DNA of 64,000 bases, from NCBI GenBank assembly GCA_913056455.1, contig CAJXMJ010000001.1:1302001-1366000 (forward strand), read 5' to 3'. Positions 1 to 64,000 of the stretch are shown here, in pieces. Each line of letters starts with the position of its first letter. Positions within the stretch are counted from its first letter, which is position 1. The notes under the pieces were generated by a model that was not told the origin of the DNA, did no database searches, and was given only the letters and a program-made list of their open reading frames with translations. The stretch is from an uncultured Fodinibius sp. GTDB taxonomy: Bacteria > Bacteroidota > Rhodothermia > Balneolales > Balneolaceae. Made by a program: the position numbers and the translations under genes.

Positions 1-1
1 G

Positions 2-157
2 GTGATTATATTCAATATTGATGGGTATTATGACAAACTGATCGAGTTTATCGACGAGGCAGTAAAAAGTCAGTTTATCACTGAGGATAATAGAACATTG
101 CTGAAAACAGCAAACACCATCGAAGAATGCCTAAATCACCTTCCTTTTCACAACTGA
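2..157 (+). CDS. 3' end of a LOG-family (TIGR00730-like) phosphoribohydrolase, partial
   Basis: Only the last 51 codons are present; the gene begins before the window. The frame opens at base 2 and stops with TGA at 155-157. The peptide contains NIDGYYDKLIEFIDEAV followed by SQFI, which resembles the conserved C-terminal part of LOG/YvdD-type lysine-decarboxylase-like proteins (N-x-x-GYYD-x-L-I-x-F). That family cleaves cytokinin riboside 5'-monophosphates or related nucleotides. The catalytic PGGxGTxxE region would lie upstream and cannot be seen, so the assignment rests on the tail alone. Confidence 0.6.
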   Translation: MIIFNIDGYYDKLIEFIDEAVKSQFITEDNRTLLKTANTIEECLNHLPFHN

Positions 158-161
158 TGGG

Positions 162-653
162 TTAACCAAAGCTTGTTAGTCCCGGTTTATACCATCCTAA
201 CAACGTGCTTATCACCACAAGTATATATACAACTATCGAACAGCAATAAGCAGCACTCCACTTTTTTAAAGCTTCAACTCTATCATCAGCTTTATTTTCT
301 TGTATCCACTGGACAAGTTTTTTACTTCTTCTTAGATCGAAAATGATTAGAGCAAGAATGATTACAAAAATAAGTTGCTTCAACGCCAGCCAGGGATAAA
401 GCTGAACATCAAACCATCCCCATTGCGGACCTTTAGGAATATTCGAAAGTACCCATCCTGAAATGATTATCCCTCCGGCGCCAACAATGGTGCCCCATTT
501 TGCTAACCGACGCTCGGTTTGTATCAGTTGGTATGTAGTAGAAAGACTTTTTGCCAGATATATTCTAAAGCCATAGAGCAGACTTCCTGCAAACGCTCCA
601 AACCAAATGAGATATGAAAGAATGTGAATCCACCGAAAGAGTTCATACAACAT
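162..653 (-). CDS. Small four-helix membrane protein, CopD/DUF2269-like
   Basis: A 163-residue hydrophobic protein with about four membrane segments (roughly residues 5-28, 52-70, 84-106 and 133-154). The first segment carries RWIHILSYLIWFG, a pattern of His plus aromatic residues also seen in CopD-like and related predicted inner-membrane proteins. It begins 11 bases after the acyl-CoA ligase stop on the same strand, so the two are probably co-transcribed. The precise function is unknown: the His could bind haem or metal, but no second ligand is obvious. Confidence 0.55.
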   Translation of the reverse strand: MLYELFRWIHILSYLIWFGAFAGSLLYGFRIYLAKSLSTTYQLIQTERRLAKWGTIVGAGGIIISGWVLSNIPKGPQWGWFDVQLYPWLALKQLIFVIILALIIFDLRRSKKLVQWIQENKADDRVEALKKWSAAYCCSIVVYILVVISTLLGWYKPGLTSFG

Positions 654-664
654 TCGAACTTCTT

Positions 665-2545
665 TTAGTTGGAAAAAATATCATTAATCAGATGACCGTA
701 TTTATCCTCAACTATTCGGCGCTTAATTTTCAATGTGGGCGTAAGCTCTCCGGTTTCAACAGTAAATTCATTCGGTACAATACGGAAATCCCTGATCTTT
801 TCGTGTGATGCCAAATCCTTAGAATGACTCCGGACTTCTTTGCTATAAATTTTCTGCACCTCATCTTTTTGGATCAGATCTTCAATAGAATCATATTCAA
901 TCCCTTCTTCCTCGGCATGTTCCTCAAGTGCCTCGAAATCCGGTACTATTAAGGCCGCCATATAGGGCTGACGTTCCCCGACGACTACCAGCTGATCAAT
1001 CCATTTGCTGGTTTTAAAAAGATCCTCAATCGGTCCCGGGTAAATATTTTTACCTCCTGCATTTACAATCATATGCTTGATCCGGTCAGTAATCTGAAGT
1101 TTTCCATCCACAAACTTTCCTACATCTCCGGTATGTAGATACCCATCATCATCAATCATTTCACGGGTGGCCTCATCATTTTTCCAGTATCCTTTCATCA
1201 CATTAGGTCCTTTACAAAGAATCTCACCCTGCTCGGAATTGTGATCGGTTGGATAATTTTCACCGCTGATCTCAGCAATAATTTTACTGTCCTCCAATCG
1301 CTGAATAGCGACCGTAACACCCGGCAACACCTTACCGACAGTTCCCATCTTCTCGTCACCATAAGTATTGCAACACATAACAGGCGATGTTTCAGTTAGT
1401 CCGTAACCCTCAATAATGTGAAGTCCTGCTCCCATAAAGAAATGGCCAATCTCGGCCGGTAATGCAGCCCCACCCGAAACAAAAAAGCGAATACGTCCAC
1501 CAGTGCGCTCTTTCAACTTATCAAAAACCAGTTTATCGGCCAGTTTCTTCTGCATTGAAACCAAACCACGCTCTCCATCAGCATATTTGCGACCTACTTT
1601 CTGGGCCCAATCAAAAATTTTCTGTTTAACAGCACTGCCCTCTTCTACACTTTTGGAAACAAGATTGTAAATCTTCTCGAAGAGTCGCGGCACACTCATT
1701 ATTATTGTTGGATGGGCCTCTGTCATATTTTTCGCCACTGTATCTACACTTTCAGCGTAATAGATCTCCGCACCGCCCGCCATCATTGCATAATAACCGG
1801 CCGTTCGTTCAAAGGAGTGACAAAGGGGTAAAAACGACAGGCAACGATCCGTTTCCATAATGTCAATGCGTTGGTGCGCTGCCTTAATATTACTCACAAT
1901 ATTTCGGTGTGTAAGCATGGCTCCCTTGGGCTTACCCGTTGTACCTGAGGTATAAATAAGCGTAGCCAGGTCTTCAGGCTCTATAGCCTTACTTCTTCGA
2001 TCTATTTCATCTTGGACTTTTGGCAATTCCTTGGCTCCCTCAGTCATTACCTCATCAAAAAGAGAAACATATGCATCGTCCAAATAACTGGAAATATTAG
2101 GTTCGTCAAAAGCAATAACACGATTTAAATGCTCACAGTTATCAAATACTTCACGCGCTTTCTTAAGTTGTATGCCCGTAGAGACAAAAAACATTTCTGC
2201 CTCTGAGTTCTTCAAGATATACTCACACTGCTTGGGTGGCAGCGATGTGTACAGCGATACATTTACTGCCCCAATCAGGTGCATTGCTAAATCCACCACA
2301 GCCCACTCATACCGGTTTTCACTAAGGATAGCCACACGATCACCGGCTTCAATGCCATGTTTTATCATATAAGCCGCCAACGTGTGGGCATCTTCATGAA
2401 CTTGGTCCCAGTTTATTGTTTCGTAGGGTTCATCCGTCTTGGGCTTGCGGGCAAAAGCCGTTTTATCGGTCCCTTTGTATTTTTTGGATAAATTCAGAAA
2501 CAGATCCGTTAATGTTTCAAAAGCTACAACTGTGGGCATAATCAA
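665..2545 (-). CDS. fadD: Long-chain fatty acid--CoA ligase (AMP-forming)
   Basis: This 626-residue ANL-superfamily enzyme activates long-chain fatty acids to acyl-CoA through an acyl-AMP intermediate. The P-loop-like AMP motif YTSGTTGKPKGAM lies near residues 198-210. It is followed by LPLCHSFER, the substrate-side EGYGLTETSP motif and the C-terminal GYLHTGDVG and ITDRIKHMIVNAGGKNIYP hinge region. Length and motifs match eukaryote-like/bacterial LACS proteins of about 600 residues. Two in-frame ATGs (2545 and 2539) could start it. The small membrane protein follows directly downstream. It is a cytoplasmic or membrane-associated enzyme supplying acyl-CoA for lipid synthesis or oxidation; the exact chain length is not deducible. 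Confidence 0.93.
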   Translation of the reverse strand: MIMPTVVAFETLTDLFLNLSKKYKGTDKTAFARKPKTDEPYETINWDQVHEDAHTLAAYMIKHGIEAGDRVAILSENRYEWAVVDLAMHLIGAVNVSLYTSLPPKQCEYILKNSEAEMFFVSTGIQLKKAREVFDNCEHLNRVIAFDEPNISSYLDDAYVSLFDEVMTEGAKELPKVQDEIDRRSKAIEPEDLATLIYTSGTTGKPKGAMLTHRNIVSNIKAAHQRIDIMETDRCLSFLPLCHSFERTAGYYAMMAGGAEIYYAESVDTVAKNMTEAHPTIIMSVPRLFEKIYNLVSKSVEEGSAVKQKIFDWAQKVGRKYADGERGLVSMQKKLADKLVFDKLKERTGGRIRFFVSGGAALPAEIGHFFMGAGLHIIEGYGLTETSPVMCCNTYGDEKMGTVGKVLPGVTVAIQRLEDSKIIAEISGENYPTDHNSEQGEILCKGPNVMKGYWKNDEATREMIDDDGYLHTGDVGKFVDGKLQITDRIKHMIVNAGGKNIYPGPIEDLFKTSKWIDQLVVVGERQPYMAALIVPDFEALEEHAEEEGIEYDSIEDLIQKDEVQKIYSKEVRSHSKDLASHEKIRDFRIVPNEFTVETGELTPTLKIKRRIVEDKYGHLINDIFSN

Positions 2546-2720
2546 GAGTTAATTACTGTTAAACCATCAATCACAATCTATTTATACTGCTCGAATATAA
2601 CATTCTGAATCGAAAATTCAGCACATGCCAATATTTCTCGTTATTATTGCTAGTTACAGGTGTAGTGATTGAATTTTTTTAGGTATCCCAAATCCTTATA
2701 TTAAAAGAAAAATTGATGTT

Positions 2721-3230
2721 ATGGCACATCCGGCAAGTGAAGAAACAATTGACTTAGTTAAAGAAATATTCAGCTCATATCTAAAGGAGCACAATCAACG
2801 GCAGACCCCCGAGCGCTTTATGGTTCTCGAAGAAATTTACCGGGCCGACGGTCACTTTGATGCCGATGATATCTTCTTCAATATGAAAGAAGGCGGTACC
2901 CGTGTCTCCAGAGCAACAGTATATAATACCCTTGATCTTTTGGTAGAATGCGGATTGGTTCAGCGACAACAGTTCGGTGAAAACCAGTACTATTACGAGC
3001 GTGCGTATGCCTATCAACAACACGATCATATCATCTGTAAAAAATGTGGCAAAGTTTTAGAATTTTGTGACCCACGTATTCAGGAGATCAAAACGATGAT
3101 GGAGAAAATCCACAAGTTTGATATCTCAGGCCATTCACTCCACTTTTTTGGTACTTGCCAAGATACCGAAGCCTGCGAAAAACGACAGCAAGAGCAAGTC
3201 GGCAAAAAGAAATCAAAAGTTAACTCGTAG
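2721..3230 (+). CDS. fur: Fur-family transcriptional regulator
   Basis: A 169-residue metalloregulator with an N-terminal winged helix (residues about 15-90, including VSRATVYNTLDLL) and a dimerisation/metal domain with HDHIICKKCG (C106, C109) and a second cysteine pair at C146 and C152, which would form the structural zinc site. The H-D-H cluster is typical of Fur. Length is slightly above the usual 140-150 because of a lysine-rich tail. Its own gene stands alone, divergent from fadD, with 175 bases between them. Fur itself is most likely, but PerR or Zur cannot be excluded because the regulatory-site ligands are similar. Confidence 0.88.
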   Translation: MAHPASEETIDLVKEIFSSYLKEHNQRQTPERFMVLEEIYRADGHFDADDIFFNMKEGGTRVSRATVYNTLDLLVECGLVQRQQFGENQYYYERAYAYQQHDHIICKKCGKVLEFCDPRIQEIKTMMEKIHKFDISGHSLHFFGTCQDTEACEKRQQEQVGKKKSKVNS

Positions 3231-3257
3231 TTGTGTATCCACTTTACTTCTTGAGTA

Positions 3258-3746
3258 ATGATTAGCCGGGCCAAGCCTGAACATCTTAAAAGTATAAATA
3301 ATATCTATAATCAGGCGGTAAGAGATGGATTACGCACCGCTCACACTGAGCCAGTTTCTCTGAACAAACGCAGGCAATGGCTTAATAATCATCCCAAAGA
3401 TACCCACCCTGTTTTTGTTTATTTGGATAACGATACCGTGCTTGGATGGCTTTCTATCTCCCCCTACCGGGCTGAGCGACAAGCACTAAATGAGGTTGTT
3501 GAAATTAGTTACTATGTGGATTATGATCATCACAACCGAGGTGTTGCCTCTGAGCTGATGAAATATGGCCTTACATTTTGCAAAGTGGCAAACTACCGAA
3601 TTGCCGTGGCCATTTTAGTAAGCGGTAATAAACCCAGTGTAGCACTCCTCAAAAAGTTTGGGTTCAGCGAAAGTGGACGTATACCGGATGCCCTCCATTT
3701 CGATGGTGAGTATCGAGATCACCTTTATATGTCCAAAAGGCTATAG
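3258..3746 (+). CDS. GNAT-family N-acetyltransferase (phosphinothricin acetyltransferase-like)
   Basis: This 162-residue protein has the single-domain GNAT fold. Recognisable features are the N-terminal SINNIYNQAV segment typical of Pat/YncA-type acetyltransferases, the central EISYYVDYDHHNRGVASELM acetyl-CoA pyrophosphate-binding region, and a C-terminal FGFSESG-R-DA-HFDGEYRDHLYMSKRL stretch. Members transfer acetyl groups from acetyl-CoA to amino groups such as phosphinothricin or methionine sulfoximine. It starts 27 bases after fur and could be read through from it. Substrate is unknown. Confidence 0.82.
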   Translation: MISRAKPEHLKSINNIYNQAVRDGLRTAHTEPVSLNKRRQWLNNHPKDTHPVFVYLDNDTVLGWLSISPYRAERQALNEVVEISYYVDYDHHNRGVASELMKYGLTFCKVANYRIAVAILVSGNKPSVALLKKFGFSESGRIPDALHFDGEYRDHLYMSKRL

Positions 3747-3772
3747 GTATTAAAACCTTCACTAAATAAACC

Positions 3773-3800
3773 ACGGAAATTCTAAAGAATTTTGATCCGT
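3773..3800 (+). terminator. Imperfect hairpin after the acetyltransferase gene
   Basis: AAATTCT at 3777-3783 and AGAATTT at 3786-3792 are a perfect 7-bp inverted repeat around AA. An outer ACGG/CCGT pair extends the stem with a TGAT bulge on one side. It lies 30 bases after the acetyltransferase stop. No good T-tract follows, so termination is only one reading; it could also be a leader structure of the RRM gene. Confidence 0.3.
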
Positions 3801-3907
3801 TTCCCCATCAAAAATTAATTTCTTTTCTATTAAAAAACGTCGTAATATCGTATTTGTAGGAGGCGTTTCGATTCCTATATCAACTAAAATAAACCGGTAT
3901 TAGACGA

Positions 3908-4171
3908 ATGAATATTTACGTAGGAAACCTATCATTTAAGGTTTCAGATCAAGAATTAATGGAAGTATTTGAGAAATTTGGCAATGTAACTTCTGCCAAG
4001 GTAATTAAGGACCGGGAAACCGGCCGTTCAAAAGGATTTGGATTCGTAGAAATGAAAAATGACAGCGAAGCTCAAGCTGCTATTGATGACCTAAATGGCA
4101 TCGAAATCAAGGGTCGTACAATTAAAGTGAACAAAGCCCGTCCTAAACAGAAAGCCGGCAGCCAACAATAA
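3908..4171 (+). CDS. RRM-domain RNA-binding protein
   Basis: An 87-residue protein consisting of a single RNA recognition motif. RNP2 is IYVGNL (residues 3-8) and RNP1 is KGFGFVEM (residues 42-49), with a short basic tail. These small bacterial RRM proteins, common in Cyanobacteria and Bacteroidota, bind single-stranded RNA and are often cold-induced. The gene is monocistronic: a 160-base leader precedes it and a strong terminator follows. An AGGAGG sequence sits in the leader at 3858-3863, too far (about 45 bases) to be this start's ribosome site. Confidence 0.92.
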   Translation: MNIYVGNLSFKVSDQELMEVFEKFGNVTSAKVIKDRETGRSKGFGFVEMKNDSEAQAAIDDLNGIEIKGRTIKVNKARPKQKAGSQQ

Positions 4172-4189
4172 GTTTTTGTTGAGTCTCTT

Positions 4190-4220
4190 AAAAACCCCGA
4201 AATTCTTCTCGGGGTTTTTT
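4190..4220 (+). terminator. Rho-independent terminator of the RRM gene
   Basis: An 11-bp stem (AAAAACCCCGA at 4190-4200 with TCGGGGTTTTT at 4209-4219) encloses an 8-base loop and ends in a run of six T. It lies 18 bases after the RRM stop codon. Confidence 0.88.
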
Positions 4221-4280
4221 GCTTAGTTGGCATTAAACTATCGATCGGGATTTTTAATTTACCCATGATATCTGTATTTT

Positions 4281-4300
4281 ATATTATTATATAATGATAT
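4281..4300 (+). promoter_or_regulatory. Palindromic operator candidate for the ArsR-family regulator
   Basis: The 20 bases form a near-perfect palindrome: ATAT, then an ATTATATAAT core, then ATAT, with one mismatched pair between outer arms and core. It lies 12 bases before the ArsR start codon. ArsR/SmtB repressors typically bind AT-rich imperfect 12-2-12 palindromes that overlap the promoter. Binding by this ArsR is inference. Confidence 0.55.
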
Positions 4301-4312
4301 ATTGATAGTATT

Positions 4313-4678
4313 ATGGATACTGACCAACCGTTACTCGATGAACAAGCCATTCAAATAAAAGCAAAATTGTTTCGTGGTTTTGCGGATCCCTCCCGGCTAA
4401 TGCTTATTGAAGTATTACGCAACGGAAAGAAAAGTGTAGGAGAATTAGTAGAGATAACCGGTCTTTCTCAACCGAATGTGTCTAACCATTTACGCTGTCT
4501 TTCTGATTGTGATCTGGTAAAAAAAGACCGGAACGGTCGTTATATCTATTACAGCCTCAGTGATAAGCGCATAACAACGATTCTTCGGCAATCGGAACAA
4601 CTTCTATCAGAAGTCGCCAAAGGCGTATACGATTGCACGCGATATAATTCAACAAATGGATTAGAAAAAAATGAGTAA
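4313..4678 (+). CDS. ArsR/SmtB-family metal-sensing repressor, CmtR-like cysteine pattern
   Basis: A 121-residue winged-helix repressor with the recognition segment TGLSQPNVSNHLRCLSDC and a wing ending in GRYIYYSL. Cysteines occur at C62, C66 and C108. This spacing (4, then 42) closely matches the C57/C61/C102 cadmium/lead site of mycobacterial CmtR, rather than the ELCVCD site of ArsR/CadC. The stop overlaps the ATPase start by 8 bases (ATGAGTAA), so the two are translationally coupled. It probably represses its own operon through the palindrome at 4281-4300 and releases on binding a soft metal. The metal identity is inferred from cysteine spacing only. Confidence 0.88.
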   Translation: MDTDQPLLDEQAIQIKAKLFRGFADPSRLMLIEVLRNGKKSVGELVEITGLSQPNVSNHLRCLSDCDLVKKDRNGRYIYYSLSDKRITTILRQSEQLLSEVAKGVYDCTRYNSTNGLEKNE

Positions 4679-6767
4679 GAAAGAAGTACAACTCAGTGTT
4701 AAAGGCATGGACTGCTCGGGCTGTGCCAACAATGTAAAAAGTGCGCTCGAACAGCTTGAGGAAGTAGAGTCTGCAGAAGTCTTTCTTTCCGCCGAGAAAG
4801 CAAAAATTCGGACTAAAACCGATTCTCCTGACCTAAGTGCTTTTAAAAAAGCCATTGAGGACATAGGCTATCATGTCCCTGATGATACTACAGATCAACC
4901 TGAGGAGGAAAACGAATCTCTCAAGGAAAAAGCCCAGAAATCTTTCCGACTATTTGGACTTGTTTTCGGAGTAATTTTGCTGGTCGTAATAGCCGGTGAA
5001 TGGCTGGGGCTTTTTCAGGCATTAACAAAATGGGTTCCTTTCTGGGCTGGAGCAGTTCTTGTACTTTCAATGGGATATCCTGTATTTAAACAGGTTATCG
5101 TAGCCGCAAAAAAGGGACTTGTTACCCCACATGCTTTGATGGCACTGGGATCACTTACGGCTTTGGCTGCCGGAGAATGGGTTACGGCCGGTATTGTGGT
5201 ATTTTTCATGCGTACCGGTGATTATATCGAAAGCTATACGACCGAAAAAGCCCGGGATTCACTTCGCTCGCTGACAGAACTTGCCCCAGAGACTGCCACC
5301 GTGTTGCGGGACGGCTCCGAAAAAGAAATTCCCATAGATCAGGTTAAAAAGGGAGATCAGATTTTAGTACGTCCCGGTGGTAAAATACCGGTAGATGGAA
5401 CCGTCATTGACGGGCAAGCCACCATTGACGAATCTCCCATTACCGGTGAATCAATGCCCGTCGAAAAGACAGAAGGATCCAGTGTTTTTGCATCTACCAT
5501 TGCGCAGGGCGGATTTCTTACCCTTCGAGCCGAAGCAATCGGAAGTGATACCACCTTTGGCAAAATTATAAACATGGTGGAAGAAGCCGAATCTCGGAAA
5601 GGTGCTGTACAGCGTTATGCCGATAAATTTTCGGCCTGGTACTTACCGGTTGTAACTTCCATTGCCATATTGACCTACCTAATTAGCGGCGACCTGATGG
5701 CAACCGTTGCTGTCATGGTAGTGGCCTGTGCCTGCGCATTTGCCCTTGCAACGCCCGTTGCCCTGCTGGCTTCGGTGGGATCCAATGCTAAACGCGGCGT
5801 ACTCATTAAAGGTGGAAAATATATCGAAGCCCTTGCCCGGGCCGATGTCCTGCTGATTGATAAAACTGGAACGCTGACTTTTGGCCGGCCTGAAATTTCG
5901 GAAATTATTACGCTTAACGGAACCACCGAGGGCGAACTGCTCATCATGGCGGCCAGTGCCGAGCAATACTCCGATCACCCCCTAGGAAAAGCCGTCGTTG
6001 AAGCCGCTCAGAAACGGCATCTTAACCTTTCCAAGCCTGAGAATTTTGAAGAAATAACGGCAAATGGAGTCCGGGCTAAGTTTAAAGATTATACCGTAAC
6101 CGTTGGCAACGAGCGGCTGATTGAAAATGGTAAGCAAGTTATCCGCTCCACCATCGACAATATTAAAGCAGAAGGCAAAACGGCTATCATTGTGCAAAAA
6201 GATGGGCTGCCGATTGGAATACTCGCGGCCCAAGACACAGAACGTTCTGAAGCAGATATTGCGCTAAAGAATCTTCGCAAACAACATTCGTTTAATACTG
6301 TTGAACTCCTAACAGGAGACAATACCGAAACGGCTCGCCATTTAGCAAATAAATTGAACATTGATTTCAGAGCTGAACTGTTACCTGAAGACAAAATTGA
6401 TATCGTCAAACATTATCAGTCTGACGATCAAACCGTGGTGATGATTGGTGATGGCGTCAATGATGCCCCTGCCCTTGCTCAGGCCGATGTAGGTATTGCC
6501 ATGGGGACCACCGGCACAGATGTGGCTATCGAAACCGCAGATATTACCCTGATGCGCGATGACTGGAATCTTGTGCCCGACCTTTTTACATCTGCCAACA
6601 AAACGATGAACATTATCAAATGGAATTTTGGATTTACGACCGCCTATAATTTAGTGGGACTTTCTCTCGCAGCATTCGGCATCCTCCCTCCCGTTTTAGC
6701 TGCTGCAGCACAGTCACTGCCCGATGTCGGCATATTGCTTAATTCATCACGATTGATAAAAAAGTAA
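4671..6767 (+). CDS. P1B-type heavy-metal-translocating ATPase with a CAC membrane motif
   Basis: This 698-residue transporter exports a soft or transition metal across the inner membrane at the cost of ATP. It has one N-terminal HMA domain (GMDCSGCA, C15 and C18). It also has the actuator TGES motif (DESPITGESMP), the phosphorylation site DKTGTLT (D397), the nucleotide-domain SDHPLGKAV and the hinge GDGVNDAPAL. The usual CPC/CPx in the transport helix is replaced by C353-A354-C355 within CACAFALATP. The last helix has AQSLPDVGILLNS. This combination suggests a less-studied P1B subgroup rather than standard CopA or ZntA. The upstream CmtR-like regulator hints at Cd/Pb/Zn, but the metal cannot be settled from sequence. 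Confidence 0.92.
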   Translation: MSKKEVQLSVKGMDCSGCANNVKSALEQLEEVESAEVFLSAEKAKIRTKTDSPDLSAFKKAIEDIGYHVPDDTTDQPEEENESLKEKAQKSFRLFGLVFGVILLVVIAGEWLGLFQALTKWVPFWAGAVLVLSMGYPVFKQVIVAAKKGLVTPHALMALGSLTALAAGEWVTAGIVVFFMRTGDYIESYTTEKARDSLRSLTELAPETATVLRDGSEKEIPIDQVKKGDQILVRPGGKIPVDGTVIDGQATIDESPITGESMPVEKTEGSSVFASTIAQGGFLTLRAEAIGSDTTFGKIINMVEEAESRKGAVQRYADKFSAWYLPVVTSIAILTYLISGDLMATVAVMVVACACAFALATPVALLASVGSNAKRGVLIKGGKYIEALARADVLLIDKTGTLTFGRPEISEIITLNGTTEGELLIMAASAEQYSDHPLGKAVVEAAQKRHLNLSKPENFEEITANGVRAKFKDYTVTVGNERLIENGKQVIRSTIDNIKAEGKTAIIVQKDGLPIGILAAQDTERSEADIALKNLRKQHSFNTVELLTGDNTETARHLANKLNIDFRAELLPEDKIDIVKHYQSDDQTVVMIGDGVNDAPALAQADVGIAMGTTGTDVAIETADITLMRDDWNLVPDLFTSANKTMNIIKWNFGFTTAYNLVGLSLAAFGILPPVLAAAAQSLPDVGILLNSSRLIKK

Positions 6768-6773
6768 ATTACA

Positions 6774-7388
6774 TTGGCCGACTCAATCATAACCCGGTAT
6801 AATAATAAGACAGAAAAGTATGAGCAAAAATGGGAAAAGTATCTCCAACATACCCACCAAAAGCTCCTAACATATATCGAAGTAACACAATCAGATATCA
6901 TATTAGATCCCAGCGGAGGCACGGGATTACTCGTCAAAAAACTTATCGCCCAAGATAGTACCTTCAAGCATTTTGTAATTAATGATCCTTCTGAGAAAAT
7001 GCTTGGAATTGCACGCCAACGGCTATCCGGCAATCCCTCAATTATTTTTGAGAATCAAAAGATTCAAGACCTCTCCTACCCGCAGAATTACTTTAGTAAA
7101 ATCATCTGCTTAAATTCCTTTCACTTTTATGAACATCAGGAGCAAGTTATAGATCAGTTTTACAGACTCCTGAAACCGGGTGGAAAACTCTTTATCCTGG
7201 ATTGGAATAGAGATGGATTCTTCAGAATAGTCAATACCTTAATACGATGGTCAAGCTCGGAATATATAAATACGCGATCGCTGCATGAGTTACAGCAAAT
7301 GATATCTGATAAAAGTTATAATGTGCGAGAATCACATTGCTGGAACTGGCGCTACTGGAAGTTTTTGTTTATAGAAGCAGTTAAATAA
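6774..7388 (+). CDS. Class I SAM-dependent methyltransferase, third gene of the metal operon
   Basis: A 204-residue Rossmann-fold methyltransferase. Motif I is ILDPSGGTGLL (residues about 43-53); NDPSEKMLGIAR follows, then the post-motif KIICLNSFHFYEH and LKPGGKLFILDWNRDG. The start is a TTG at 6774, six bases after the ATPase stop; no internal ATG lies before motif I, so TTG is the best choice. It lacks the conserved cysteines expected of arsenite methyltransferase ArsM. The substrate is unknown; co-transcription with the metal exporter suggests a linked stress or detoxification role, which is inference. Confidence 0.8.
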   Translation: MADSIITRYNNKTEKYEQKWEKYLQHTHQKLLTYIEVTQSDIILDPSGGTGLLVKKLIAQDSTFKHFVINDPSEKMLGIARQRLSGNPSIIFENQKIQDLSYPQNYFSKIICLNSFHFYEHQEQVIDQFYRLLKPGGKLFILDWNRDGFFRIVNTLIRWSSSEYINTRSLHELQQMISDKSYNVRESHCWNWRYWKFLFIEAVK

Positions 7389-7462
7389 AAATCAACTTGG
7401 TACTGTTGGGAGCGAACAATATCTTTAGCGCAAATTTTAATGATAGTATTACATGAGTGACG

Positions 7463-8350
7463 ATGAAAACATGCGCATTTCTTTCAATGGACGATCTCGA
7501 TGAGTTTGTAGTCTATGATCATCTGCTTTTTGAGCCGCTAAAAGAGTTAGGATGGCAAGCCGAGGAGGTTTCCTGGCGCAAGAATGATGTAGATTGGAAT
7601 CACTTTGATGCCGTGATTATTCGCAGCCCGTGGGATTATCAAAAGAACCCCAAAGCTTTTTTGGAAGTACTATCTGAGATCGAACAATCAGATGCCCTGC
7701 TCGAAAACAGCCTTGAAATCGTCAAATGGAATATTGACAAAACGTACCTGCGAGACCTGGAATCTCACGGTGTCGAGATCGTCCCAAGCCGGTGGCATAA
7801 AACTTTTAATGCCGATCTGTTTCCTGCTATTTTTTCTGATTTAAAGTCAGAGGAGATTGTTATCAAACCGACCATCAGTGCCGGAGCGGATGATACGTTT
7901 CGAATTCACAAATCGAATTATGACATTTTTATTGATGATCTGAAATCTACTTTCAAAAATCGCCCCTTTTTAGTGCAGCCATTTATGGAGAATATCACTG
8001 CTGAAGGCGAGTTTTCAGTTTTCTTTTTTGGAGACACCTACAGTCATACCATTCTCAAGACTCCCAAAACAAATGACTTTCGTGTACAAGAAGAGCATGG
8101 AGGTAGGTTAACCTTAGTTGAACCGGAAGACGATCTACTAAATGTTGCCCGTACTATGCGTGATATGATTGAACCCGAACCCCTCTATACACGCGCCGAT
8201 TATGTTCGTACTGATAATGACAGCTTTGCACTGATGGAGCTCGAACTCATCGAACCTTCACTCTATTTCAACATGGACCCGGAATCCCCAAAGCGGTTTG
8301 CGAAGGCATTTGATAAATGGATGAAAAAGAAATCAGTCCATCAGCAGTGA
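7463..8350 (+). CDS. ATP-grasp family ligase of unknown substrate
   Basis: About 295 residues with the general layout of RimK/glutathione-synthetase-like ATP-grasp enzymes. It has an N-terminal pre-ATP domain (AVIIRSPWDYQKNP), then NSLEIVKWNIDKTYLRDL-x-x-x-G-V-E-I-V-P-S, a lysine strand EIVIKPTISAGADDTFRI, and a C-terminal metal-binding part (EGEFSVFFFG, then FALMELELIEPSLYF). Related proteins include DcsG-like cycloserine ligases and many annotated as glutathione-synthetase-like. They join a carboxylate to an amine through an acyl phosphate. The start could be GTG 7457, two codons earlier. It stands alone between the metal operon and convergent dnaJ, so context gives no substrate. Confidence 0.72.
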   Translation: MKTCAFLSMDDLDEFVVYDHLLFEPLKELGWQAEEVSWRKNDVDWNHFDAVIIRSPWDYQKNPKAFLEVLSEIEQSDALLENSLEIVKWNIDKTYLRDLESHGVEIVPSRWHKTFNADLFPAIFSDLKSEEIVIKPTISAGADDTFRIHKSNYDIFIDDLKSTFKNRPFLVQPFMENITAEGEFSVFFFGDTYSHTILKTPKTNDFRVQEEHGGRLTLVEPEDDLLNVARTMRDMIEPEPLYTRADYVRTDNDSFALMELELIEPSLYFNMDPESPKRFAKAFDKWMKKKSVHQQ

Positions 8351-8430
8351 AACAGTAATCATGTAAGGTAGTATCTTCGTAGGTTTTACCCTACTGCTCA
8401 ATACTCACCACTCACTACATATTCCCACTA

Positions 8431-9585
8431 CTATGTAAACACATCTTTTATTTTAGAAAAGAATCCTTTTCCATCATCTTCTTTATTTGAGGCCTTGAAA
8501 TGCTCATTTCCTCTCAGGGCTTCAACGTGTTCACGCTCTTCATCGGAAAGATCTTTCGGAATGTAAACATTTACTCTAACATATTGATCACCGGTTCCTG
8601 AGCGATTAAGTCCGCGAATGCCTTTTTCACTCATCCGTAATAACTTGCCCGGCTGTATACCCGGTTCAATATTTATTTTTGCCTTTCCTTTTAGCGTCGG
8701 CACCTCTACTTCGGTACCCAAAACAGCATCAGGCACACTCAGAACTAAGTCGTAATAAATATCATTGCCGTCTCGCTCAAAATGCTCATGCTCTTTCTCC
8801 TCGATCAATACAACCAGCGATCCTGCTTCTCCGCCACGTTTACCGGCATTTCCTTTTCCACGAAGGGTTATATAATTACCTTCGGATACCCCGGATGGAA
8901 CATTCACTTTTACAGTTTTTTCTCCTTTATATCGACCTTCTCCATTACATTTCGAGCACTTATTGCGGATAATACGACCTTCGCCACGGCATTCGGGACA
9001 CGGCTGTACATTTACCATTTGGCCAAGCATCGTTTTGCGAACCTGTCGAACTTCGCCGGTTCCATTGCAGGTCCCGCACATCTCAAAATCCTCTTCTGAT
9101 TCTGCACCGGTCCCATTACACTCATCACATTTGATCTGCTTTTTCACCTTTAGCTTCTTCTCGGTACCAAAGGCAATTTCTTCAAGGGAGAGCTCAATCC
9201 GCAACTTCATATCCGAACCGGGCTGCCCCGAGGAACGACGTCCGCGCGAACGACTACGTCCGCCGCCGAAATCACCGCCAAAAATATCGCTAAAGCGACT
9301 AAAAATATCCTCAAAGCCAATATCTTCGAACCCGGCGGCACCGCCTCCAAATCCACCGCCGTTTACACCACGATGGCCAAATTGGTCATAACGCTGACGC
9401 TTTTGTTCATCTCCCAACACCTCGTAGGCTTCCGAAGCTTCCTTAAATTTTCGCTCGGCTTCCGGATCATCAGAATTGCGATCCGGATGAAACTTCATCG
9501 CTTTCTTGCGGTAGGCCTTTTTAATTTCATCTTCAGATGCATCTTTGCTTACGCCGAGTACGTCGTAATAGTCAAGTTTAGACAT
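8431..9585 (-). CDS. dnaJ: Chaperone protein DnaJ
   Basis: The 384-residue protein has the complete type I DnaJ layout. The J domain has HPD at residues 33-35. A Gly/Phe-rich linker follows at about 75-130. Four CxxCxGxG zinc repeats come next ([32 protein letters not shown]), then the substrate-binding C-terminal domains. It stimulates DnaK ATPase activity and delivers unfolded clients. It lies 30 bases after grpE and is probably co-transcribed with it. dnaK is not in this window. Confidence 0.97.
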
Positions 9586-9615
9586 GTATTAAAAAACTAA
9601 CTAACCTTATAAATT

Positions 9616-10215
9616 TTATTCGCTTACAATTACTTTTGCATGACGGATGGTACGATCGCCCATACGATAACCACTCTCGACAACGTTGAGAACGACATCA
9701 CTGCCAATGCTGTCATCGTTAGGCTTTTGTCTCATCATAGCGTCGTGCAGATCTACATCAAACGGAACGCCTTCCTGATCAATACGCTCCACTCCATATT
9801 TATTGAGTACTTCTTTAAATTTACTGGCTACAAGGTTTACACCATCCATCAGGGTGTCATTAACCTCGAGCTCTTCAGCTGCTTTGAGCGTACGCTGCAG
9901 GTCGTCATTAATCTCCAGAAAATCTTCAAGCGCATTTGCTTTGGCCGTTTCATACACTTGGGAGCGCTCCCGTTGTACGCGCTTGCGATAATTTTCCAAC
10001 TCTGCAGCCTTTCGCAAGTGGTTATCCTTCGTTTCGGCTAATTCTTTTTCTAATTCCTGTACTTTTTGATCACGTGCTACAAGCAACTCACGCAACTCTT
10101 CTGCATCAAAATCTTCATACTGAGAATAAAGCTCCTCAGCTTCGTTTTGTTCTTCAGCCGACTGCTGTTCATTTTCGGCTGCTTCATCTGTTACCTTCTC
10201 TTTGGATTCGCTCAT
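9616..10215 (-). CDS. grpE: Nucleotide exchange factor GrpE
   Basis: A 199-residue GrpE with a long acidic, glutamate-rich N-terminal tail (residues 1-40). A coiled coil follows (about 45-90, ending in AAELENYRKRVQRER), then the C-terminal beta domain with DLHDAMM and the VVESGYRMGDRTIRHAKVIVSE signature. It releases ADP from DnaK. It is the first gene of grpE-dnaJ. No CIRCE element (TTAGCACTC-N9-GAGTGCTAA) is visible upstream and hrcA is not adjacent, so the operon is probably not HrcA-controlled here. Confidence 0.96.
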   Translation of the reverse strand: MSESKEKVTDEAAENEQQSAEEQNEAEELYSQYEDFDAEELRELLVARDQKVQELEKELAETKDNHLRKAAELENYRKRVQRERSQVYETAKANALEDFLEINDDLQRTLKAAEELEVNDTLMDGVNLVASKFKEVLNKYGVERIDQEGVPFDVDLHDAMMRQKPNDDSIGSDVVLNVVESGYRMGDRTIRHAKVIVSE

Positions 10216-10308
10216 GTGTAACTATCTTACAATTAAATTCTATTTATATTCTTTAGGGTGCAAGGCTGCAAATAGCATGCCATCACCATATACCTCGAAA
10301 ACTGCTGA

Positions 10309-10316
10309 CAAAGTTA
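10309..10316 (-). promoter_or_regulatory. TAnnTTTG-type -7 box candidate upstream of grpE
   Basis: On the minus strand the sequence reads TAACTTTG, matching the Bacteroidota -7 consensus TAnnTTTG. It lies 94 bases before the grpE start. A TTG at 10333-10335 (minus strand) is a possible upstream element, but the spacing of 16 is shorter than the usual 19-20. Confidence 0.3.
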
Positions 10317-10400
10317 CGGAAGTTCTATTTCTCAATAAAAGGAAAGGTTCAGAGTGTCAGCTTTCCCACATCAATTTTTAACGCACCAACACTAAAATTA

Positions 10401-10790
10401 TTAGTCATTTTCTTCATAGAAAAACTCCAGCATATTGCCGTCAGGATCGGAAATAAACACAAATCGCCCCCTCTTGCGATTTGCCGGCCCACTTAAAATT
10501 GATACTTCATTTTCACGGAAATACTCCGCCATCTCGTCAACTTTTTCTTCTGAATCCAGGAAAAACCCGAAATGATCTACACGGTAATCCCTTGATTCCG
10601 GATCATAGCTTGTTTCTGCTTCTACCAGTACAAGCGTATCCTCATCACCAACCTGATATACCGCCATACTCTTTCCCATTTTTCGGAGGAGCTCAAATCC
10701 CAAAATATCCCCGTAAAACTCTTCTGCGCGCTCAATATCGTTTACTCGAATGGTAATATGATTAATACCTGATGGACTAAAATCTACCAT
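10401..10790 (-). CDS. VOC-family (glyoxalase/bleomycin-resistance fold) protein
   Basis: A 129-residue single VOC domain with two beta-alpha-beta-beta-beta modules. It has HITIRVNDIERAEEFYGDILGF at the start, DHFGFFLDSEEKVDEMAEYF in the middle and the closing FISDPDGNMLEFFYEE. The His near the N terminus, the His of VDHFGF and the final Glu fit the usual metal ligands. Members include glyoxalase I, fosfomycin-resistance and dioxygenase enzymes. The substrate cannot be assigned. It lies 185 bases upstream of grpE on the same strand, with what looks like a separate grpE promoter between. Confidence 0.82.
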   Translation of the reverse strand: MVDFSPSGINHITIRVNDIERAEEFYGDILGFELLRKMGKSMAVYQVGDEDTLVLVEAETSYDPESRDYRVDHFGFFLDSEEKVDEMAEYFRENEVSILSGPANRKRGRFVFISDPDGNMLEFFYEEND

Positions 10791-10956
10791 AATAATATTA
10801 TATAGCTATTTATTTAATAAATTCTGAAAGTGTTGATAACACAAAAATCCTTCATCATCATTCATTTTTTTGCTGCAGCTAAGTATAGCCTTTTTCCACC
10901 TTAATTTCAGCCCGTCTAAATAGTATAAAGAGTCGAAATAGTTAATAAGTTTTTGT

Positions 10957-10964
10957 TACTTTTG
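10957..10964 (+). promoter_or_regulatory. TAnnTTTG-type -7 box candidate upstream of rsmI
   Basis: TACTTTTG matches TAnnTTTG and lies 41 bases before the rsmI start codon, the same distance as at several other genes in this window. No clear -33 TTTG is seen at the ideal spacing. Confidence 0.4.
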
Positions 10965-11004
10965 TTGGGATTTTATCCTCGAAAACCTAAAACCCTGACA
11001 ACTG

Positions 11005-11688
11005 TTGAGCACCCTCTATATAGTTGCAACGCCCATTGGAAATCTCGATGATATCTCCGAAAGGGCTATCGAAACACTTAAATCAGTTTCATATATCGCC
11101 TGTGAAGACACGCGTACCTCGGGCGTATTGCTGAAAAAACTCGGGATAAATACTACTACCTTTGCCTTTCATGCACATAACGAGCATCAAAAGGTAGAGC
11201 ATCTGCTTAATATTTTAGATGCCCGACAAAATGTAGCTATCATTTCAGATGCCGGAATGCCGGGTATTTCCGATCCGGGATTTTTGGCCGTTCGTGCTGC
11301 TCACCAAGCAGGACATTCGGTGTCCGTAATTCCCGGCCCTGATGCCGCCACAACTGCCTTGGTTGCCAGCGGATTGCCATGCGATAAATATGTATTCGAA
11401 GGATTTCTACCTCAAAAAAAGGGTCGCCAAAAGCAACTTAAACAGTTGGTAGACGAACAACGCAGCATTGTTCTATACGAAAGCCCTCACCGTTTGATCA
11501 AACTGCTCGAGGAACTACGGAAATATATGGGCGACCAACGTATGATCGCGGTCTGTCGAGAACTCACCAAAAAATTTGAGGAAGTTGTACGCGGATCAAT
11601 TAAATCGGTGCATGATACATTTCAGCTGCGAGATGATATAAAAGGAGAAATAGTCGTTATTATTGCCTCAAAAGATTACAGCGAATGA
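11005..11688 (+). CDS. rsmI: 16S rRNA (cytidine1402-2'-O)-methyltransferase RsmI
   Basis: A 227-residue tetrapyrrole-methylase-fold enzyme that 2'-O-methylates C1402 in the decoding centre of 16S rRNA using SAM. Signature segments are IVATPIGNLDDIS at the N terminus, CEDTRTSGVLL, ISDAGMPGISDPG, IPGPDAATTALVASGL and the FEGFLPQKKGRQ motif. Translation starts at TTG (11005), giving the exact conserved N terminus. The gene ends in an ATGA overlap with lnt, so the two are coupled. Confidence 0.95.
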   Translation: MSTLYIVATPIGNLDDISERAIETLKSVSYIACEDTRTSGVLLKKLGINTTTFAFHAHNEHQKVEHLLNILDARQNVAIISDAGMPGISDPGFLAVRAAHQAGHSVSVIPGPDAATTALVASGLPCDKYVFEGFLPQKKGRQKQLKQLVDEQRSIVLYESPHRLIKLLEELRKYMGDQRMIAVCRELTKKFEEVVRGSIKSVHDTFQLRDDIKGEIVVIIASKDYSE

Positions 11689-13262
11689 AAAACGCAATGC
11701 AACATTTCTGGGATAATCAGTGGCTGTTATCAATAACCGTGGGAGTGCTGTTGGGCCTAAGTTATCCCCCCATTCCATTACCTTTTCTCGTCTTCCCGGC
11801 ATTCCTGTTCATTTTTCGTATTATTGATCTATCTAATTCTGCCCGAGAAGCAGCCTACAAAGTTTATCCGGCCTTCCTCATTTGGAATATTATTACCACC
11901 TATTGGCTGGTGATGGCGACTGTAGCCGGCGGAGTGGCGGCCATTCTTGCTAATGCTGCAGTAATGACTATTCCTGTGATGCTTCAGTATAAAGTACAAC
12001 AGCAGAATTTTGTTCCGTGGCTCATCGCCCTGCTTCAAACAGCTTTCTGGCTCAGTTACGAATATCTGCATCATCTCTGGGATTTGGCCTGGCCGTGGCT
12101 GGCGGTGGGAAATGCATGGGCTAATGTACCGCAACTAGTTCAATACATTTCTGTAACCGGCTATTGGGGCATCTCATTCTGGGTGATCCTTACCACAGCG
12201 TTAGCCTACCAGTACTTGCAAAAACCCAGACGAACTACAAAATTTGCAGTCGTTTCAATACTCCTGATATTTCCTGTTTGGTCCATTTTCATTTCCTCTT
12301 TTGGAAGTCAAACCGGCTTCGAAAAAAACCATGAAGTGGTGGTGGTTCAACCTAATTTCGACTCCTACAAACCCAACGGCGGGTTTAACAGTGCTCAACA
12401 AGCCAATAATCACCTTCTATCCCTTACGGATTCTGTAATTACCAAAAATACCCACCTTATTGTCTGGCCGGAAAATGCCGTACAGAATCAAATTTTAAAC
12501 ATTAATGGTTATCGAGAATTTTCGGATCGGACAAAAAAACGTTTACGTAGTTACGCTAAAACATCAGATGCCACGCTTATTACCGGGGCTACTTTTTTTG
12601 AATTTTATGAAAACGATATCCCGCCCCTAACTTACGAAGACCAGCGTGGGGCGTACCTGCCCTTCAATGCAGCCCTCGGCTTCTATCCCAGTAAACAGAT
12701 GGAGGCGTACCGCAAACACAACTTGGTGCCCATCGTAGAACGTATTCCTTTTGTTCACTTTTTAAACACCATTGATTTTTTCGGATGGGTAGACTGGAAT
12801 CAAATTCAGGGATATGGTAAAGGGCATCACCCCGATCAGTTTTCAGTCAATGGAACAGAAACGCCGGCGTTAATTTGCTACGACTCAGTATTCCCCAACT
12901 GGATTCTCAACTACGTGCGCAATGGAGCCGGCTATCTTACGATTATCACCAATGATGGGTGGTGGGGTAACACCAGCGGACACGAGCAGCACTTTGCCTA
13001 TGCACGACTGCGTGCCATTGAGTTTGACCGCTGGATAGTGCGTAGCGCCAATAACGGTATTTCAGGCATCATCGCACCGGATGGCTCCGTAAAAGTAAAA
13101 ACACCCTACTGGAAAACCACTGCTTTTAACTATGATGTACCTGTACTCACATCCCAAACATTCTACACTCGCTTCGGGGATTGGTTGCCCTATTTGATGA
13201 TAGCTTTATCAATATTTGGGATCGGGGTTTCCTTTTTGGGCAAGAAAAGAGATTCGACCTAA
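11685..13262 (+). CDS. lnt: Apolipoprotein N-acyltransferase
   Basis: A 525-residue inner-membrane enzyme that adds the third acyl chain to the N-terminal cysteine of lipoproteins. The first 200 residues hold about six to seven membrane helices, followed by a periplasmic nitrilase-like domain and a final C-terminal helix (about 500-518). The catalytic triad is visible as E263 (WPENAVQN), K344 (YRKHNLVP) and C398 (LICYDS), in register with E267/K335/C387 of E. coli Lnt. The presence of Lnt fits the several lipobox proteins in this window. It overlaps rsmI by four bases. Confidence 0.95.
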   Translation: MKNAMQHFWDNQWLLSITVGVLLGLSYPPIPLPFLVFPAFLFIFRIIDLSNSAREAAYKVYPAFLIWNIITTYWLVMATVAGGVAAILANAAVMTIPVMLQYKVQQQNFVPWLIALLQTAFWLSYEYLHHLWDLAWPWLAVGNAWANVPQLVQYISVTGYWGISFWVILTTALAYQYLQKPRRTTKFAVVSILLIFPVWSIFISSFGSQTGFEKNHEVVVVQPNFDSYKPNGGFNSAQQANNHLLSLTDSVITKNTHLIVWPENAVQNQILNINGYREFSDRTKKRLRSYAKTSDATLITGATFFEFYENDIPPLTYEDQRGAYLPFNAALGFYPSKQMEAYRKHNLVPIVERIPFVHFLNTIDFFGWVDWNQIQGYGKGHHPDQFSVNGTETPALICYDSVFPNWILNYVRNGAGYLTIITNDGWWGNTSGHEQHFAYARLRAIEFDRWIVRSANNGISGIIAPDGSVKVKTPYWKTTAFNYDVPVLTSQTFYTRFGDWLPYLMIALSIFGIGVSFLGKKRDST

Positions 13263-13317
13263 ACTGTTATATAGAACACTCCAGATATGTTAGTAAGTTC
13301 AAAAGATCTTTATCTAC

Positions 13318-16300
13318 TTAATTCGATCGAATTGATACCACGATATTAAATCGGATGTCATGATCAGTACGGCCGTAGACTCCTGATGTTTTTGGGATCA
13401 ACCTGTTGTAGTTGTACTCAAAGTTTGCCTGTATCATCTGTGAAAACTGGTATCCAATAACTGCTGACCCATTAATTCGTGCCTGTCCACCGGTGACCGT
13501 GCTTGAAAACTCAGCCCGGTTAGGATCCTTGATAATATCATTCGGTCCGGCAGCTAATGCCTCATCAAGATCGGAGTCGAGCTCAAATTTCTTTTCCTCA
13601 TCTTCGATATAGCTTCCATTAAGCGTGATATCTACAGCATTATCCAACCGCTTGAAAAACGGGATTTTAAAATCACGAATAGTATAGGCAAAGGTTAGTT
13701 TTAGTCCCTTGGAAATCCGTTCAATCACTGTAGAGTTTGATAGTGCTAAACTCGTCACCTTACTCTGTTCATATTGTATATTGGTTCGCAAATTTGATTC
13801 CCACGTCAAGTTTAACCCCACCAACGGGCTAAATCGTTTCTCAATATTAATACTGTTGGGTTCAAACTCGGGCCGACGATTGGTCACTGAGTAAGCTCCC
13901 AAAGAAATGTCGGGCAGCAAGCTTTGATCGGCATTATAAACCCATCCCAGACGGTATGTACCGCTATAATTATGCGATATCGATGCTCGAGACATTAGAT
14001 CTCCAAAAAGAGGAATAAACTCTTCCAATCCTGTCCAGGTGATACGCCATCCGGGTAATGGGAAGGGGGTAAAACTACGATCACCTATAGCTCCCCGGTT
14101 AAAGATAAGATATGACTGTCTGAAATCTTCCTGGAGTGCAGTTCGACCCAACACTGTTTGTCCATCCCCATTACCGGTAGAATCAGTAATAACAGTATTG
14201 TCCCCGATATCGTTAAAAGCAGTCCTTAACTGTTTCTTAAAAAATGCTTCATAACCACTGCCAAAAGCCCAAATACTTGAAGATATAGAACCATTCTGCG
14301 AACGTACCGTACTACGGTTTTGATTGGGATCAATAGTAATTGACTTGGTATTGGTTTCATTCCACTTCGAGTTCCATGACAAATCTATGGTTAAATTCTT
14401 AAATGGTTGCAACCGCGATCGCACGGTAATATCATCTGTTAAATTATGATTTGATGGCAACTGTAATGACGAGGTTTCACTCGGGTTATTAATAAGCCGA
14501 TCAAGCCCGATTTCGTTTGCAAAACCTGTACGATACGAAAACGGCGGGGAATATTCTCCGCTGCTTCGCCCAAACATATCATATAGGGGTGATGTGCCGG
14601 CATATCCACGTTGAAGCGAACTCTGCGAAATATTAAATGAGAAGTCCATCGACTGGATGCTCAATATCGCTCCCACTGCTTTTTTCCCAATAATACCAAG
14701 TGTTTTACCCAGTTGATCTTCAGTCAATGCCCCAGTAGTATCAGCCGAAGAAATATTATTCCCTCTCCCATTGTCTTGTAGATTCCGATACCATTCCATG
14801 CCGCTAAGCAAACTTCTGATATTGAAATCCAGCGTCTGGTTCAGTGAAAAGTTATTTGATACATTGGCCCCTAAAGCTGATCCGCGGGGACTATTCCTCC
14901 ACTGATATCCCCCACTGTAATTAGCTGAATAGTTAATCCAGTCCAATCCACTCACCTTGTTCAACTTGGGCTGCCAGCCGGCCGTATACGACTCTTGATA
15001 ATTACTACGCCTGGATGACAGGCTATCAAAAATGAGATCATTGAGCACATCAAATGTGGGACGCACGGAATATTGGGTAGAATCAGCCATGATATTACCC
15101 GGGCCGGCCTCATCAATCCCTGCTCTTGACAAATCAAACACCGTAAGAGAGCGAAAAGTAGTTTTAATACTCGGCGTAATGTTATACCCAAAGCCGAATT
15201 CGGTATCGTATGTAAAGCTATGCGATTGTTGCAGTGCATTTTCTACATTGGGATCGACCACTCGTCGAAGCTGTTCGTCATATTCCCGATCCATGCCCAT
15301 CGAAGCATTAATAGAAGCCGGCGTATACCCCAGCTGTATCCCGGCTAAAGGATGTAACAAAGGCACCTCTCCAAGAAACCCCAATGGTCTGAATACCTTT
15401 GTTTGAGGAAAGCTATAATTGTAACGCACCGAACCACTGTAATTCCAGTTATCCTGTTGTTGATACTGTGGATTTCTTCGTTCCGTAACGTTGTAAACAT
15501 AATTTATGGTTGTATTATCGAGTGTATATTCGGTCAGACTTGATTGGGATCTCGACTTAGACAGATTCGACACATTTATAGAATAACTTTCGGTTACTGT
15601 CTGGCTTTCTCGAATACGCTGATCAATAATTTGTTGTTTCTGAGCATCAGAAATATCGTCACGGGCTTCCACAGCATTTTCAAATTCCGAGAGACGGACA
15701 TCACCCTGGTTCGGCAAGTATCGAGGAGTGGACGAAGATCGACGTGTGGAAAGTGATACCGGAATATTCCAGCCAAAGCGGTCTGGTATAAACTTATGCA
15801 TATTCACCGTTGAGTTCAGATCATATGCCTGCACATTAGACATGCGGCGCTGTCCCAATCGAGAATTAAGTGCTCCAAAACCATCCGTTTCTCTGTTAAA
15901 ATTTGCATTAACCGTGGCAAAATCCGCTAATTTCATCTCCGCCTTGGCATTGGCTGCCCAACCCGATTTATTATCAAAACCCGACACGCGCAACTCATTG
16001 AACCAAAATTGTCCATCCAAAGAGGCAATTCCTCCCTCATCCGGATTTTGGGGATCAAAGGGATTTTGGATCCCCATACCAATTTCACCAACCCGGTCCA
16101 ACGATGGATTTCCTTTTATCCCAATTACCGCCCCAGGCGGTGCATTCTTAAGTAAATCACCACGTTCAAACACTGTATTCCCTTCAACGCCTTGCTGATC
16201 ACGCAGTTGTTTTAATTCATTAAACGCCCGCATCAAAATATTCATGCTGTTTTCTTCATAGAGCCAGACTTCCTCGGCCTCCATTTCACGTTCAGCTTCA

Positions 16301-19300
16301 CTCATTTCACTCAACTGTTTAGTGCTGTACGGATAATTTGGATCGGACGGTGAAATGGGCTGGCGATACTCATAATAGTTATTGGTCAGATCGGTACCAA
16401 AGCGTACAACCAGTTCCGCATCACTACGATTATCATATCCCTCACCGTGCACAAACATTCGCACGTTAGAGTAGTTAATCATATTCAATCCCCCGGGATA
16501 TACCCGCTTCATCATTTTCAGCTCGCCCGGACCCAGATTTTCCACATTCATCGTTATCGATTGCTCATTGGCAATAGTCTGCCGCTGTCGGTCGCGATTA
16601 ACCGCTCGAATTGCTCCCTCTGGCTGGCGATATGGAATCGGACGCCGCTGGCTGTTCTCCTCAATATTTACGGATGAAATATTGAACTCACCCTGTGTTG
16701 TACCCTGTTGCTGATCTACATTTTCGGCGGGACGCCACTGGCTCCCTACCAGCTCAAAGGTAGCAAAACGCAGGGTAAATGGTTTTTCATATCCTGACAG
16801 CCAAACCCTGATATACGAGATATTCTGAAAGTTTTCGATACCACCCACTTTGCGTACCCACTCTTCCAATGGCAGTCGTACTTGGTACCACCGGTCTTCC
16901 TGATTTGGACCGTCTACTTTATCCACAATAAAGGTCCCCTCCGATCCGGGTTCTAATTCCGAAAAATCAGCGGGATTCCAGTCAATTTCATACTGGAAAT
17001 AGGCATTATTCTGCTCAACAATAGATGGAGTAATAAGCCCCTCAGTATCCGGCTTGTTTGTTACAGCTCTTTTTTCCCCCTCGTTTGGCGGGGTATTGCC
17101 ATCGTGATAGCCATACATGCGAAAAAATCGCTCCTGAAGATCACCATTTCCGGCCTGACTTTCTCCGTAATAAACATAGTCGTCATTGGATGGATCTTCT
17201 TCAATCTCCTGATATCGCTCCGTTCCAGCACCATATTCTGAAGCCATCGCTTCAAGAAAATCCGAAAACAGATTTTGCTCATTTTTATTATCAATGCCAC
17301 CTTCGTTCGGTGCACCATCAAGCCCTACATCCGACAGTTCACGCGTATCATTTGAAAACTGTCCCTCCGGAGCCGGTAGCGGAGTAGGAATATACGACCG
17401 TGACTGCCCACTGATATTATCTTCCTGTAAATCCTGAGGGCGTCGAACCAATCCATCTTCGGTATTGGTTTTGAAATTGGGGATGACATCCTCCGAAACA
17501 ACTCCTATATCGATATAAATCTTACCCTCATAATCCTGAAGATCTTGTGCAGTTGGTGACTGCCCGTTAGGTAATACCGTCTGCATCCAAAATTCGAGAA
17601 ACTCAATGTTATTCTGCGTAAGATCTTCCTGACCCGAAGGCAGTGTAGTGGTCATCCCACTCCAAGTGCGCTCAGGTTCATCTTCCAACAGTGTTCGTAG
17701 ATTTTCGTTGTAATTATATGGGCCCCGCTTTGTAGGATCAAAATAGACATCTAACGTACTGATAAAATTCTCCTCGGTTAGCACATCCCGATTAGGAAAA
17801 ACATCTGTTACCTTTACCTGCTGTGTTTCAGGTGTAAAATCAACTCCACCCAAAATTTGGTCGATATTTTGTGGAATACTATACCAGGAAAAAGTCCCTC
17901 GAAGATCAGATCGAGCAATTTTATCGGCAATATTTGTGGATGGATTATCCGGTGGATTATCTTCAAAAAACACCTCATCCGGACCATAGCCCGGTACGGC
18001 CGCAGGTGCAGCTGCAAGATTCCACCGAGTGGGATTCATAAAGCTCAACCCGATATCTGAACCTTCAAAATCATCAATAAAGGAAAGACCGTTTTCTTCA
18101 TCTTCAAATAAACGATCGTTTTCAATTGCATCACTTACCGCACTCGTTTGAGAAACCCCCGGACGTAGATGGGCAAACTCTCCACTTATTGTTAAGCTTG
18201 AACTTTCTTTAGTTTGTAACAGAGGAACCTGATCAATCAATCGTGTAACCCAGGGAGTGTCAAAATGAGCATTAGCATCAACCCCCACAACCGAGTTATT
18301 TACCGGCTCATCACCAATACGAATTTTATCCTGTAGCGGACGCTCTTTGAGGTTAAAATAGGTGCTTCCCAGCGATATATTATCCGTAAACTCATATTCA
18401 GCCCTTAGCCCGGTAAAGCTTTTCTTTCCTATCTGTGTAAGCTGATTATTTTCGTACTCAATTTTAATTTCCTGTCCACGACGAAGATATTGATCATTTA
18501 AAATTGTGATACTCCCGATCGAATAATCGACAGCGTAATCAGTACCTTCCTGTAATTCACGCCCGTTAGCAAAAACTTTTACTGATCCTTCAACCAATGA
18601 ATATCCCAGCGAATAACTGGAAGAAATACTTCCCTTTGAACTTCCCTGAATGCGATAAAAGCTATTTTTTGAGCTTTGGTTCGCATTCACCTTTTTCTCA
18701 TTGTACAGCTCATCAAAGGTGAGGTCACTGACACGGTCAGGAGGAGTCCCAGATTCTGTAAGTAATTGCTCAATGCGCGATCCAAAGGGTTCCAGATAAG
18801 GAAAAACAAGGGTACCGGTAGAGGGTTCCAGTACTGTGGTACTAAAATCAATTTTATTATCAGGATTCAACGCTCCCTGTCGGTCAACCCGGTCAAGTCC
18901 CAAATCTTGCAGTAAAATTTGATCACGCTGTGGCAGCGAGCTGCTCGGCACATTTTGTTCAGTATATTTAATATCCAGATCTAAGCCTTCTTGCGTCAAA
19001 TTATTGGCTCCGAGTGAGTACACATTCTTCATCATCAAATCCCACAAAATATTTGAGGTCGTCACCGTTTGCGGACGTAATAACTTCAAATAAATACGTT
19101 CATTACCGCCCTGACTCACATCCCCCACACTTATAGTTTCACCGGTCTGGGAATCCCGATACTTAAAAGAAACAGCCAATGCCTGACGCGAACCCAAATT
19201 CCGTTTTATAGATATATAACCCAGATTCCGGTCCAAACTATAATCCGCCCCTTCCTGGAGGGGAACAAAATACCCTTCAACAAATGACGTGGATTCAACC

Positions 19301-20538
19301 CCAAAACTTTCTGCAGAAACCCCTTGAGAAGGATCACGATATTGATCCAATGTCGACTCATTAAATATATCTTGATCCTCATCAGGGGGTGAAAATGAGC
19401 TGTCAGGATTTTGTACCACCCCCAAGTCTCCCAATGCAATCGCCTGTCGTTCTCCCTCCTGTGATTGTGAGGACTCACGAAGCAACCAGACATTAATCTC
19501 CGTTAACTGTAATGCCTGCCCCTGCTGCTGTGGATTGGAAACATTTTCTTCGAACTCCTGGCGGGTAAAGAAATCCAGAAAAAAGTGTCTATCAGATTCG
19601 TAATCTCCCGGACGAATAGAAATCTCCTGCTCCTGAGCCCCACCCGTTATTGTTTCTGTTTTGCTATCTCCCTCCTGCTGAGAAAGTACTGACGTTAATT
19701 TCAGCGACCCAATTTGAGCTACAGACTTAACACCAAAAAGAGCACTACCACCCCGAATCAGCGAGTTTCCTGTTTGCATAGAAACGTTTCCCAACTCCAG
19801 GCGCTGTAAGATCTCATCCTCGTAACCATCATAAACAATGTTTAGGCGGTTCATAAAGTCAAAGTCACGCTCGGTATCCCAATCGGTTTGAATAGAAAGC
19901 TTATCCCCAATCGTACCCTGAATGTTCAGCTTTAAGCTTTGTTCAAAGGTTGGATCTATCTGACGGCGTTGATCTTCCGGTATTTCAGGGTTTTCAGTCT
20001 TTTGAATAGAAGCTCCCACATTCATATTAGCCGTTCCGTTAATACTCAGATTAACTTCCGGCTTGCCAAAGATAGTTGTAAACGCAGATTCCTCTCCACC
20101 GGGAATATCAAGATTAAAGTCAAGCAACCCCTGCCGGCGCTGATCTTCTGCTTGTTGCTCTTGAACAAGCATCTGCCAGTTATCCTTTAGATGGCGTTGC
20201 TTCGACTTTTCTGCATACTGCTCAAAACTCGTCCGGAAACTGGAAGCCATAGGCATTTCATACAGCAACCTCTGACTGTGATATGCACCCAGTGAATCGC
20301 GCTGTACATACGTTTCTTCTTGGGGGAGTTGTATGTAAAACAGCTTGGGTCGATCATCCGGAAAGGGATACGAAATGGGGGGAACTTTATACAAACGGGG
20401 CAATGTGTCGGATTGGGCAGGCGTTATTCGAAGTGAGTCCTGACCGACCTGTCCCATACTCTGCTCGGGACTTGCCACCATAGCTGCCAAGCAAGTAAGT
20501 AAAACGAACGTTGAAAAGTTAAATGCTTTGAGCTGCAC
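13318..20538 (-). CDS. sprA: SprA/Sov-type outer-membrane translocon of the type IX secretion system
   Basis: At 2406 residues this is by far the largest gene here. A signal peptide (MQLKAFNFSTFVLLTCLAAMVA) is followed by a very long, Tyr/Asn/Gln/Ser-rich, beta-strand-dominated sequence. SprA-like segments include repeated GKPEVNLSINGTANMNVGAS-type strands, NRLNIVYDGYEDEILQRLELGN, and plug-facing VKVFANGRELQEGTDYAVDY. The C-terminal part is typical barrel sequence, ending in HDIRFNIVVSIRSN. SprA of Flavobacterium is a 36-strand barrel that conducts folded T9SS cargo and is also needed for gliding. The length matches the roughly 2400 residues of SprA. It is a monocistronic gene divergent from the lptF/lptG pair. 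Confidence 0.93.
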   Translation of the reverse strand: MQLKAFNFSTFVLLTCLAAMVASPEQSMGQVGQDSLRITPAQSDTLPRLYKVPPISYPFPDDRPKLFYIQLPQEETYVQRDSLGAYHSQRLLYEMPMASSFRTSFEQYAEKSKQRHLKDNWQMLVQEQQAEDQRRQGLLDFNLDIPGGEESAFTTIFGKPEVNLSINGTANMNVGASIQKTENPEIPEDQRRQIDPTFEQSLKLNIQGTIGDKLSIQTDWDTERDFDFMNRLNIVYDGYEDEILQRLELGNVSMQTGNSLIRGGSALFGVKSVAQIGSLKLTSVLSQQEGDSKTETITGGAQEQEISIRPGDYESDRHFFLDFFTRQEFEENVSNPQQQGQALQLTEINVWLLRESSQSQEGERQAIALGDLGVVQNPDSSFSPPDEDQDIFNESTLDQYRDPSQGVSAESFGVESTSFVEGYFVPLQEGADYSLDRNLGYISIKRNLGSRQALAVSFKYRDSQTGETISVGDVSQGGNERIYLKLLRPQTVTTSNILWDLMMKNVYSLGANNLTQEGLDLDIKYTEQNVPSSSLPQRDQILLQDLGLDRVDRQGALNPDNKIDFSTTVLEPSTGTLVFPYLEPFGSRIEQLLTESGTPPDRVSDLTFDELYNEKKVNANQSSKNSFYRIQGSSKGSISSSYSLGYSLVEGSVKVFANGRELQEGTDYAVDYSIGSITILNDQYLRRGQEIKIEYENNQLTQIGKKSFTGLRAEYEFTDNISLGSTYFNLKERPLQDKIRIGDEPVNNSVVGVDANAHFDTPWVTRLIDQVPLLQTKESSSLTISGEFAHLRPGVSQTSAVSDAIENDRLFEDEENGLSFIDDFEGSDIGLSFMNPTRWNLAAAPAAVPGYGPDEVFFEDNPPDNPSTNIADKIARSDLRGTFSWYSIPQNIDQILGGVDFTPETQQVKVTDVFPNRDVLTEENFISTLDVYFDPTKRGPYNYNENLRTLLEDEPERTWSGMTTTLPSGQEDLTQNNIEFLEFWMQTVLPNGQSPTAQDLQDYEGKIYIDIGVVSEDVIPNFKTNTEDGLVRRPQDLQEDNISGQSRSYIPTPLPAPEGQFSNDTRELSDVGLDGAPNEGGIDNKNEQNLFSDFLEAMASEYGAGTERYQEIEEDPSNDDYVYYGESQAGNGDLQERFFRMYGYHDGNTPPNEGEKRAVTNKPDTEGLITPSIVEQNNAYFQYEIDWNPADFSELEPGSEGTFIVDKVDGPNQEDRWYQVRLPLEEWVRKVGGIENFQNISYIRVWLSGYEKPFTLRFATFELVGSQWRPAENVDQQQGTTQGEFNISSVNIEENSQRRPIPYRQPEGAIRAVNRDRQRQTIANEQSITMNVENLGPGELKMMKRVYPGGLNMINYSNVRMFVHGEGYDNRSDAELVVRFGTDLTNNYYEYRQPISPSDPNYPYSTKQLSEMSEAEREMEAEEVWLYEENSMNILMRAFNELKQLRDQQGVEGNTVFERGDLLKNAPPGAVIGIKGNPSLDRVGEIGMGIQNPFDPQNPDEGGIASLDGQFWFNELRVSGFDNKSGWAANAKAEMKLADFATVNANFNRETDGFGALNSRLGQRRMSNVQAYDLNSTVNMHKFIPDRFGWNIPVSLSTRRSSSTPRYLPNQGDVRLSEFENAVEARDDISDAQKQQIIDQRIRESQTVTESYSINVSNLSKSRSQSSLTEYTLDNTTINYVYNVTERRNPQYQQQDNWNYSGSVRYNYSFPQTKVFRPLGFLGEVPLLHPLAGIQLGYTPASINASMGMDREYDEQLRRVVDPNVENALQQSHSFTYDTEFGFGYNITPSIKTTFRSLTVFDLSRAGIDEAGPGNIMADSTQYSVRPTFDVLNDLIFDSLSSRRSNYQESYTAGWQPKLNKVSGLDWINYSANYSGGYQWRNSPRGSALGANVSNNFSLNQTLDFNIRSLLSGMEWYRNLQDNGRGNNISSADTTGALTEDQLGKTLGIIGKKAVGAILSIQSMDFSFNISQSSLQRGYAGTSPLYDMFGRSSGEYSPPFSYRTGFANEIGLDRLINNPSETSSLQLPSNHNLTDDITVRSRLQPFKNLTIDLSWNSKWNETNTKSITIDPNQNRSTVRSQNGSISSSIWAFGSGYEAFFKKQLRTAFNDIGDNTVITDSTGNGDGQTVLGRTALQEDFRQSYLIFNRGAIGDRSFTPFPLPGWRITWTGLEEFIPLFGDLMSRASISHNYSGTYRLGWVYNADQSLLPDISLGAYSVTNRRPEFEPNSINIEKRFSPLVGLNLTWESNLRTNIQYEQSKVTSLALSNSTVIERISKGLKLTFAYTIRDFKIPFFKRLDNAVDITLNGSYIEDEEKKFELDSDLDEALAAGPNDIIKDPNRAEFSSTVTGGQARINGSAVIGYQFSQMIQANFEYNYNRLIPKTSGVYGRTDHDIRFNIVVSIRSN

Positions 20539-20578
20539 GAAACCGTTGTAGAATATATTTACATATTATTTCAATCAG

Positions 20579-20586
20579 CAAATCTA
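20579..20586 (-). promoter_or_regulatory. TAnnTTTG-type -7 box candidate upstream of sprA
   Basis: Minus-strand TAGATTTG lies 41 bases before the sprA start codon, at the same distance as in rsmI, guaB, ptsN and the ABC transporter gene. Confidence 0.38.
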
Positions 20587-20723
20587 TGGTAGCGATTCTC
20601 TATATACAGCTCCTTTTATTTTTCTTGAAATGATTATGTCCCCATGCACTCAGCAGAATTATAATGGATTCCTGCTTTTCATAAAAGTACAAACTCTGGG
20701 TCTGTAGTCATAATAAATATCCA

Positions 20724-20755
20724 TTTTGTAAAGAACCCATATAGACCTAATTTTA
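20724..20755 (+). promoter_or_regulatory. Bacteroidota-type promoter candidate for the lptF/lptG pair
   Basis: TTTTG at 20724-20728 is followed after exactly 19 bases by TAATTTTA at 20748-20755. This fits a -33 TTTG / -7 TAnnTTTG promoter with one mismatch. The start codon is 23 bases further on. Confidence 0.42.
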
Positions 20756-20777
20756 GGGTTCCAAATCAATCAACAAT

Positions 20778-22217
20778 ATGCGATTACTACCCAATAAATT
20801 ACAATTAGATATTCTTAAGCGGCATATCGGCCCCTTCATCTTCTGTTTCTGTACGCTGATGTTCTTGCTGCTTATGCAATTTCTGATCCTTTATATTGAT
20901 CTGCTTATCGGCAAAGGATTGCCGTTAGGAGTTATTTTGGAGCTTATTATTACGAACCTGGCGTCGATGGTCGTACTTGCCGTGCCAATGGCCGTACTGG
21001 TTGCTTCGCTTATGGCTTATGGGAAAATAACGGAATTAAATGAGCTAACAGCTATTCGCGCAGCAGGGATCAATCCTATCCATGTTATTAATCCCGTTCT
21101 GGTTGCATCTATCCTGCTTTCCATTTTCCTTATGTGGTTTTCCAATGATATTTTACCCGATGCCAATCAGCGAGCCCGGTCCCTTTTTATCGATATCCGC
21201 CTTAAAAAACCCGGCTTCGATCTCAAAGAAAATGAGTTTTACGATGGGATCGATAACTACACCTTTTTGGTCAAAGAAATTACCAATGAATCTGATTCAT
21301 TACGCGATGTCACCATATATCAGCACCCCACCCGCAATCGTAAAGAAGCTTACATCAAAGCCGAAAAAGGACGGCTCGCAAGCAAACAAAGCGGACAAAC
21401 GCTCACCCTATTCCTGAATGATGGATCAGTGCTTCGAAAACTTGATCGCAGACAAAAAGGAAAACTCATTGACGTTTTTGAGGAAACCCATTTTGACCGT
21501 TATCGCATCAGTTTTGATCTCTCAGATTTAGCCTTCTCACGCTCCAACCCTGCTGATCGATCTCGGAATGACCGTACAATGAATATTCAAGCAATGAGTA
21601 GTGTTGTTGATTCTCTGAATAATCAGATCGAAAAACAAAAGAATCATATAATCAAAAATAAAAACTACATCTACCCCACCCTTTCGAGACTAAATACAGG
21701 AGATAAAAGGGAGTCAGAATTAAAGCAGTCAGAAACAGATACGACAGACTTACCTTACGAAAGTAATTACTTGGTATTGCAAGAATTAGAATCAAAATCT
21801 GAACAACTACGTCTGCACGATATTGGCCTGATGAAACTGCGTAACTACAAATCCTTTATCGAGGATGTTGTATCTGATACAGAATGGCGACTTGAAAAAA
21901 TTGCACAATACCTGGTTGAAATCCATAAAAAGTTTTCTATCCCCATTGCTTGTATTGTATTTGTTCTTCTTGGTGCTCCCATTGGCATGTATACCAAGAA
22001 AGGAAACCTTGGGTACGCAGCACTTATTGGTACGGTATTTTTAACATTTTACTGGATTTCCATTATTCAGGGCGAAAAAATGGCTGATCGTCTGTTTATT
22101 TCTCCCTTCACCGGCATGTGGCTGTCAGATATTGTACTTGGTGCCGTAGGGCTTATTATGGTAATAAGTATTAGTACTCCTTTTAAACTATCAAAACTGT
22201 GGAAGCATCGTGACTAA
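20778..22217 (+). CDS. LptF/LptG-family permease, first copy
   Basis: A 479-residue permease of the LptB2FG lipopolysaccharide exporter, which extracts LPS from the inner membrane. Three helices lie near the N terminus (about 20-120) and three near the C terminus (about 385-475). Between them is the periplasmic beta-jellyroll domain, enlarged by a Lys/Asn-rich, coiled-coil-like stretch (about 265-370). Family signature VLAVPMAVLVASLMAYGKITELNELTAIRAAG is the coupling region (shown here in part as KITELNELTAIRAAG). The stop overlaps the next gene's GTG by 8 bases. Which of the pair is LptF and which LptG is not certain. Confidence 0.9.
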   Translation: MRLLPNKLQLDILKRHIGPFIFCFCTLMFLLLMQFLILYIDLLIGKGLPLGVILELIITNLASMVVLAVPMAVLVASLMAYGKITELNELTAIRAAGINPIHVINPVLVASILLSIFLMWFSNDILPDANQRARSLFIDIRLKKPGFDLKENEFYDGIDNYTFLVKEITNESDSLRDVTIYQHPTRNRKEAYIKAEKGRLASKQSGQTLTLFLNDGSVLRKLDRRQKGKLIDVFEETHFDRYRISFDLSDLAFSRSNPADRSRNDRTMNIQAMSSVVDSLNNQIEKQKNHIIKNKNYIYPTLSRLNTGDKRESELKQSETDTTDLPYESNYLVLQELESKSEQLRLHDIGLMKLRNYKSFIEDVVSDTEWRLEKIAQYLVEIHKKFSIPIACIVFVLLGAPIGMYTKKGNLGYAALIGTVFLTFYWISIIQGEKMADRLFISPFTGMWLSDIVLGAVGLIMVISISTPFKLSKLWKHRD

Positions 22218-23292
22218 GAAAATTGATCGCTATATCTTTTTTAGGATGTTGGGCATCACATTATTTGTGATGATGGTGCTGATATTCATTTTTATTGTCA
22301 TCGATTTTTCAGAAAACAGCGAAGATTTTACTGATAAGGGAGCTACGTTCGCTCAAATATTTGGAGTGTATTATCTCAATTATATCCCGGAAATAGCCCG
22401 CTTGATTATACCTGTTGCCGTATTCATTGCCTGTCTCTACTTGACGGGCCAAATGGCTGAACGCCTCGAAATTACCGCATTAAAAGCAGCAGGCGTAAGT
22501 CTGTATCGCCTTATTTTACCCTATCTGGCTTTTGCCTTTTTGATGACGGCGGTGATGAGTTATCTGGACGCCTATGTAATTCCTAATGCCAATGAAAAAC
22601 GTATTGCTTTTGAATCAGAATACCTGTCTGGCAAATCGGATAAAGTGGATACTAATCGCATTTTTCGACAGGAATCCGAAAACTCCATCTTTAAAATAAA
22701 TTATTTCAATCCCGATAAGGGTACCGGATACCGCGTAGATGTTGTAAACTTTGAGGGCGACAGCATAAGTGAAAAAATGTTTATCCAGCGTATGATATGG
22801 CAGGAAGAAAAACAACACTGGAAGCTCGAGAATGTACAAAAGCAAACCTTTACTGAGATGGGATACTCTGAGGTCCATATTGATTCTATGGATACCACAC
22901 TCAATATCTATCCGCGCGATCTAACCCGTAAAACGTCGGACATCTACCAACTTACCTATCCCGAAGCTCAAAACTATATTCAATCCATCGAGCGAAGCGG
23001 CGCCGGCGGTGTAGAATTGCCAAAGGTACAGCTCTACGGGCGATATGCCTATCCCTTTTCAATTATTGTGGTGACTATCGTCGGGTTTGCCCTGGCTTCG
23101 GTTCGACGGGAAGGCGGTAAAGGATTCTACATCGCAGCCGGGCTGGCCGTTAGCTTTCTATACCTTGTGATGATGAAAGTGATTGAACCATTCGGCGGTC
23201 AGGGAGAAATTGATCCCATGCTGGCAGCAACGCTCCCTCACCTAATTTTTCTGGTAATTGGAGTAAGCATCCTCGTCAACGCCCGTAAATAA
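22210..23292 (+). CDS. LptF/LptG-family permease, second copy
   Basis: This 360-residue partner permease starts at GTG (22210), inside the end of its neighbour (GTGACTAA). It has six membrane helices around a periplasmic jellyroll domain of normal size. The coupling motif GQMAERLEITALKAAGVSLYR lies near residues 80-100. The length is the usual 350-360. Together with the upstream copy it would form the LptB2FG membrane part; lptB is not in the window. The gene converges with guaB, with only nine bases between the stops. Confidence 0.92.
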   Translation: MTKKIDRYIFFRMLGITLFVMMVLIFIFIVIDFSENSEDFTDKGATFAQIFGVYYLNYIPEIARLIIPVAVFIACLYLTGQMAERLEITALKAAGVSLYRLILPYLAFAFLMTAVMSYLDAYVIPNANEKRIAFESEYLSGKSDKVDTNRIFRQESENSIFKINYFNPDKGTGYRVDVVNFEGDSISEKMFIQRMIWQEEKQHWKLENVQKQTFTEMGYSEVHIDSMDTTLNIYPRDLTRKTSDIYQLTYPEAQNYIQSIERSGAGGVELPKVQLYGRYAYPFSIIVVTIVGFALASVRREGGKGFYIAAGLAVSFLYLVMMKVIEPFGGQGEIDPMLAATLPHLIFLVIGVSILVNARK

Positions 23293-23301
23293 TCCTTGCA
23301 A

Positions 23302-24780
23302 TTAGCTTACTGAATAGTTCGGGGCTTCCTTGGTAATTTCTACCGTATGAGGATGACTCTCTTTATAAGCTGCAGCAGAAATCTGAACAAACTCAGCCTG
23401 CTGAAGGCTGGCAATATCAGGCGCTCCACAATAGCCCATAGCAGCACGAAGCCCGCCGGTCATCTGATGAACCACTTCACTTAAATATCCTTTATATGGA
23501 ACTCGTCCCTCAATACCTTCTGGTACAAGCTTATTAATGTTATCCTCAACATCCTGGAAATAGCGATCTTTTGAACCTTGTTCCATCGCACCCAGGCTTC
23601 CCATTCCACGGTACGACTTATACTTGCGAGACTCATAGATAACCGTCTCACCCGGTGCCTCATCAACTCCGGCAAACATGGATCCCATCATTACTGCATG
23701 TGCACCGCCTGCCAAGGCCTTAGGAATATCACCGGTTTGTTTAATACCACCATCTGCAATAACACTTACGCCGGCATTATGGGCATATTCAGCAACTTCC
23801 ATCACTGCGCTCAACTGCGGCACACCCACTCCGGTAACAACACGGGTTGTACAAATAGACCCCGGACCAACGCCTACCTTAAGGATATCGGCACCCGCAT
23901 CAACAAGTGCTTTGGCAGCATCTTTAGTAGCAATATTACCGGCAATAAGATTCAGATCGGGATATTCCTTTTTAACCTCTTTGACCATATTCAACACCCC
24001 CTGCGAATGGCCGTGTGCGGTATCAATGGTAATTACATCAACACCGGAATCAACCAATGCCTCAACGCGATCCAGCGTATCCGCTGTTACTCCCACGGCT
24101 GCTCCCACACGCAGACGTCCCATATCGTCTTTGCACGCATTGGGAAAGTTCATCTTCTTCTCTATATCCTTAAAGGTGATCAATCCCACCAGCTTCATAT
24201 TGTCATCGACAATAGGTAGCTTCTCAACTTTGTGTTCCTGCAGCAGCTTTTCCGCTTCTTCAAGAGTAGTACCTTCACGCGCCGTGATGAGATTCTCGGT
24301 CGTCATAATAGTACTCAGCTTCTTATCCACGTAGTGCTCAAAACGCAAATCTCTGTTCGTCACAATACCGATGAGCGTATTGTCATCTTCTACAATGGGA
24401 ATACCGCCAATCTTATGTTTCTTCATAAGCCCGCGCGCTTTGCGAACCGTCTCATTCTTTCCTAATGTCACCGGATCAACAATCATACCACTCTCACTAC
24501 GCTTCACCATGCGTACTTGGTCAGCCTGATCCTGAATGGACATATTTTTGTGCAGCATAGCAATACCACCTTCGCGAGCCAGGGCAATAGCCAGCCGATA
24601 TTCCGATACGGTATCCATAGCCGAACTAATGACGGGAATATTGAGCGTAAGTTCAGAAGTTAAATCCACGCTTGTATCTACATCACGAGGGACAACTTCG
24701 GAATGGCCTGGGACCAAAAGGAGGTCATCATAGGTTAAACCCTGGCGTGTTATGCGGTCGAAAGGAGAGGAATTTTCCAT
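23302..24780 (-). CDS. guaB: Inosine-5'-monophosphate dehydrogenase
   Basis: A 492-residue IMPDH that oxidises IMP to XMP, the committed step of GMP synthesis, with NAD+. The TIM barrel starts with LTYDDLLLVPGHSEV and is interrupted by two CBS domains (about 95-205). The catalytic loop GPGSICTTRVVTG carries the active cysteine, followed by ADGGIKQTGDIPKALA and the flap residues near EGIEGRVPYKG. The ATG at 24780 gives the standard length; an in-frame upstream extension to 24879 lies in the leader and terminator region and is not supported. Confidence 0.96.
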   Translation of the reverse strand: MENSSPFDRITRQGLTYDDLLLVPGHSEVVPRDVDTSVDLTSELTLNIPVISSAMDTVSEYRLAIALAREGGIAMLHKNMSIQDQADQVRMVKRSESGMIVDPVTLGKNETVRKARGLMKKHKIGGIPIVEDDNTLIGIVTNRDLRFEHYVDKKLSTIMTTENLITAREGTTLEEAEKLLQEHKVEKLPIVDDNMKLVGLITFKDIEKKMNFPNACKDDMGRLRVGAAVGVTADTLDRVEALVDSGVDVITIDTAHGHSQGVLNMVKEVKKEYPDLNLIAGNIATKDAAKALVDAGADILKVGVGPGSICTTRVVTGVGVPQLSAVMEVAEYAHNAGVSVIADGGIKQTGDIPKALAGGAHAVMMGSMFAGVDEAPGETVIYESRKYKSYRGMGSLGAMEQGSKDRYFQDVEDNINKLVPEGIEGRVPYKGYLSEVVHQMTGGLRAAMGYCGAPDIASLQQAEFVQISAAAYKESHPHTVEITKEAPNYSVS

Positions 24781-24819
24781 GGTAGAAAAGATCTGCAAGT
24801 ATTGTGGTTCCAGTTTGGG

Positions 24820-24827
24820 CAAAGATA
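24820..24827 (-). promoter_or_regulatory. TAnnTTTG-type -7 box candidate upstream of guaB
   Basis: Minus-strand TATCTTTG lies 40 bases before the guaB start codon. It follows directly the T-run of the terminator of the upstream gene, so guaB would have its own transcription start. Confidence 0.42.
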
Positions 24828-24891
24828 AAAAAAATGTGAGCGACCTGCTTAACAGAATTTCCTTAAAAATGCCAAGCAAAATCGCTCACAT
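24827..24891 (-). terminator. Long-stem terminator between the 109-residue gene and guaB
   Basis: A perfect 10-bp stem (ATGTGAGCGA at 24834-24843 with TCGCTCACAT at 24882-24891) continues inward through a small internal loop into a 5-bp stem (TGCTT/AAGCA), with a 23-base loop. On the minus strand it is followed by seven or more T. It would terminate the gene at 24924-25253. Confidence 0.7.
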
Positions 24892-24923
24892 ACGCTTGCC
24901 CCAAGCGCCTCTCTTTTAAATAC

Positions 24924-25253
24924 TCACAAACTTTTAATATGCAGGGCATCAATAGCTGTTTCAAGCGAGCAGATGCCATCACGATAACATTCTACCCAGT
25001 AAAACACACGCTTTCGGCGACGAGCTACATGGGGATCACAACTGGAATATTGACCGTTCAACTCATTAACCAAAGCCGATACATCATCCTTTATTTCCAG
25101 CTTTAAAGCATCGGGAATATCACCCCATCCCATCAGTTCAAACATCTGCTGGAGTTCACGGTGTTCTTTCTCAGCCTCTTTTAAAACTTTACGAAGAACA
25201 GGTTCTAAATTAGTATCGAGGGCCTTTTGACTCGTTTTGATTGCAGTATTCAT
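24924..25253 (-). CDS. Unknown 109-residue protein
   Basis: I do not recognise this protein. It is mostly helical. The first half is amphipathic and charged (LEPVLRKVLKEAEKEHRELQ), and a short basic patch (VARRRKRVFYWVE) precedes a C-terminal segment that could be a small helix-turn-helix or zinc-independent fold. It has cysteines in SSCDP, VECYRDGIC. There is no signal peptide. It has its own strong terminator and sits divergent from the GH97 gene, with an inverted repeat (25304-25321) in the shared upstream region, so a regulatory link is possible but unproved. Confidence 0.62.
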   Translation of the reverse strand: MNTAIKTSQKALDTNLEPVLRKVLKEAEKEHRELQQMFELMGWGDIPDALKLEIKDDVSALVNELNGQYSSCDPHVARRRKRVFYWVECYRDGICSLETAIDALHIKSL

Positions 25254-25303
25254 AATGAGTTCCTTTGTTTAATTGGTGTTCAATTTTAACCTAACAATCA
25301 GTA

Positions 25304-25321
25304 GTGACACCAGTATGTCAC
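25304..25321. promoter_or_regulatory. Inverted repeat in the divergent region before the GH97 gene
   Basis: GTGACA and TGTCAC form a perfect 6-bp inverted repeat separated by six bases. It lies 51 bases from the start of the 109-residue gene and 123 bases before the GH97 start. The shape suits a dimeric regulator, but the repeat is short and could be chance. Confidence 0.3.
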
Positions 25322-25444
25322 CCCTATTTAAAAAAATGTCCCCTGTCTATCTATTTCCTCTTTTGTTTTGGTTGACAGTTGTTTTTTATCCCAAAAGCAT
25401 CAATTTTATGCCCCACTGATAAAAACATATACAACTATTTATTT

Positions 25445-27559
25445 ATGCATCATTTGAAAGCGCTTTCGTTCGCAGTTATTAGCTCTCTGATCATATTCAG
25501 TTGCGACGTAATGAATAAATTATCAACTGTTTCTTCTCCGAATGGAAATCTTTCGGTTACATTCTCTCTTTCCGAATCCGGGAGTCCTCAATACACGGTA
25601 CAGCATGGCAACACCCAAATTATTGACACCTCCGGCTTGGGATTTGAGTTTCGAAACCTCCCACCATTAAAAGACGGGTTGCAAATTTCAAGCATCGAGC
25701 GAAGGTCTCATAATGAAACCTGGCAACCAGTTTGGGGTGAACAAGAGGAAGTCCGCAATCACTATAATGAACTACTCGTATCACTTAAAGAGACAGATAA
25801 CCAAGAGCGAGTGGTAAAGCTGCGATTCAGAGTTTTTAATGATGGAATTGGATTCAGATATGAATTTCCCCTTCAAAAATCGATGACGGATAGTCTGTAT
25901 ATCATGAATGAGCAGACAGAATTCGCACTTACCGACGATCATACCAGCTGGTGGATCCCTGCCGATTATGACAGCTATGAGTATAATTACAAACAAACTA
26001 AGGTTAGTGAAATCGATGCTTCTGAATTTGCCGGTGAAAACGAACGCGTCGATCGTCAGATTGATAACTTCAATGCGGCTAATACCCCGATCACAATGAA
26101 AACGGGGGATGGCTTATACCTAAGCTTTCATGAAGCAAATTTGACTGATTATGCTGGGATGACACTGGGTGTAACCGACGATTTAACATTAGTTAGCGAG
26201 CTCGTCCCTTGGGCTGACGGTACCAAGGTAAAAGCTAAAGCCCCTTTCTCTACCCCATGGCGTACTATACAAGTCGGTGAAAGTGCAGGAGATCTGGCAC
26301 AATCATTTTTACTTCAAAATCTAAATGAACCTAATAAATTAGAAGAAACCTCTTGGATAGAACCCATGAAATACACCGGCATCTGGTGGGAAATGCATAT
26401 CGGGAAATCTTCTTGGGGGATGGAGGAAGCTGCAGAAGGCTCATTTGACACCCCGGGTGGTTCAACGCATGGTGCTACCACCGAAAATGCTAAACGATAT
26501 ATTGATTTTAATGAGCGGGCCGACATAAAAGGATTGTTAATCGAAGGCTGGAATACCGGCTGGGAATACTGGGGAACCGACTCGCTGGGCTTTTTTGATT
26601 TCACAACGCCCTACCCTGATTTTGACCTCCAAGAAGTTTCGAATTACGCGAAAGAACGTAATGTAGCGTTGGTCGGTCATCACGAAACATCGGGCCAGGC
26701 AGCCCATTACGAAACCAGGCTCGATACAGCTTTCCAGCTCTATCATGATCTGGGTATTCATCATATTAAAACCGGATACGCCGGAGGCATTATTCCAAAA
26801 GGCGAATATCATCACGGGCAATGGATGGTTCGTCACTATCGAAAAGTAGTAGAGAAAGCAGCCGAATACCAGATTGGTATTAATGCCCATGAACCGATCA
26901 AAGGTACCGGGTTGCGAAGAACCTATCCCAATATGATGACCCGGGAGGGAATACGCGGAATGGAATATAATGCATGGAGTGAAGGAATGCCTCCCGAGCA
27001 TACCACTATTCTGCCTTTTACGCGCGTCCTAAGCGGTCCCATCGACTATACGCCGGGAATTTTTGACATCACTTTTGATGAATATTCCGATGAGGAACAG
27101 GTAAAGTCAACGCTGGCTAACCAGCTAGCTCTTTATGTGGTGCTTTACAGTCCCATGCAGATGGCTGCTGACCTACCGGAAAATTACTTAACTGATGACG
27201 GGAACTTTCACCCCATGTTCCAGTTCATTCGCGATGTTGCAGTGGATTGGGATGCCTCACATATTTTGGATGCAGAAATTGGAGATTACGTAGTGACTGC
27301 TCGAAAAGAAAAAAATAATGACACATGGTTTTTAGGAGCCGTCACAGATGAAAATGAGCGTACAAAAGAAGTATCTCTTAACTTTCTGGATACTGGAAAA
27401 ACCTATAAAGCAACGATATACCAAGATGCTGACAATGCCCACTGGCAGGATAATCCCACTGCTTATGAGATCAAAACCCGAGAGGTTACTGCTGATACAA
27501 CACTCGAACTTTGGATGGCTCCGGGAGGAGGAACAGCCATCAGTTTTGAGGCTTTATAA
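25445..27559 (+). CDS. Glycoside hydrolase family 97 lipoprotein (SusB-like alpha-glucosidase)
   Basis: From the ATG at 25445 the protein has 704 residues and begins with a lipoprotein signal (MHHLKALSFAVISSLIIFSC, cysteine at residue 20), so it should be anchored in the envelope. An N-terminal beta-sandwich is followed by a TIM barrel with LLIEGWNTGWEYW, HHETSG (E414) and INAHEPIKGTG (E483), then a C-terminal beta domain. The two glutamates correspond, by memory of the SusB structure, to the inverting-type catalytic bases (E439 and E508), so an inverting alpha-glucosidase is favoured over a retaining alpha-galactosidase. No SusC/SusD genes are adjacent. Confidence 0.9.
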   Translation: MHHLKALSFAVISSLIIFSCDVMNKLSTVSSPNGNLSVTFSLSESGSPQYTVQHGNTQIIDTSGLGFEFRNLPPLKDGLQISSIERRSHNETWQPVWGEQEEVRNHYNELLVSLKETDNQERVVKLRFRVFNDGIGFRYEFPLQKSMTDSLYIMNEQTEFALTDDHTSWWIPADYDSYEYNYKQTKVSEIDASEFAGENERVDRQIDNFNAANTPITMKTGDGLYLSFHEANLTDYAGMTLGVTDDLTLVSELVPWADGTKVKAKAPFSTPWRTIQVGESAGDLAQSFLLQNLNEPNKLEETSWIEPMKYTGIWWEMHIGKSSWGMEEAAEGSFDTPGGSTHGATTENAKRYIDFNERADIKGLLIEGWNTGWEYWGTDSLGFFDFTTPYPDFDLQEVSNYAKERNVALVGHHETSGQAAHYETRLDTAFQLYHDLGIHHIKTGYAGGIIPKGEYHHGQWMVRHYRKVVEKAAEYQIGINAHEPIKGTGLRRTYPNMMTREGIRGMEYNAWSEGMPPEHTTILPFTRVLSGPIDYTPGIFDITFDEYSDEEQVKSTLANQLALYVVLYSPMQMAADLPENYLTDDGNFHPMFQFIRDVAVDWDASHILDAEIGDYVVTARKEKNNDTWFLGAVTDENERTKEVSLNFLDTGKTYKATIYQDADNAHWQDNPTAYEIKTREVTADTTLELWMAPGGGTAISFEAL

Positions 27560-27589
27560 ATATCAATTTATCAATGGAGACTTTAGATC

Positions 27590-27886
27590 ATGTTTACGTT
27601 TTATCATAAAAATACGGATACCTTTGCAAGGTGGGTGCAAGACAGATTAGAAGAGATGGTAGTAGCCCACGAGGTTATTTACGTAGAAGAATCGGATCCC
27701 ATATCCCTACCGGATGGTCTTACAAACAGCGATTTACCGTTATTAAGTGATGGACATGAGCATTGGACATCCCGGGAAGATATCAAAGAATTTCTCAATG
27801 AGTTGCAAAAAGATCTGGAATTCAGCCATAGTCTTACATCTGATGCCTGCTACGTAGACCCCGAAAATTCAAGCAAGTGTCTATAA
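27590..27886 (+). CDS. Small protein, possibly glutaredoxin/thioredoxin-fold
   Basis: A 98-residue soluble acidic protein, 30 bases after the GH97 stop. The order of predicted elements (strand TFYHK, helix FARWVQDRLEEMV, strand HEVIYVE, then LPLLSDGHEHWTSREDIKEFLNELQKDL) recalls a glutaredoxin-like domain. In that reading a PxL-DG element would precede the last helix. There is no CxxC at the usual active site; the only cysteines are in the tail. Function is unknown. Confidence 0.55.
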   Translation: MFTFYHKNTDTFARWVQDRLEEMVVAHEVIYVEESDPISLPDGLTNSDLPLLSDGHEHWTSREDIKEFLNELQKDLEFSHSLTSDACYVDPENSSKCL

Positions 27887-27893
27887 AAAAAGT

Positions 27894-28787
27894 TTACTCC
27901 GGATAGATAGATTTTTTTGCGGCCAACAGTGTGTTTTTCATTAACATAGCCACAGTCATGGGGCCTACTCCGCCGGGCACGGGCGTAATCCAGCTGGCCT
28001 TTTCCTTAACACTTTCAAAATCACAATCGCCCACAAGGCTGTACCCTTTTTCTTTGGTTTCATCTGCTACGCGATTGATACCTACATCAATGACCACTAC
28101 TCCTTCTTTGACCATCTCTCCTTTGATAAACTCGGGCTGACCTGCAGCAACAACTAATATATCAGCGTCAATAGTATGCTTCGTTAAATCTTTGGTAAAC
28201 TTGTGACAAACCGTTGTCGTCGCTTTCCCCTGCTCACCACTTTCTTTATTCAACAAAATTGATATCGGCCGTCCTACAATATTACTGGCTCCCACCACTA
28301 CGGCATGCTTTCCTTTTGTGGGGATACTATAGTGTTTAAGAAGTTCAATAATCCCGGCAGGCGTACAGGATCTAAAACTCGGCTCCCCTACGGTCAACCG
28401 GCCTACGTTCATGGGATGAAAACCGTCGACATCTTTTCGATAGTCAATTGATTCAATAACATCATGAGCAGATAAATGGTTAGGCAGCGGAAGCTGGACC
28501 AATATGCCATCTACAGAGTCATCATTATTCAGTTCATGAATAGTTTGTTTTAAGACCTTTGCGGAAACCGTGTCGGGCAAACGCATGGTATCCGTTTCAA
28601 TCCCCACTTCTTTGCACGCCCTGGTTTTGGCCCCAACATAGACGTCAGATGCAGGATTATTTCCAATAAGGACCACTTGTAAAAATGGCGGACGGTGGCC
28701 CGCTTCTATCCAATCATCAACATCCTTTCGAACTTCATCTCGCGTTAATTGAGCAACTTTCTTCCCGTCTATTATCTTCGCTGACAT
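27894..28787 (-). CDS. folD: Bifunctional methylenetetrahydrofolate dehydrogenase/cyclohydrolase
   Basis: A 297-residue FolD that interconverts 5,10-methylene-THF and 10-formyl-THF with NADP. Visible signatures are the catalytic-lysine region VGAKTRACKEVGI, VDGILVQLPLPNHL, KDVDGFHPMNVGRL, the Rossmann VVVGASNIVGRPISILL and the C-terminal TPVPGGVGPMTVAMLMKN. The length is normal. It lies 80 bases downstream of the response-regulator gene and probably has its own promoter. Confidence 0.96.
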   Translation of the reverse strand: MSAKIIDGKKVAQLTRDEVRKDVDDWIEAGHRPPFLQVVLIGNNPASDVYVGAKTRACKEVGIETDTMRLPDTVSAKVLKQTIHELNNDDSVDGILVQLPLPNHLSAHDVIESIDYRKDVDGFHPMNVGRLTVGEPSFRSCTPAGIIELLKHYSIPTKGKHAVVVGASNIVGRPISILLNKESGEQGKATTTVCHKFTKDLTKHTIDADILVVAAGQPEFIKGEMVKEGVVVIDVGINRVADETKEKGYSLVGDCDFESVKEKASWITPVPGGVGPMTVAMLMKNTLLAAKKSIYPE

Positions 28788-28867
28788 CCTTAAATATTCT
28801 TAGTAACTAAAATTGCAATTTTTTCAATATTCTTATCAACAGACCTACATAACCGCCTTAGGTATTA

Positions 28868-30241
28868 TCAACGCTCAATATCGTACTTTTTCATTTTGTT
28901 GTACATATGACTGCGTTGAATATCAATCGCTTCAGCAGTTTGAGAAATATTCCAGTCGTTTTCTTCCAGTTTACGAATTATAAATAACCGTTCAGCCGAT
29001 TCCTTAAACTTTTGAAAGGTCTCTACACTATCAGCCAAATCAGTAAACGTATCGCTTTTCTTACCTCTGGAAAGCGTGAGTGCTTGTACATCTTCTTTAC
29101 TTATTTCAGAATCATCCGCCAACAGTCCCAATCGCTCAATACCATTCTGGAGCTCACGCACATTACCGGACCAATTCTGTTTTTTAAGCTCCTCCAGTGC
29201 TTCATCTGTAAAGCTAATCCCCGAAAACATAATATCCTTTTCGGCTAATTTCTGCAGCCAATCTTGAGCCAATAGCGGGATATCTTCCCGTCGTTTGCGT
29301 AACGGGGGAACATGAATGGGAATCACATTTAATCGGTGATACAAATCCTCTCGGAATCCACCGGTTTCTATCTCGTCCAAAAGATCCTTGTTAGTCGCCG
29401 AAATCACACGGACATCAACTGATATTTTTTTTGTCCCTCCAACGCGGACAATAGCATTTTCCTGAAGGGCCCGCAAAACTTTTGCTTGTGCAGCAGCACT
29501 CATATCCCCGACTTCATCCAGAAAGAGTGTTCCACCATCAGCCTGCTCAAATTTACCAATGCGCTGACTGCTGGCACCGGTAAACGCTCCTTTTTCATGA
29601 CCGAACAACTCACTCTCCAAGAGGTCGGCGGGAATAGCCGCACAGTTCACATCCACAAAAGGTTCACGACTCCGGTCACTTTTTTCATGGATCCAGCGAG
29701 CAACCAGCTCTTTCCCGGTCCCATTTTCACCCGTAATCATGACCCTCGAACTCGTTTGAGCCACCTTATCAATCGTCTTTTTGATCTTCTTAATGGCATC
29801 ACTTTCGCCAATAATTTTGGGAACCTTGGGCAGACGTGATTTAATTGACCTGTTTTCTTCAGTCAATCGATGTTGATCAAGCGCATTGCGCACACTCACC
29901 AGCAGTCGATTCAAATCCGGGGGTTTCTCGATAAAGTCAAAAGCGCCCTTTTTAGTAGCTTCTACGGCAATTTCAATATTACCGTGACCCGAGATCATAA
30001 TTACGGGAAACTGATAGTTTTCTTCCTTTAGTTTTGACAAGATTTCAATTCCATCCATGCCGTGCATCTTAATATCCAGCAGCATTAGATCTACCCGATG
30101 ATCATCCAGCAGATTAAAAACCTCCTTTCCACTTTCTGCTTCAAGCACAGCATAATCCTCGAACTCGAGGATATCTCGAAGGGAATTCCGGATACTCTTT
30201 TCGTCATCCGTTATTAAAATAATCGGTTTTTTATCAGACAT
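28868..30241 (-). CDS. NtrC-family sigma54-dependent response regulator
   Basis: A 457-residue three-domain activator. The receiver domain has DD at 12-13 and the phospho-acceptor D56 (LMLLDIKMHGMDG). The AAA+ domain has Walker A GENGTGKE (171-178), the sigma54-contact loop GAFTGA (218-223) and GGTLFLDEVGDM. The C-terminal Fis-type helix-turn-helix is ISQTAEAIDIQRSHMYNKM. It would activate sigma54 promoters when phosphorylated. No histidine kinase is adjacent. It starts 7 bases after dacB, in an operon with ptsN and dacB. Confidence 0.93.
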   Translation of the reverse strand: MSDKKPIILITDDEKSIRNSLRDILEFEDYAVLEAESGKEVFNLLDDHRVDLMLLDIKMHGMDGIEILSKLKEENYQFPVIMISGHGNIEIAVEATKKGAFDFIEKPPDLNRLLVSVRNALDQHRLTEENRSIKSRLPKVPKIIGESDAIKKIKKTIDKVAQTSSRVMITGENGTGKELVARWIHEKSDRSREPFVDVNCAAIPADLLESELFGHEKGAFTGASSQRIGKFEQADGGTLFLDEVGDMSAAAQAKVLRALQENAIVRVGGTKKISVDVRVISATNKDLLDEIETGGFREDLYHRLNVIPIHVPPLRKRREDIPLLAQDWLQKLAEKDIMFSGISFTDEALEELKKQNWSGNVRELQNGIERLGLLADDSEISKEDVQALTLSRGKKSDTFTDLADSVETFQKFKESAERLFIIRKLEENDWNISQTAEAIDIQRSHMYNKMKKYDIER

Positions 30242-30248
30242 CAGGTGC

Positions 30249-31757
30249 TTAATATTTTACGTATATATTTTCTAAAATCTGTTCATGAATGGTATCAACA
30301 TACCCAGTTTTTTCGGTGTAATTATTGGTCACAACCGAAAATATCAGTGGCTTACCCGAAATCCCCTCCATATAACCGCTCAAACTGCGTACGCCAGAAA
30401 CATATCCCGTTTTGCCAAACACTTTTCCTTTAAGGGGAGAATTTATAAACCGATTCTCTAAAGACCCATCCTGGCCTGCAACTGGCAAACTCTTTTTAAA
30501 AACATCAAAGTGTGGATGATTTCTCATCTCTACCAACAGTGTGTTTAAATCTTCCGTTTTTAAAAGTGTTGAAGCCGCCATGCCCGAAGCATCCTCAATT
30601 TCAAGATCTGTGGTGTCCATATTCATGGATTTGGCAAAATCCTTTACCAAACTTATGCCTAGCTCAGTGCTACCGGCAGCATCAAAGTGTTCAGCAGCGG
30701 CTGTTTTAAGAAGCATTTCAGCATAAAAGTTATCACTCTCTTTATTCAACTGTACAAACATAGAATCCAGAGGTACCGATACATGCTCCGCCAGCGGTTG
30801 ATATCTATTCTCATTCCAATCTTGTGGCTTGCTGTCTACAATGATGCCACCGCTAAGTTCAATATTACCATCTTCGAGATACTTCTTAAAGGTATCCAAA
30901 AAAAAGAGCGGAGCGTCATCAATAGAAAGTGACTCTTTTTCCACATATCCCTTTGGCAATTTACTTCCCAGTACGATAGTATTCGTACCGGGCTTTCGAC
31001 GATAGAATTCATCATATTCCGTATCTGCAGGCGTAATTACCTGATCATTGATAAAGTTTACGTAATCCGTATCAAATGGGAACCACTCAATTTTCGGCTT
31101 TTCGCCCACATCCCCCTTAGCATAAACCGTCAGATCTACTGCATTATTATTGAATGATAATGCACTGATCTCTACCCCATAATAGAAAGAAAGGTCTTCC
31201 CAACTCCAACCTTTGGGATACGGCTGCTGATCAAAAAAAGAATCGTTGCCAATCAGGTTACCGTCAATTTTTCGAATACCTCGATCATAGAGCGCAGAGA
31301 ATAACTTGTCAAATACATGAAACCGATCATCCCGGTAAAATCGCCCGCTTATAGATGGATCGCCAACACCGCGAATAATAATATCGCCCTGCCAGGTGCT
31401 ATCCACCTGCCTGCCAAGCCCATACATCTTTGTTCGAAATTGGTAATCGGGCCCCAATTCATCCAGAATTGCTGCAGACGTCAGTAGCTTTAGATTTGAG
31501 GCAGGTCGTACCATCTTCTCAAAATTGTATCCCTCTAAAATTTTTCCAGTCGTATCACGAACAATAACTGACCAAAAAGCATCATTGGCACGACTATTTT
31601 CAATAGTATTAGCTACCTCAGGCGAAAAAACAACTTGTTGTGCCTGTACCGTGTTGATCATAAAAAGAAGTCCAAAAAGTACCCCCGCACTCAGACAAAT
31701 AGATTTCTTTTGAGACATAAATCTCAGCTTAAATTGCTTTATACAAGTTTTAGCCAT
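30249..31757 (-). CDS. dacB: D-alanyl-D-alanine carboxypeptidase/endopeptidase (PBP4, S13)
   Basis: A periplasmic class C penicillin-binding protein that trims or cuts peptidoglycan cross-links. Counted from the upstream start, the active-site S-x-x-K is S87-N-L-K90 (RPASNLKLLTSAA). Also present are SDN (KESDNFYAEMLLK) and KTG (FGKTGYVSGVRSL). A hydrophobic signal ends at TVQAQ. Two starts are possible: ATG 31757, which overlaps the ptsN stop by 8 bases (ATGGCTAA) and gives 502 residues, or ATG 31718 (MSQKKSICL), which gives a more usual signal peptide. The domain order and length fit DacB. Confidence 0.92.
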   Translation of the reverse strand: MAKTCIKQFKLRFMSQKKSICLSAGVLFGLLFMINTVQAQQVVFSPEVANTIENSRANDAFWSVIVRDTTGKILEGYNFEKMVRPASNLKLLTSAAILDELGPDYQFRTKMYGLGRQVDSTWQGDIIIRGVGDPSISGRFYRDDRFHVFDKLFSALYDRGIRKIDGNLIGNDSFFDQQPYPKGWSWEDLSFYYGVEISALSFNNNAVDLTVYAKGDVGEKPKIEWFPFDTDYVNFINDQVITPADTEYDEFYRRKPGTNTIVLGSKLPKGYVEKESLSIDDAPLFFLDTFKKYLEDGNIELSGGIIVDSKPQDWNENRYQPLAEHVSVPLDSMFVQLNKESDNFYAEMLLKTAAAEHFDAAGSTELGISLVKDFAKSMNMDTTDLEIEDASGMAASTLLKTEDLNTLLVEMRNHPHFDVFKKSLPVAGQDGSLENRFINSPLKGKVFGKTGYVSGVRSLSGYMEGISGKPLIFSVVTNNYTEKTGYVDTIHEQILENIYVKY

Positions 31758-32220
31758 TCAAAGAAACATGCTCTTCATTTTTGAAGGCCTCAATAATTTC
31801 TTCCGCCGTTGAACAGCTACGCAATCGCTCTCTAAATTCACTATTATTCATTAACCTTGATATACGACTCAGCATTTTAATATGCAAGTTATTGCTCGCT
31901 TGCGGACCAACCAACAGAAAAACCATATTCACGGGCTCTTCATCGATAGCTTCGTAGTCAACCGGTTCTTTTAAAATAGCAAATGCTGCATATGTTTGAT
32001 TAATCCCTGATGCTTTGCCGTGCGGAATCGCCAACCCTTTGCCAACCCCCGTAGACATTATCCGTTCGCGCTCAAACACAGCTTCTCTTATTTCCTCAAG
32101 TTCTCCATTAGATACCATATCCTCTAATGAAGCAATCATCCTCTCTAATATCTCAGCTTTATCTTTGGCTTTCAGATTTGGTAACACAGTTTCTTCATTC
32201 AATAAGCTGAAAATATTCAT
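31750..32220 (-). CDS. ptsN: PTS EIIA domain protein (PtsN-like, nitrogen-type)
   Basis: A 156-residue soluble EIIA of the fructose/nitrogen class. The phosphorylatable His is H67 in GKGLAIPHGKA, followed by VNMVFLLVGPQASNNLHIKMLSRISRLM. Standalone EIIA-Ntr proteins act in regulation rather than sugar uptake. It is the first gene of ptsN-dacB-sigma54 response regulator. A TAnnTTTG box lies 37 bases before its start. Confidence 0.88.
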   Translation of the reverse strand: MNIFSLLNEETVLPNLKAKDKAEILERMIASLEDMVSNGELEEIREAVFERERIMSTGVGKGLAIPHGKASGINQTYAAFAILKEPVDYEAIDEEPVNMVFLLVGPQASNNLHIKMLSRISRLMNNSEFRERLRSCSTAEEIIEAFKNEEHVSLNG

Positions 32221-32256
32221 GCGGAAAAATCTAAATTATGTATTTCATATGCAGTT

Positions 32257-32264
32257 CAAATATA
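32257..32264 (-). promoter_or_regulatory. TAnnTTTG-type -7 box candidate upstream of ptsN
   Basis: Minus-strand TATATTTG lies 37 bases before the ptsN start. A TTG at 32286-32288 (minus) is a possible -33 element at a spacing of 21. Confidence 0.42.
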
Positions 32265-32368
32265 CTCATCGTTTTTCATCTGTTACAACTTAATTACGCC
32301 ATCAATTTATGGCCCCGAATTCTATATTTTCGTTTAATTGTTGGAAGCAAATTTTGTAAACTTTGCTG

Positions 32369-33037
32369 ATGGATTTTTTAAAAGGAATTTCGGCAGTATT
32401 AGCCAAGGACTTACAAACAGAGCTTCGGTCAAGGTACGCCATTAATACCGTTCTGGCGTTCGTGGGAGCTGCCCTACTGCTCATTCTTTTTGCCCTCAAT
32501 GCTGAACAGCTGGCTCCTACTCCCAAAAGTGCCCTCGTTTGGATTGTCATTCTTTTTGCTGCACTATCGAGTCTATCGCGTTCCTTTGTGATGGAAACCG
32601 ACCGAAAAACCTTTGATCTGCTTCGAATCCATAGCAATGCCTCTGAAGTTTTCGTGGGCAAGCTGTGCTATAATTTTTTATTTACACTTACAGTAAACCT
32701 TGTCACGTTTTTACTCTATATTTTTCTTCTCGGGATGCCTATAGCTGATCTGCTCGCATTTATTTTAGTTCTTCTTTTCGGCACCGCGGGATTATCAGGA
32801 GTCTCTACCATGCTTGGAGCCATTGTCTCGCAAGCCGATCGAAAAGGAGCTATTTTTTCAGTTCTTAGCATACCGTTACTTTTTCCGCTGATTCTTATTC
32901 TCGTGCGTACGACCAAAGCAGCACTTATCGATGGATTTACCGATAATTATCTTAATGACTTTTGGGCTTTGGTGGGTTATGCGGGTGTAACCATCACGGC
33001 AGGAATTTTACTTTTTGATTACATTTTTGAAGAATAA
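32369..33037 (+). CDS. ccmB: Haem exporter protein CcmB
   Basis: About 222 residues with six predicted membrane helices. The N-terminal motif LAKDLQTELRSRYAINTVLAF and the later ETDRKTFDLLRIHSNASEVFVGKL are typical of CcmB, the membrane subunit of the CcmAB ABC transporter used in system I cytochrome c maturation. ATG 32369 is preferred; a TTG two codons earlier is possible. ccmA, ccmC and other maturation genes are not adjacent. It precedes holB by 6 bases, so it likely heads a ccmB-holB-dapF-plug transcription unit. Confidence 0.9.
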   Translation: MDFLKGISAVLAKDLQTELRSRYAINTVLAFVGAALLLILFALNAEQLAPTPKSALVWIVILFAALSSLSRSFVMETDRKTFDLLRIHSNASEVFVGKLCYNFLFTLTVNLVTFLLYIFLLGMPIADLLAFILVLLFGTAGLSGVSTMLGAIVSQADRKGAIFSVLSIPLLFPLILILVRTTKAALIDGFTDNYLNDFWALVGYAGVTITAGILLFDYIFEE

Positions 33038-33043
33038 TACATT

Positions 33044-34246
33044 ATGATCGACTACAAAGACTTCACATTTGATTTTGGTGATCGTCGCCTGGTAGGGCAA
33101 TCTTTTGCCCGCGAACAAATCACGCGTATTATCCAGTCGGGGCGTATTAGTCACTCTTATCTTTTTTCGGGGCCTCCCGGAATTGGCAAAACCGCTTTTG
33201 CTCTTGCTTTTGCAGAACTTATAAATGGAGTCGACCATCTAACTGATTTAGGTGATCAAGCATTTTCCAAAAAATCATCATGGTTTACACATCCCGACAT
33301 TCACGTTTTTTTACCGGTACCTACCAATGTATCAGTTGAAGAGTTACGCGAGCGATTAGAACTACTACGCGAAGATCCCTACGAAATTGTGGATTTTAGC
33401 CTCCGACCATCACTGACCAACGAGGAAAGCACCAAAAATAAGCGTGCTTTTTATCCCATCGATTATTTCAGGGAGGAAATTCGGCCTGCTGCCTATTATA
33501 AACCCAATGAAGGGCAAAAAACGGTTATCATCATGACCGGAATTGAAAGTATGAAAAAAGAGGCAGCAAACTCTTTTTTAAAACTGCTCGAAGAACCCGC
33601 AGAAGACCTCATTTTCTTGCTCACTACTGACAATACAGAAGCCCTGCTACCCACCATAATCTCTCGTTGCCAACACATCCAGCTATCACCTTTAAAGACA
33701 AAAGAGATTGAACAAGCTCTTATTGAACAAGATGGAGTGGACAAAAATGAAGCTTCATATCTGGCACGGGTTTCCGGCGGGAACTATGCAATGACCCGCT
33801 TTTTTGATGTTGACACTCTGAAAAGCACACGAGAAGCGATTATTGAATACTTGCGATACTCCTATTCCCAGAATGCCGTCAATATTACCCAAACAGCTCA
33901 AGACTGGCAGAGTCAGGAAAATCTTGAGGGGCTAATTGCTATCCTGAACGTTATGGAAGTTTTTCTGCGCGACTTACTTGTTTATCGGTCAACGCAGAAT
34001 AAGGCATTAATAACCAATGCTGATCAGCTCGATGTAATTAAAAAATTCTGCGAAACATTGGCCGATGCACGTCTTGAGGATATGATAGAACAAGTTAACG
34101 AATGCAAACCGATGGTTTATCGAAACGTACAGGCAAAACTTATTTTTACGTCGTTAGCTTTTCGATTTTCAAGCTTGATGCGTGGCAATGACCCTATCAT
34201 CACCAAACAAGACTCCTGGAAACATTTACCAGCTTTCTCTGAATAA
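33044..34246 (+). CDS. holB: DNA polymerase III subunit delta'
   Basis: A 400-residue AAA+ clamp-loader subunit. VGQSFAREQITRIIQSGRISHSYLF leads into Walker A GPPGIGKT (43-50). Then come MKKEAANSFLKLLEEP and LLPTIISRCQHIQLSPL, the SRC motif typical of clamp-loader proteins. It helps load the beta clamp on primed DNA. The stop and the dapF start overlap by one base (TAATG). The zinc-finger cysteines of E. coli delta' are not evident, which is common in this phylum. Confidence 0.92.
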   Translation: MIDYKDFTFDFGDRRLVGQSFAREQITRIIQSGRISHSYLFSGPPGIGKTAFALAFAELINGVDHLTDLGDQAFSKKSSWFTHPDIHVFLPVPTNVSVEELRERLELLREDPYEIVDFSLRPSLTNEESTKNKRAFYPIDYFREEIRPAAYYKPNEGQKTVIIMTGIESMKKEAANSFLKLLEEPAEDLIFLLTTDNTEALLPTIISRCQHIQLSPLKTKEIEQALIEQDGVDKNEASYLARVSGGNYAMTRFFDVDTLKSTREAIIEYLRYSYSQNAVNITQTAQDWQSQENLEGLIAILNVMEVFLRDLLVYRSTQNKALITNADQLDVIKKFCETLADARLEDMIEQVNECKPMVYRNVQAKLIFTSLAFRFSSLMRGNDPIITKQDSWKHLPAFSE

Positions 34247-35082
34247 TGGATACACCAAAACGTGACATAGCATTTACGAAAATGCAGGCGGCAGGTAATG
34301 ACTTTGTGTTAATTGATAACCGTTCAAAATCCTTTACTAAGGATGAGCTTATTTCATTAGCACCCAATATTTGTGACCGTAAATTCGGTGTCGGTTCTGA
34401 CGGTATTTTAGCCTTATTTCCACCCGAATACGATAAGGTTGACTATACCATGTTTTATCGCAATCCTGATGGCAGTAACGCCGGCATGTGCGGAAACGGT
34501 GCCCGATGTATAGCCCTATTTGCTTACTCGATAGGATTTGACAAACAGCACCGGTTTAATGTACACGACAATGTATATGAAGCAAACATCCAGGATTCCG
34601 ATTCTGTTATCATATCTTTTCCAATGGAGGCATTCGTTATTGAAAAAGATATCGACGGTGAAACCTTGTATGCTATTCATACTGGGACCGAACATACAGT
34701 AAAAGAAATTACAGAGGCTAAACTACAACATGAGGATGAGCTTGTCACTGAAGGAAAAAAAGTTCGATACCACGAGCACTTTGAGCCAAAAGGGACAAAC
34801 GTTAATTTTATCTGTGGTACCGATTCAACCAACCTTAAACTCCAAACATACGAGCGAGGAGTAGAAGATTTAACCTTAGCCTGTGGAACCGGGGCCATCG
34901 CTTCTGCTCTCGTCTGGCACCATCTACAAGATAATAATACCTCGGCCCGGAAATATTCGGTTGAAACAAAAGGCGGTACATTATCAGTACATTTTTCATT
35001 CGATCGCAAAACAAACACATATAGCAATATTAAACTCGAAGGCCCCGCTCATTTTGTATTCAAAGGCACTTTTTTACAGTAA
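34246..35082 (+). CDS. dapF: Diaminopimelate epimerase
   Basis: A 278-residue enzyme that converts LL- to meso-diaminopimelate for lysine and peptidoglycan synthesis. The two catalytic cysteines are C82 (GMCGNGARC) and C213 (LACGTGAIAS), which lie in the two mirror-image halves of the fold. FTKMQAAGNDFVLID is the conserved N terminus. It is coupled to holB at its start and overlaps the plug gene by about 29 bases at its end. Confidence 0.96.
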   Translation: MDTPKRDIAFTKMQAAGNDFVLIDNRSKSFTKDELISLAPNICDRKFGVGSDGILALFPPEYDKVDYTMFYRNPDGSNAGMCGNGARCIALFAYSIGFDKQHRFNVHDNVYEANIQDSDSVIISFPMEAFVIEKDIDGETLYAIHTGTEHTVKEITEAKLQHEDELVTEGKKVRYHEHFEPKGTNVNFICGTDSTNLKLQTYERGVEDLTLACGTGAIASALVWHHLQDNNTSARKYSVETKGGTLSVHFSFDRKTNTYSNIKLEGPAHFVFKGTFLQ

Positions 35083-36361
35083 ATTTGTTCTCATTCTGTT
35101 GGTATCTGCTGTTGTGGGATGTGCTACTGCTGGATCCTATGAAAAACAGCCGCCTTCACAATCAGAAAATCATTTAGAAGGAACCCTTGCGCTAAACAAG
35201 CAAAAAGCATCACCACATGATATACAAAGTATCCAACTTCATCCCGAGGGGCAGCCGGGACAAGCCCCTATCTTGGAACTAACCACTTCTCATAAATTAC
35301 TTCTTTCCTTTGATTATTTAGGGACACAAAATCAGCAATTTAGAGTAACGGTAGAACATTACGATAAAGAATGGAATAAAAGTGGCATTGGCCCGAATAC
35401 GTATCTCGACAGTTTTTCCGAAACTATCATTCAGTCCTCAAGAATCAGCTTTGGACAGCGTCCCTCTTATCATCATATAGAATTTTCCTTCCCCAATAAT
35501 GAACTACAGCCTGCAGTAAGTGGAAACTATCTCATCAAGGTCTATTCGACTGATGACAATAACCTGTTATTTTCAATGCCCTTTTTTATCACCGAAGATG
35601 AGGGACAAATAGAAACACGGGTAGAACGGCTTTTCGCACAGCGCAAAGATGGCCGCCCCCTCGATAAGCTTTTTAGCACCTACAGTTATCCTGATTTTGT
35701 AGAATTTCCCCAATTTGATTTATCCATGTCATTTGTACAAAACCAATTCTGGGGACAAACAAAACAGGTTGAATTTCTCGATACTATCACGCCGGGTCAA
35801 CTGCGAGGATATATTGAAAGCGACAATGCTTTTGTTGGAAATTACGAATTCAAGCACCTAAACCTTCAAAATTTTGATGCTGACGGTCAACAGATTCTAG
35901 AATATCAGCCCGGTGTTACACCGCCTAAAGTTATTTTGCGGCGGGATGTTCAAAACCTGGATACCAACCCTAACTGGTCAGAAGCAGCTATTAACATTGG
36001 CATCCCAAATGATAATCGTAATAGCAATTATGCACAGGTAGAGTTCAGACTGGAAACAGCAGATGGTATCTCGCCTTCATCAAAAATTTTTATTGTCGGG
36101 CACTTCAACAACTGGATGATTAATGAACTTAACCAAATGAGCTTTGACTCCGGCAAACGGATGTGGACTGGACAGGCATTTATAAAACAGGGAACGTACG
36201 CTTACAAATACGTAAATGTCCAAGACAACAAAGTAGATAATCTTTCCCTTGATCAGGGGTTTTTGTCCTCTCAACAGGAGTACTTGACCTTCATTTATTT
36301 TAAGGATCCCGATCAAAACTTTGACCGACTGTTAAAAGTAGATCGGCTTATAAAGCAATGA
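35054..36361 (+). CDS. Type IX secretion plug-type lipoprotein (DUF5103)
   Basis: With a TTG start at 35054 the protein has 435 residues. It opens with a lipoprotein signal (MYSKALFYSKFVLILLVSAVVGC, cysteine 23). The conserved N-terminal segment LLLSFDYLGTQNQQFRVTVEHYDKEW and the central EFPQFDLSMSFVQNQFWG region match DUF5103. In Flavobacterium that family includes the Plug, which closes the periplasmic side of the SprA channel. The C terminus (about 340-425) is a carbohydrate-binding-like beta domain with FIVGHFNNWM. In-frame codons upstream to 34883 lie inside dapF and are not credible as coding for this gene. Confidence 0.86.
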   Translation: MYSKALFYSKFVLILLVSAVVGCATAGSYEKQPPSQSENHLEGTLALNKQKASPHDIQSIQLHPEGQPGQAPILELTTSHKLLLSFDYLGTQNQQFRVTVEHYDKEWNKSGIGPNTYLDSFSETIIQSSRISFGQRPSYHHIEFSFPNNELQPAVSGNYLIKVYSTDDNNLLFSMPFFITEDEGQIETRVERLFAQRKDGRPLDKLFSTYSYPDFVEFPQFDLSMSFVQNQFWGQTKQVEFLDTITPGQLRGYIESDNAFVGNYEFKHLNLQNFDADGQQILEYQPGVTPPKVILRRDVQNLDTNPNWSEAAINIGIPNDNRNSNYAQVEFRLETADGISPSSKIFIVGHFNNWMINELNQMSFDSGKRMWTGQAFIKQGTYAYKYVNVQDNKVDNLSLDQGFLSSQQEYLTFIYFKDPDQNFDRLLKVDRLIKQ

Positions 36362-36404
36362 GTGCTTGACTCAAGAAAGATTTACTCGACTGACAAAAAT
36401 ACTA

Positions 36405-36432
36405 CCGGCCTGATGATGAATCATCAGGCCGG
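36405..36432. terminator. Strong hairpin between the plug gene and the barrel-protein gene
   Basis: A perfect 12-bp GC-rich stem (CCGGCCTGATGA with TCATCAGGCCGG) has a four-base loop. On the minus strand it is followed by TAGTATTTTTG, so it mainly ends the minus-strand gene, and it may stop both convergent transcripts. Confidence 0.8.
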
Positions 36433-36442
36433 ATAAGCATTC

Positions 36443-39400
36443 CTAAAAATCTACCCCAATCGTAATATAGTGTATGGGATCGCTTCCAAATCCATCACGG
36501 TAATAGGGCCAGCCTACATCGTAACGGAGCGGAAATCCAAAGAGGATAGTACGCAGCCCAAATCCGGCTCCCATCAAAATATCGCCGTCGTTGACTGGGA
36601 CATTGAACGTACCGTTACCGGTATTAATTTGACGCTGAGCCCTTTCACTAACTCGAAAATCAAGATCTGCTTCATTTAAAACCGCCCTCTGTCGCCCGGG
36701 CTGTGGGTTGTTGGGCAAAGTCTGCTGATAATACTCAAACACAACATCTTGTCCCCAAGCCATACCGGCATCAAAGAAAGCAACACCGTTTAAGTTATAA
36801 AGCGGCAATATGGGTATGGGCCCGGGTAAAATGGCGGCGAATAACGGGAATCGGAATTCCGCATTAGCCAAAGTAAATCGATCTCCATAGATAGCGTTAT
36901 ACGGATGCCCCCTAAGTGGGAGTGCAGGCAAGGTGAAGAACGTATCTCCCAACCGATCAGTTGGTATACTACGTCCCGAGTATTTGGCATTTATCCATCC
37001 CAGCATACCCCCCATAAAGAATGTCTGAGAATCTCTCCCGAATGAAGCCGCTCCCGATCCACGCAGAGCTATAGAGTATCCCGATCCCAAATTAAAGTAC
37101 TTCCGATAATCACCGAGTATAGATGCAAATTGTAGAGTTTCATTCGTAATAGGCGGACTACCGGTAACACTTAGTGAGTACCGTGAACCACCGACGGGAG
37201 CAGTGTATCCCGGCATAGTTTTATCACTGGTAAAAATAATTTGGGGATAGGCAAAAGCCGCCGTCTCATTTTGGCTGGTATCAGCATAAGCAATGCTATA
37301 ATCCTGTGCAATTCCAATCCCGGATAGCCCTACATCTATCCGGCGGAATTTATCGAAGGGGTATCGCATATTAATACCGCCACCGAATGACCGAAATCGG
37401 TACAGCTGACCGGAAAAGTCTTGGAAATTACTGGCATTATGAAAGAACGTAAATTGCCAATCAGTTCTGTTTTTCAAGTAAGCATATTGCAAAAAGTAGG
37501 TACTGTTGCGTAAATCCAAATTCAGATTCGTACCAAAAGAGATCCTGTGGTTCCCCAGAAGATCACTAAACTGAATCTGCGTTATACCGTATGTCCCGTA
37601 AGAGGTAGAAAAATTACCGCCGGCATAAATAATATCCGTACTGAATCGTAATCGATATTCTCGCGGGATATATCTGCCATCATCAGTTTGATTGCCTTCT
37701 AGGTTAAACTTCGCCTCATCCATATATTCTGCAACAAAGGCCGTGTCTTCTTCTACCGAAGAGTCAAATACATAATTTCGGAAATCAAAACTGTCTGTTT
37801 CTTCTTGTTGCTCTTCAGTCGTATCCTGCTCAGTTGTATCCGGTTGGATGGCAGTAGTATCTACATATGCCTCTTTTGGCTCAGGATCAATTTTCGACGC
37901 GACCGCTTCAGTTAAACTGGTAGAGTCTACCGGTTGTGTCTTCAACATTTCGCGTACATATTTGGTAGCCGGCACACGTTCACCCTTGGATTCATCTGCC
38001 CTTCTTTTAGCCCACTCATTAGGCTCTAGCGGCTGATCTTTAACTCGGCTCAATGGAGACTGAACCATAAAAATATCCAGATTACCATCATTAATAGAGT
38101 TAACGGCCAGTCGGCTGGCATCAGCACTTATCGACATCTGCATAACGCCCGTTTGCAGGTCCGTAACCGGTGAAGAGGTTCGATCCTGAAGATTCATTAA
38201 ATAAATATTCGGGATACCATTTTCATCGGAAATGTAGAAAAGCTTGCCATCTCTACTTGTTGCCGGCTGCTTTTCATTCCAGTTTGGGGTTTTTGTTAGC
38301 CGCTGTGCAGTCGAAGAACCTATTTTAACCGAATAGATATCAGAAGTATATAAATCATCATCCATCAATAAACGAGACGTATTCTGTACATTATTCAACC
38401 GGACTTGATTACCTCGGTGCGAAACAAAATAAATCGTTTCAGAATCGGAGGCCCAGGCAGGCTCGTAGTCCGAGAATACATCATTAGTCACATTATTAAA
38501 CTCCTGCGTCTGCAGGTTGTATACATAAATATCCTGATTAGGGCCAATATTACCGTCAAAGGCTATTTTATTACCATCAGGTGACCAGGAAACCGAACCG
38601 ATGGCATCTACTTTGGGAAACTGGATCATCCTTACTTTGCCTGTTTCATAATCCACAATAGCTAAATTATCGGATCCCTTAGACTTGCTGGATAACGCAA
38701 TTTTTCGTCCATCGGGCGACCATGTCAAGTTGGGATTGAGAATATTTAGCTCCTCAAAGTTTACATTATCCTCTCCCTTGATAAGGGTTTTTATTTTATC
38801 CCCGGTTATAGCACTGATTACCACTACATCAAAATAACCTCGTTTATTCGTAATCATCGCGATTTTATCGCCTTGAGGCGATACAGCCGGACTTGTATTG
38901 TAACTACCGGCTTTATCACGTTCGGTCAGCAGATCTGCGAATGAGGTTATATCCTCGCGGTTAGCCACTTCCGGCAGATACCGTTTTCGATAGTAATCCT
39001 GCCAACGCTTTGACAACTCCTCTAAACTCAACCCGAGCGTTCTATTCAGCGTCACTTCCAAATTTCTCTGGTTATACAGGGTCTGCATAATTTCGGTAAT
39101 CTTTGGACGGCCATACTCCTCAGCAATATAGTTCCAAACCGACTGTCCTCCACGATAGGCAAAATAACCGCCAAGACGGCGAATTGGGGGAAGATAGTTG
39201 TTGATTGTCGCATCACGTATCCACATATCGGTGTTGGTATCCCAACCGAGAGAGGTATATTCGGCCATTCCCTCGTTATACCACAACGGTATTTGAAGAG
39301 CATTTCCACTAAGACGGGATTGTACGTTCCCTCCGTAGAACATATCATTAATGACAGCATGCTCAAGCTCGTGATGCAAGGTACTCCTAAATTCAGAATA

Positions 39401-39811
39401 ATTCCCTGTAAATGGCATTGTTATCCGGTTTTTATACGCATCAGTAACTCCGCCAATCCCTTCAGCATCAACCGGTAATGGCACTACATTAGTCTGGGAA
39501 AAATCATTGTGGGAGTCGTATATAATCACCTGGATACGATCGGCAATTTCATGATCAAAGTCCTCACTCAACTGCTTATAAGCGGACTCCAGAGAATAGA
39601 CAGTAAAGTTAGCTAAATCATAGTTTTTAGTTTTATAATAGTATATATCGAAATGCTCCGACTGCACATATCGCCAATCGAAATTGTCATACTGTACCCT
39701 GTTTTTTCCAAACGAGAAGTATTGTGCCTGCGCCTCTTGTATCATCCCACCAGCAAAAGCAGTAAGGAAAAGGGCTACCAGAAATTGCCGAAGAAGTTGA
39801 GATAATTTCAT
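36443..39811 (-). CDS. Metalloprotease-like / TolB propeller / outer-membrane barrel fusion protein
   Basis: From ATG 39811 the protein has 1122 residues (numbering below is from an ATG four codons upstream). After a signal peptide (ending AQAQ) comes a peptidase-MA-like domain with HELEH (H151, E152, H155) and a downstream WYNEGMAEYTS glutamate: a zincin arrangement. Residues about 300-610 carry repeated WSPDGxKIAF blocks, a TolB-type beta-propeller. An acidic Thr/Glu/Gln-rich linker follows (about 670-710). The rest is an Omp85/surface-antigen-like barrel with ALPLRGHPYNAIYGD and a final phenylalanine (ITIGVDF), the usual barrel-assembly signal. It lies 19 bases after rnr. Proteolytic activity is inferred. 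Confidence 0.86.
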   Translation of the reverse strand: MKLSQLLRQFLVALFLTAFAGGMIQEAQAQYFSFGKNRVQYDNFDWRYVQSEHFDIYYYKTKNYDLANFTVYSLESAYKQLSEDFDHEIADRIQVIIYDSHNDFSQTNVVPLPVDAEGIGGVTDAYKNRITMPFTGNYSEFRSTLHHELEHAVINDMFYGGNVQSRLSGNALQIPLWYNEGMAEYTSLGWDTNTDMWIRDATINNYLPPIRRLGGYFAYRGGQSVWNYIAEEYGRPKITEIMQTLYNQRNLEVTLNRTLGLSLEELSKRWQDYYRKRYLPEVANREDITSFADLLTERDKAGSYNTSPAVSPQGDKIAMITNKRGYFDVVVISAITGDKIKTLIKGEDNVNFEELNILNPNLTWSPDGRKIALSSKSKGSDNLAIVDYETGKVRMIQFPKVDAIGSVSWSPDGNKIAFDGNIGPNQDIYVYNLQTQEFNNVTNDVFSDYEPAWASDSETIYFVSHRGNQVRLNNVQNTSRLLMDDDLYTSDIYSVKIGSSTAQRLTKTPNWNEKQPATSRDGKLFYISDENGIPNIYLMNLQDRTSSPVTDLQTGVMQMSISADASRLAVNSINDGNLDIFMVQSPLSRVKDQPLEPNEWAKRRADESKGERVPATKYVREMLKTQPVDSTSLTEAVASKIDPEPKEAYVDTTAIQPDTTEQDTTEEQQEETDSFDFRNYVFDSSVEEDTAFVAEYMDEAKFNLEGNQTDDGRYIPREYRLRFSTDIIYAGGNFSTSYGTYGITQIQFSDLLGNHRISFGTNLNLDLRNSTYFLQYAYLKNRTDWQFTFFHNASNFQDFSGQLYRFRSFGGGINMRYPFDKFRRIDVGLSGIGIAQDYSIAYADTSQNETAAFAYPQIIFTSDKTMPGYTAPVGGSRYSLSVTGSPPITNETLQFASILGDYRKYFNLGSGYSIALRGSGAASFGRDSQTFFMGGMLGWINAKYSGRSIPTDRLGDTFFTLPALPLRGHPYNAIYGDRFTLANAEFRFPLFAAILPGPIPILPLYNLNGVAFFDAGMAWGQDVVFEYYQQTLPNNPQPGRQRAVLNEADLDFRVSERAQRQINTGNGTFNVPVNDGDILMGAGFGLRTILFGFPLRYDVGWPYYRDGFGSDPIHYITIGVDF

Positions 39812-39830
39812 AAATGGATACACATTTTAA

Positions 39831-42002
39831 TTAGCTACCGTCATCTACCAGTTTTAAGTCTATTTGTCGAGCTTTTATATCTGTTCTAACAACTTTAACA
39901 CGAACTTCCTTCCCTAATTGATATTTCTTACCGTGATTTCTACCAATCAGGCAGTGTTGTTTTTCATCATATTCATAATAATCATCATCAAGATCACTAA
40001 CACGAACCATTCCTTCACAGTGGATATCTTTTAGATCGACAAAAATACCACCGTCCATGACGCCGCTAATAACACCATCAAAATCTTCTCCCAAGTGTTC
40101 ACTCAGGTATTCTACCTGCTTCAACTTAACAGAATCTCGCTCCGCTTCAATAGCAGCACGTTCCTGCTCACTACAATGCGATCCCAGTTGTTTAAGTTCA
40201 TTATGCGAATAACTGGGTTTACCAGCAAGGTAGCTTTTCAATAAGCGATGTACCAATACATCAGGATAACGCCTGATAGGACTGGTAAAGTGTGCATAGT
40301 TTTCAAAACCTAACCCAAAGTGACCAATATTATCGGGACTGTATTCCGCTTTTGACATTGCACGGAGCATTAAGTCATTGATGGTCAATTCCAGCGAAGT
40401 ATCCTCAATCTGTTCTAACAAAACATTTATCGCTTTCGAGCTTACCGTCGGGCTATCAATATGAAAGTTGATTCCTATTGGCTTAACATTTTCTTCAATA
40501 TTCTTAAGTTTTTCAAGGTCGGGTTGGTCGTGTATACGATATAAAAACGGATAAAGATCTTTCGACTTCTCCTTATTCGATTGTTTTCGCAGATCCTCGA
40601 TATACTTGGCAACCGTACGATTAGCCATTAACATACACTCCTCAATGAGCCGGTGAGCAAACAGACGTTCTTTCAGTTTTACATCAATAGGCTTGCCATT
40701 TTCATCTAGTACAAATTTTGGTTCGGGCGTTTCAAAATTAATACTACCCTCACGAAATCGTTTATCCAACAATACTTGCGCTAAGTCAGCAGCCATTCGT
40801 ATTTCATCCGCATATGCACTGGTCTTGCCGTCAATAATTTCCTGGGCCTGTTCGTAGGTCAAACGTTGGTTGGAATGTATGACCGTTTCCTCAATGGAAT
40901 AATCCACTCGTTTTCCATTGGGGGTAATCTCCATAAAACAGCTGAAAGCCAACTTATCTTCCCGGGGATTCAAACTGCAAACATCATTACTTAAAACCTC
41001 TGGCAGCATGGGAATTACGCGGTCTACCAAGTACACACTGGTAGCCCGATGTTCGGCCTCATCATCAAGCACGGTATTCCGCGGCATATAATGGGTTACA
41101 TCGGCAATGTGTACACCCAGATAGTAATTACCATTATCAAGCTTTTTTATGCTTAATCCGTCATCAAAATCCTTAGCCGTGTCGGGGTCAATCGTAAGTA
41201 CAACTTCATCGCGCATATCCCGGCGGCGTTCAATTTCTTTTTCAGTAATTTCTCGATTGATATCTTCGGCATATTCTTCAACTTCCTCCGGGAATCCGGC
41301 TTTAATTTGGTTCTCCGCTAATATCGAAAGTACGTTTGCATCATTCGTTCCCTCCTGCCCAAGTACTTCCACTATCTTGGCTTCAGGCAGTGATTTAGGG
41401 TGTACCCAGTCCACCAGTTCAAATACTACTTTTTCACCGGGTTGAGCATCACCAAGGTTATTGGGAAGCACAAAGAAATCAGTATGAGCCGACTTTTCAT
41501 CAGGCTCAATAATATAATTCTGTTTTCCTTGTTTTTTGAGTATCCCAACAAATATACTTCTTCCTCGTTCTACAATATCAACAACTTTTCCTTCTTGGCG
41601 ACTTTTTCTGCCTTTTTTACCCAAGAATTTTACTTTAACTGTATCATCTTGCAGGGCGGTCCCCAAGTGTTTTGAGGGTACTCGGATGTCTTCGTCAAAT
41701 CCTTCAGCAATCAAATAGCCTGTACCGCGGCGGCTGATATCCATTTTTCCAACTACGGTATTCCGATCTTGTTTTCCGCCGTCTTTCCCGTTGGGAGAAA
41801 GCTGTACTGCTCCGCCCTTTCGCTTTACTATTAAATTTCGGTCATATAAACTGTTAATAGCATCTTTAAGATGCTGGTTGTCTTTCTTACCATCTACTTT
41901 TAAAATATTCTGCAAAACGTCGAACGGCAGATTTGCCTCCGGATTATTCTGCAAAATATCGAGAATAATATCTTCAAATGTTTCTTTCTTACTTTTCTTC
42001 AT
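39831..42002 (-). CDS. rnr: Ribonuclease R
   Basis: A 723-residue RNase II-superfamily 3'-5' exoribonuclease. It has an N-terminal helix-turn-helix/RNase-R domain, two cold-shock domains (about 85-230), the RNB catalytic domain with the Asp cluster TIDPDTAKDFDDGLS and FTSPIRRYPDVLVHRLL, and a C-terminal S1 domain (about 640-720, GVISGVMDGGIFVDL). It degrades structured RNA and acts in rRNA and trans-translation quality control. It lies 76 bases after tamB and just before the barrel fusion gene. Confidence 0.95.
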   Translation of the reverse strand: MKKSKKETFEDIILDILQNNPEANLPFDVLQNILKVDGKKDNQHLKDAINSLYDRNLIVKRKGGAVQLSPNGKDGGKQDRNTVVGKMDISRRGTGYLIAEGFDEDIRVPSKHLGTALQDDTVKVKFLGKKGRKSRQEGKVVDIVERGRSIFVGILKKQGKQNYIIEPDEKSAHTDFFVLPNNLGDAQPGEKVVFELVDWVHPKSLPEAKIVEVLGQEGTNDANVLSILAENQIKAGFPEEVEEYAEDINREITEKEIERRRDMRDEVVLTIDPDTAKDFDDGLSIKKLDNGNYYLGVHIADVTHYMPRNTVLDDEAEHRATSVYLVDRVIPMLPEVLSNDVCSLNPREDKLAFSCFMEITPNGKRVDYSIEETVIHSNQRLTYEQAQEIIDGKTSAYADEIRMAADLAQVLLDKRFREGSINFETPEPKFVLDENGKPIDVKLKERLFAHRLIEECMLMANRTVAKYIEDLRKQSNKEKSKDLYPFLYRIHDQPDLEKLKNIEENVKPIGINFHIDSPTVSSKAINVLLEQIEDTSLELTINDLMLRAMSKAEYSPDNIGHFGLGFENYAHFTSPIRRYPDVLVHRLLKSYLAGKPSYSHNELKQLGSHCSEQERAAIEAERDSVKLKQVEYLSEHLGEDFDGVISGVMDGGIFVDLKDIHCEGMVRVSDLDDDYYEYDEKQHCLIGRNHGKKYQLGKEVRVKVVRTDIKARQIDLKLVDDGS

Positions 42003-42078
42003 TTAATTATTAAAATAAAACTTTTAAAATTTCTTACTTCTTGATCCAAGTTACTTCTATTTAAGTAACACAAATTCA

Positions 42079-45000
42079 CTATTCATTGTTTGCGGAATCT
42101 TTATTCATCCCAAAGATTCCTTTAATTCGATTTATTAATTCGATCCAAGTATTGAACTGTATCCGCGATTCAATCCCTAATCCATCTACATAAGGGGTTA
42201 CGTCACCGGCTTGTGAACTTGCCTGCACGTTACTCAAAGCTTGATCTTGCCGGTGAAATGCTGTCAACGATAGCCCCTTCCTGATACGATATGTCGCATT
42301 TAAATCTCCAATACGGTCCCCTGTCGTGCTTTGTTGCCCCCCTCCAGTTATTTGTCCTTCCCGACGGAAAATCAATCGATCGTTATATAATCGCAAAGCA
42401 ATATCTAAATCCACCTCATTATAAGCATTCAAGTTAAAGTCAATATCAAGGCGACTTACATCGCTATTAAGTAATGTATTTATTTGATTAGATAGTAGCG
42501 AACTCACCTGGTTAGACAAAAATGGATTCACATAAGTAGATCCACGTGTGAGATTCTGGCTTAGCGTTGCCGTACCACTGCCTATACCTTGTGTGGGAAT
42601 AAACTGCCCCGTGAAAAGTATACTGGTGGCCTGCAACAATTTTTGCTGCTCATCTCGGTTGATCTGGTTAAGTGTATATTGCAAAGTTGAATTTGAGGAA
42701 AGCTCCATCGTAGACGGGAGTCTAAAATAGTAATTATTTTCAACACTATTAAGCGTTCCGTTAATTTCTACTATAAGATCCACCGGAACCTGTTGACTTC
42801 CATTTTGATTTTGGTCGTTCAGTCCATCCTCGCTTAGTAATGTTGCGACATTGGGACGAGCATTATAAACCGCACTTATATCCAAACGCGCATTGTCAGG
42901 GGGTCCTTCCCACACGATGGTACCCCCAGACTCCAACTGAAGGCGCCGGCTTATAATCTCACCGGTAACAAATTGGTAATTCCCGCCATCAATATTGTAT
43001 TGCCCAAACATCTGTACGTCCTGATCCTGCATGGTAATACGAAGTTGCCCTGTCCCTTGTGCGGTAAGGACCTCTCCCGTAACAGGATCAAAAATAAGGT
43101 TCACACTTAAATTATTGGATGCATTGAAGCGCAGATCCAAATCAAAACGCTCGGTAAAGGTCATCTCTTCGAGGGCCTGTTCCAGTGCCTCTTCCGCCTG
43201 TTCAGATTCTTGAGTAGTACGTTCGACCACAGATTCTGACTTTTTATGTACCTCGTCAAAAGAATCCACAAAGCGAATAAATTTACCACTCTCCTGCAGT
43301 TCGGTCTCTTCAAGCAACGGAATCGAAACCTCAGAGTTGCTGGTAACCTCTACCGGGTTTTCGGTACGCAAATACATATCAGTATTAGACCCTGAAAGTC
43401 TTACAAGACCCGTACCCGATACGTTTCCATAAAATGGCACATCGGGATCCATATTACTATTAAGAAACTGTAATTGGTCCATATCCAATGATAAATCGAG
43501 ATATGTAATGGGGTCAAAATCATTGAGATCTACCGTCCCCCAAATCGTTCCCGTACCCCCTTTGGTATCCATTACATTTAGCGAATCAAGAACTACCCCC
43601 TCATCTTTATTAAATTGTACCGGACCGCTCAAAAAGTAGTTAGTATTTAAAAATTCAGGTCGTGCGAACACATTCTGCGTTTCAAATTGAGACTGAAAAT
43701 CATAGTCTTCTAAATTACCGGTAATTGAGCCTGTTCCTGAAGCCTGCCCCTCTACCTCCATGAAAACATTATCGGCTATTACCGCTAAAAACCACAAGTC
43801 AACCTGATCAAAATTTGCATCAAAATGATAAACCGTATCCTGTCGGACTTCCGGGTTAGGTGTTACAAAATATCCATCCAATCGAATATCCTGACCTATT
43901 CCATCGTTAGACGCAAGGTAATCCTCATATTTCGTACTATCGGTAATAATATCAATTTGGGTGTCAAACCGTTCCTTATCAGGTCTATATTCACTATTAA
44001 AATGTACGTCACCCACTGTACGATCATTCATTCGAAACCGATTCACGTTCAAATCCCCTTGTATTGTAGGTTGCTGAGTAAGAGATCTTGTGACTAAACT
44101 GCCATTTAATACACCAGCAAAGTCGACTTTTCCTTTTATTAGATCCGAAATCCTCTTCAGGTTTATGTCACGCAATGTATAGGTCAGAGAATCACTGCGG
44201 TTAGAACTTAACCTGCCCTGCAATCTGAAATATTCATTTCTATTCTGAAAGCTGAAGTCATCAAAATCGATGACTCCACTCCGAAAGTACTGCAATTTGG
44301 GAGTTCGTTCGTTAACCCAAGCGTAAAGGTTATTACCCACAAAAAATTCTTCGACCGATACGGCAATTGACGAATCAGAGATATTTGATTGAAGCGCCAT
44401 ATCGAATTGCGCATCGTCTGATATAGCTCCTATATGCTGTGTGAAATATACTGAATCTTGTTTTACAGCCAGATCAAAAACCGTTGAATCCAAATCAACC
44501 GACTCGGTCTCAATTTTGGAAATATCTGCTTCCCAGTCCACTGATGAAAACTCACTGAGCGTACGGTCACTTCTGAAGCTGGCGGTAAATTGTGTATTAA
44601 CTCCCTGAACATTAATGTTATTGTAAGCAAGAGTATCTGAAGTCATCTCCGCCGACAAAAGCAACCGCCTTCCATCGGTATTTATATTAAATCTAACATC
44701 TGTTTCTGCATAAAGAGTGGGCAGTTGAGGCAAATATTTTTTGAGTAGTCCCAAATCCTTTGTTTGAATACTTCCGTCTATTACTACATTCTTGTCTTGT
44801 GGGGAGCTATTTAATGAATCAGTAAGTACCGGCTGACTCAACATTATTTCGGACTTAAACCTGTTTTTAAGATATGAACTCCAAAATCCGGTTTGGGAGA
44901 TTACATCAGCCGGCGTAACCTCACCACTAACATTCAAATCAAGCAGTGAGCTGGTAAGTCGGAACTGCCGAGTTGAGCCGTCCGGTGAACTCAAATCCAT

Positions 45001-46761
45001 GTAGAGCTGGTGGGGCCGCACGGAATCACCATCAATAACTGAAGGAGCTATATCAAGGTTTGCTTTGCCTTGCATACGGTCCGGATCAAATCCTTGAATA
45101 TCCATACTATAATCAAAATTGAGTGCAGTCTCTGTAACCGTATTTTCGGCAAAAAAATTAGTCAGATTGAAATTGCCCGCATTCCCTTCTATGGCTAATG
45201 TTTGATTATCATCACTGAAGTTTACTGAAGAGGTCCCCTTCAGAAACTCATCGCTATTACGATATTCATACTTCTGGCTCCAAATTTTATTATTCAGATT
45301 TGAAGAGAGCACGAACCGTTCAAATTGATGGGACCCTATCCGACTATCTGTGAACGTGGCATTTAAATCAGTGACCGCTTTATCAATACTAAATCCTTTT
45401 CCTCCGACCTGAGCCTCAAAATTCAGAGCAGTTGTATCTACTCGCTCAGCAAAGAAAGGTGCGATATCCAAGTTCTCACCTGCGAAAGTGCCACTGTATC
45501 TAAAAGGTTCAACAAGCTGGGTTTCTCCCTCGAACTCAAGAGACCCGAGGGTACTCGACAGCGAAAAATCTCCCTTAATATGTTGCAAGCTCCCATTGGC
45601 CTGGCCAGAAATAGCCAAACTTTGGAGTTCCTTGTTATTGGGAATAGCCAGAGTATCCAGTAGCTGAGTAAGATCTTCATTTCGTAGGTTTACCCCTTCA
45701 AAACGCAACTGATACGAAAGGTTCTGCCGATCAATAATATTTTTGATAAGCCCATTTAAATTGACATAGCTCTCTCCAATACCCAGTTGTGCTCGATCTA
45801 TCCAAAGAGAATCAGCAGACCCCTCGGTCCTAATGTCAATACTCAGAGATTTTTCAAGATCCGGGGTATAGGCTGTAAAATCGGCGATATCCTGAAGATC
45901 AATGTCATTGGAGCGTATATCCAGATCATATTGAGCTGCTTTAAGCTGCTCAGTTACATTGGGCTCCAAGAGATTCACACCATCAACCTCACCATTAAAA
46001 ACGAACCGAGAACTGCCTAACGTTAAATAAAAGGAGTTGAACTCCAAAAAACGGTGATCATTATACAGCTGTCCTGATGCAGAAATATTCTCGACCTTTA
46101 AGTTATCAGAATCGGCAATAAATGACTCTATATCCAAATACCGTTGTAATTCACTCCAGTCTACAAAGAGCGAAGCATTAATATTATTCAGCGTAAACGA
46201 GGATGGAAGATTCCCAATCTGATGCTTGTCCGTCTCAGCCTTCAGATGAACAATCCCACTTTCGATATTCACATCCGGGGCAATAATTTCAATTCTACTC
46301 AACCAGGGATTGCTATCTGCCTGTTGGCGCTGTTCAGCTTCTTTTCTACGTTCAAGCAAAATAAGTCTCCCATTCTCACCAGATCGTAGACGAACTTCAG
46401 GCGATTGTAACGAAAAACCAACGATTGTCAGCTTATTTTGTAGCAATCCCCAAACATCAATTTCGCTATCAACCTGCTGCACCGATACCAATGTATCAGC
46501 TTCAGTATCATCGCTGCGCAGTAAAGCAACATCGTATAAACTCATCCGAAAAGGTAAAACCCCATCGATATCCCCAATATTCAGCTCTGCCTTATATGTC
46601 TGCTCTACCTGTCTCTCTATACGGTTAGCCAAATAATTTTTGGTTACATCAAGCTGCAAAACACCAATCACTATACCCGATAGAACAGCAGCTGCAAGTA
46701 ATAGTACAAAGACTATTCTCCAAAAGTATTTCCAGCTTTTATATAACCAGCGGTAAAACAC
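42079..46761 (-). CDS. tamB: TamB-family translocation and assembly module protein (DUF490)
   Basis: A 1560-residue AsmA-like protein with one N-terminal membrane anchor (about residues 14-34, IVFVLLLAAAVLSGIVIGVL). A very long periplasmic beta-rich stretch ends in the DUF490/TamB domain (about 1200-1540; GTGQLRITMQDQDVQMFGQY, YNARPNVATLLSED). Such proteins span the periplasm as a hydrophobic groove and help carry phospholipids or assemble outer-membrane proteins. It starts 13 bases after aroB. No TamA (barrel partner) is adjacent unless the barrel fusion protein two genes on plays a similar role. Confidence 0.9.
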   Translation of the reverse strand: MFYRWLYKSWKYFWRIVFVLLLAAAVLSGIVIGVLQLDVTKNYLANRIERQVEQTYKAELNIGDIDGVLPFRMSLYDVALLRSDDTEADTLVSVQQVDSEIDVWGLLQNKLTIVGFSLQSPEVRLRSGENGRLILLERRKEAEQRQQADSNPWLSRIEIIAPDVNIESGIVHLKAETDKHQIGNLPSSFTLNNINASLFVDWSELQRYLDIESFIADSDNLKVENISASGQLYNDHRFLEFNSFYLTLGSSRFVFNGEVDGVNLLEPNVTEQLKAAQYDLDIRSNDIDLQDIADFTAYTPDLEKSLSIDIRTEGSADSLWIDRAQLGIGESYVNLNGLIKNIIDRQNLSYQLRFEGVNLRNEDLTQLLDTLAIPNNKELQSLAISGQANGSLQHIKGDFSLSSTLGSLEFEGETQLVEPFRYSGTFAGENLDIAPFFAERVDTTALNFEAQVGGKGFSIDKAVTDLNATFTDSRIGSHQFERFVLSSNLNNKIWSQKYEYRNSDEFLKGTSSVNFSDDNQTLAIEGNAGNFNLTNFFAENTVTETALNFDYSMDIQGFDPDRMQGKANLDIAPSVIDGDSVRPHQLYMDLSSPDGSTRQFRLTSSLLDLNVSGEVTPADVISQTGFWSSYLKNRFKSEIMLSQPVLTDSLNSSPQDKNVVIDGSIQTKDLGLLKKYLPQLPTLYAETDVRFNINTDGRRLLLSAEMTSDTLAYNNINVQGVNTQFTASFRSDRTLSEFSSVDWEADISKIETESVDLDSTVFDLAVKQDSVYFTQHIGAISDDAQFDMALQSNISDSSIAVSVEEFFVGNNLYAWVNERTPKLQYFRSGVIDFDDFSFQNRNEYFRLQGRLSSNRSDSLTYTLRDINLKRISDLIKGKVDFAGVLNGSLVTRSLTQQPTIQGDLNVNRFRMNDRTVGDVHFNSEYRPDKERFDTQIDIITDSTKYEDYLASNDGIGQDIRLDGYFVTPNPEVRQDTVYHFDANFDQVDLWFLAVIADNVFMEVEGQASGTGSITGNLEDYDFQSQFETQNVFARPEFLNTNYFLSGPVQFNKDEGVVLDSLNVMDTKGGTGTIWGTVDLNDFDPITYLDLSLDMDQLQFLNSNMDPDVPFYGNVSGTGLVRLSGSNTDMYLRTENPVEVTSNSEVSIPLLEETELQESGKFIRFVDSFDEVHKKSESVVERTTQESEQAEEALEQALEEMTFTERFDLDLRFNASNNLSVNLIFDPVTGEVLTAQGTGQLRITMQDQDVQMFGQYNIDGGNYQFVTGEIISRRLQLESGGTIVWEGPPDNARLDISAVYNARPNVATLLSEDGLNDQNQNGSQQVPVDLIVEINGTLNSVENNYYFRLPSTMELSSNSTLQYTLNQINRDEQQKLLQATSILFTGQFIPTQGIGSGTATLSQNLTRGSTYVNPFLSNQVSSLLSNQINTLLNSDVSRLDIDFNLNAYNEVDLDIALRLYNDRLIFRREGQITGGGQQSTTGDRIGDLNATYRIRKGLSLTAFHRQDQALSNVQASSQAGDVTPYVDGLGIESRIQFNTWIELINRIKGIFGMNKDSANNE

Positions 46762-46774
46762 GTACGCTCAACAT

Positions 46775-47866
46775 TTAGGTATTAAATTTATCAAGGGTAT
46801 AGCTCCAACTTTTTTGAAGCAACGAATGATCTTCACAGCTATAAAGATACGGCGATCCCCAATCATTCAACAACACTAAACGAATAGTATTATCCTTTAC
46901 TTTTTTATCGGATTTCATTGCATCTAAAAGTTCCTCGGTATTTACCGATAACGGGGACATCTGTTTTTTATATAACGAAAGAAAAGGGGAAAAACGTACA
47001 TCGCTTACAGGGTGTCCTAACTGTCGCGAAAAATGACAAGCCGCAATCATGCCCACAAAAACTGCTTCTCCATGGGTAACTGCGCCGTAACCCGAAACCT
47101 TTTCAAGAGCATGACCAAAAGTGTGCCCAAAATTCAAATACGCTCGCTTACCCGCTTCAAGTGTATCTTCCTGCACAATATCAGCTTTGATGCGGGCACT
47201 TTCTTCAACAACATCTACCCAACGCTCCTTCGGCGTTAACGGCTGATGAATAAGTTCTTCTATCACTTCAAATAACTGAGGGTTCCGAATAGCAGCATAT
47301 TTTAATATTTCTGCCATGCCCGTAATCCATTCCTTCTGTTCGAGCGTATCCAGAAATGCAATATCAGAAAATACGGCATCGGGCTGATAAAAACTGCCAA
47401 TCAGGTTTTTGCCCGTAGTATGGTTAACACCTGTTTTACCACCGATAGAACTATCAACCATCGCCAGTAAGGTAGTTGGCATATGGATAAGTGGTACGCC
47501 ACGTAACACCGTGGCTGCTACGAACCCAGCAAGGTCACCGGTTACTCCACCTCCTATAGCTAAAATTGGCGTAGATCGCTCTATACCTATCTCTAATATC
47601 TTATTCGTAATATTGTTCCATTCCCTTACTGATTTTGAGGACTCCCCCTCCGGTATTTCAATAAGATGAACATGCTCAAAATCACTGACGAACTTTTCTA
47701 CCCTTTCCCCATGTAATCGGTTAACATTCTCATCAATCAGAACAAAAATACTATTTCGGTTGTAGTGAGTTTCGCAATATATCCGAAAGGAATGGGCCAG
47801 CTGCTGGCCAATATTAATTTGATACTCCTGATCCAGCGAAATGCCTACATCAATAATATTCGACAT
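46775..47866 (-). CDS. aroB: 3-dehydroquinate synthase
   Basis: A 363-residue NAD- and zinc-dependent enzyme that converts DAHP to 3-dehydroquinate, step two of the shikimate pathway. Signatures are LAIGGGVTGDLAGFVAATVLRGVPLIHMPT (shown in part: GGGVTGDLAGF), DSSIGGKTGVNH and the metal-binding NFGHTFGHALE. Its start overlaps the aroK end by 17 bases, indicating coupled translation. Confidence 0.96.
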   Translation of the reverse strand: MSNIIDVGISLDQEYQINIGQQLAHSFRIYCETHYNRNSIFVLIDENVNRLHGERVEKFVSDFEHVHLIEIPEGESSKSVREWNNITNKILEIGIERSTPILAIGGGVTGDLAGFVAATVLRGVPLIHMPTTLLAMVDSSIGGKTGVNHTTGKNLIGSFYQPDAVFSDIAFLDTLEQKEWITGMAEILKYAAIRNPQLFEVIEELIHQPLTPKERWVDVVEESARIKADIVQEDTLEAGKRAYLNFGHTFGHALEKVSGYGAVTHGEAVFVGMIAACHFSRQLGHPVSDVRFSPFLSLYKKQMSPLSVNTEELLDAMKSDKKVKDNTIRLVLLNDWGSPYLYSCEDHSLLQKSWSYTLDKFNT

Positions 47867-48416
47867 GGTTTCTGATCTTTTTCAATAATTGTTCTACTAT
47901 ATCCTCGACACTTGCCTTCCCATCATTTTCTATTTGAATCACTGCTTGTTCGTATAATGGAAGCCGCCTTTCATATAAAGCCGTCAGTTCTCTTTTTAGC
48001 TGCTTTTTATTTTTGGGATTTCCCTGTTCATCTAAAAGTAGCGGTCGATTTTCATCTTGTGATATGCGGTCTAAGATAACAGAAATCGGCGTTTCTATAA
48101 AAATAAGCAGTCCGTTTAATTTCACGTGGTCTACCATATGCTGATTTTGCAAACTTCCCCCGCCAAGTGATACCACGCCGTCAAATGTTCTAATCACCTC
48201 CAACACTGCTCGTCGCTCAGCAACGCGAAACGCTGGCTCACCGGATTCCTCAAAAATTTCTGGGATCGACTGGCCGGTTTGTTCTTCAATTTTATCATCA
48301 AGATCTAAAAACGATACTTCCAACCTTTTGGCTAATCCCCTGCCAATTACCGATTTTCCGGCACCCATAAATCCACATAAAAAAATACGTTCAGGTAAAT
48401 TCGAAATCATGCTCAC
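47850..48416 (-). CDS. aroK: Shikimate kinase
   Basis: This 188-residue kinase phosphorylates shikimate. Walker A is GFMGAGKS (15-22), followed by SFLDLDDKIEEQTGQSIPEIFEESGEPAFR and LGGGSLQNQHMVDHV, the usual shikimate-binding and glycine-rich regions. It overlaps rqcH by four bases (ATGA) and aroB by 17 bases. A second ATG two codons on is also possible. Confidence 0.95.
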   Translation of the reverse strand: MSMISNLPERIFLCGFMGAGKSVIGRGLAKRLEVSFLDLDDKIEEQTGQSIPEIFEESGEPAFRVAERRAVLEVIRTFDGVVSLGGGSLQNQHMVDHVKLNGLLIFIETPISVILDRISQDENRPLLLDEQGNPKNKKQLKRELTALYERRLPLYEQAVIQIENDGKASVEDIVEQLLKKIRNHVEYY

Positions 48417-50005
48417 ATACTTTGAGGTTTCATCGGAGGTACCATTTCTACTTGTTCGTCACGTTCAATAACAACTGCTCCCGGAGCAGCTCCTTTGGGC
48501 TTGCGGACATATTTCACTTTTGTGTACATAACGGGAGCAGATTTCATGCCTCGCGCCTTCGAAAAATAAGCTGCATAGCTGGCCGCTTTCAGCAGCACAT
48601 ACTGCGGCGGATAATCTTTTCTATTGCCCATTCGAATAACTACATGCGATCCCCCGACACCTCGTGCGTGCAACCAGATATCCTCTTTGTGGGCGTGACT
48701 GGTAAGCTGATCGTTACTCTTAGCACTTTTGCCAATCCAAATCTCAAACTTTCCTTCTTTAAATTTTCTGAAGGGAGATGTGGCCTGTTTATCATCGCCA
48801 CTGCCATATCCAAAGTCTTCAAGCTTCTTTTTATTATCTTTTACCCAACTATTCAAATCAGGCAAATGATCAATTTCTTTGATTTTATCTAACAACTCCT
48901 CGACCTGCTCAAGTTCTTTTTTCACTTTTGGAAGACGTTGCCTGGCATTTTGATACGATTTCTTGGCATCTTTCGACTTCTCATAATAATACTCAGCATT
49001 ATCAGCTATAGATTTTTCCTCCTTCAGCGGAATGGTAATTTCCTCATTATTTTCATAAAAATCTTCAATTGTAATTTCGGTAGTTCCCTCCGTTACCTGT
49101 TCATGTGCGTGGGCCATTAATAAGTGCCCGTATTTCTCATACTCTTCTGCTCGTTTTAGACTTTTCTCAGCCTGCTGCAATTGTGTTATCAGACTTTCTT
49201 TTTGGGATTTACTTCGCTCTAAAAACTGAAGAATATCTTCTTTCTTTTCGTGTAGCCGACGTAGATGGACCGCATTTTTATAAGCAAAAGCGACACAATC
49301 ATTTACTTCATCACACTCTTTTTCGCTGGGAATATTCAACCATTCTTTTGACCAAAGGCAAAAGTCACCCGTTTTTAAGACTCTTGGATGTGGATCATCT
49401 AACAACGCCTGGGTAACCTCTTGGGTAAACTCCTTTACTTCTTCCGGAGACATTTCATCAACATGGTGCTCCTCAATCAAATAAGGCAATAAATTACGCG
49501 GCAAAAGCGGATTCACCTCAGTCATTTGGTTCTTGGCTGACCGACGGGGACTGACTTCTTCCAGAAAAGTTGGAGCTTCCGGTTTGGGGGGAGCCTCTCC
49601 CCTTACCTCCTCGGGATTCTTAAAAGAATCTATAATCACATCGTCTTCGATCAAAAAAACATTGGGATTTCCGCTGAAAAGCTTAAAAAGGAGATGTTGC
49701 CCATTCTCAAAATGGATGTATACCAACCGATCTTTATCCGCCAATTTAATGTCGATAATCTTTTTCCCTTCAAGCGACTCAAAAAAATCGATCACATTAC
49801 TTTTCTTTGGCGGGCGATAGAAATCCAAGAACAGAGCTGTCTCTCTCGGATTTGCACTAAATATCAGCCGCGAAGTTTCTTCATCCCGATCAATATATAT
49901 ATGGAGCACATCTTTGTGGGGAGAGATCGCAAAGCTAAAAAAGGCATTCTCTATTTTTTCTTTTATCTCACGGTTTAAATATATTAGCGTGTAAAAGTTA
50001 TTCAT
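48413..50005 (-). CDS. rqcH: NFACT-family ribosome quality-control protein RqcH
   Basis: A 530-residue NFACT protein that binds obstructed 50S subunits and, in Bacillus, directs C-terminal alanine tailing. It has the N-terminal NFACT-N domain, including D92-R93 in the position of the DR pair needed for tRNA binding in RqcH. A long coiled coil follows (about 245-390) and the C-terminal NFACT-R/DUF814 domain has DIWLHARGVGGSHVVIRMG. It heads the rqcH-aroK-aroB-tamB operon. Confidence 0.9.
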   Translation of the reverse strand: MNNFYTLIYLNREIKEKIENAFFSFAISPHKDVLHIYIDRDEETSRLIFSANPRETALFLDFYRPPKKSNVIDFFESLEGKKIIDIKLADKDRLVYIHFENGQHLLFKLFSGNPNVFLIEDDVIIDSFKNPEEVRGEAPPKPEAPTFLEEVSPRRSAKNQMTEVNPLLPRNLLPYLIEEHHVDEMSPEEVKEFTQEVTQALLDDPHPRVLKTGDFCLWSKEWLNIPSEKECDEVNDCVAFAYKNAVHLRRLHEKKEDILQFLERSKSQKESLITQLQQAEKSLKRAEEYEKYGHLLMAHAHEQVTEGTTEITIEDFYENNEEITIPLKEEKSIADNAEYYYEKSKDAKKSYQNARQRLPKVKKELEQVEELLDKIKEIDHLPDLNSWVKDNKKKLEDFGYGSGDDKQATSPFRKFKEGKFEIWIGKSAKSNDQLTSHAHKEDIWLHARGVGGSHVVIRMGNRKDYPPQYVLLKAASYAAYFSKARGMKSAPVMYTKVKYVRKPKGAAPGAVVIERDEQVEMVPPMKPQSM

Positions 50006-50058
50006 GCTTTATAGAGAAGTTCTGTAACGAAAATTTTTGAACTAATTAGATTGAAATA

Positions 50059-50709
50059 ATGACATATCCGATATTCAACTCTGTAGTGAACCGGATAGAA
50101 AGTGATTTAAATAAGAGAGACTTTACGATTAATACCTTTCGCACTTGGAATGAAGATAGAATAAATGCAACGGGACTGGAAATTGAATTTGATCTCAAAC
50201 CCAAATCTGATTTCCTAAAAGCATTATCCATCAATTTCGACTGGGATCGGTTCCGGGAAACGGTATTAGCCAAGCAACTGGAAGGCATGGAAGAACATCC
50301 TTTCTTGCAGGAAGACAAAATGGTTAGCACTTCAATTTCACCAGCAATCGATATTGAAATTACTTGGCTATTTGACGAAAAGGCTCCGAATCCTACGTTG
50401 GCGGCCGATAATGGTCACCACCGGTTAGAAGATGCCAGTCAATGGATGGAACAGATCAGTAAAGAGGTCAATGAACTGTTGGCTGATGATGATATTATCA
50501 CAAGGTGGCATATCGAAGTTGAAGGTTCAGAAAGTGGGAAATACCTGTCTGCTGTGAATTTAATATCCTACTTTCAATATACGCTTGAAGATATGAATAG
50601 CCTTAATGATGTTCACGATTTTGTAAGTCGGTGCCTCCAAGAACTCTTGGTAAAAGCAAACCGGGTGTTGCGAATTGCGGATCAAACACTAGAGTCTCAA
50701 GCTGCATAA
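50059..50709 (+). CDS. Unknown 216-residue protein
   Basis: I do not recognise a family. The protein is soluble and acidic, with no signal peptide or membrane segment. Predicted strands dominate the middle (GLEIEFDLKPKSDFL, VSTSISPAIDIEITWLFD) and helices the second half (DASQWMEQISKEVNELL, VHDFVSRCLQELLVKANRVLRIADQ). It is divergent from rqcH, with 53 bases between the starts, and is closed by a terminator. Codon use and composition look like its neighbours. Probably a real, lineage-restricted gene. Confidence 0.68.
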   Translation: MTYPIFNSVVNRIESDLNKRDFTINTFRTWNEDRINATGLEIEFDLKPKSDFLKALSINFDWDRFRETVLAKQLEGMEEHPFLQEDKMVSTSISPAIDIEITWLFDEKAPNPTLAADNGHHRLEDASQWMEQISKEVNELLADDDIITRWHIEVEGSESGKYLSAVNLISYFQYTLEDMNSLNDVHDFVSRCLQELLVKANRVLRIADQTLESQAA

Positions 50710-50737
50710 ATTATCCAACCAAAATTAATTGCATAAA

Positions 50738-50766
50738 AAAAGCCTTCAGAACAGCTGAAGGCTTTT
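50738..50766. terminator. Bidirectional terminator
   Basis: A 12-bp stem (AAAAGCCTTCAG at 50738-50749, CTGAAGGCTTTT at 50755-50766) with a five-base loop has A-run and T-run flanks, so it suits both the 216-residue gene (plus) and the small basic gene (minus). Confidence 0.88.
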
Positions 50767-50785
50767 GTAATATCTTAACCCGTCA

Positions 50786-50875
50786 CTACTTCTTTTTGTG
50801 ACGATTTTTACGTAATCGTTTTTTACGCTTGTGCTTAGCAATTTTCGATCGTTTTCTTTTCTTTCCGCTTGGCAT
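50786..50875 (-). CDS. 29-residue AURKAIP1/COX24-type basic ribosomal-associated peptide
   Basis: A very short gene encoding a Lys/Arg-rich peptide that begins MPSGKKRKRSKIAKHKRKKR and ends NRHKKK. This matches the small Bacteroidota proteins annotated as AURKAIP1/COX24-domain, bacterial relatives of the mitochondrial small-subunit protein mS38. A good ribosome-binding site (AGGTGA) lies a few bases upstream and the bidirectional terminator follows the stop. A role on the 30S subunit is known for the mitochondrial homologue and inferred here. Confidence 0.85.
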   Translation of the reverse strand: MPSGKKRKRSKIAKHKRKKRLRKNRHKKK

Positions 50876-50996
50876 AACATTCACCTAGTTTTTTTATTCA
50901 TCGATACCAACAGGTACCCAGTATAATCGTAATAACCTGATAAGATACGGATATCCCACAAATAAAACCTAAAAACTTAGAGGTCCATAATAAAAA

Positions 50997-51296
50997 TTAC
51001 TCTCCCTCATCCTCCATGATAGATTCATTGACGGACTCTTTAAAATCCTTAGACATCTTTAACACCGGCACATATTGTTCCGGCACAATAACTTCTTCAT
51101 TTGTCTTTGGATTACGGGCCACCCGTTCAGCTCGCTTAACTACTTTAAACGTTCCAAACCCCCTTAACTCTATGTGTTCCCCTCTCTTCATTGCATCAAT
51201 AACCGTTTCCATAAAGCCGTTGACAACAGCTTCGGTTTCAACTTTTGTAAGTCCTGTTGAAGATGCAATTACGTCAACAATATCTGCTTTTGTCAT
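50997..51296 (-). CDS. HU/IHF-family DNA-binding protein
   Basis: A 99-residue histone-like protein that bends DNA as a dimer. MTKADIVDVIASSTGLTK-x-x-x-x-A-V-V-N-G-F is the N-terminal helix pair. HIELRGFGTFKVVKRAERVARNPKT leads into the beta-arm (NPKTNEEVIVPEQYVPVLKMSKDFK). An acidic tail follows. A ribosome-binding-like GGTGAGG precedes the start. Whether it works as HU or in an IHF-like role is not resolvable. Confidence 0.94.
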   Translation of the reverse strand: MTKADIVDVIASSTGLTKVETEAVVNGFMETVIDAMKRGEHIELRGFGTFKVVKRAERVARNPKTNEEVIVPEQYVPVLKMSKDFKESVNESIMEDEGE

Positions 51297-51505
51297 AAAA
51301 CCTCACCTTTTGTAATCACAATTAACTGCTGTTTCTGTTAAATAAGCCGTAAATATATTGAGTTGATCTGATATAGTTATATCATTTTAACGTTTTTTAA
51401 TGGTTTGTCATAGCAGATTATCAATTAAACTTAAAAAATTCGAAAATCTTTTTATACCTTCCGCTTGTTTGGTTCTCAAATATAACCCAAGAATATTATT
51501 AGAAT

Positions 51506-53176
51506 ATGGAGACATTTGATCAAATTATTAGCTGGCTTGTAGATCTTATCTGGAATACTCCCGAAGCCATGCCCGCCATGGTTGTCATATTATTGGCCTT
51601 CGGAATCTACATAACAGTACGTTTGGGATTTATTCAAATTCGCAGATTCGGTCATGGACTTAAAGTGGTAACCGGCTTTTATGATGATCCTGAAGATGAA
51701 GGGGATATTAATCACTTTCAAGCCCTAACAACGGCCCTGTCAGCCACAGTAGGTATCGGTAATATTGCCGGTGTGGCTCTTGCTATCCACTACGGTGGCC
51801 CAGGCGCATTATTTTGGATGTGGGTTACAGCCCTTTTTGGAATGGCCATAAAGTTTACTGAGGTAACGCTTGCCCAAGAGTATCGCGGCACCAATCCTGA
51901 TGGCACGGTCTCCGGCGGACCAATGTACTATATTGAAAGAGGACTTGGAGAAAACTGGAAATGGCTAGCTGTCTCATTTGCCGTTACAGCTGCTATTTGC
52001 GCATTTCTTACTGGTAATGCTGTACAAGCTAATACGGTTGCCGATGTTATGAAGACCGATTTTCAAATTCCCGTCTGGATTACGGGTCTTATTACAGCAA
52101 GTTTAGTTGCAGCTGTTGTGCTTGGCGGTATTAAGCGAATCGGAAAAGTAACATCACGCCTGGTCCCGTTTATGGGCATCCTATATGTCTTGGGTGCACT
52201 GGTAATTCTATTGATCCATTACGATGCTGTAATACCTTCACTGGTAGCTATTGTCAGCAATGCTTTTAATCCAACAGCGGGTGCTCTGGGTGTTGGTTCC
52301 GGAGCCCTGATATTCACATTGAGTTATGGTGTTCAACGAGGATTATTCTCTAACGAAGCGGGACAGGGTTCAGCCCCTATCGCTCACTCGGCTGCCAAGA
52401 CCGACCAGCCTGTTCGCGAAGGTGTTGTTGCACTACTCGAACCTTTTATTGATACCCTTATTATCTGTACGATGACAGGACTGGTAATTATCTCTACCGG
52501 AGCTTGGGATATGCAACACAAATCATCCATTGATCCCACTGCTGATATTGTCTCCTACACTTACACCGAAACAACCGACGGGACGTCACAAGCCGGCGAT
52601 GCTCCTGTGATTTATTTCGAAGATGGACTACCCACAAATGGAGAAATGACCCACTATGAGGCGCCTGTTGATACCATGTTTACTGATGAAGCATACACTA
52701 CACCATTTAACGGTCGTATCGAATTGTCTCCACGTCAAAATGAAAACAGTTTTCGAGGAGTAGCTGTTTACTCTTCAGATGATACGCAGTTAAGCAACCT
52801 CCACGGTGGAGTCGTACAAAACGGAGCCCCATTAACAGCAGCTGCTTTTGAGCGGGGATTAGCACCCATTATACCCGGAGGTGGTTTTCTGGTAACATTT
52901 GCAGTACTGCTGTTTGCAATCTCAACTTCTATTAGCTGGAGCTACTACGGCGACCGCGCCGCCCAATACCTGTTCGGCTTTGAATCTATCTTCTGGTACC
53001 GCCTCGCTTTTGTAGGAATGCACTTTTTTGGCGCCGTTGTTACCCTTACTACCATTTGGGCGTTTGGTGACGTAATGCTGGGTCTAATGGCCTTCTTCAA
53101 CATTATTGCGCTATTTGCCCTATCAGGAGTTGCCTATAAGATCACAAAGAAATACTTTGAAAATCCAGATGTATAA
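51506..53176 (+). CDS. Sodium:alanine symporter (AGCS family) with a large loop insertion
   Basis: A 556-residue inner-membrane amino-acid:Na+ symporter. Signatures include TALSATVGIGNIAGVALAI, GGPMYYIERGLG, and RGLFSNEAGQGSAPIAHSAA. About 100 residues (near 340-440), rich in Thr/Asp/Gly and hydrophilic, interrupt the helices before the last ones (FLVTFAVLLFAISTSISWSYYGDRAAQYLFG). The usual length is about 450-480. The insertion faces one side of the membrane and may be a small extracytoplasmic domain. upp follows after 11 bases. Confidence 0.92.
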   Translation: METFDQIISWLVDLIWNTPEAMPAMVVILLAFGIYITVRLGFIQIRRFGHGLKVVTGFYDDPEDEGDINHFQALTTALSATVGIGNIAGVALAIHYGGPGALFWMWVTALFGMAIKFTEVTLAQEYRGTNPDGTVSGGPMYYIERGLGENWKWLAVSFAVTAAICAFLTGNAVQANTVADVMKTDFQIPVWITGLITASLVAAVVLGGIKRIGKVTSRLVPFMGILYVLGALVILLIHYDAVIPSLVAIVSNAFNPTAGALGVGSGALIFTLSYGVQRGLFSNEAGQGSAPIAHSAAKTDQPVREGVVALLEPFIDTLIICTMTGLVIISTGAWDMQHKSSIDPTADIVSYTYTETTDGTSQAGDAPVIYFEDGLPTNGEMTHYEAPVDTMFTDEAYTTPFNGRIELSPRQNENSFRGVAVYSSDDTQLSNLHGGVVQNGAPLTAAAFERGLAPIIPGGGFLVTFAVLLFAISTSISWSYYGDRAAQYLFGFESIFWYRLAFVGMHFFGAVVTLTTIWAFGDVMLGLMAFFNIIALFALSGVAYKITKKYFENPDV

Positions 53177-53187
53177 CCACAACCACT

Positions 53188-53823
53188 ATGTCTGATTTCA
53201 AAAACGTAACGCTTGTAAAACATCCCGTAGTGAACCGTGACCTGACAATCCTGCGGGATGTCAATACCAATATTTCTGAATTCCGGGCAGCTATTAAGCG
53301 TATAGCAATGATCTTGGCCTATCATGCGCTTAAGGAACTTCCGCAAACAACATTTGAGGTTGAAACGCCCATCCAGAAAACAACCGGATACGACATCGAT
53401 CAAGGGGTAATGGTTGTACCAATATTACGAGCCGGACTTAGCCTATCTGACGCTCTGCTTCAATTTATTCCCGATGCACGAGTTGGTCATCTGGGCATGG
53501 AACGAGATGAAACTACACACCAACCAGAAGATTACTATTCCAACATTCCCGATGGCGTTGAGGATGATATGGTACTTGTCGTAGATCCCATGCTGGCAAC
53601 CGGAGGCAGCGCCCACGATGCTCTTTCTTTTTTAGAGAACAAAGGTGCTCAACATCTGCGTTTTGTATCATTAATTTGTGCACCCGAGGGATTACAAAAG
53701 CTCGAAGAAGAACATCCCAATGTACATACCATTACCGCAGCTATTGATGGCCATTTAAATGATGATGCTTTTATCGTACCCGGATTAGGTGATGCAGGTG
53801 ACCGATATTTTGGAACAACATAA
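53188..53823 (+). CDS. upp: Uracil phosphoribosyltransferase
   Basis: A 211-residue PRTase that makes UMP from uracil and PRPP for pyrimidine salvage. It has VVPILRAGLSLSDALLQFIPDARVGHLGMERDE (in part: ILRAGL) and the PRPP loop VVDPMLATGGSA, with the C-terminal PGLGDAGDRYFGT uracil-binding region. It starts shortly after the symporter and overlaps lptC. Confidence 0.95.
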   Translation: MSDFKNVTLVKHPVVNRDLTILRDVNTNISEFRAAIKRIAMILAYHALKELPQTTFEVETPIQKTTGYDIDQGVMVVPILRAGLSLSDALLQFIPDARVGHLGMERDETTHQPEDYYSNIPDGVEDDMVLVVDPMLATGGSAHDALSFLENKGAQHLRFVSLICAPEGLQKLEEEHPNVHTITAAIDGHLNDDAFIVPGLGDAGDRYFGTT

Positions 53824-54373
53824 TAACCTTCTTTCCTTTTTCATATGCTTGCTGACTATAGCAGGTATTACCTCTTGCGGTGACCTAACGCAAGAAGAAT
53901 CCCAACAGGTCGACGAGGCCCTGAAAGATTCCCTTACGTCATCCACGGAAACCTGGGATATGGATATGGAAATTATGGAAGATGGCCAAAAGAAGGTCCG
54001 GCTGTGGGGATCTTATGCAGCCACTTACTCTAATGACGATAAGAGCGAAACTCGAATAAAAGGCCCCGTTACTGTTCACGTTTTTGACTCTGTAGGTGCT
54101 GTAAAAACAAAAGTATTTGCAAACAGAGCAGTATATAAACCTGAAGATACGATCTTTGAACTTTTTGGAGATGTACAGGTAGAAACAAGGGATAATCGCC
54201 ACTTGGACTCAGAATATTTGGAATGGAACCAATCCACGAACAACATCAGTACGCCCAAATTTGTTATCATTAAAACACCTACCGACAGTATTGCAGGAAC
54301 TGGCTTCGAGGGAGGTACCGATTTGGTAGACTATACCATTAAAGAGCCAAAGGGACGTGTAATCGTTGATTAA
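53792..54373 (+). CDS. lptC: LptC-type lipoprotein of the LPS export bridge
   Basis: A periplasm-facing lipoprotein with a beta-jellyroll (about residues 60-190; RIKGPVTVHVFDSVGAVKTKVF, ELFGDVQVETRDNRHLDSEYLEW). The signal ends in the lipobox ITSC. The start is uncertain: GTG 53789, ATG 53792 or TTG 53810. The last gives a more usual 22-residue signal and a 14-base overlap with upp. LptC passes LPS from LptB2FG to LptA. The OstA-like gene starts at the very next base after its stop. Confidence 0.84.
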   Translation: MQVTDILEQHNNLLSFFICLLTIAGITSCGDLTQEESQQVDEALKDSLTSSTETWDMDMEIMEDGQKKVRLWGSYAATYSNDDKSETRIKGPVTVHVFDSVGAVKTKVFANRAVYKPEDTIFELFGDVQVETRDNRHLDSEYLEWNQSTNNISTPKFVIIKTPTDSIAGTGFEGGTDLVDYTIKEPKGRVIVD

Positions 54374-55858
54374 ATGATCCACAAAACCACCCGGATATCA
54401 CACAAAATCATTGTTCTGCTCCTTTCATTCTTAGCCGTACACTTGGTTGAATGGAATCAGTATGCTCAAGCCCAAAATCAGGTAAATATCTTAGAAGCTG
54501 ATAGTATTCAAGGGGGACAGTACGAAGGCGAACGAGTACAGAAAATCCTGGGGGATGTACATCTGCAAAGCCAAAACATGGAAATGTACTGCGACAGCGC
54601 CTACCAGTTTGTCAATAAAAATGAGATCCGGGCTTTCGGCAACATTCAAATTGAAACCGAGACTGAAAAAATTTGGGCAGATACCCTTAGATACTACACC
54701 AACGTTGATTTCAGTCAGTTGCGTGGACGTGTAATTATTGAAGCAGACAGCACTACCCTTTTTGGGAATAGTGTTGATTATCGCTTTACCACCAAAGTCG
54801 CTAATTTTCTTGATGAAATCCGCCTTGAAGATCAACGCGGTACATTAGTTGCAGATTCCGGTTTCTATTACCGTGAACCCGATAGTGCGAAATTCTATGG
54901 GAAAGTTCAGCTATCCGATTCTCTACAATATCTCGAAGGTGATTCACTATTCAGTAATCGAGAAACAAAGTATTATGAACTCTACGGCGATATCTTTGGG
55001 GATGACCGAGATAATGACTCCATGATAAAAGGCCAGTATCTTGAAGCTGATTCCACAGGTCGCCGGCTTCTTAAGGGTAATGCCTGGCTTAAAAGTTTTC
55101 AACAAGATACTGCTGATACCACACAAACCGATACTACCCACATCCGGGCCAAAACTATATTGTCAAAAGAACAACGTTCAGAAACCGACACTACAGCTAT
55201 CGTATTTGGATATGAAAACGTCCGCATCTGGTCCCCTTCTTTTGCATCCGTTTCTGATACGTCCAAATATACCGACAGCACCGAAACGTTTGAACTCTGG
55301 TCCAATGCGAAGTCTTGGCATAAGCAGGTGCAACTAACGGGACCGTATATCAGAGCCAAAATTATCAATGGCGATATTGACAGTTTGATTTCACACCCTA
55401 GGCCCTTTTCGGTGCAGCAAGACACCAGCATTAATCGCTTGAATCAAATTACCGGCGATACTCTCCACGCTGATTTTAAAGAAGGATCGCTGAATGAAAT
55501 TTATGTTTTTGGTAATTCCAAACTGCTCCGCTTTACCAAAAATGATCAGGATGAACCCGACGGGGCCGTAGATCTGTCTGCACCAAATATTCGAATCTTT
55601 TTTGAAGATGGAGAGCTTACAAGAATGAAAGCCATTGGAACGGTCAACGGATCGTACCTGCCGGAAAGTGAGCAGACGAAAAAACGTCGGCTTGATGGTT
55701 TTAGCTGGAATCCGGAACAACGACCCCAGCGTCCAAAAGAAAAAATGAAACGACGTTTTCCGCCCATTCGAGAAGAACTCTTTTTTGAATTACCGCATCG
55801 ATTTATCCGACATCTCAAAAAAAATCATCCCGACAGCAAATGGTTGAAAAAGGATTAA
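54374..55858 (+). CDS. OstA-like/LptA-family periplasmic protein
   Basis: A 494-residue secreted protein with a signal peptide (IIVLLLSFLAVHL ... AQAQ, about 34 residues). Several OstA/LptA beta-jellyroll repeats follow, with recurring GDVHLQSQNMEMYCDSAYQF, FGNIQIETETEKIWADTLRYY and FYGKVQLSDSLQYLEGDSLF patterns. A basic Pro/Arg/Lys tail ends it. It is longer than LptA (about 180) but lacks the LptD barrel, a form common in Bacteroidota. Placed directly after lptC, it likely forms part of the LPS bridge; lptD is not here. Confidence 0.85.
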   Translation: MIHKTTRISHKIIVLLLSFLAVHLVEWNQYAQAQNQVNILEADSIQGGQYEGERVQKILGDVHLQSQNMEMYCDSAYQFVNKNEIRAFGNIQIETETEKIWADTLRYYTNVDFSQLRGRVIIEADSTTLFGNSVDYRFTTKVANFLDEIRLEDQRGTLVADSGFYYREPDSAKFYGKVQLSDSLQYLEGDSLFSNRETKYYELYGDIFGDDRDNDSMIKGQYLEADSTGRRLLKGNAWLKSFQQDTADTTQTDTTHIRAKTILSKEQRSETDTTAIVFGYENVRIWSPSFASVSDTSKYTDSTETFELWSNAKSWHKQVQLTGPYIRAKIINGDIDSLISHPRPFSVQQDTSINRLNQITGDTLHADFKEGSLNEIYVFGNSKLLRFTKNDQDEPDGAVDLSAPNIRIFFEDGELTRMKAIGTVNGSYLPESEQTKKRRLDGFSWNPEQRPQRPKEKMKRRFPPIREELFFELPHRFIRHLKKNHPDSKWLKKD

Positions 55859-55897
55859 GATGTACAGCACTTTCGAAGTATTAATGCTGTACATCTT
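55857..55897. terminator. Long hairpin between convergent ostA-like and EF-G-like genes
   Basis: A perfect 13-bp inverted repeat (AAGATGTACAGCA at 55857-55869, TGCTGTACATCTT at 55885-55897) has a 15-base loop. On the minus strand it is followed by AATCCTTTTTC, so it should end the EF-G-like transcript; on the plus strand the T-run is poor. The first arm overlaps the last bases of the OstA-like stop codon. Confidence 0.72.
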
Positions 55898-55908
55898 GAA
55901 GTTTCCCG

Positions 55909-58035
55909 TCAAGCTTCCTGCATCTCCATTGTCTCTTCCATAACGCGCTGCTGGATATCTCGGGGAACCTGATCGTAATGTGAGAACTCCCGACTATATC
56001 GAGCACTGCCCTGAGTTATTGATTTAAGCCGAGTAGCGTAGTGGTCAAGCTCTTCGAGCGGAACCTGGGCTTTAATTTTCTGGATTGATCCCTCCGAATC
56101 CATACCCATAATTTGTCCGCGCCGTGTACTGATATCGCTCATTACATCTCCCATATAATCGGCCGGAACCGTAACCTCAATATTATAAATGGGTTCCATT
56201 AGCTTGGGTTTTGCATCCATAAATCCCTTTTTAAACGCCATCAGTGCCGCAGTACGGAATGCTGCATCATTAGAATCCACGGAGTGCATATCTCCATCAT
56301 AGATCGAAATACGCAGATCCCGGACACGACAATTACTTAATGGTCCGGTTTCCATTTTTTCCATGATGCCCTTAAGGATAGCCGGCATATAACGGTTATC
56401 TATGACGCCCCCCACAATGCAATTGCGAAAAATTAGTTTGCCACCCCAATCTAACTCTATCTCTTGGGTGTCTCGTACCTTCAGATCATTATGCTCAGGC
56501 ATATGGTCCGTTAACGGTTCCATTAACATCGACACTGCAGCATATTGGCCCGCCCCGCCCGACTGTTTTTTATGTTTGTATTCCGTACGAACCGTTTTTG
56601 TAATTGTCTCGCGATACGGAATCTTGGGCTGAATATATTCCAGTTCGAGATTAAATCGTGTTTTTAGGGCATGTTTGATTACGGCCAGATGCTCCTCCCC
56701 CTGTCCGTGAACTATTATTTGCTTTAATTCCTGGCTGTGCTCGATCTTCATTGAAGGATCTTCACGCTGCAGCTGATGCAAGGCATTACCCAGCTTATCT
56801 TCCTCACCTTCATGTTTTAGCTCGATCGCCGTACGAATTACAGGCTCAGGAAAATGAATAGGCTCAATTTCAACTTTCCCTCCCTTAGGATGCAGCGTAT
56901 CATTAACACCTGTGTCCTTTAATTTGACGGCAGCTGCTAAGTCTCCGGTTGGCACCTCATTAGCCTCTCCTCGTTTATTGCCATTTATCCAATAAAGTCC
57001 AGAAAGACGAACCCCATTCCCTGTCGCATGATTCACAAGATCTTGGCCTGGCTTTACTGTTCCTCCATAAGATTTAAAATAGAGCATATCTCCCACGTGC
57101 GATTCGGAACTATTTTTCCACACAAACATCAGCGGATCACCATTCGTATCAGGCTCAACATCTTCTCCATCAACAGATTTTGGGGGATTGGCCTCAAGTG
57201 GATTCGGGGCGACATTTCCCAAAAATCCCATAACACGCCCAGTACCCATATTGCGTTTGGCACAACAGCAAAACAGCGGAAATATATCCCGATTCAACAG
57301 CGATTGATGCAGCCCTTCTCGCATCTGGCTCTCTGTAAGCTCTCCCTGCTCTAAATACAGATCCAAAAGCGTTTCATCATTTTCAGCCACCGCTTCCACG
57401 AGTTCGTTATGCAACAGATCGGCCTGCGCTTTATGCGAATCCGGGATCGGCAACTTGTCGGGCTTACCGCCATCCTCAGGAAACTCATACATCGTCATTT
57501 TTAATACATCAATAATAGCATGAAAATCTTCTCCCTCGCTATAAGGATACTGTACAACTACCACTCCGCGGCCAAACCGTTCCTTGGCCATATCCACCGT
57601 TTTCTGGAAATCGGAATATTCATTGTCAGGTTTGTTGACAATTATAAGCGAAGGGATATTATACTTCTCTGTGTATTTCCAATGCAGTTCGGTACCCACT
57701 TCTACTCCGTATTCGGCATTTAACGCAAATATTGCGGTATCAGCTACTCGTAATGGCCCAACGACTTCCCCGATATAATCGGCGGTGCCCGGGGTATCAA
57801 TTAGATTTATTTTACTCCCCCTCCAATCCAAGTTTAGCAGACTTGAAAATACTGACTTCCCCTTTTCGTGCTCAATTTCATGATAATCTGAAGAAGTACT
57901 TTTTTGCTCAATGGAACCGCGTCTCTTCTTACTTCCGGATTCAAACAACATTGTTTCTGCAAGTGTAGTCTTGCCCGACCCGGCATGTCCCAACAGTACA
58001 ACGTTTCTAATTTTTGATGGCTTGTAAACATTCAT
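55909..58035 (-). CDS. Elongation factor G-like GTPase (EF-G type II)
   Basis: A 708-residue translation GTPase with the five EF-G domains. G1 is GHAGSGKTTL instead of AHIDAGKTT, the switch I segment reads EHEKGKSVFSS instead of DRERERGITI, G3 is DTPGTADY and G4 is NKPD. Such divergent second copies (EF-G-II or EF-G-like) may act in ribosome recycling or have only weak translocase activity. No str-operon genes (rpsL, rpsG, tuf) surround it. A strong ribosome-binding site (GGAGGT) lies five bases before the ATG. Confidence 0.9.
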   Translation of the reverse strand: MNVYKPSKIRNVVLLGHAGSGKTTLAETMLFESGSKKRRGSIEQKSTSSDYHEIEHEKGKSVFSSLLNLDWRGSKINLIDTPGTADYIGEVVGPLRVADTAIFALNAEYGVEVGTELHWKYTEKYNIPSLIIVNKPDNEYSDFQKTVDMAKERFGRGVVVVQYPYSEGEDFHAIIDVLKMTMYEFPEDGGKPDKLPIPDSHKAQADLLHNELVEAVAENDETLLDLYLEQGELTESQMREGLHQSLLNRDIFPLFCCCAKRNMGTGRVMGFLGNVAPNPLEANPPKSVDGEDVEPDTNGDPLMFVWKNSSESHVGDMLYFKSYGGTVKPGQDLVNHATGNGVRLSGLYWINGNKRGEANEVPTGDLAAAVKLKDTGVNDTLHPKGGKVEIEPIHFPEPVIRTAIELKHEGEEDKLGNALHQLQREDPSMKIEHSQELKQIIVHGQGEEHLAVIKHALKTRFNLELEYIQPKIPYRETITKTVRTEYKHKKQSGGAGQYAAVSMLMEPLTDHMPEHNDLKVRDTQEIELDWGGKLIFRNCIVGGVIDNRYMPAILKGIMEKMETGPLSNCRVRDLRISIYDGDMHSVDSNDAAFRTAALMAFKKGFMDAKPKLMEPIYNIEVTVPADYMGDVMSDISTRRGQIMGMDSEGSIQKIKAQVPLEELDHYATRLKSITQGSARYSREFSHYDQVPRDIQQRVMEETMEMQEA

Positions 58036-58265
58036 AGGCTACCTCCGTTTTTAGGGATGTGGAAAATTACCAGAGCACTCTGTCATTATACTATGGCAGC
58101 GACATTTTTTAGAAATGCTGAAATGGATCTTGTTTCTTTCGACCATTGCTTACTCCGGTGCGTTGAATTGTCTTTAGACAAGTAAGGCAAAAAAAGATTT
58201 GAACTCAATACTTTGCGTGAAATTTGGTAACATTCGTGCAGATTTAATCAAACCAAAAAATTTTC

Positions 58266-59264
58266 ATGAAAAGCATTCTACTTATACAAACGGGCGGTAC
58301 TATTGCCATGGATGCCAGCGAAGATCAGAAGCCGACGCTAAATCCCCAAAAATGGACTGAGCTGATGTACCAGGCCATCCCGGAACTTTCGAAAATTGCT
58401 GACATAAAAATGGAGCGTCTCTTTTTTGAAGACAGTTCTGACATCAACAAGAAACACTGGGCAGCTATAGCAGAATTCATCCGCAACAACTATCAGGATT
58501 ACGATGGGTTTGTAATTCTACACGGCACCGATACGATGGCTTATACAGCATCGGCACTCTCATTTGCACTTCAGGGATTAGATAATCCCATTATCCTGAC
58601 CGGCAGCCAGGTGCCCATGAGCAACATCCGCAGCGACGCTCGACGTAATCTTGTGAACGCTATCGAAATGGCAACAATGTCACTTCCCGAAGTGGCCATC
58701 TGTTTTAATGATTTTGTCTACCGCGGTAATCGGGCGACTAAAATGAGTATTGGCGATTTTGATGCTTTTGCTTCTCCTAATTACCCACCCTTGGCAGAAA
58801 TCGGCCTCAATATTGATATCCGCGATCACGTGCACACACCTTCAGAATCGTTAGAGGTAGCAACTGGTTTTTCTGATCAGGTTTTTCTCCTCAAGATCTA
58901 TCCCAATTTAAATCCCGATTTTCTGAACCAAATTAATTTTAGTGATAACCGGGCACTCATCATTGAAGCATTCGGGAGCGGGAACTTCCCAATTCACGAT
59001 GATCAAAGTTTGCTGCCCTTCTTCCGGAAGTGTCTTCAGAACGATATTCTTTTGATAATCACTTCACAGGCTGCCTATGATGCAGTGGAGCTCGATAATT
59101 ACGAAAGTGGACGCAAAGCACTCGAGCTGGGAGCACTTAGCGCAAAGGATATGACGACCGAAGCAACCCTCACAAAAATAATGTATCTTCTTGCCAAGCA
59201 TGACGATAATACAACAGTAGCCCAGCAGTTTAACAGGAATTTAGTTGGAGAAATGACGGAGTAA
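58266..59264 (+). CDS. ansA: L-asparaginase, type I
   Basis: A 332-residue amidohydrolase that turns asparagine into aspartate and ammonia. The first catalytic threonine lies in LIQTGGTIAM (T12) and the second in LHGTDTMAYT (T88-D89). VLTGSQVPMS-like text is present as ILTGSQVPMSNIRSDARRN. No signal peptide is present, so it is cytoplasmic, as in type I. The exonuclease gene starts two bases after it. Confidence 0.92.
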   Translation: MKSILLIQTGGTIAMDASEDQKPTLNPQKWTELMYQAIPELSKIADIKMERLFFEDSSDINKKHWAAIAEFIRNNYQDYDGFVILHGTDTMAYTASALSFALQGLDNPIILTGSQVPMSNIRSDARRNLVNAIEMATMSLPEVAICFNDFVYRGNRATKMSIGDFDAFASPNYPPLAEIGLNIDIRDHVHTPSESLEVATGFSDQVFLLKIYPNLNPDFLNQINFSDNRALIIEAFGSGNFPIHDDQSLLPFFRKCLQNDILLIITSQAAYDAVELDNYESGRKALELGALSAKDMTTEATLTKIMYLLAKHDDNTTVAQQFNRNLVGEMTE

Positions 59265-59266
59265 TT

Positions 59267-59977
59267 ATGTTTTTTGTTTTTGATGTTGAAACCATCCCCG
59301 ATTTTGAATTTGTGCGTCAGGTTATTGAAAATCCTGAGACAAATGATGACGAACTACTAATACAGGCCAGTGAGGAATTAGCACGGAACTCATCCGGATT
59401 TCTCCCCCCGATGTACCACAAGATGATCTCTTGGGTGGGCTTGTGGATTGAAAATAACGGAATGCCGAAACAGAAAGTGGGCTGGCATGGTACCGATGAA
59501 AAAGAGGGGCTTGAAAAGCTTTTTGATGCCCTCAGTACCTATAAAGACTTCGGGTTGGTGCACCACAACGGACGCGGTTTTGATCTCCCTTTGCTCACCT
59601 ACCGTGCCCTTAAACACGGGCTACAGATGCCTAAACGGTTGAATCACTACGATATTAAGTATCGTTACAGCAATGACAATATCGATCTGCTCGACGAGTT
59701 CAGCAATTACGGAGCCAGCTCGTGGCCCAAGCTTAAGCATCTCGGCTATCTTATTGATATCCCCTTTAAACAGACCGGTGAAGGCAATGAAGTACTCAAG
59801 ATGTTCCGCGAAGATAAGCTGGCCGAAATCGAGCACTACTGCTATGAGGATGTAATGGCAACCTATGTTGTTTGGCTACACCTGAAGTATACGGTCGGTG
59901 ATATCGACAAGGAGCTATTCGACAATCTTAATGATCGGGCAATGAATAAGCTTAAAGAAATTCAGAACGGAGAATAA
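59267..59977 (+). CDS. Predicted 3'-5' exonuclease, PolB-like DnaQ fold
   Basis: A 236-residue DEDD exonuclease-like protein. The exo motifs are FVFDVETIPDFE (acidic D/E pair), LVHHNGRGFDLPLLTYRAL and the C-terminal YCYEDVMATYVVWL (D). The domain resembles the exonuclease part of family B DNA polymerases, found as a standalone protein in many bacteria. Its target is unknown. It is coupled to asparaginase (2-base gap), though no functional link is evident. Confidence 0.88.
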   Translation: MFFVFDVETIPDFEFVRQVIENPETNDDELLIQASEELARNSSGFLPPMYHKMISWVGLWIENNGMPKQKVGWHGTDEKEGLEKLFDALSTYKDFGLVHHNGRGFDLPLLTYRALKHGLQMPKRLNHYDIKYRYSNDNIDLLDEFSNYGASSWPKLKHLGYLIDIPFKQTGEGNEVLKMFREDKLAEIEHYCYEDVMATYVVWLHLKYTVGDIDKELFDNLNDRAMNKLKEIQNGE

Positions 59978-60099
59978 GATTTATACTTATCTATCAGATG
60001 TCAATAGTCAGCCATCGGATGGATTAGTATCTTTACTGATAACCGGGAAGAACTACAAAAAGAACCGAGCTGGAGTTAATTCTATCCCTTCATTCACTA

Positions 60100-61371
60100 C
60101 TAAATCTTCGTCCCGTCTTCAATTATCTCCCCTTTCGGGATAATGACAATACCATCTACTACATGGTAGTGGTCATATTCCCCGTCTTCCAGATGATCTC
60201 CGCCGGCAATACGCACGTCATCACCAATTTTAACATTCTTATCAATAATGGCGTTGCTGATAAAACAGCGCTGACCAATCCCCATGGGCGGATTATCATC
60301 CGTACTTTGCTCGATCTCTTCTTGCGACTGAAAGAAATCGTTACCCATTATAATAGAATGTTCGATGGTAGTGCCCTTTCCTATTCGAGATCGGATACCG
60401 ATAACCGATCGTTCAATACGGCTGGCCTCGACCAGGCACCCCTCAGCTAATACCGAATGATCAAAAGTAGTGCCAGACAATTTTGAGGCGGGAAGCATTC
60501 GAGCATGTGTGTAAATGAAATCCTCATTGTCATATAGGTTAAATTGAGGCAGATCGTCGGTGAGTGCAAGATTTGCTTCAAAGAATGATTTTATCGTACC
60601 GATATCGGTCCAATAACCGTCAAACTCATAACTTTGCACATGGTAATCCTCTTTAATCGCCTCCGGAATAATTTCTTTACCGAAATCAGTTGCATCTTCA
60701 TACTCAGCAAACAAATCATTGAGGATATCTTTTTTAAAGATGTAAATACCCATCGAAGCTAAATATACGCGACCGTCCTTTTTAAATTTCTCCGGGGTTT
60801 CAGATTTCCACTGGTCAAGGTCATCATAATCCGGTTTTTCAACAAAGCTTTCAATAAAGCCTTCTTTATTTGTTTTCATGATACCAAATCCGGTGGCGTC
60901 TTCAGCAACTACTGGAATAGTACCAATGGTAATATCGGCATCATTGTTTTCGTGTTTTTTCATCATCTTGCGATAATCCATCTGGTAAAGCTGATCACCG
61001 GATAAAATTAGCACATGTTCATGGCTATGATTCTCCATGTGATGAATGGATTGCCGAACTGCATCGGCCGTACCCTGATACCAGTTTTTACTTTCAGGAG
61101 TCTGCTCAGCGGCCAAAATATCTACAAAGCCTCTGCTGAATACATCAAAATTATAAGAGTTTTTGATATGTCGATTTAGGGAGGCAGAATTAAATTGCGT
61201 GAGCACATATATACGACGGACACCCGAATTAATACAGTTCGAAATGGGAATATCCACCAGTCGGTACTTACCAGCCACCGGTACCGCCGGTTTCGACCGC
61301 ATCTTGGTTAATGGAAATAATCGAGTTCCCTGTCCACCACCTAAAATAACCGCAATTACTTTTCTACGCAT
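60100..61371 (-). CDS. glgC: Glucose-1-phosphate adenylyltransferase
   Basis: A 423-residue enzyme that forms ADP-glucose for glycogen. It has the N-terminal GGGQGTRLFPLT nucleotide-binding motif, KPAVPVAGKYRLVDIPISNCINSG (in part: KPAVPVAGKYRLVD), GTADAVRQ, SGDQLYQMDY and the C-terminal left-handed beta-helix with hexapeptide repeats (about 290-420). It lies 24 bases downstream of glgA. Confidence 0.95.
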   Translation of the reverse strand: MRRKVIAVILGGGQGTRLFPLTKMRSKPAVPVAGKYRLVDIPISNCINSGVRRIYVLTQFNSASLNRHIKNSYNFDVFSRGFVDILAAEQTPESKNWYQGTADAVRQSIHHMENHSHEHVLILSGDQLYQMDYRKMMKKHENNDADITIGTIPVVAEDATGFGIMKTNKEGFIESFVEKPDYDDLDQWKSETPEKFKKDGRVYLASMGIYIFKKDILNDLFAEYEDATDFGKEIIPEAIKEDYHVQSYEFDGYWTDIGTIKSFFEANLALTDDLPQFNLYDNEDFIYTHARMLPASKLSGTTFDHSVLAEGCLVEASRIERSVIGIRSRIGKGTTIEHSIIMGNDFFQSQEEIEQSTDDNPPMGIGQRCFISNAIIDKNVKIGDDVRIAGGDHLEDGEYDHYHVVDGIVIIPKGEIIEDGTKI

Positions 61372-61395
61372 AAATATTCTTTGTCTATAAGTTGA

Positions 61396-62835
61396 TTATT
61401 GTTCAATCAGCTCGGTATACATTTTAATATATTCTTTGGCCGAGGCATTCCAAGAAAAATCCAGGTTCATAATTCTTTTTCGAATTCCGGCCATCTTTCG
61501 TCCACTTTTAAACAGATCGATCGCTCGTTGCACGGCATCTTCCGCCGCATGAAAGGTAAAATCGTTAAAGGTGATTCCGTAACCGCCATCTCTGCTAATA
61601 TCAACGACAGTATCTTTCAAACCACCAACATTCCGAACAACAGGTACAGTTCCATAGCGCATACAGTACATTTGATTGAGACCGCAGGGCTCCACGCGTG
61701 AAGGCATAATCATAAAGTCGCTGCCGGCATAAATCTGGTGCGCCAGCGGTTCGTTATAATCCAACGTTGCATCAAAGTAACCGATAAAACGATTACTCAT
61801 CGACTCAAACTGGTGATGCAGCTCACGATTCCCCGTACCTAAAACGATAAAATTGACAGATTGTTCTGATTCCAAAAATGAGCGAAATAGATCGGGTAAC
61901 AGATCCGCTCCCTTCTCATGAACCAAACGACCAATAAATGATATAGTCGGATGCTGAGAATCCAGTCCAAACTTCTCACAAAGCACTTTTTTATTTTTCC
62001 GTTTCCCATCGGCCGTCTTGCGTTTATTGTATGAATGGGCAATCATAGGATCACTACCCGGATCCCAGACATTGGTATCAATACCATTGATAATACCCCG
62101 TGATTTCTGCTGCTCATTTTGAAACAGCCACTCCAAACCGTTGCTGTTGTACGACAGCTCTTTCATATAGGACTCAGAAACAGTAGTAATCTGCCAACAG
62201 GTTTTAAGTCCTGCTGCAAGACAGTTTAGTTTGCCATCCCAGTCGAGCAGGCCAAAATTCCGATCATCAAAATCAGGTAAGAGATGGGCTTTTCCCCGAT
62301 CATACGCTCCGTGATACTCCGCATTGTGCACTGTAAGTGCTGTGGGAATATGTTTTAGATCATCATATCTATAACACTCAGTGAGCATAAAGGGTACAAG
62401 TCCGGTATGGTGGTCGTGGCAATGCAACAGATCAGGCTTTTCTTCCATCCCGTTAAACCAGTCTAATACCGCAATTTGAAAACTGGCAAAACGTTCAAAA
62501 TCATCCCAATAGCTGTTGCCTGTATCGGCATCGGTATAAATGCCGGGACGATCGAACCGTCCGGGAATGTCTACTACGTACAACGGAAATCCAAGCGTAT
62601 TTTCTGTCTCTCGCTCGATGGAAAATTCAAACTCCCAATCTCCCAGCGGTGCACTGCCCTGCAACACTGTCTCAAAAGTGTGATTCTCTATCCATTCATT
62701 AGCATATTTGGGCATCACGACGGATGCTTTTGTCAACTCTTTGTTGAGATACTTTGGCAGTGCCCCAACTACATCGGCTAATCCCCCAACTTTTGCAACG
62801 GGATAACATTCCGCACTTAAATGGAATACTTTCAT
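61396..62835 (-). CDS. glgA: Glycogen synthase (ADP-glucose, GT5)
   Basis: A 479-residue GT-B enzyme that extends alpha-1,4-glucan chains from ADP-glucose. The N-terminal KVGGLADVVGALPK motif binds ADP-glucose. HDHHTGLVPFM, TVHNAEYHG, GIDTNVWDP and the C-terminal MPSRVEPCGLNQMYCMRYGTVPVVRNVGGLKDTV (in part: SRVEPCGLNQ) are typical GT5 features. An AGGA sequence precedes the start. It forms the operon glgA-glgC. Confidence 0.95.
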   Translation of the reverse strand: MKVFHLSAECYPVAKVGGLADVVGALPKYLNKELTKASVVMPKYANEWIENHTFETVLQGSAPLGDWEFEFSIERETENTLGFPLYVVDIPGRFDRPGIYTDADTGNSYWDDFERFASFQIAVLDWFNGMEEKPDLLHCHDHHTGLVPFMLTECYRYDDLKHIPTALTVHNAEYHGAYDRGKAHLLPDFDDRNFGLLDWDGKLNCLAAGLKTCWQITTVSESYMKELSYNSNGLEWLFQNEQQKSRGIINGIDTNVWDPGSDPMIAHSYNKRKTADGKRKNKKVLCEKFGLDSQHPTISFIGRLVHEKGADLLPDLFRSFLESEQSVNFIVLGTGNRELHHQFESMSNRFIGYFDATLDYNEPLAHQIYAGSDFMIMPSRVEPCGLNQMYCMRYGTVPVVRNVGGLKDTVVDISRDGGYGITFNDFTFHAAEDAVQRAIDLFKSGRKMAGIRKRIMNLDFSWNASAKEYIKMYTELIEQ

Positions 62836-62953
62836 TTGTGAAATCCTCTTCGAACTAAGCTATAATACTCTTTATAGAGCAATATCTTACTGTAATTAAA
62901 TTATGTTGAAATAATCAAAACTTTATGCTTCAATCAAAATCTTTCTTTATCGA

Positions 62954-62961
62954 TAACTTTG
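62954..62961 (+). promoter_or_regulatory. TAnnTTTG-type -7 box candidate upstream of the ABC exporter
   Basis: TAACTTTG lies 38 bases before the start codon of the ABC ATPase gene. No -33 TTTG is seen at the ideal spacing. Confidence 0.42.
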
Positions 62962-62998
62962 TCCTACTTTCAGTGAAAAATAATCATCAATAACACAT

Positions 62999-63919
62999 AT
63001 GGCTGTAATTGAAGTAAACAATATTTCAAAATCGTTTGGCGATACGCGAGCCGTTGACAATGTGAGCTTTGAAATTCCCAAGGGGCGCATTTTTGGGTTA
63101 CTTGGTCCTAATGGCGCCGGCAAAACAACAGCAATCCGTATTATCAACCATATTCTTATTGCTGACAGTGGTACGGTAACGATTAACGGTTATCCCGTAA
63201 GTCCAAAGACGCAAAGCATGATCGGCTACATGCCCGAAGAGCGCGGACTGTACAAAAAAATGAAAGTCGGCGAACAACTTATTTACCTGGCCCAACTCAA
63301 GGGATTATCACACGAAGAAGCCAAAAAGAAAATACGATACTGGCTCGATCGCTTTGAGGCCTCTGCTTGGTTCGATAAAAAGATCGGTGAACTTTCAAAG
63401 GGGATGTCCCAAAAAATTCAGTTCATCGCTACGATTGCACATAATCCCGACATCTACATCTTTGATGAACCCTTCAGCGGTCTCGATCCTATCAACAGCG
63501 AAATGCTTAAAGAGATCGTCATCGAACTACGCGACAATGGCAGTACTATTCTGTTTTCAACCCACCGGATGGAACAGGTCGAACAGATGTGTGATGATAT
63601 CTGCCTGTTTAATAATGGCAAAGCTGTATTAAACGGGAATCTGCGTGAGATAAAACAGCGCTATGGCAAAAACACCATCAATATAGAGTTTGAAGGTGAC
63701 GATGCTTTTCTTGATGAGTTACAAGAAGTACGTATAAACAACCGATCGGCTAATTATGCTGAAATTCGCGTACTCAACGGACAATCCATGCAGGATATCC
63801 TCAAAAAAGCAATGAATCATGCTCAAATTTATAAGTTTGAGCGCGTTGAGCCCTCTCTTACTGAAATTTTTATCTCCACCGTTGGCGAAGACAATATTAA
63901 TCCAAAAGAATTGAGTTAA
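62999..63919 (+). CDS. ABC-2-type transporter ATP-binding protein (NatA-like)
   Basis: A 306-residue ATPase of an ABC exporter. Walker A is GPNGAGKTT, the signature is ELSKGMSQK, Walker B is IYIFDEPFSGLDP, and the H-loop is STHRMEQVE. A C-terminal extension of about 80 residues (DUF4162-like; INIEFEGDDAFLDEL) is typical of NatA/YhaQ-type subunits. The permease starts 4 bases after its stop. Substrate is unknown; relatives export sodium or act in stress. Confidence 0.9.
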   Translation: MAVIEVNNISKSFGDTRAVDNVSFEIPKGRIFGLLGPNGAGKTTAIRIINHILIADSGTVTINGYPVSPKTQSMIGYMPEERGLYKKMKVGEQLIYLAQLKGLSHEEAKKKIRYWLDRFEASAWFDKKIGELSKGMSQKIQFIATIAHNPDIYIFDEPFSGLDPINSEMLKEIVIELRDNGSTILFSTHRMEQVEQMCDDICLFNNGKAVLNGNLREIKQRYGKNTINIEFEGDDAFLDELQEVRINNRSANYAEIRVLNGQSMQDILKKAMNHAQIYKFERVEPSLTEIFISTVGEDNINPKELS

Positions 63920-63923
63920 ATAC

Positions 63924-64000
63924 ATGAGTTTGCGTCAAATTTTACTCGTACTCAAGCGGGAATATATGACCCGCATACGCTCCAAAGCTTTTATCCTTGC
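63924..64000 (+). CDS. ABC-2-type permease, 5' end only
   Basis: The gene starts at ATG 63924, four bases after the ATPase, and runs off the window. The visible start (MSLRQILLVLKREYMTRIRS then KAF) is the usual cytoplasmic lead-in of NatB/YhaP-type ABC-2 permeases. Only about 25 codons can be read. Confidence 0.72.
   Translation, partial: MSLRQILLVLKREYMTRIRSKAFIL

Follow-up and report, generated by a model that had tools for sequence, protein, structure and literature searches.

The window analysed here, a stretch of 64,000 nucleotides on contig C1 of a 3.28-Mb Fodinibius-like (Balneolota) genome, harbors the gene for a three-domain Omp85 protein, MAT, which is possibly an outer-membrane-anchored, periplasm-facing protease/scaffold that helps to assemble outer-membrane proteins or to control their quality (estimated probability about 45%). 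The closest named matches to MAT were found in Aliifodinibius/Fodinibius, with 91% identity. The Pfam and NCBIfam matches showed the domain order as a gluzincin-like domain, a TolB-type propeller, an acidic linker, and an Omp85 barrel. The features of the gene and its product are:

36443..39811, minus strand: MAT, the three-domain Omp85 protein; a single open frame with an ATG start, 1122 amino acids
39725..39811, minus strand: putative signal peptide, residues 1-29 (...EAQA, followed by Q), SPI-like and without a lipobox, assigned by eye from the sequence
38942..39712, minus strand: gluzincin-like domain, residues 34-290 (Pfam, a separate model, and a VIA-align fold match)
39359..39373, minus strand: HELEH, residues 147-151, with the presumed zinc ligands H147 and H151 and the presumed general base E148
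39260..39274, minus strand: EGMAE, residues 180-184, with the presumed third ligand E180 and the conserved E184
39155..39157, minus strand: Y219, candidate catalytic Tyr (Tyr in 114/114 site-intact and 0/29 site-lost rows)
38039..38914, minus strand: TolB-type propeller, residues about 300-591 (Pfam, NCBIfam, and VIA-align)
37667..37999, minus strand: acidic linker, residues 605-715, predicted to be disordered (composition and model)
36446..37645, minus strand: Omp85-type barrel, residues 723-1122, with Phe as the last residue (NCBIfam, Pfam, and VIA-align)
36908..36916, minus strand: LRG, residues 966-968, an Omp85 loop-6-like motif (R in 116/143 and G in 111/143 rows)

The initial annotation had described a protease-like domain, a propeller, an acidic linker, and a barrel with a final Phe, and this layout was borne out by the family matches and the models. 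The presumed catalytic glutamate named there is present, but its number, E152, belongs to an alternative GTG start at 39823, four codons 5' of the ATG; counted from the ATG, the residue is E148, and residue 152 is Ala. MAT appears to be an exported protein, judging from the putative signal peptide. Alignment A1 comprises 44 family members, the loci L064 and L089 (split frames) and L083 (contig end) being excluded; Pfam recall over its rows was patchy (at E 0.001, PD40 in 31, Peptidase_MA_2 in 18, and Omp85 in 15). L072, L073, and L080 were excluded from alignment A2. No match spanning the whole architecture was obtained in a PDB search at the sequence level, and no tandem repeats were found in 30000-50000. 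A defence system was rejected, as PADLOC gave no match. A mobile element was also rejected, since none of the 30 records of the plasmid search covered 80% of MAT, the best being a Salinibacter plasmid gene (31.6% over 53% of MAT).

The N-terminal domain carries HExxH and a downstream Glu on a predicted zincin fold, in common with the gluzincin peptidases (clan MA). Peptidase_MA_2 (Pfam) matched residues 79-273 with 42.9 bits (cut-off 32.4), and the domain modelled alone reached a pLDDT of 86.0 and a pTM of 0.85. Comparison of this model by VIA-align gave Z 18.0 with the M9 collagenase 8jt1_A (225 residues aligned, rmsd 3.3), Z 16.0 with M30 lugdulysin (rmsd 5.2), and Z up to 14.7 with M1 aminopeptidases. 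A weak collagenase profile match (E 0.053) placed HExxH on HEYVH and EGxAEY on EGVAEY; the corresponding stretch of MAT reads NEGMAEY (residues 179-185). All four of H147, E148, H151, and E180 were held by 114 of the 143 aligned members, these rows being related and not independent, with L216 (wrong frame) and L225 (contig-end cut) excluded. The intact class was defined on these four residues alone, and E184 and Y219, which were kept out of the classing, were both present in 114/114 intact rows. The linked presence and absence of E184 and Y219 with the site residues is the pattern expected of an enzyme site. A glycine pair at 120-121, located 26-27 residues before HExxH and possibly comparable to the collagenase double-glycine, was found in the intact rows (G120 112/114, G121 114/114) as well as in many site-lost rows (G120 21/29, G121 23/29). 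We infer that the N-terminal domain binds zinc and is proteolytic, and the strict conservation of the gluzincin site in the intact rows favours real proteolysis in most family members.

The propeller was recognised by PD40 (Pfam) with 66.5 bits (cut-off 20.9), the repeats being accompanied by a TolB-like match (about 300-590), and residues 314-591 aligned with TolB 3iax_A over 244 residues (VIA Z 27.9, rmsd 2.3). The linker contains 29 D+E vs 10 K+R in its 111 residues, and the pLDDT was below 50 over residues 610-705. The barrel scored 41 bits with Pfam Omp85 (PF01103; cut-off 24) in the scan of the own genome, and the NCBIfam BamA model matched residues 725-1088 at E 7.6e-12, far below the cut-off of that model; residues 724-1122 aligned with the Deinococcus BamA 8xnb_A over 308 residues (VIA Z 23.5, rmsd 4.0). 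The C-terminal residue of the family over the 143 rows is F in 120, W in 22, and Y in 1, and the LRG at 966-968 is taken by us to be the Omp85 loop-6 RG motif. With its C-terminal barrel, loop-6 RG, and aromatic last residue, MAT falls within the Omp85 superfamily. POTRA gave no match in MAT at E 1 (Pfam), and the 44 family rows, which matched 11 families at 0.001, did not match it either. The AlphaFold2 model of the whole chain, with 44 family members aligned, showed a pLDDT of 74.3 and a pTM of 0.72, a moderate model in which several barrel segments were below 50 pLDDT. It displayed ∼20 strands of at least 6 residues between 723 and 1118; as these could not be counted into a closed barrel, the barrel was called from its matches by fold and by family.

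None of H147, E148, H151, and Y219 was present in 29 of the 143 aligned members, and Glu was found at 180 in 4/29 and at 184 in 1/29 of these site-lost rows. The propeller and the barrel were retained, as were W177, G181, and G222 (29/29). In trees built on propeller and barrel columns only, one branch splits the intact from the site-lost members with an SH-aLRT of 100, the trees being "quick" builds without bootstrap, with long-branch warnings and the root not inferred. Owing to this single separating branch, the loss of the site looks like one event in one clade, and loss rather than gain is suggested because every other lineage sampled has the site. The clade takes in rumen Bacteroidales, some Saprospiraceae, and a Chlorobiota MAG. 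Genes shared by the neighbourhoods of site-lost loci, such as a small OMP barrel gene just upstream, were seen in close relatives and hence count for little. The disappearance of the protease site from one clade suggests that binding or scaffolding by the propeller, zincin fold, and barrel is useful without cutting.

The same clade bears on another explanation, namely that MAT acts chiefly as an Omp85 insertase or translocase serving special clients, in which the propeller and the zincin fold dock the clients instead of POTRAs, proteolysis is secondary, and the site-lost members represent the bare form of the device. Such a function would agree with the retention of propeller and barrel in the members without H147, E148, and H151, with the barrel residues G976, E985, R987, and D1014 present in 143/143 rows, and with the BamA-BamB-like platform proposed by Heinz and Lithgow for WD40-Omp85 in section 10 of their paper (PMC4104836). 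However, six site residues kept in 114/114 intact rows from many lineages are hard to square with incidental cutting, and the loop-6 R and G are seen in only 116 and 111 of the 143 rows, where alignment noise is possible; a primary insertase is considered unlikely.

Omp85 N-termini face the periplasm, and we infer both a periplasmic side and the identity of the clients for MAT. In the preferred protease/scaffold reading, the propeller along with a partner would capture outer-membrane (or surface-export) clients that are unfolded or have stalled beside the barrel, and the zinc domain would cut those clients that fail, the net result being a membrane-anchored assembly-site protease. The own genome gave four M48 peptidase matches, which counts against this reading. 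Alternatively, the barrel might export its own N-terminal domains according to the old type Vd idea, making MAT a surface-displayed or released protease. The disordered linker of roughly 110 residues could thread a barrel, and the nearest zincin folds are those of collagenases and M30 lugdulysin, which are secreted enzymes. However, PlpD, the prototype of the type Vd idea, was shown to keep its extra (enzyme) domain in the periplasm, as stated in the part of PMC11116518 that deals with it, and a folded propeller and zincin would make poor cargo for an Omp85 barrel, so that self-export is improbable. By analogy with PlpD, the surface placement mentioned in the initial annotation is also less likely than a periplasmic one.

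The genes around MAT and the site following it are:

39831..42002, minus strand: rnr (RNase R), 19 bp upstream of the MAT ATG
42079..46761, minus strand: gene for a TamB-like protein of 1560 amino acids (profile match)
46775..48416, minus strand: aroB and aroK, lying upstream within this run of genes
36405..36432, minus strand: terminator-like 12-pair hairpin with a T tail, just after the MAT stop

MAT is the last gene in the order aroK-aroB-tamB-rnr-MAT, in agreement with the operon position after tamB and rnr reported initially. The hairpin is likely the operon end, terminator-like sites in the region numbering 15 against 10.0 expected; promoter-like sites in the operon region showed no excess over chance (27 found vs 32.4 expected). 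Within the taxonomic order of the window (probably Balneolales, order and class being assigned from the organism names of close hits), tamB-rnr-MAT was complete at 33 of 35 loci; the contigs of the remaining two end inside rnr, and a 36th relative, in which the MAT homologue is split over two small contigs, was left uncounted. The block persists where the downstream plug gene differs. This T9SS plug gene lies next to MAT in convergent orientation and was adjacent in 24/35 relatives; SprA is also present within the window. A T9SS-exported cargo was set aside, as MAT ends in the barrel Phe and Pfam/NCBIfam list no T9SS sorting domain. Apart from tamB, the genes that precede MAT in the operon (aroK, aroB, and rnr) are non-envelope genes, which counts against the envelope-assembly reading.

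The initial annotation had further regarded MAT as a candidate TamA substitute. In such a role, MAT would form the outer-membrane end of a TAM together with the TamB encoded two genes upstream. The conserved gene order speaks for this, as do the short gaps (76 bp between tamB and rnr, 19 bp between rnr and MAT) neither of which contains a terminator-like site. A tamB neighbourhood that is not conserved had been named in the initial annotation as a refutation; the neighbourhood was kept within the order and was not found beyond it: tamB or rnr was detected near the family gene in 0/43 GTDB loci and 0/20 sister-order and paralogue loci (0/63), with a tamB profile built from the window's order only, which a distant TamB could escape, rnr not easily. 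Neither gene was seen at the same-genus paralogue loci L141 and L142, and this linkage is missing although TamB occurs somewhere in 27/29 distant genomes searched. With a simple gene caller, the family gene was called in 59 of the 63 loci, 40 of which have flanks of 5 kb or more on each side; in the remaining 4, longer antisense frames displaced it.

The own genome contains two TamB. The second, encoded elsewhere, directly adjoins a 660-aa POTRA-bearing Omp85, the stop-to-stop frames overlapping by 16 bp; the best NCBIfam models of this TamA/TamL2-like protein were BamA, TamL, and TamA, all under cut-off. An 815-aa TamL-like Omp85 (lipo_TamL, 335 bits over 58-815, E 8e-100, cut-off 400) and an 860-aa BamA above the NCBIfam cut-off are also encoded. 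In F. johnsoniae, the locus tags of the essential TamB and TamL given in PMC12045153 are far apart and TamB2-TamL2 may form an operon, according to the portion of that paper describing them; on these tags, a lone tamB needs no Omp85 neighbour. The TAM inventory of the own genome together with the F. johnsoniae tags indicates that the TamB of the window has a plausible POTRA-bearing partner without MAT. Given the co-resident POTRA-bearing Omp85s, a synteny limited to the order, and a MAT devoid of detectable POTRA, the substitution of TamA by MAT is not supported and is judged highly improbable; MAT differs from TamA/TamL in the POTRA domains before the barrel and in the tamB linkage across lineages.

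The MAT family is widespread and little studied. A homologue was detected in all but one genome of the relatives set, to which the own genome belongs (37/38; the lone miss is 78% complete). Each genome of the class set (146/146) likewise contained one, in keeping with a housekeeping role, and occurrence at this level speaks against a chance arrangement. In the phylum set, 79/118 genomes matched at E 1e-60; the 39/118 with no match at this threshold are all at least 90% complete, suggesting that the family is dispensable in some lineages, a point against the protease/scaffold reading. Further loci were found in Gemmatimonadota, Neomarinimicrobiota, KSB1, Krumholzibacteriia, Zixiibacteriota, Acidobacteria, and a Spirochaetaceae MAG, the labels of these distant and mostly MAG loci being as deposited. 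Outside the order, the neighbours of the family vary widely, which counts against the envelope-assembly reading. At sister-order orthologue loci, trigger factor was found in 7/14 and ClpP in 6/14, each cluster being named from one member.

A shorter sister subfamily, with the C-terminus FFFGWDF or similar, formed a clade of 13 tree rows with a support of 100. A BamB-like PQQ_2 propeller gene was matched downstream in 14 of 20 new loci of this subfamily and in 0/99 other loci (L143 and L144 among them without a family member), the profile being made from four other loci and not from the 20 tested. In 13 of the 14, it follows immediately on the same strand. Pfam PQQ_2 was matched in another two of the 20, with 31.4 bits (over the cut-off) and 24.3 bits (under it), and no BamB-like neighbour was found in 4/20. 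The BamB-like gene overlaps the stop of the short-subfamily gene by 1-13 nt in 10/20 loci, and several of these neighbours, not all, carry a lipobox-like motif. All 20 proteins scored best against tree members of the subfamily, and 10/20 loci have their protein on the second tree, from which half of the Balneolales rows were thinned. No copy of this paralogous subfamily was found in the own genome; hence, the BamB-like lead bears on the family and not directly on MAT.

The neighbours in three branches, i.e., tamB, the BamB-like gene, and trigger factor/ClpP, favour a function in the production or policing of outer-membrane proteins. The envelope-biogenesis or quality-control role envisaged in the initial annotation remains the best guess on the basis of the domains, the conserved site, and the neighbours. 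That the family constitutes a separate class of outer-membrane assembly or quality-control device, with POTRAs replaced by propeller and gluzincin, translationally coupled to a BamB-like partner in one subfamily and reduced to a dead scaffold in one clade, is a doubtful extension; if true, a second, BAM-independent or BAM-assisting machine would operate across much of the phylum. If the protease/scaffold reading is correct, outer-membrane protein assembly in a large bacterial group would include a barrel with its own protease and propeller, and a single protein would allow both assembly and disposal to be tested, with the protease-dead branch as a natural control. How such a barrel makes use of its own protease, or manages without it, might be learned from the family.

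Several known systems resemble MAT in part. The WD40-Omp85 (propeller and barrel) class was named in 2014 by Heinz and Lithgow, along with the idea of a BamA-BamB-like fusion (PMC4104836). Like this class, MAT has a TolB-like propeller N-terminal to an Omp85 barrel and no POTRA, the assignment being by architecture and not by sequence identity. MAT differs in having a conserved-site gluzincin before the propeller, none being described for the WD40 class in section 10 of the 2014 paper, whose "Metallo" class rests on PF00149; as this comparison covers that section, priority on the zincin is not claimed (PMC4104836). Among open-licence papers, the class name was found by full-text search only in PMC4104836, and no experiment on the class was found. 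The conserved gluzincin site, the site-lost clade, and the short subfamily with a BamB-like neighbour, all read from sequence, are added here to the 2014 class, which would gain a function if the present reading is true. PlpD (patatin-Omp85) has a comparable build, an Omp85 barrel with a periplasmic enzyme domain, but it bears a patatin-like lipase domain in place of the zincin, keeps the POTRA, and has no propeller; no patatin domain was matched in MAT by Pfam or NCBIfam. The own genome also encodes a 755-aa patatin-like Omp85. TolB shares the propeller fold, whereas MAT lacks the N-terminal domain of TolB and carries the zincin before its propeller. The M9 collagenases, M30 lugdulysin, and M1 aminopeptidases share the fold of the zinc domain and HExxH plus a later Glu, but show 10-18% identity in the rows shown, and the domain of MAT sits on an outer-membrane barrel. 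BepA, described in a section of a review as a metalloprotease at the OMP assembly site beside BAM (PMC13067283), performs a job that may be comparable to that proposed for MAT, although it belongs to the M48 family and is not barrel-anchored.

One clade of the MAT family (gluzincin-like domain, TolB-type propeller and Omp85 barrel) was found to have lost the zinc site (H147, E148 and H151 in MAT) with retention of the propeller and barrel (loci L056-L058, L061, L066, L067, L072, L075, L077-L079, L081, L082, L084-L088, L194-L203 and L228), and its members are predicted from sequence to be natural pseudoproteases. In the short sister subfamily, a gene for a BamB-like PQQ_2 propeller lies 3' of the MAT gene in most loci and frequently overlaps its stop codon (L234-L253, L054, L064, L065 and L076), followed by PEGA-domain genes in three scanned loci. 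In the sister order, trigger factor adjoins the MAT orthologue in L147, L149, L150, L152, L154, L155 and L158, as does clpP in six of these seven.

Within the window, the MAT gene (36443-39811, minus strand) is convergent with the second of two type IX secretion genes:

13318-20538, minus strand, SprA, the type IX secretion translocon, 2406 aa (SprA_N, 341.8 bits)
34883-36361, plus strand, plug protein of the type IX secretion system (205 bits to NF052315)

The listed start of the plug gene runs into dapF and is probably too early.

Omp85 and TamB genes elsewhere in the same genome include those at one locus each on contigs C3 and C2:

C3, L124 8087-10351, minus strand, patatin-like Omp85, 755 aa
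C2, L143 7155-13600, minus strand, second TamB (1494-aa frame) directly adjoining a POTRA-bearing TamA/TamL2-like Omp85

Judged by predicted enzyme domains, the enzyme-carrying Omp85 proteins of this genome are two, MAT and the patatin-like protein.
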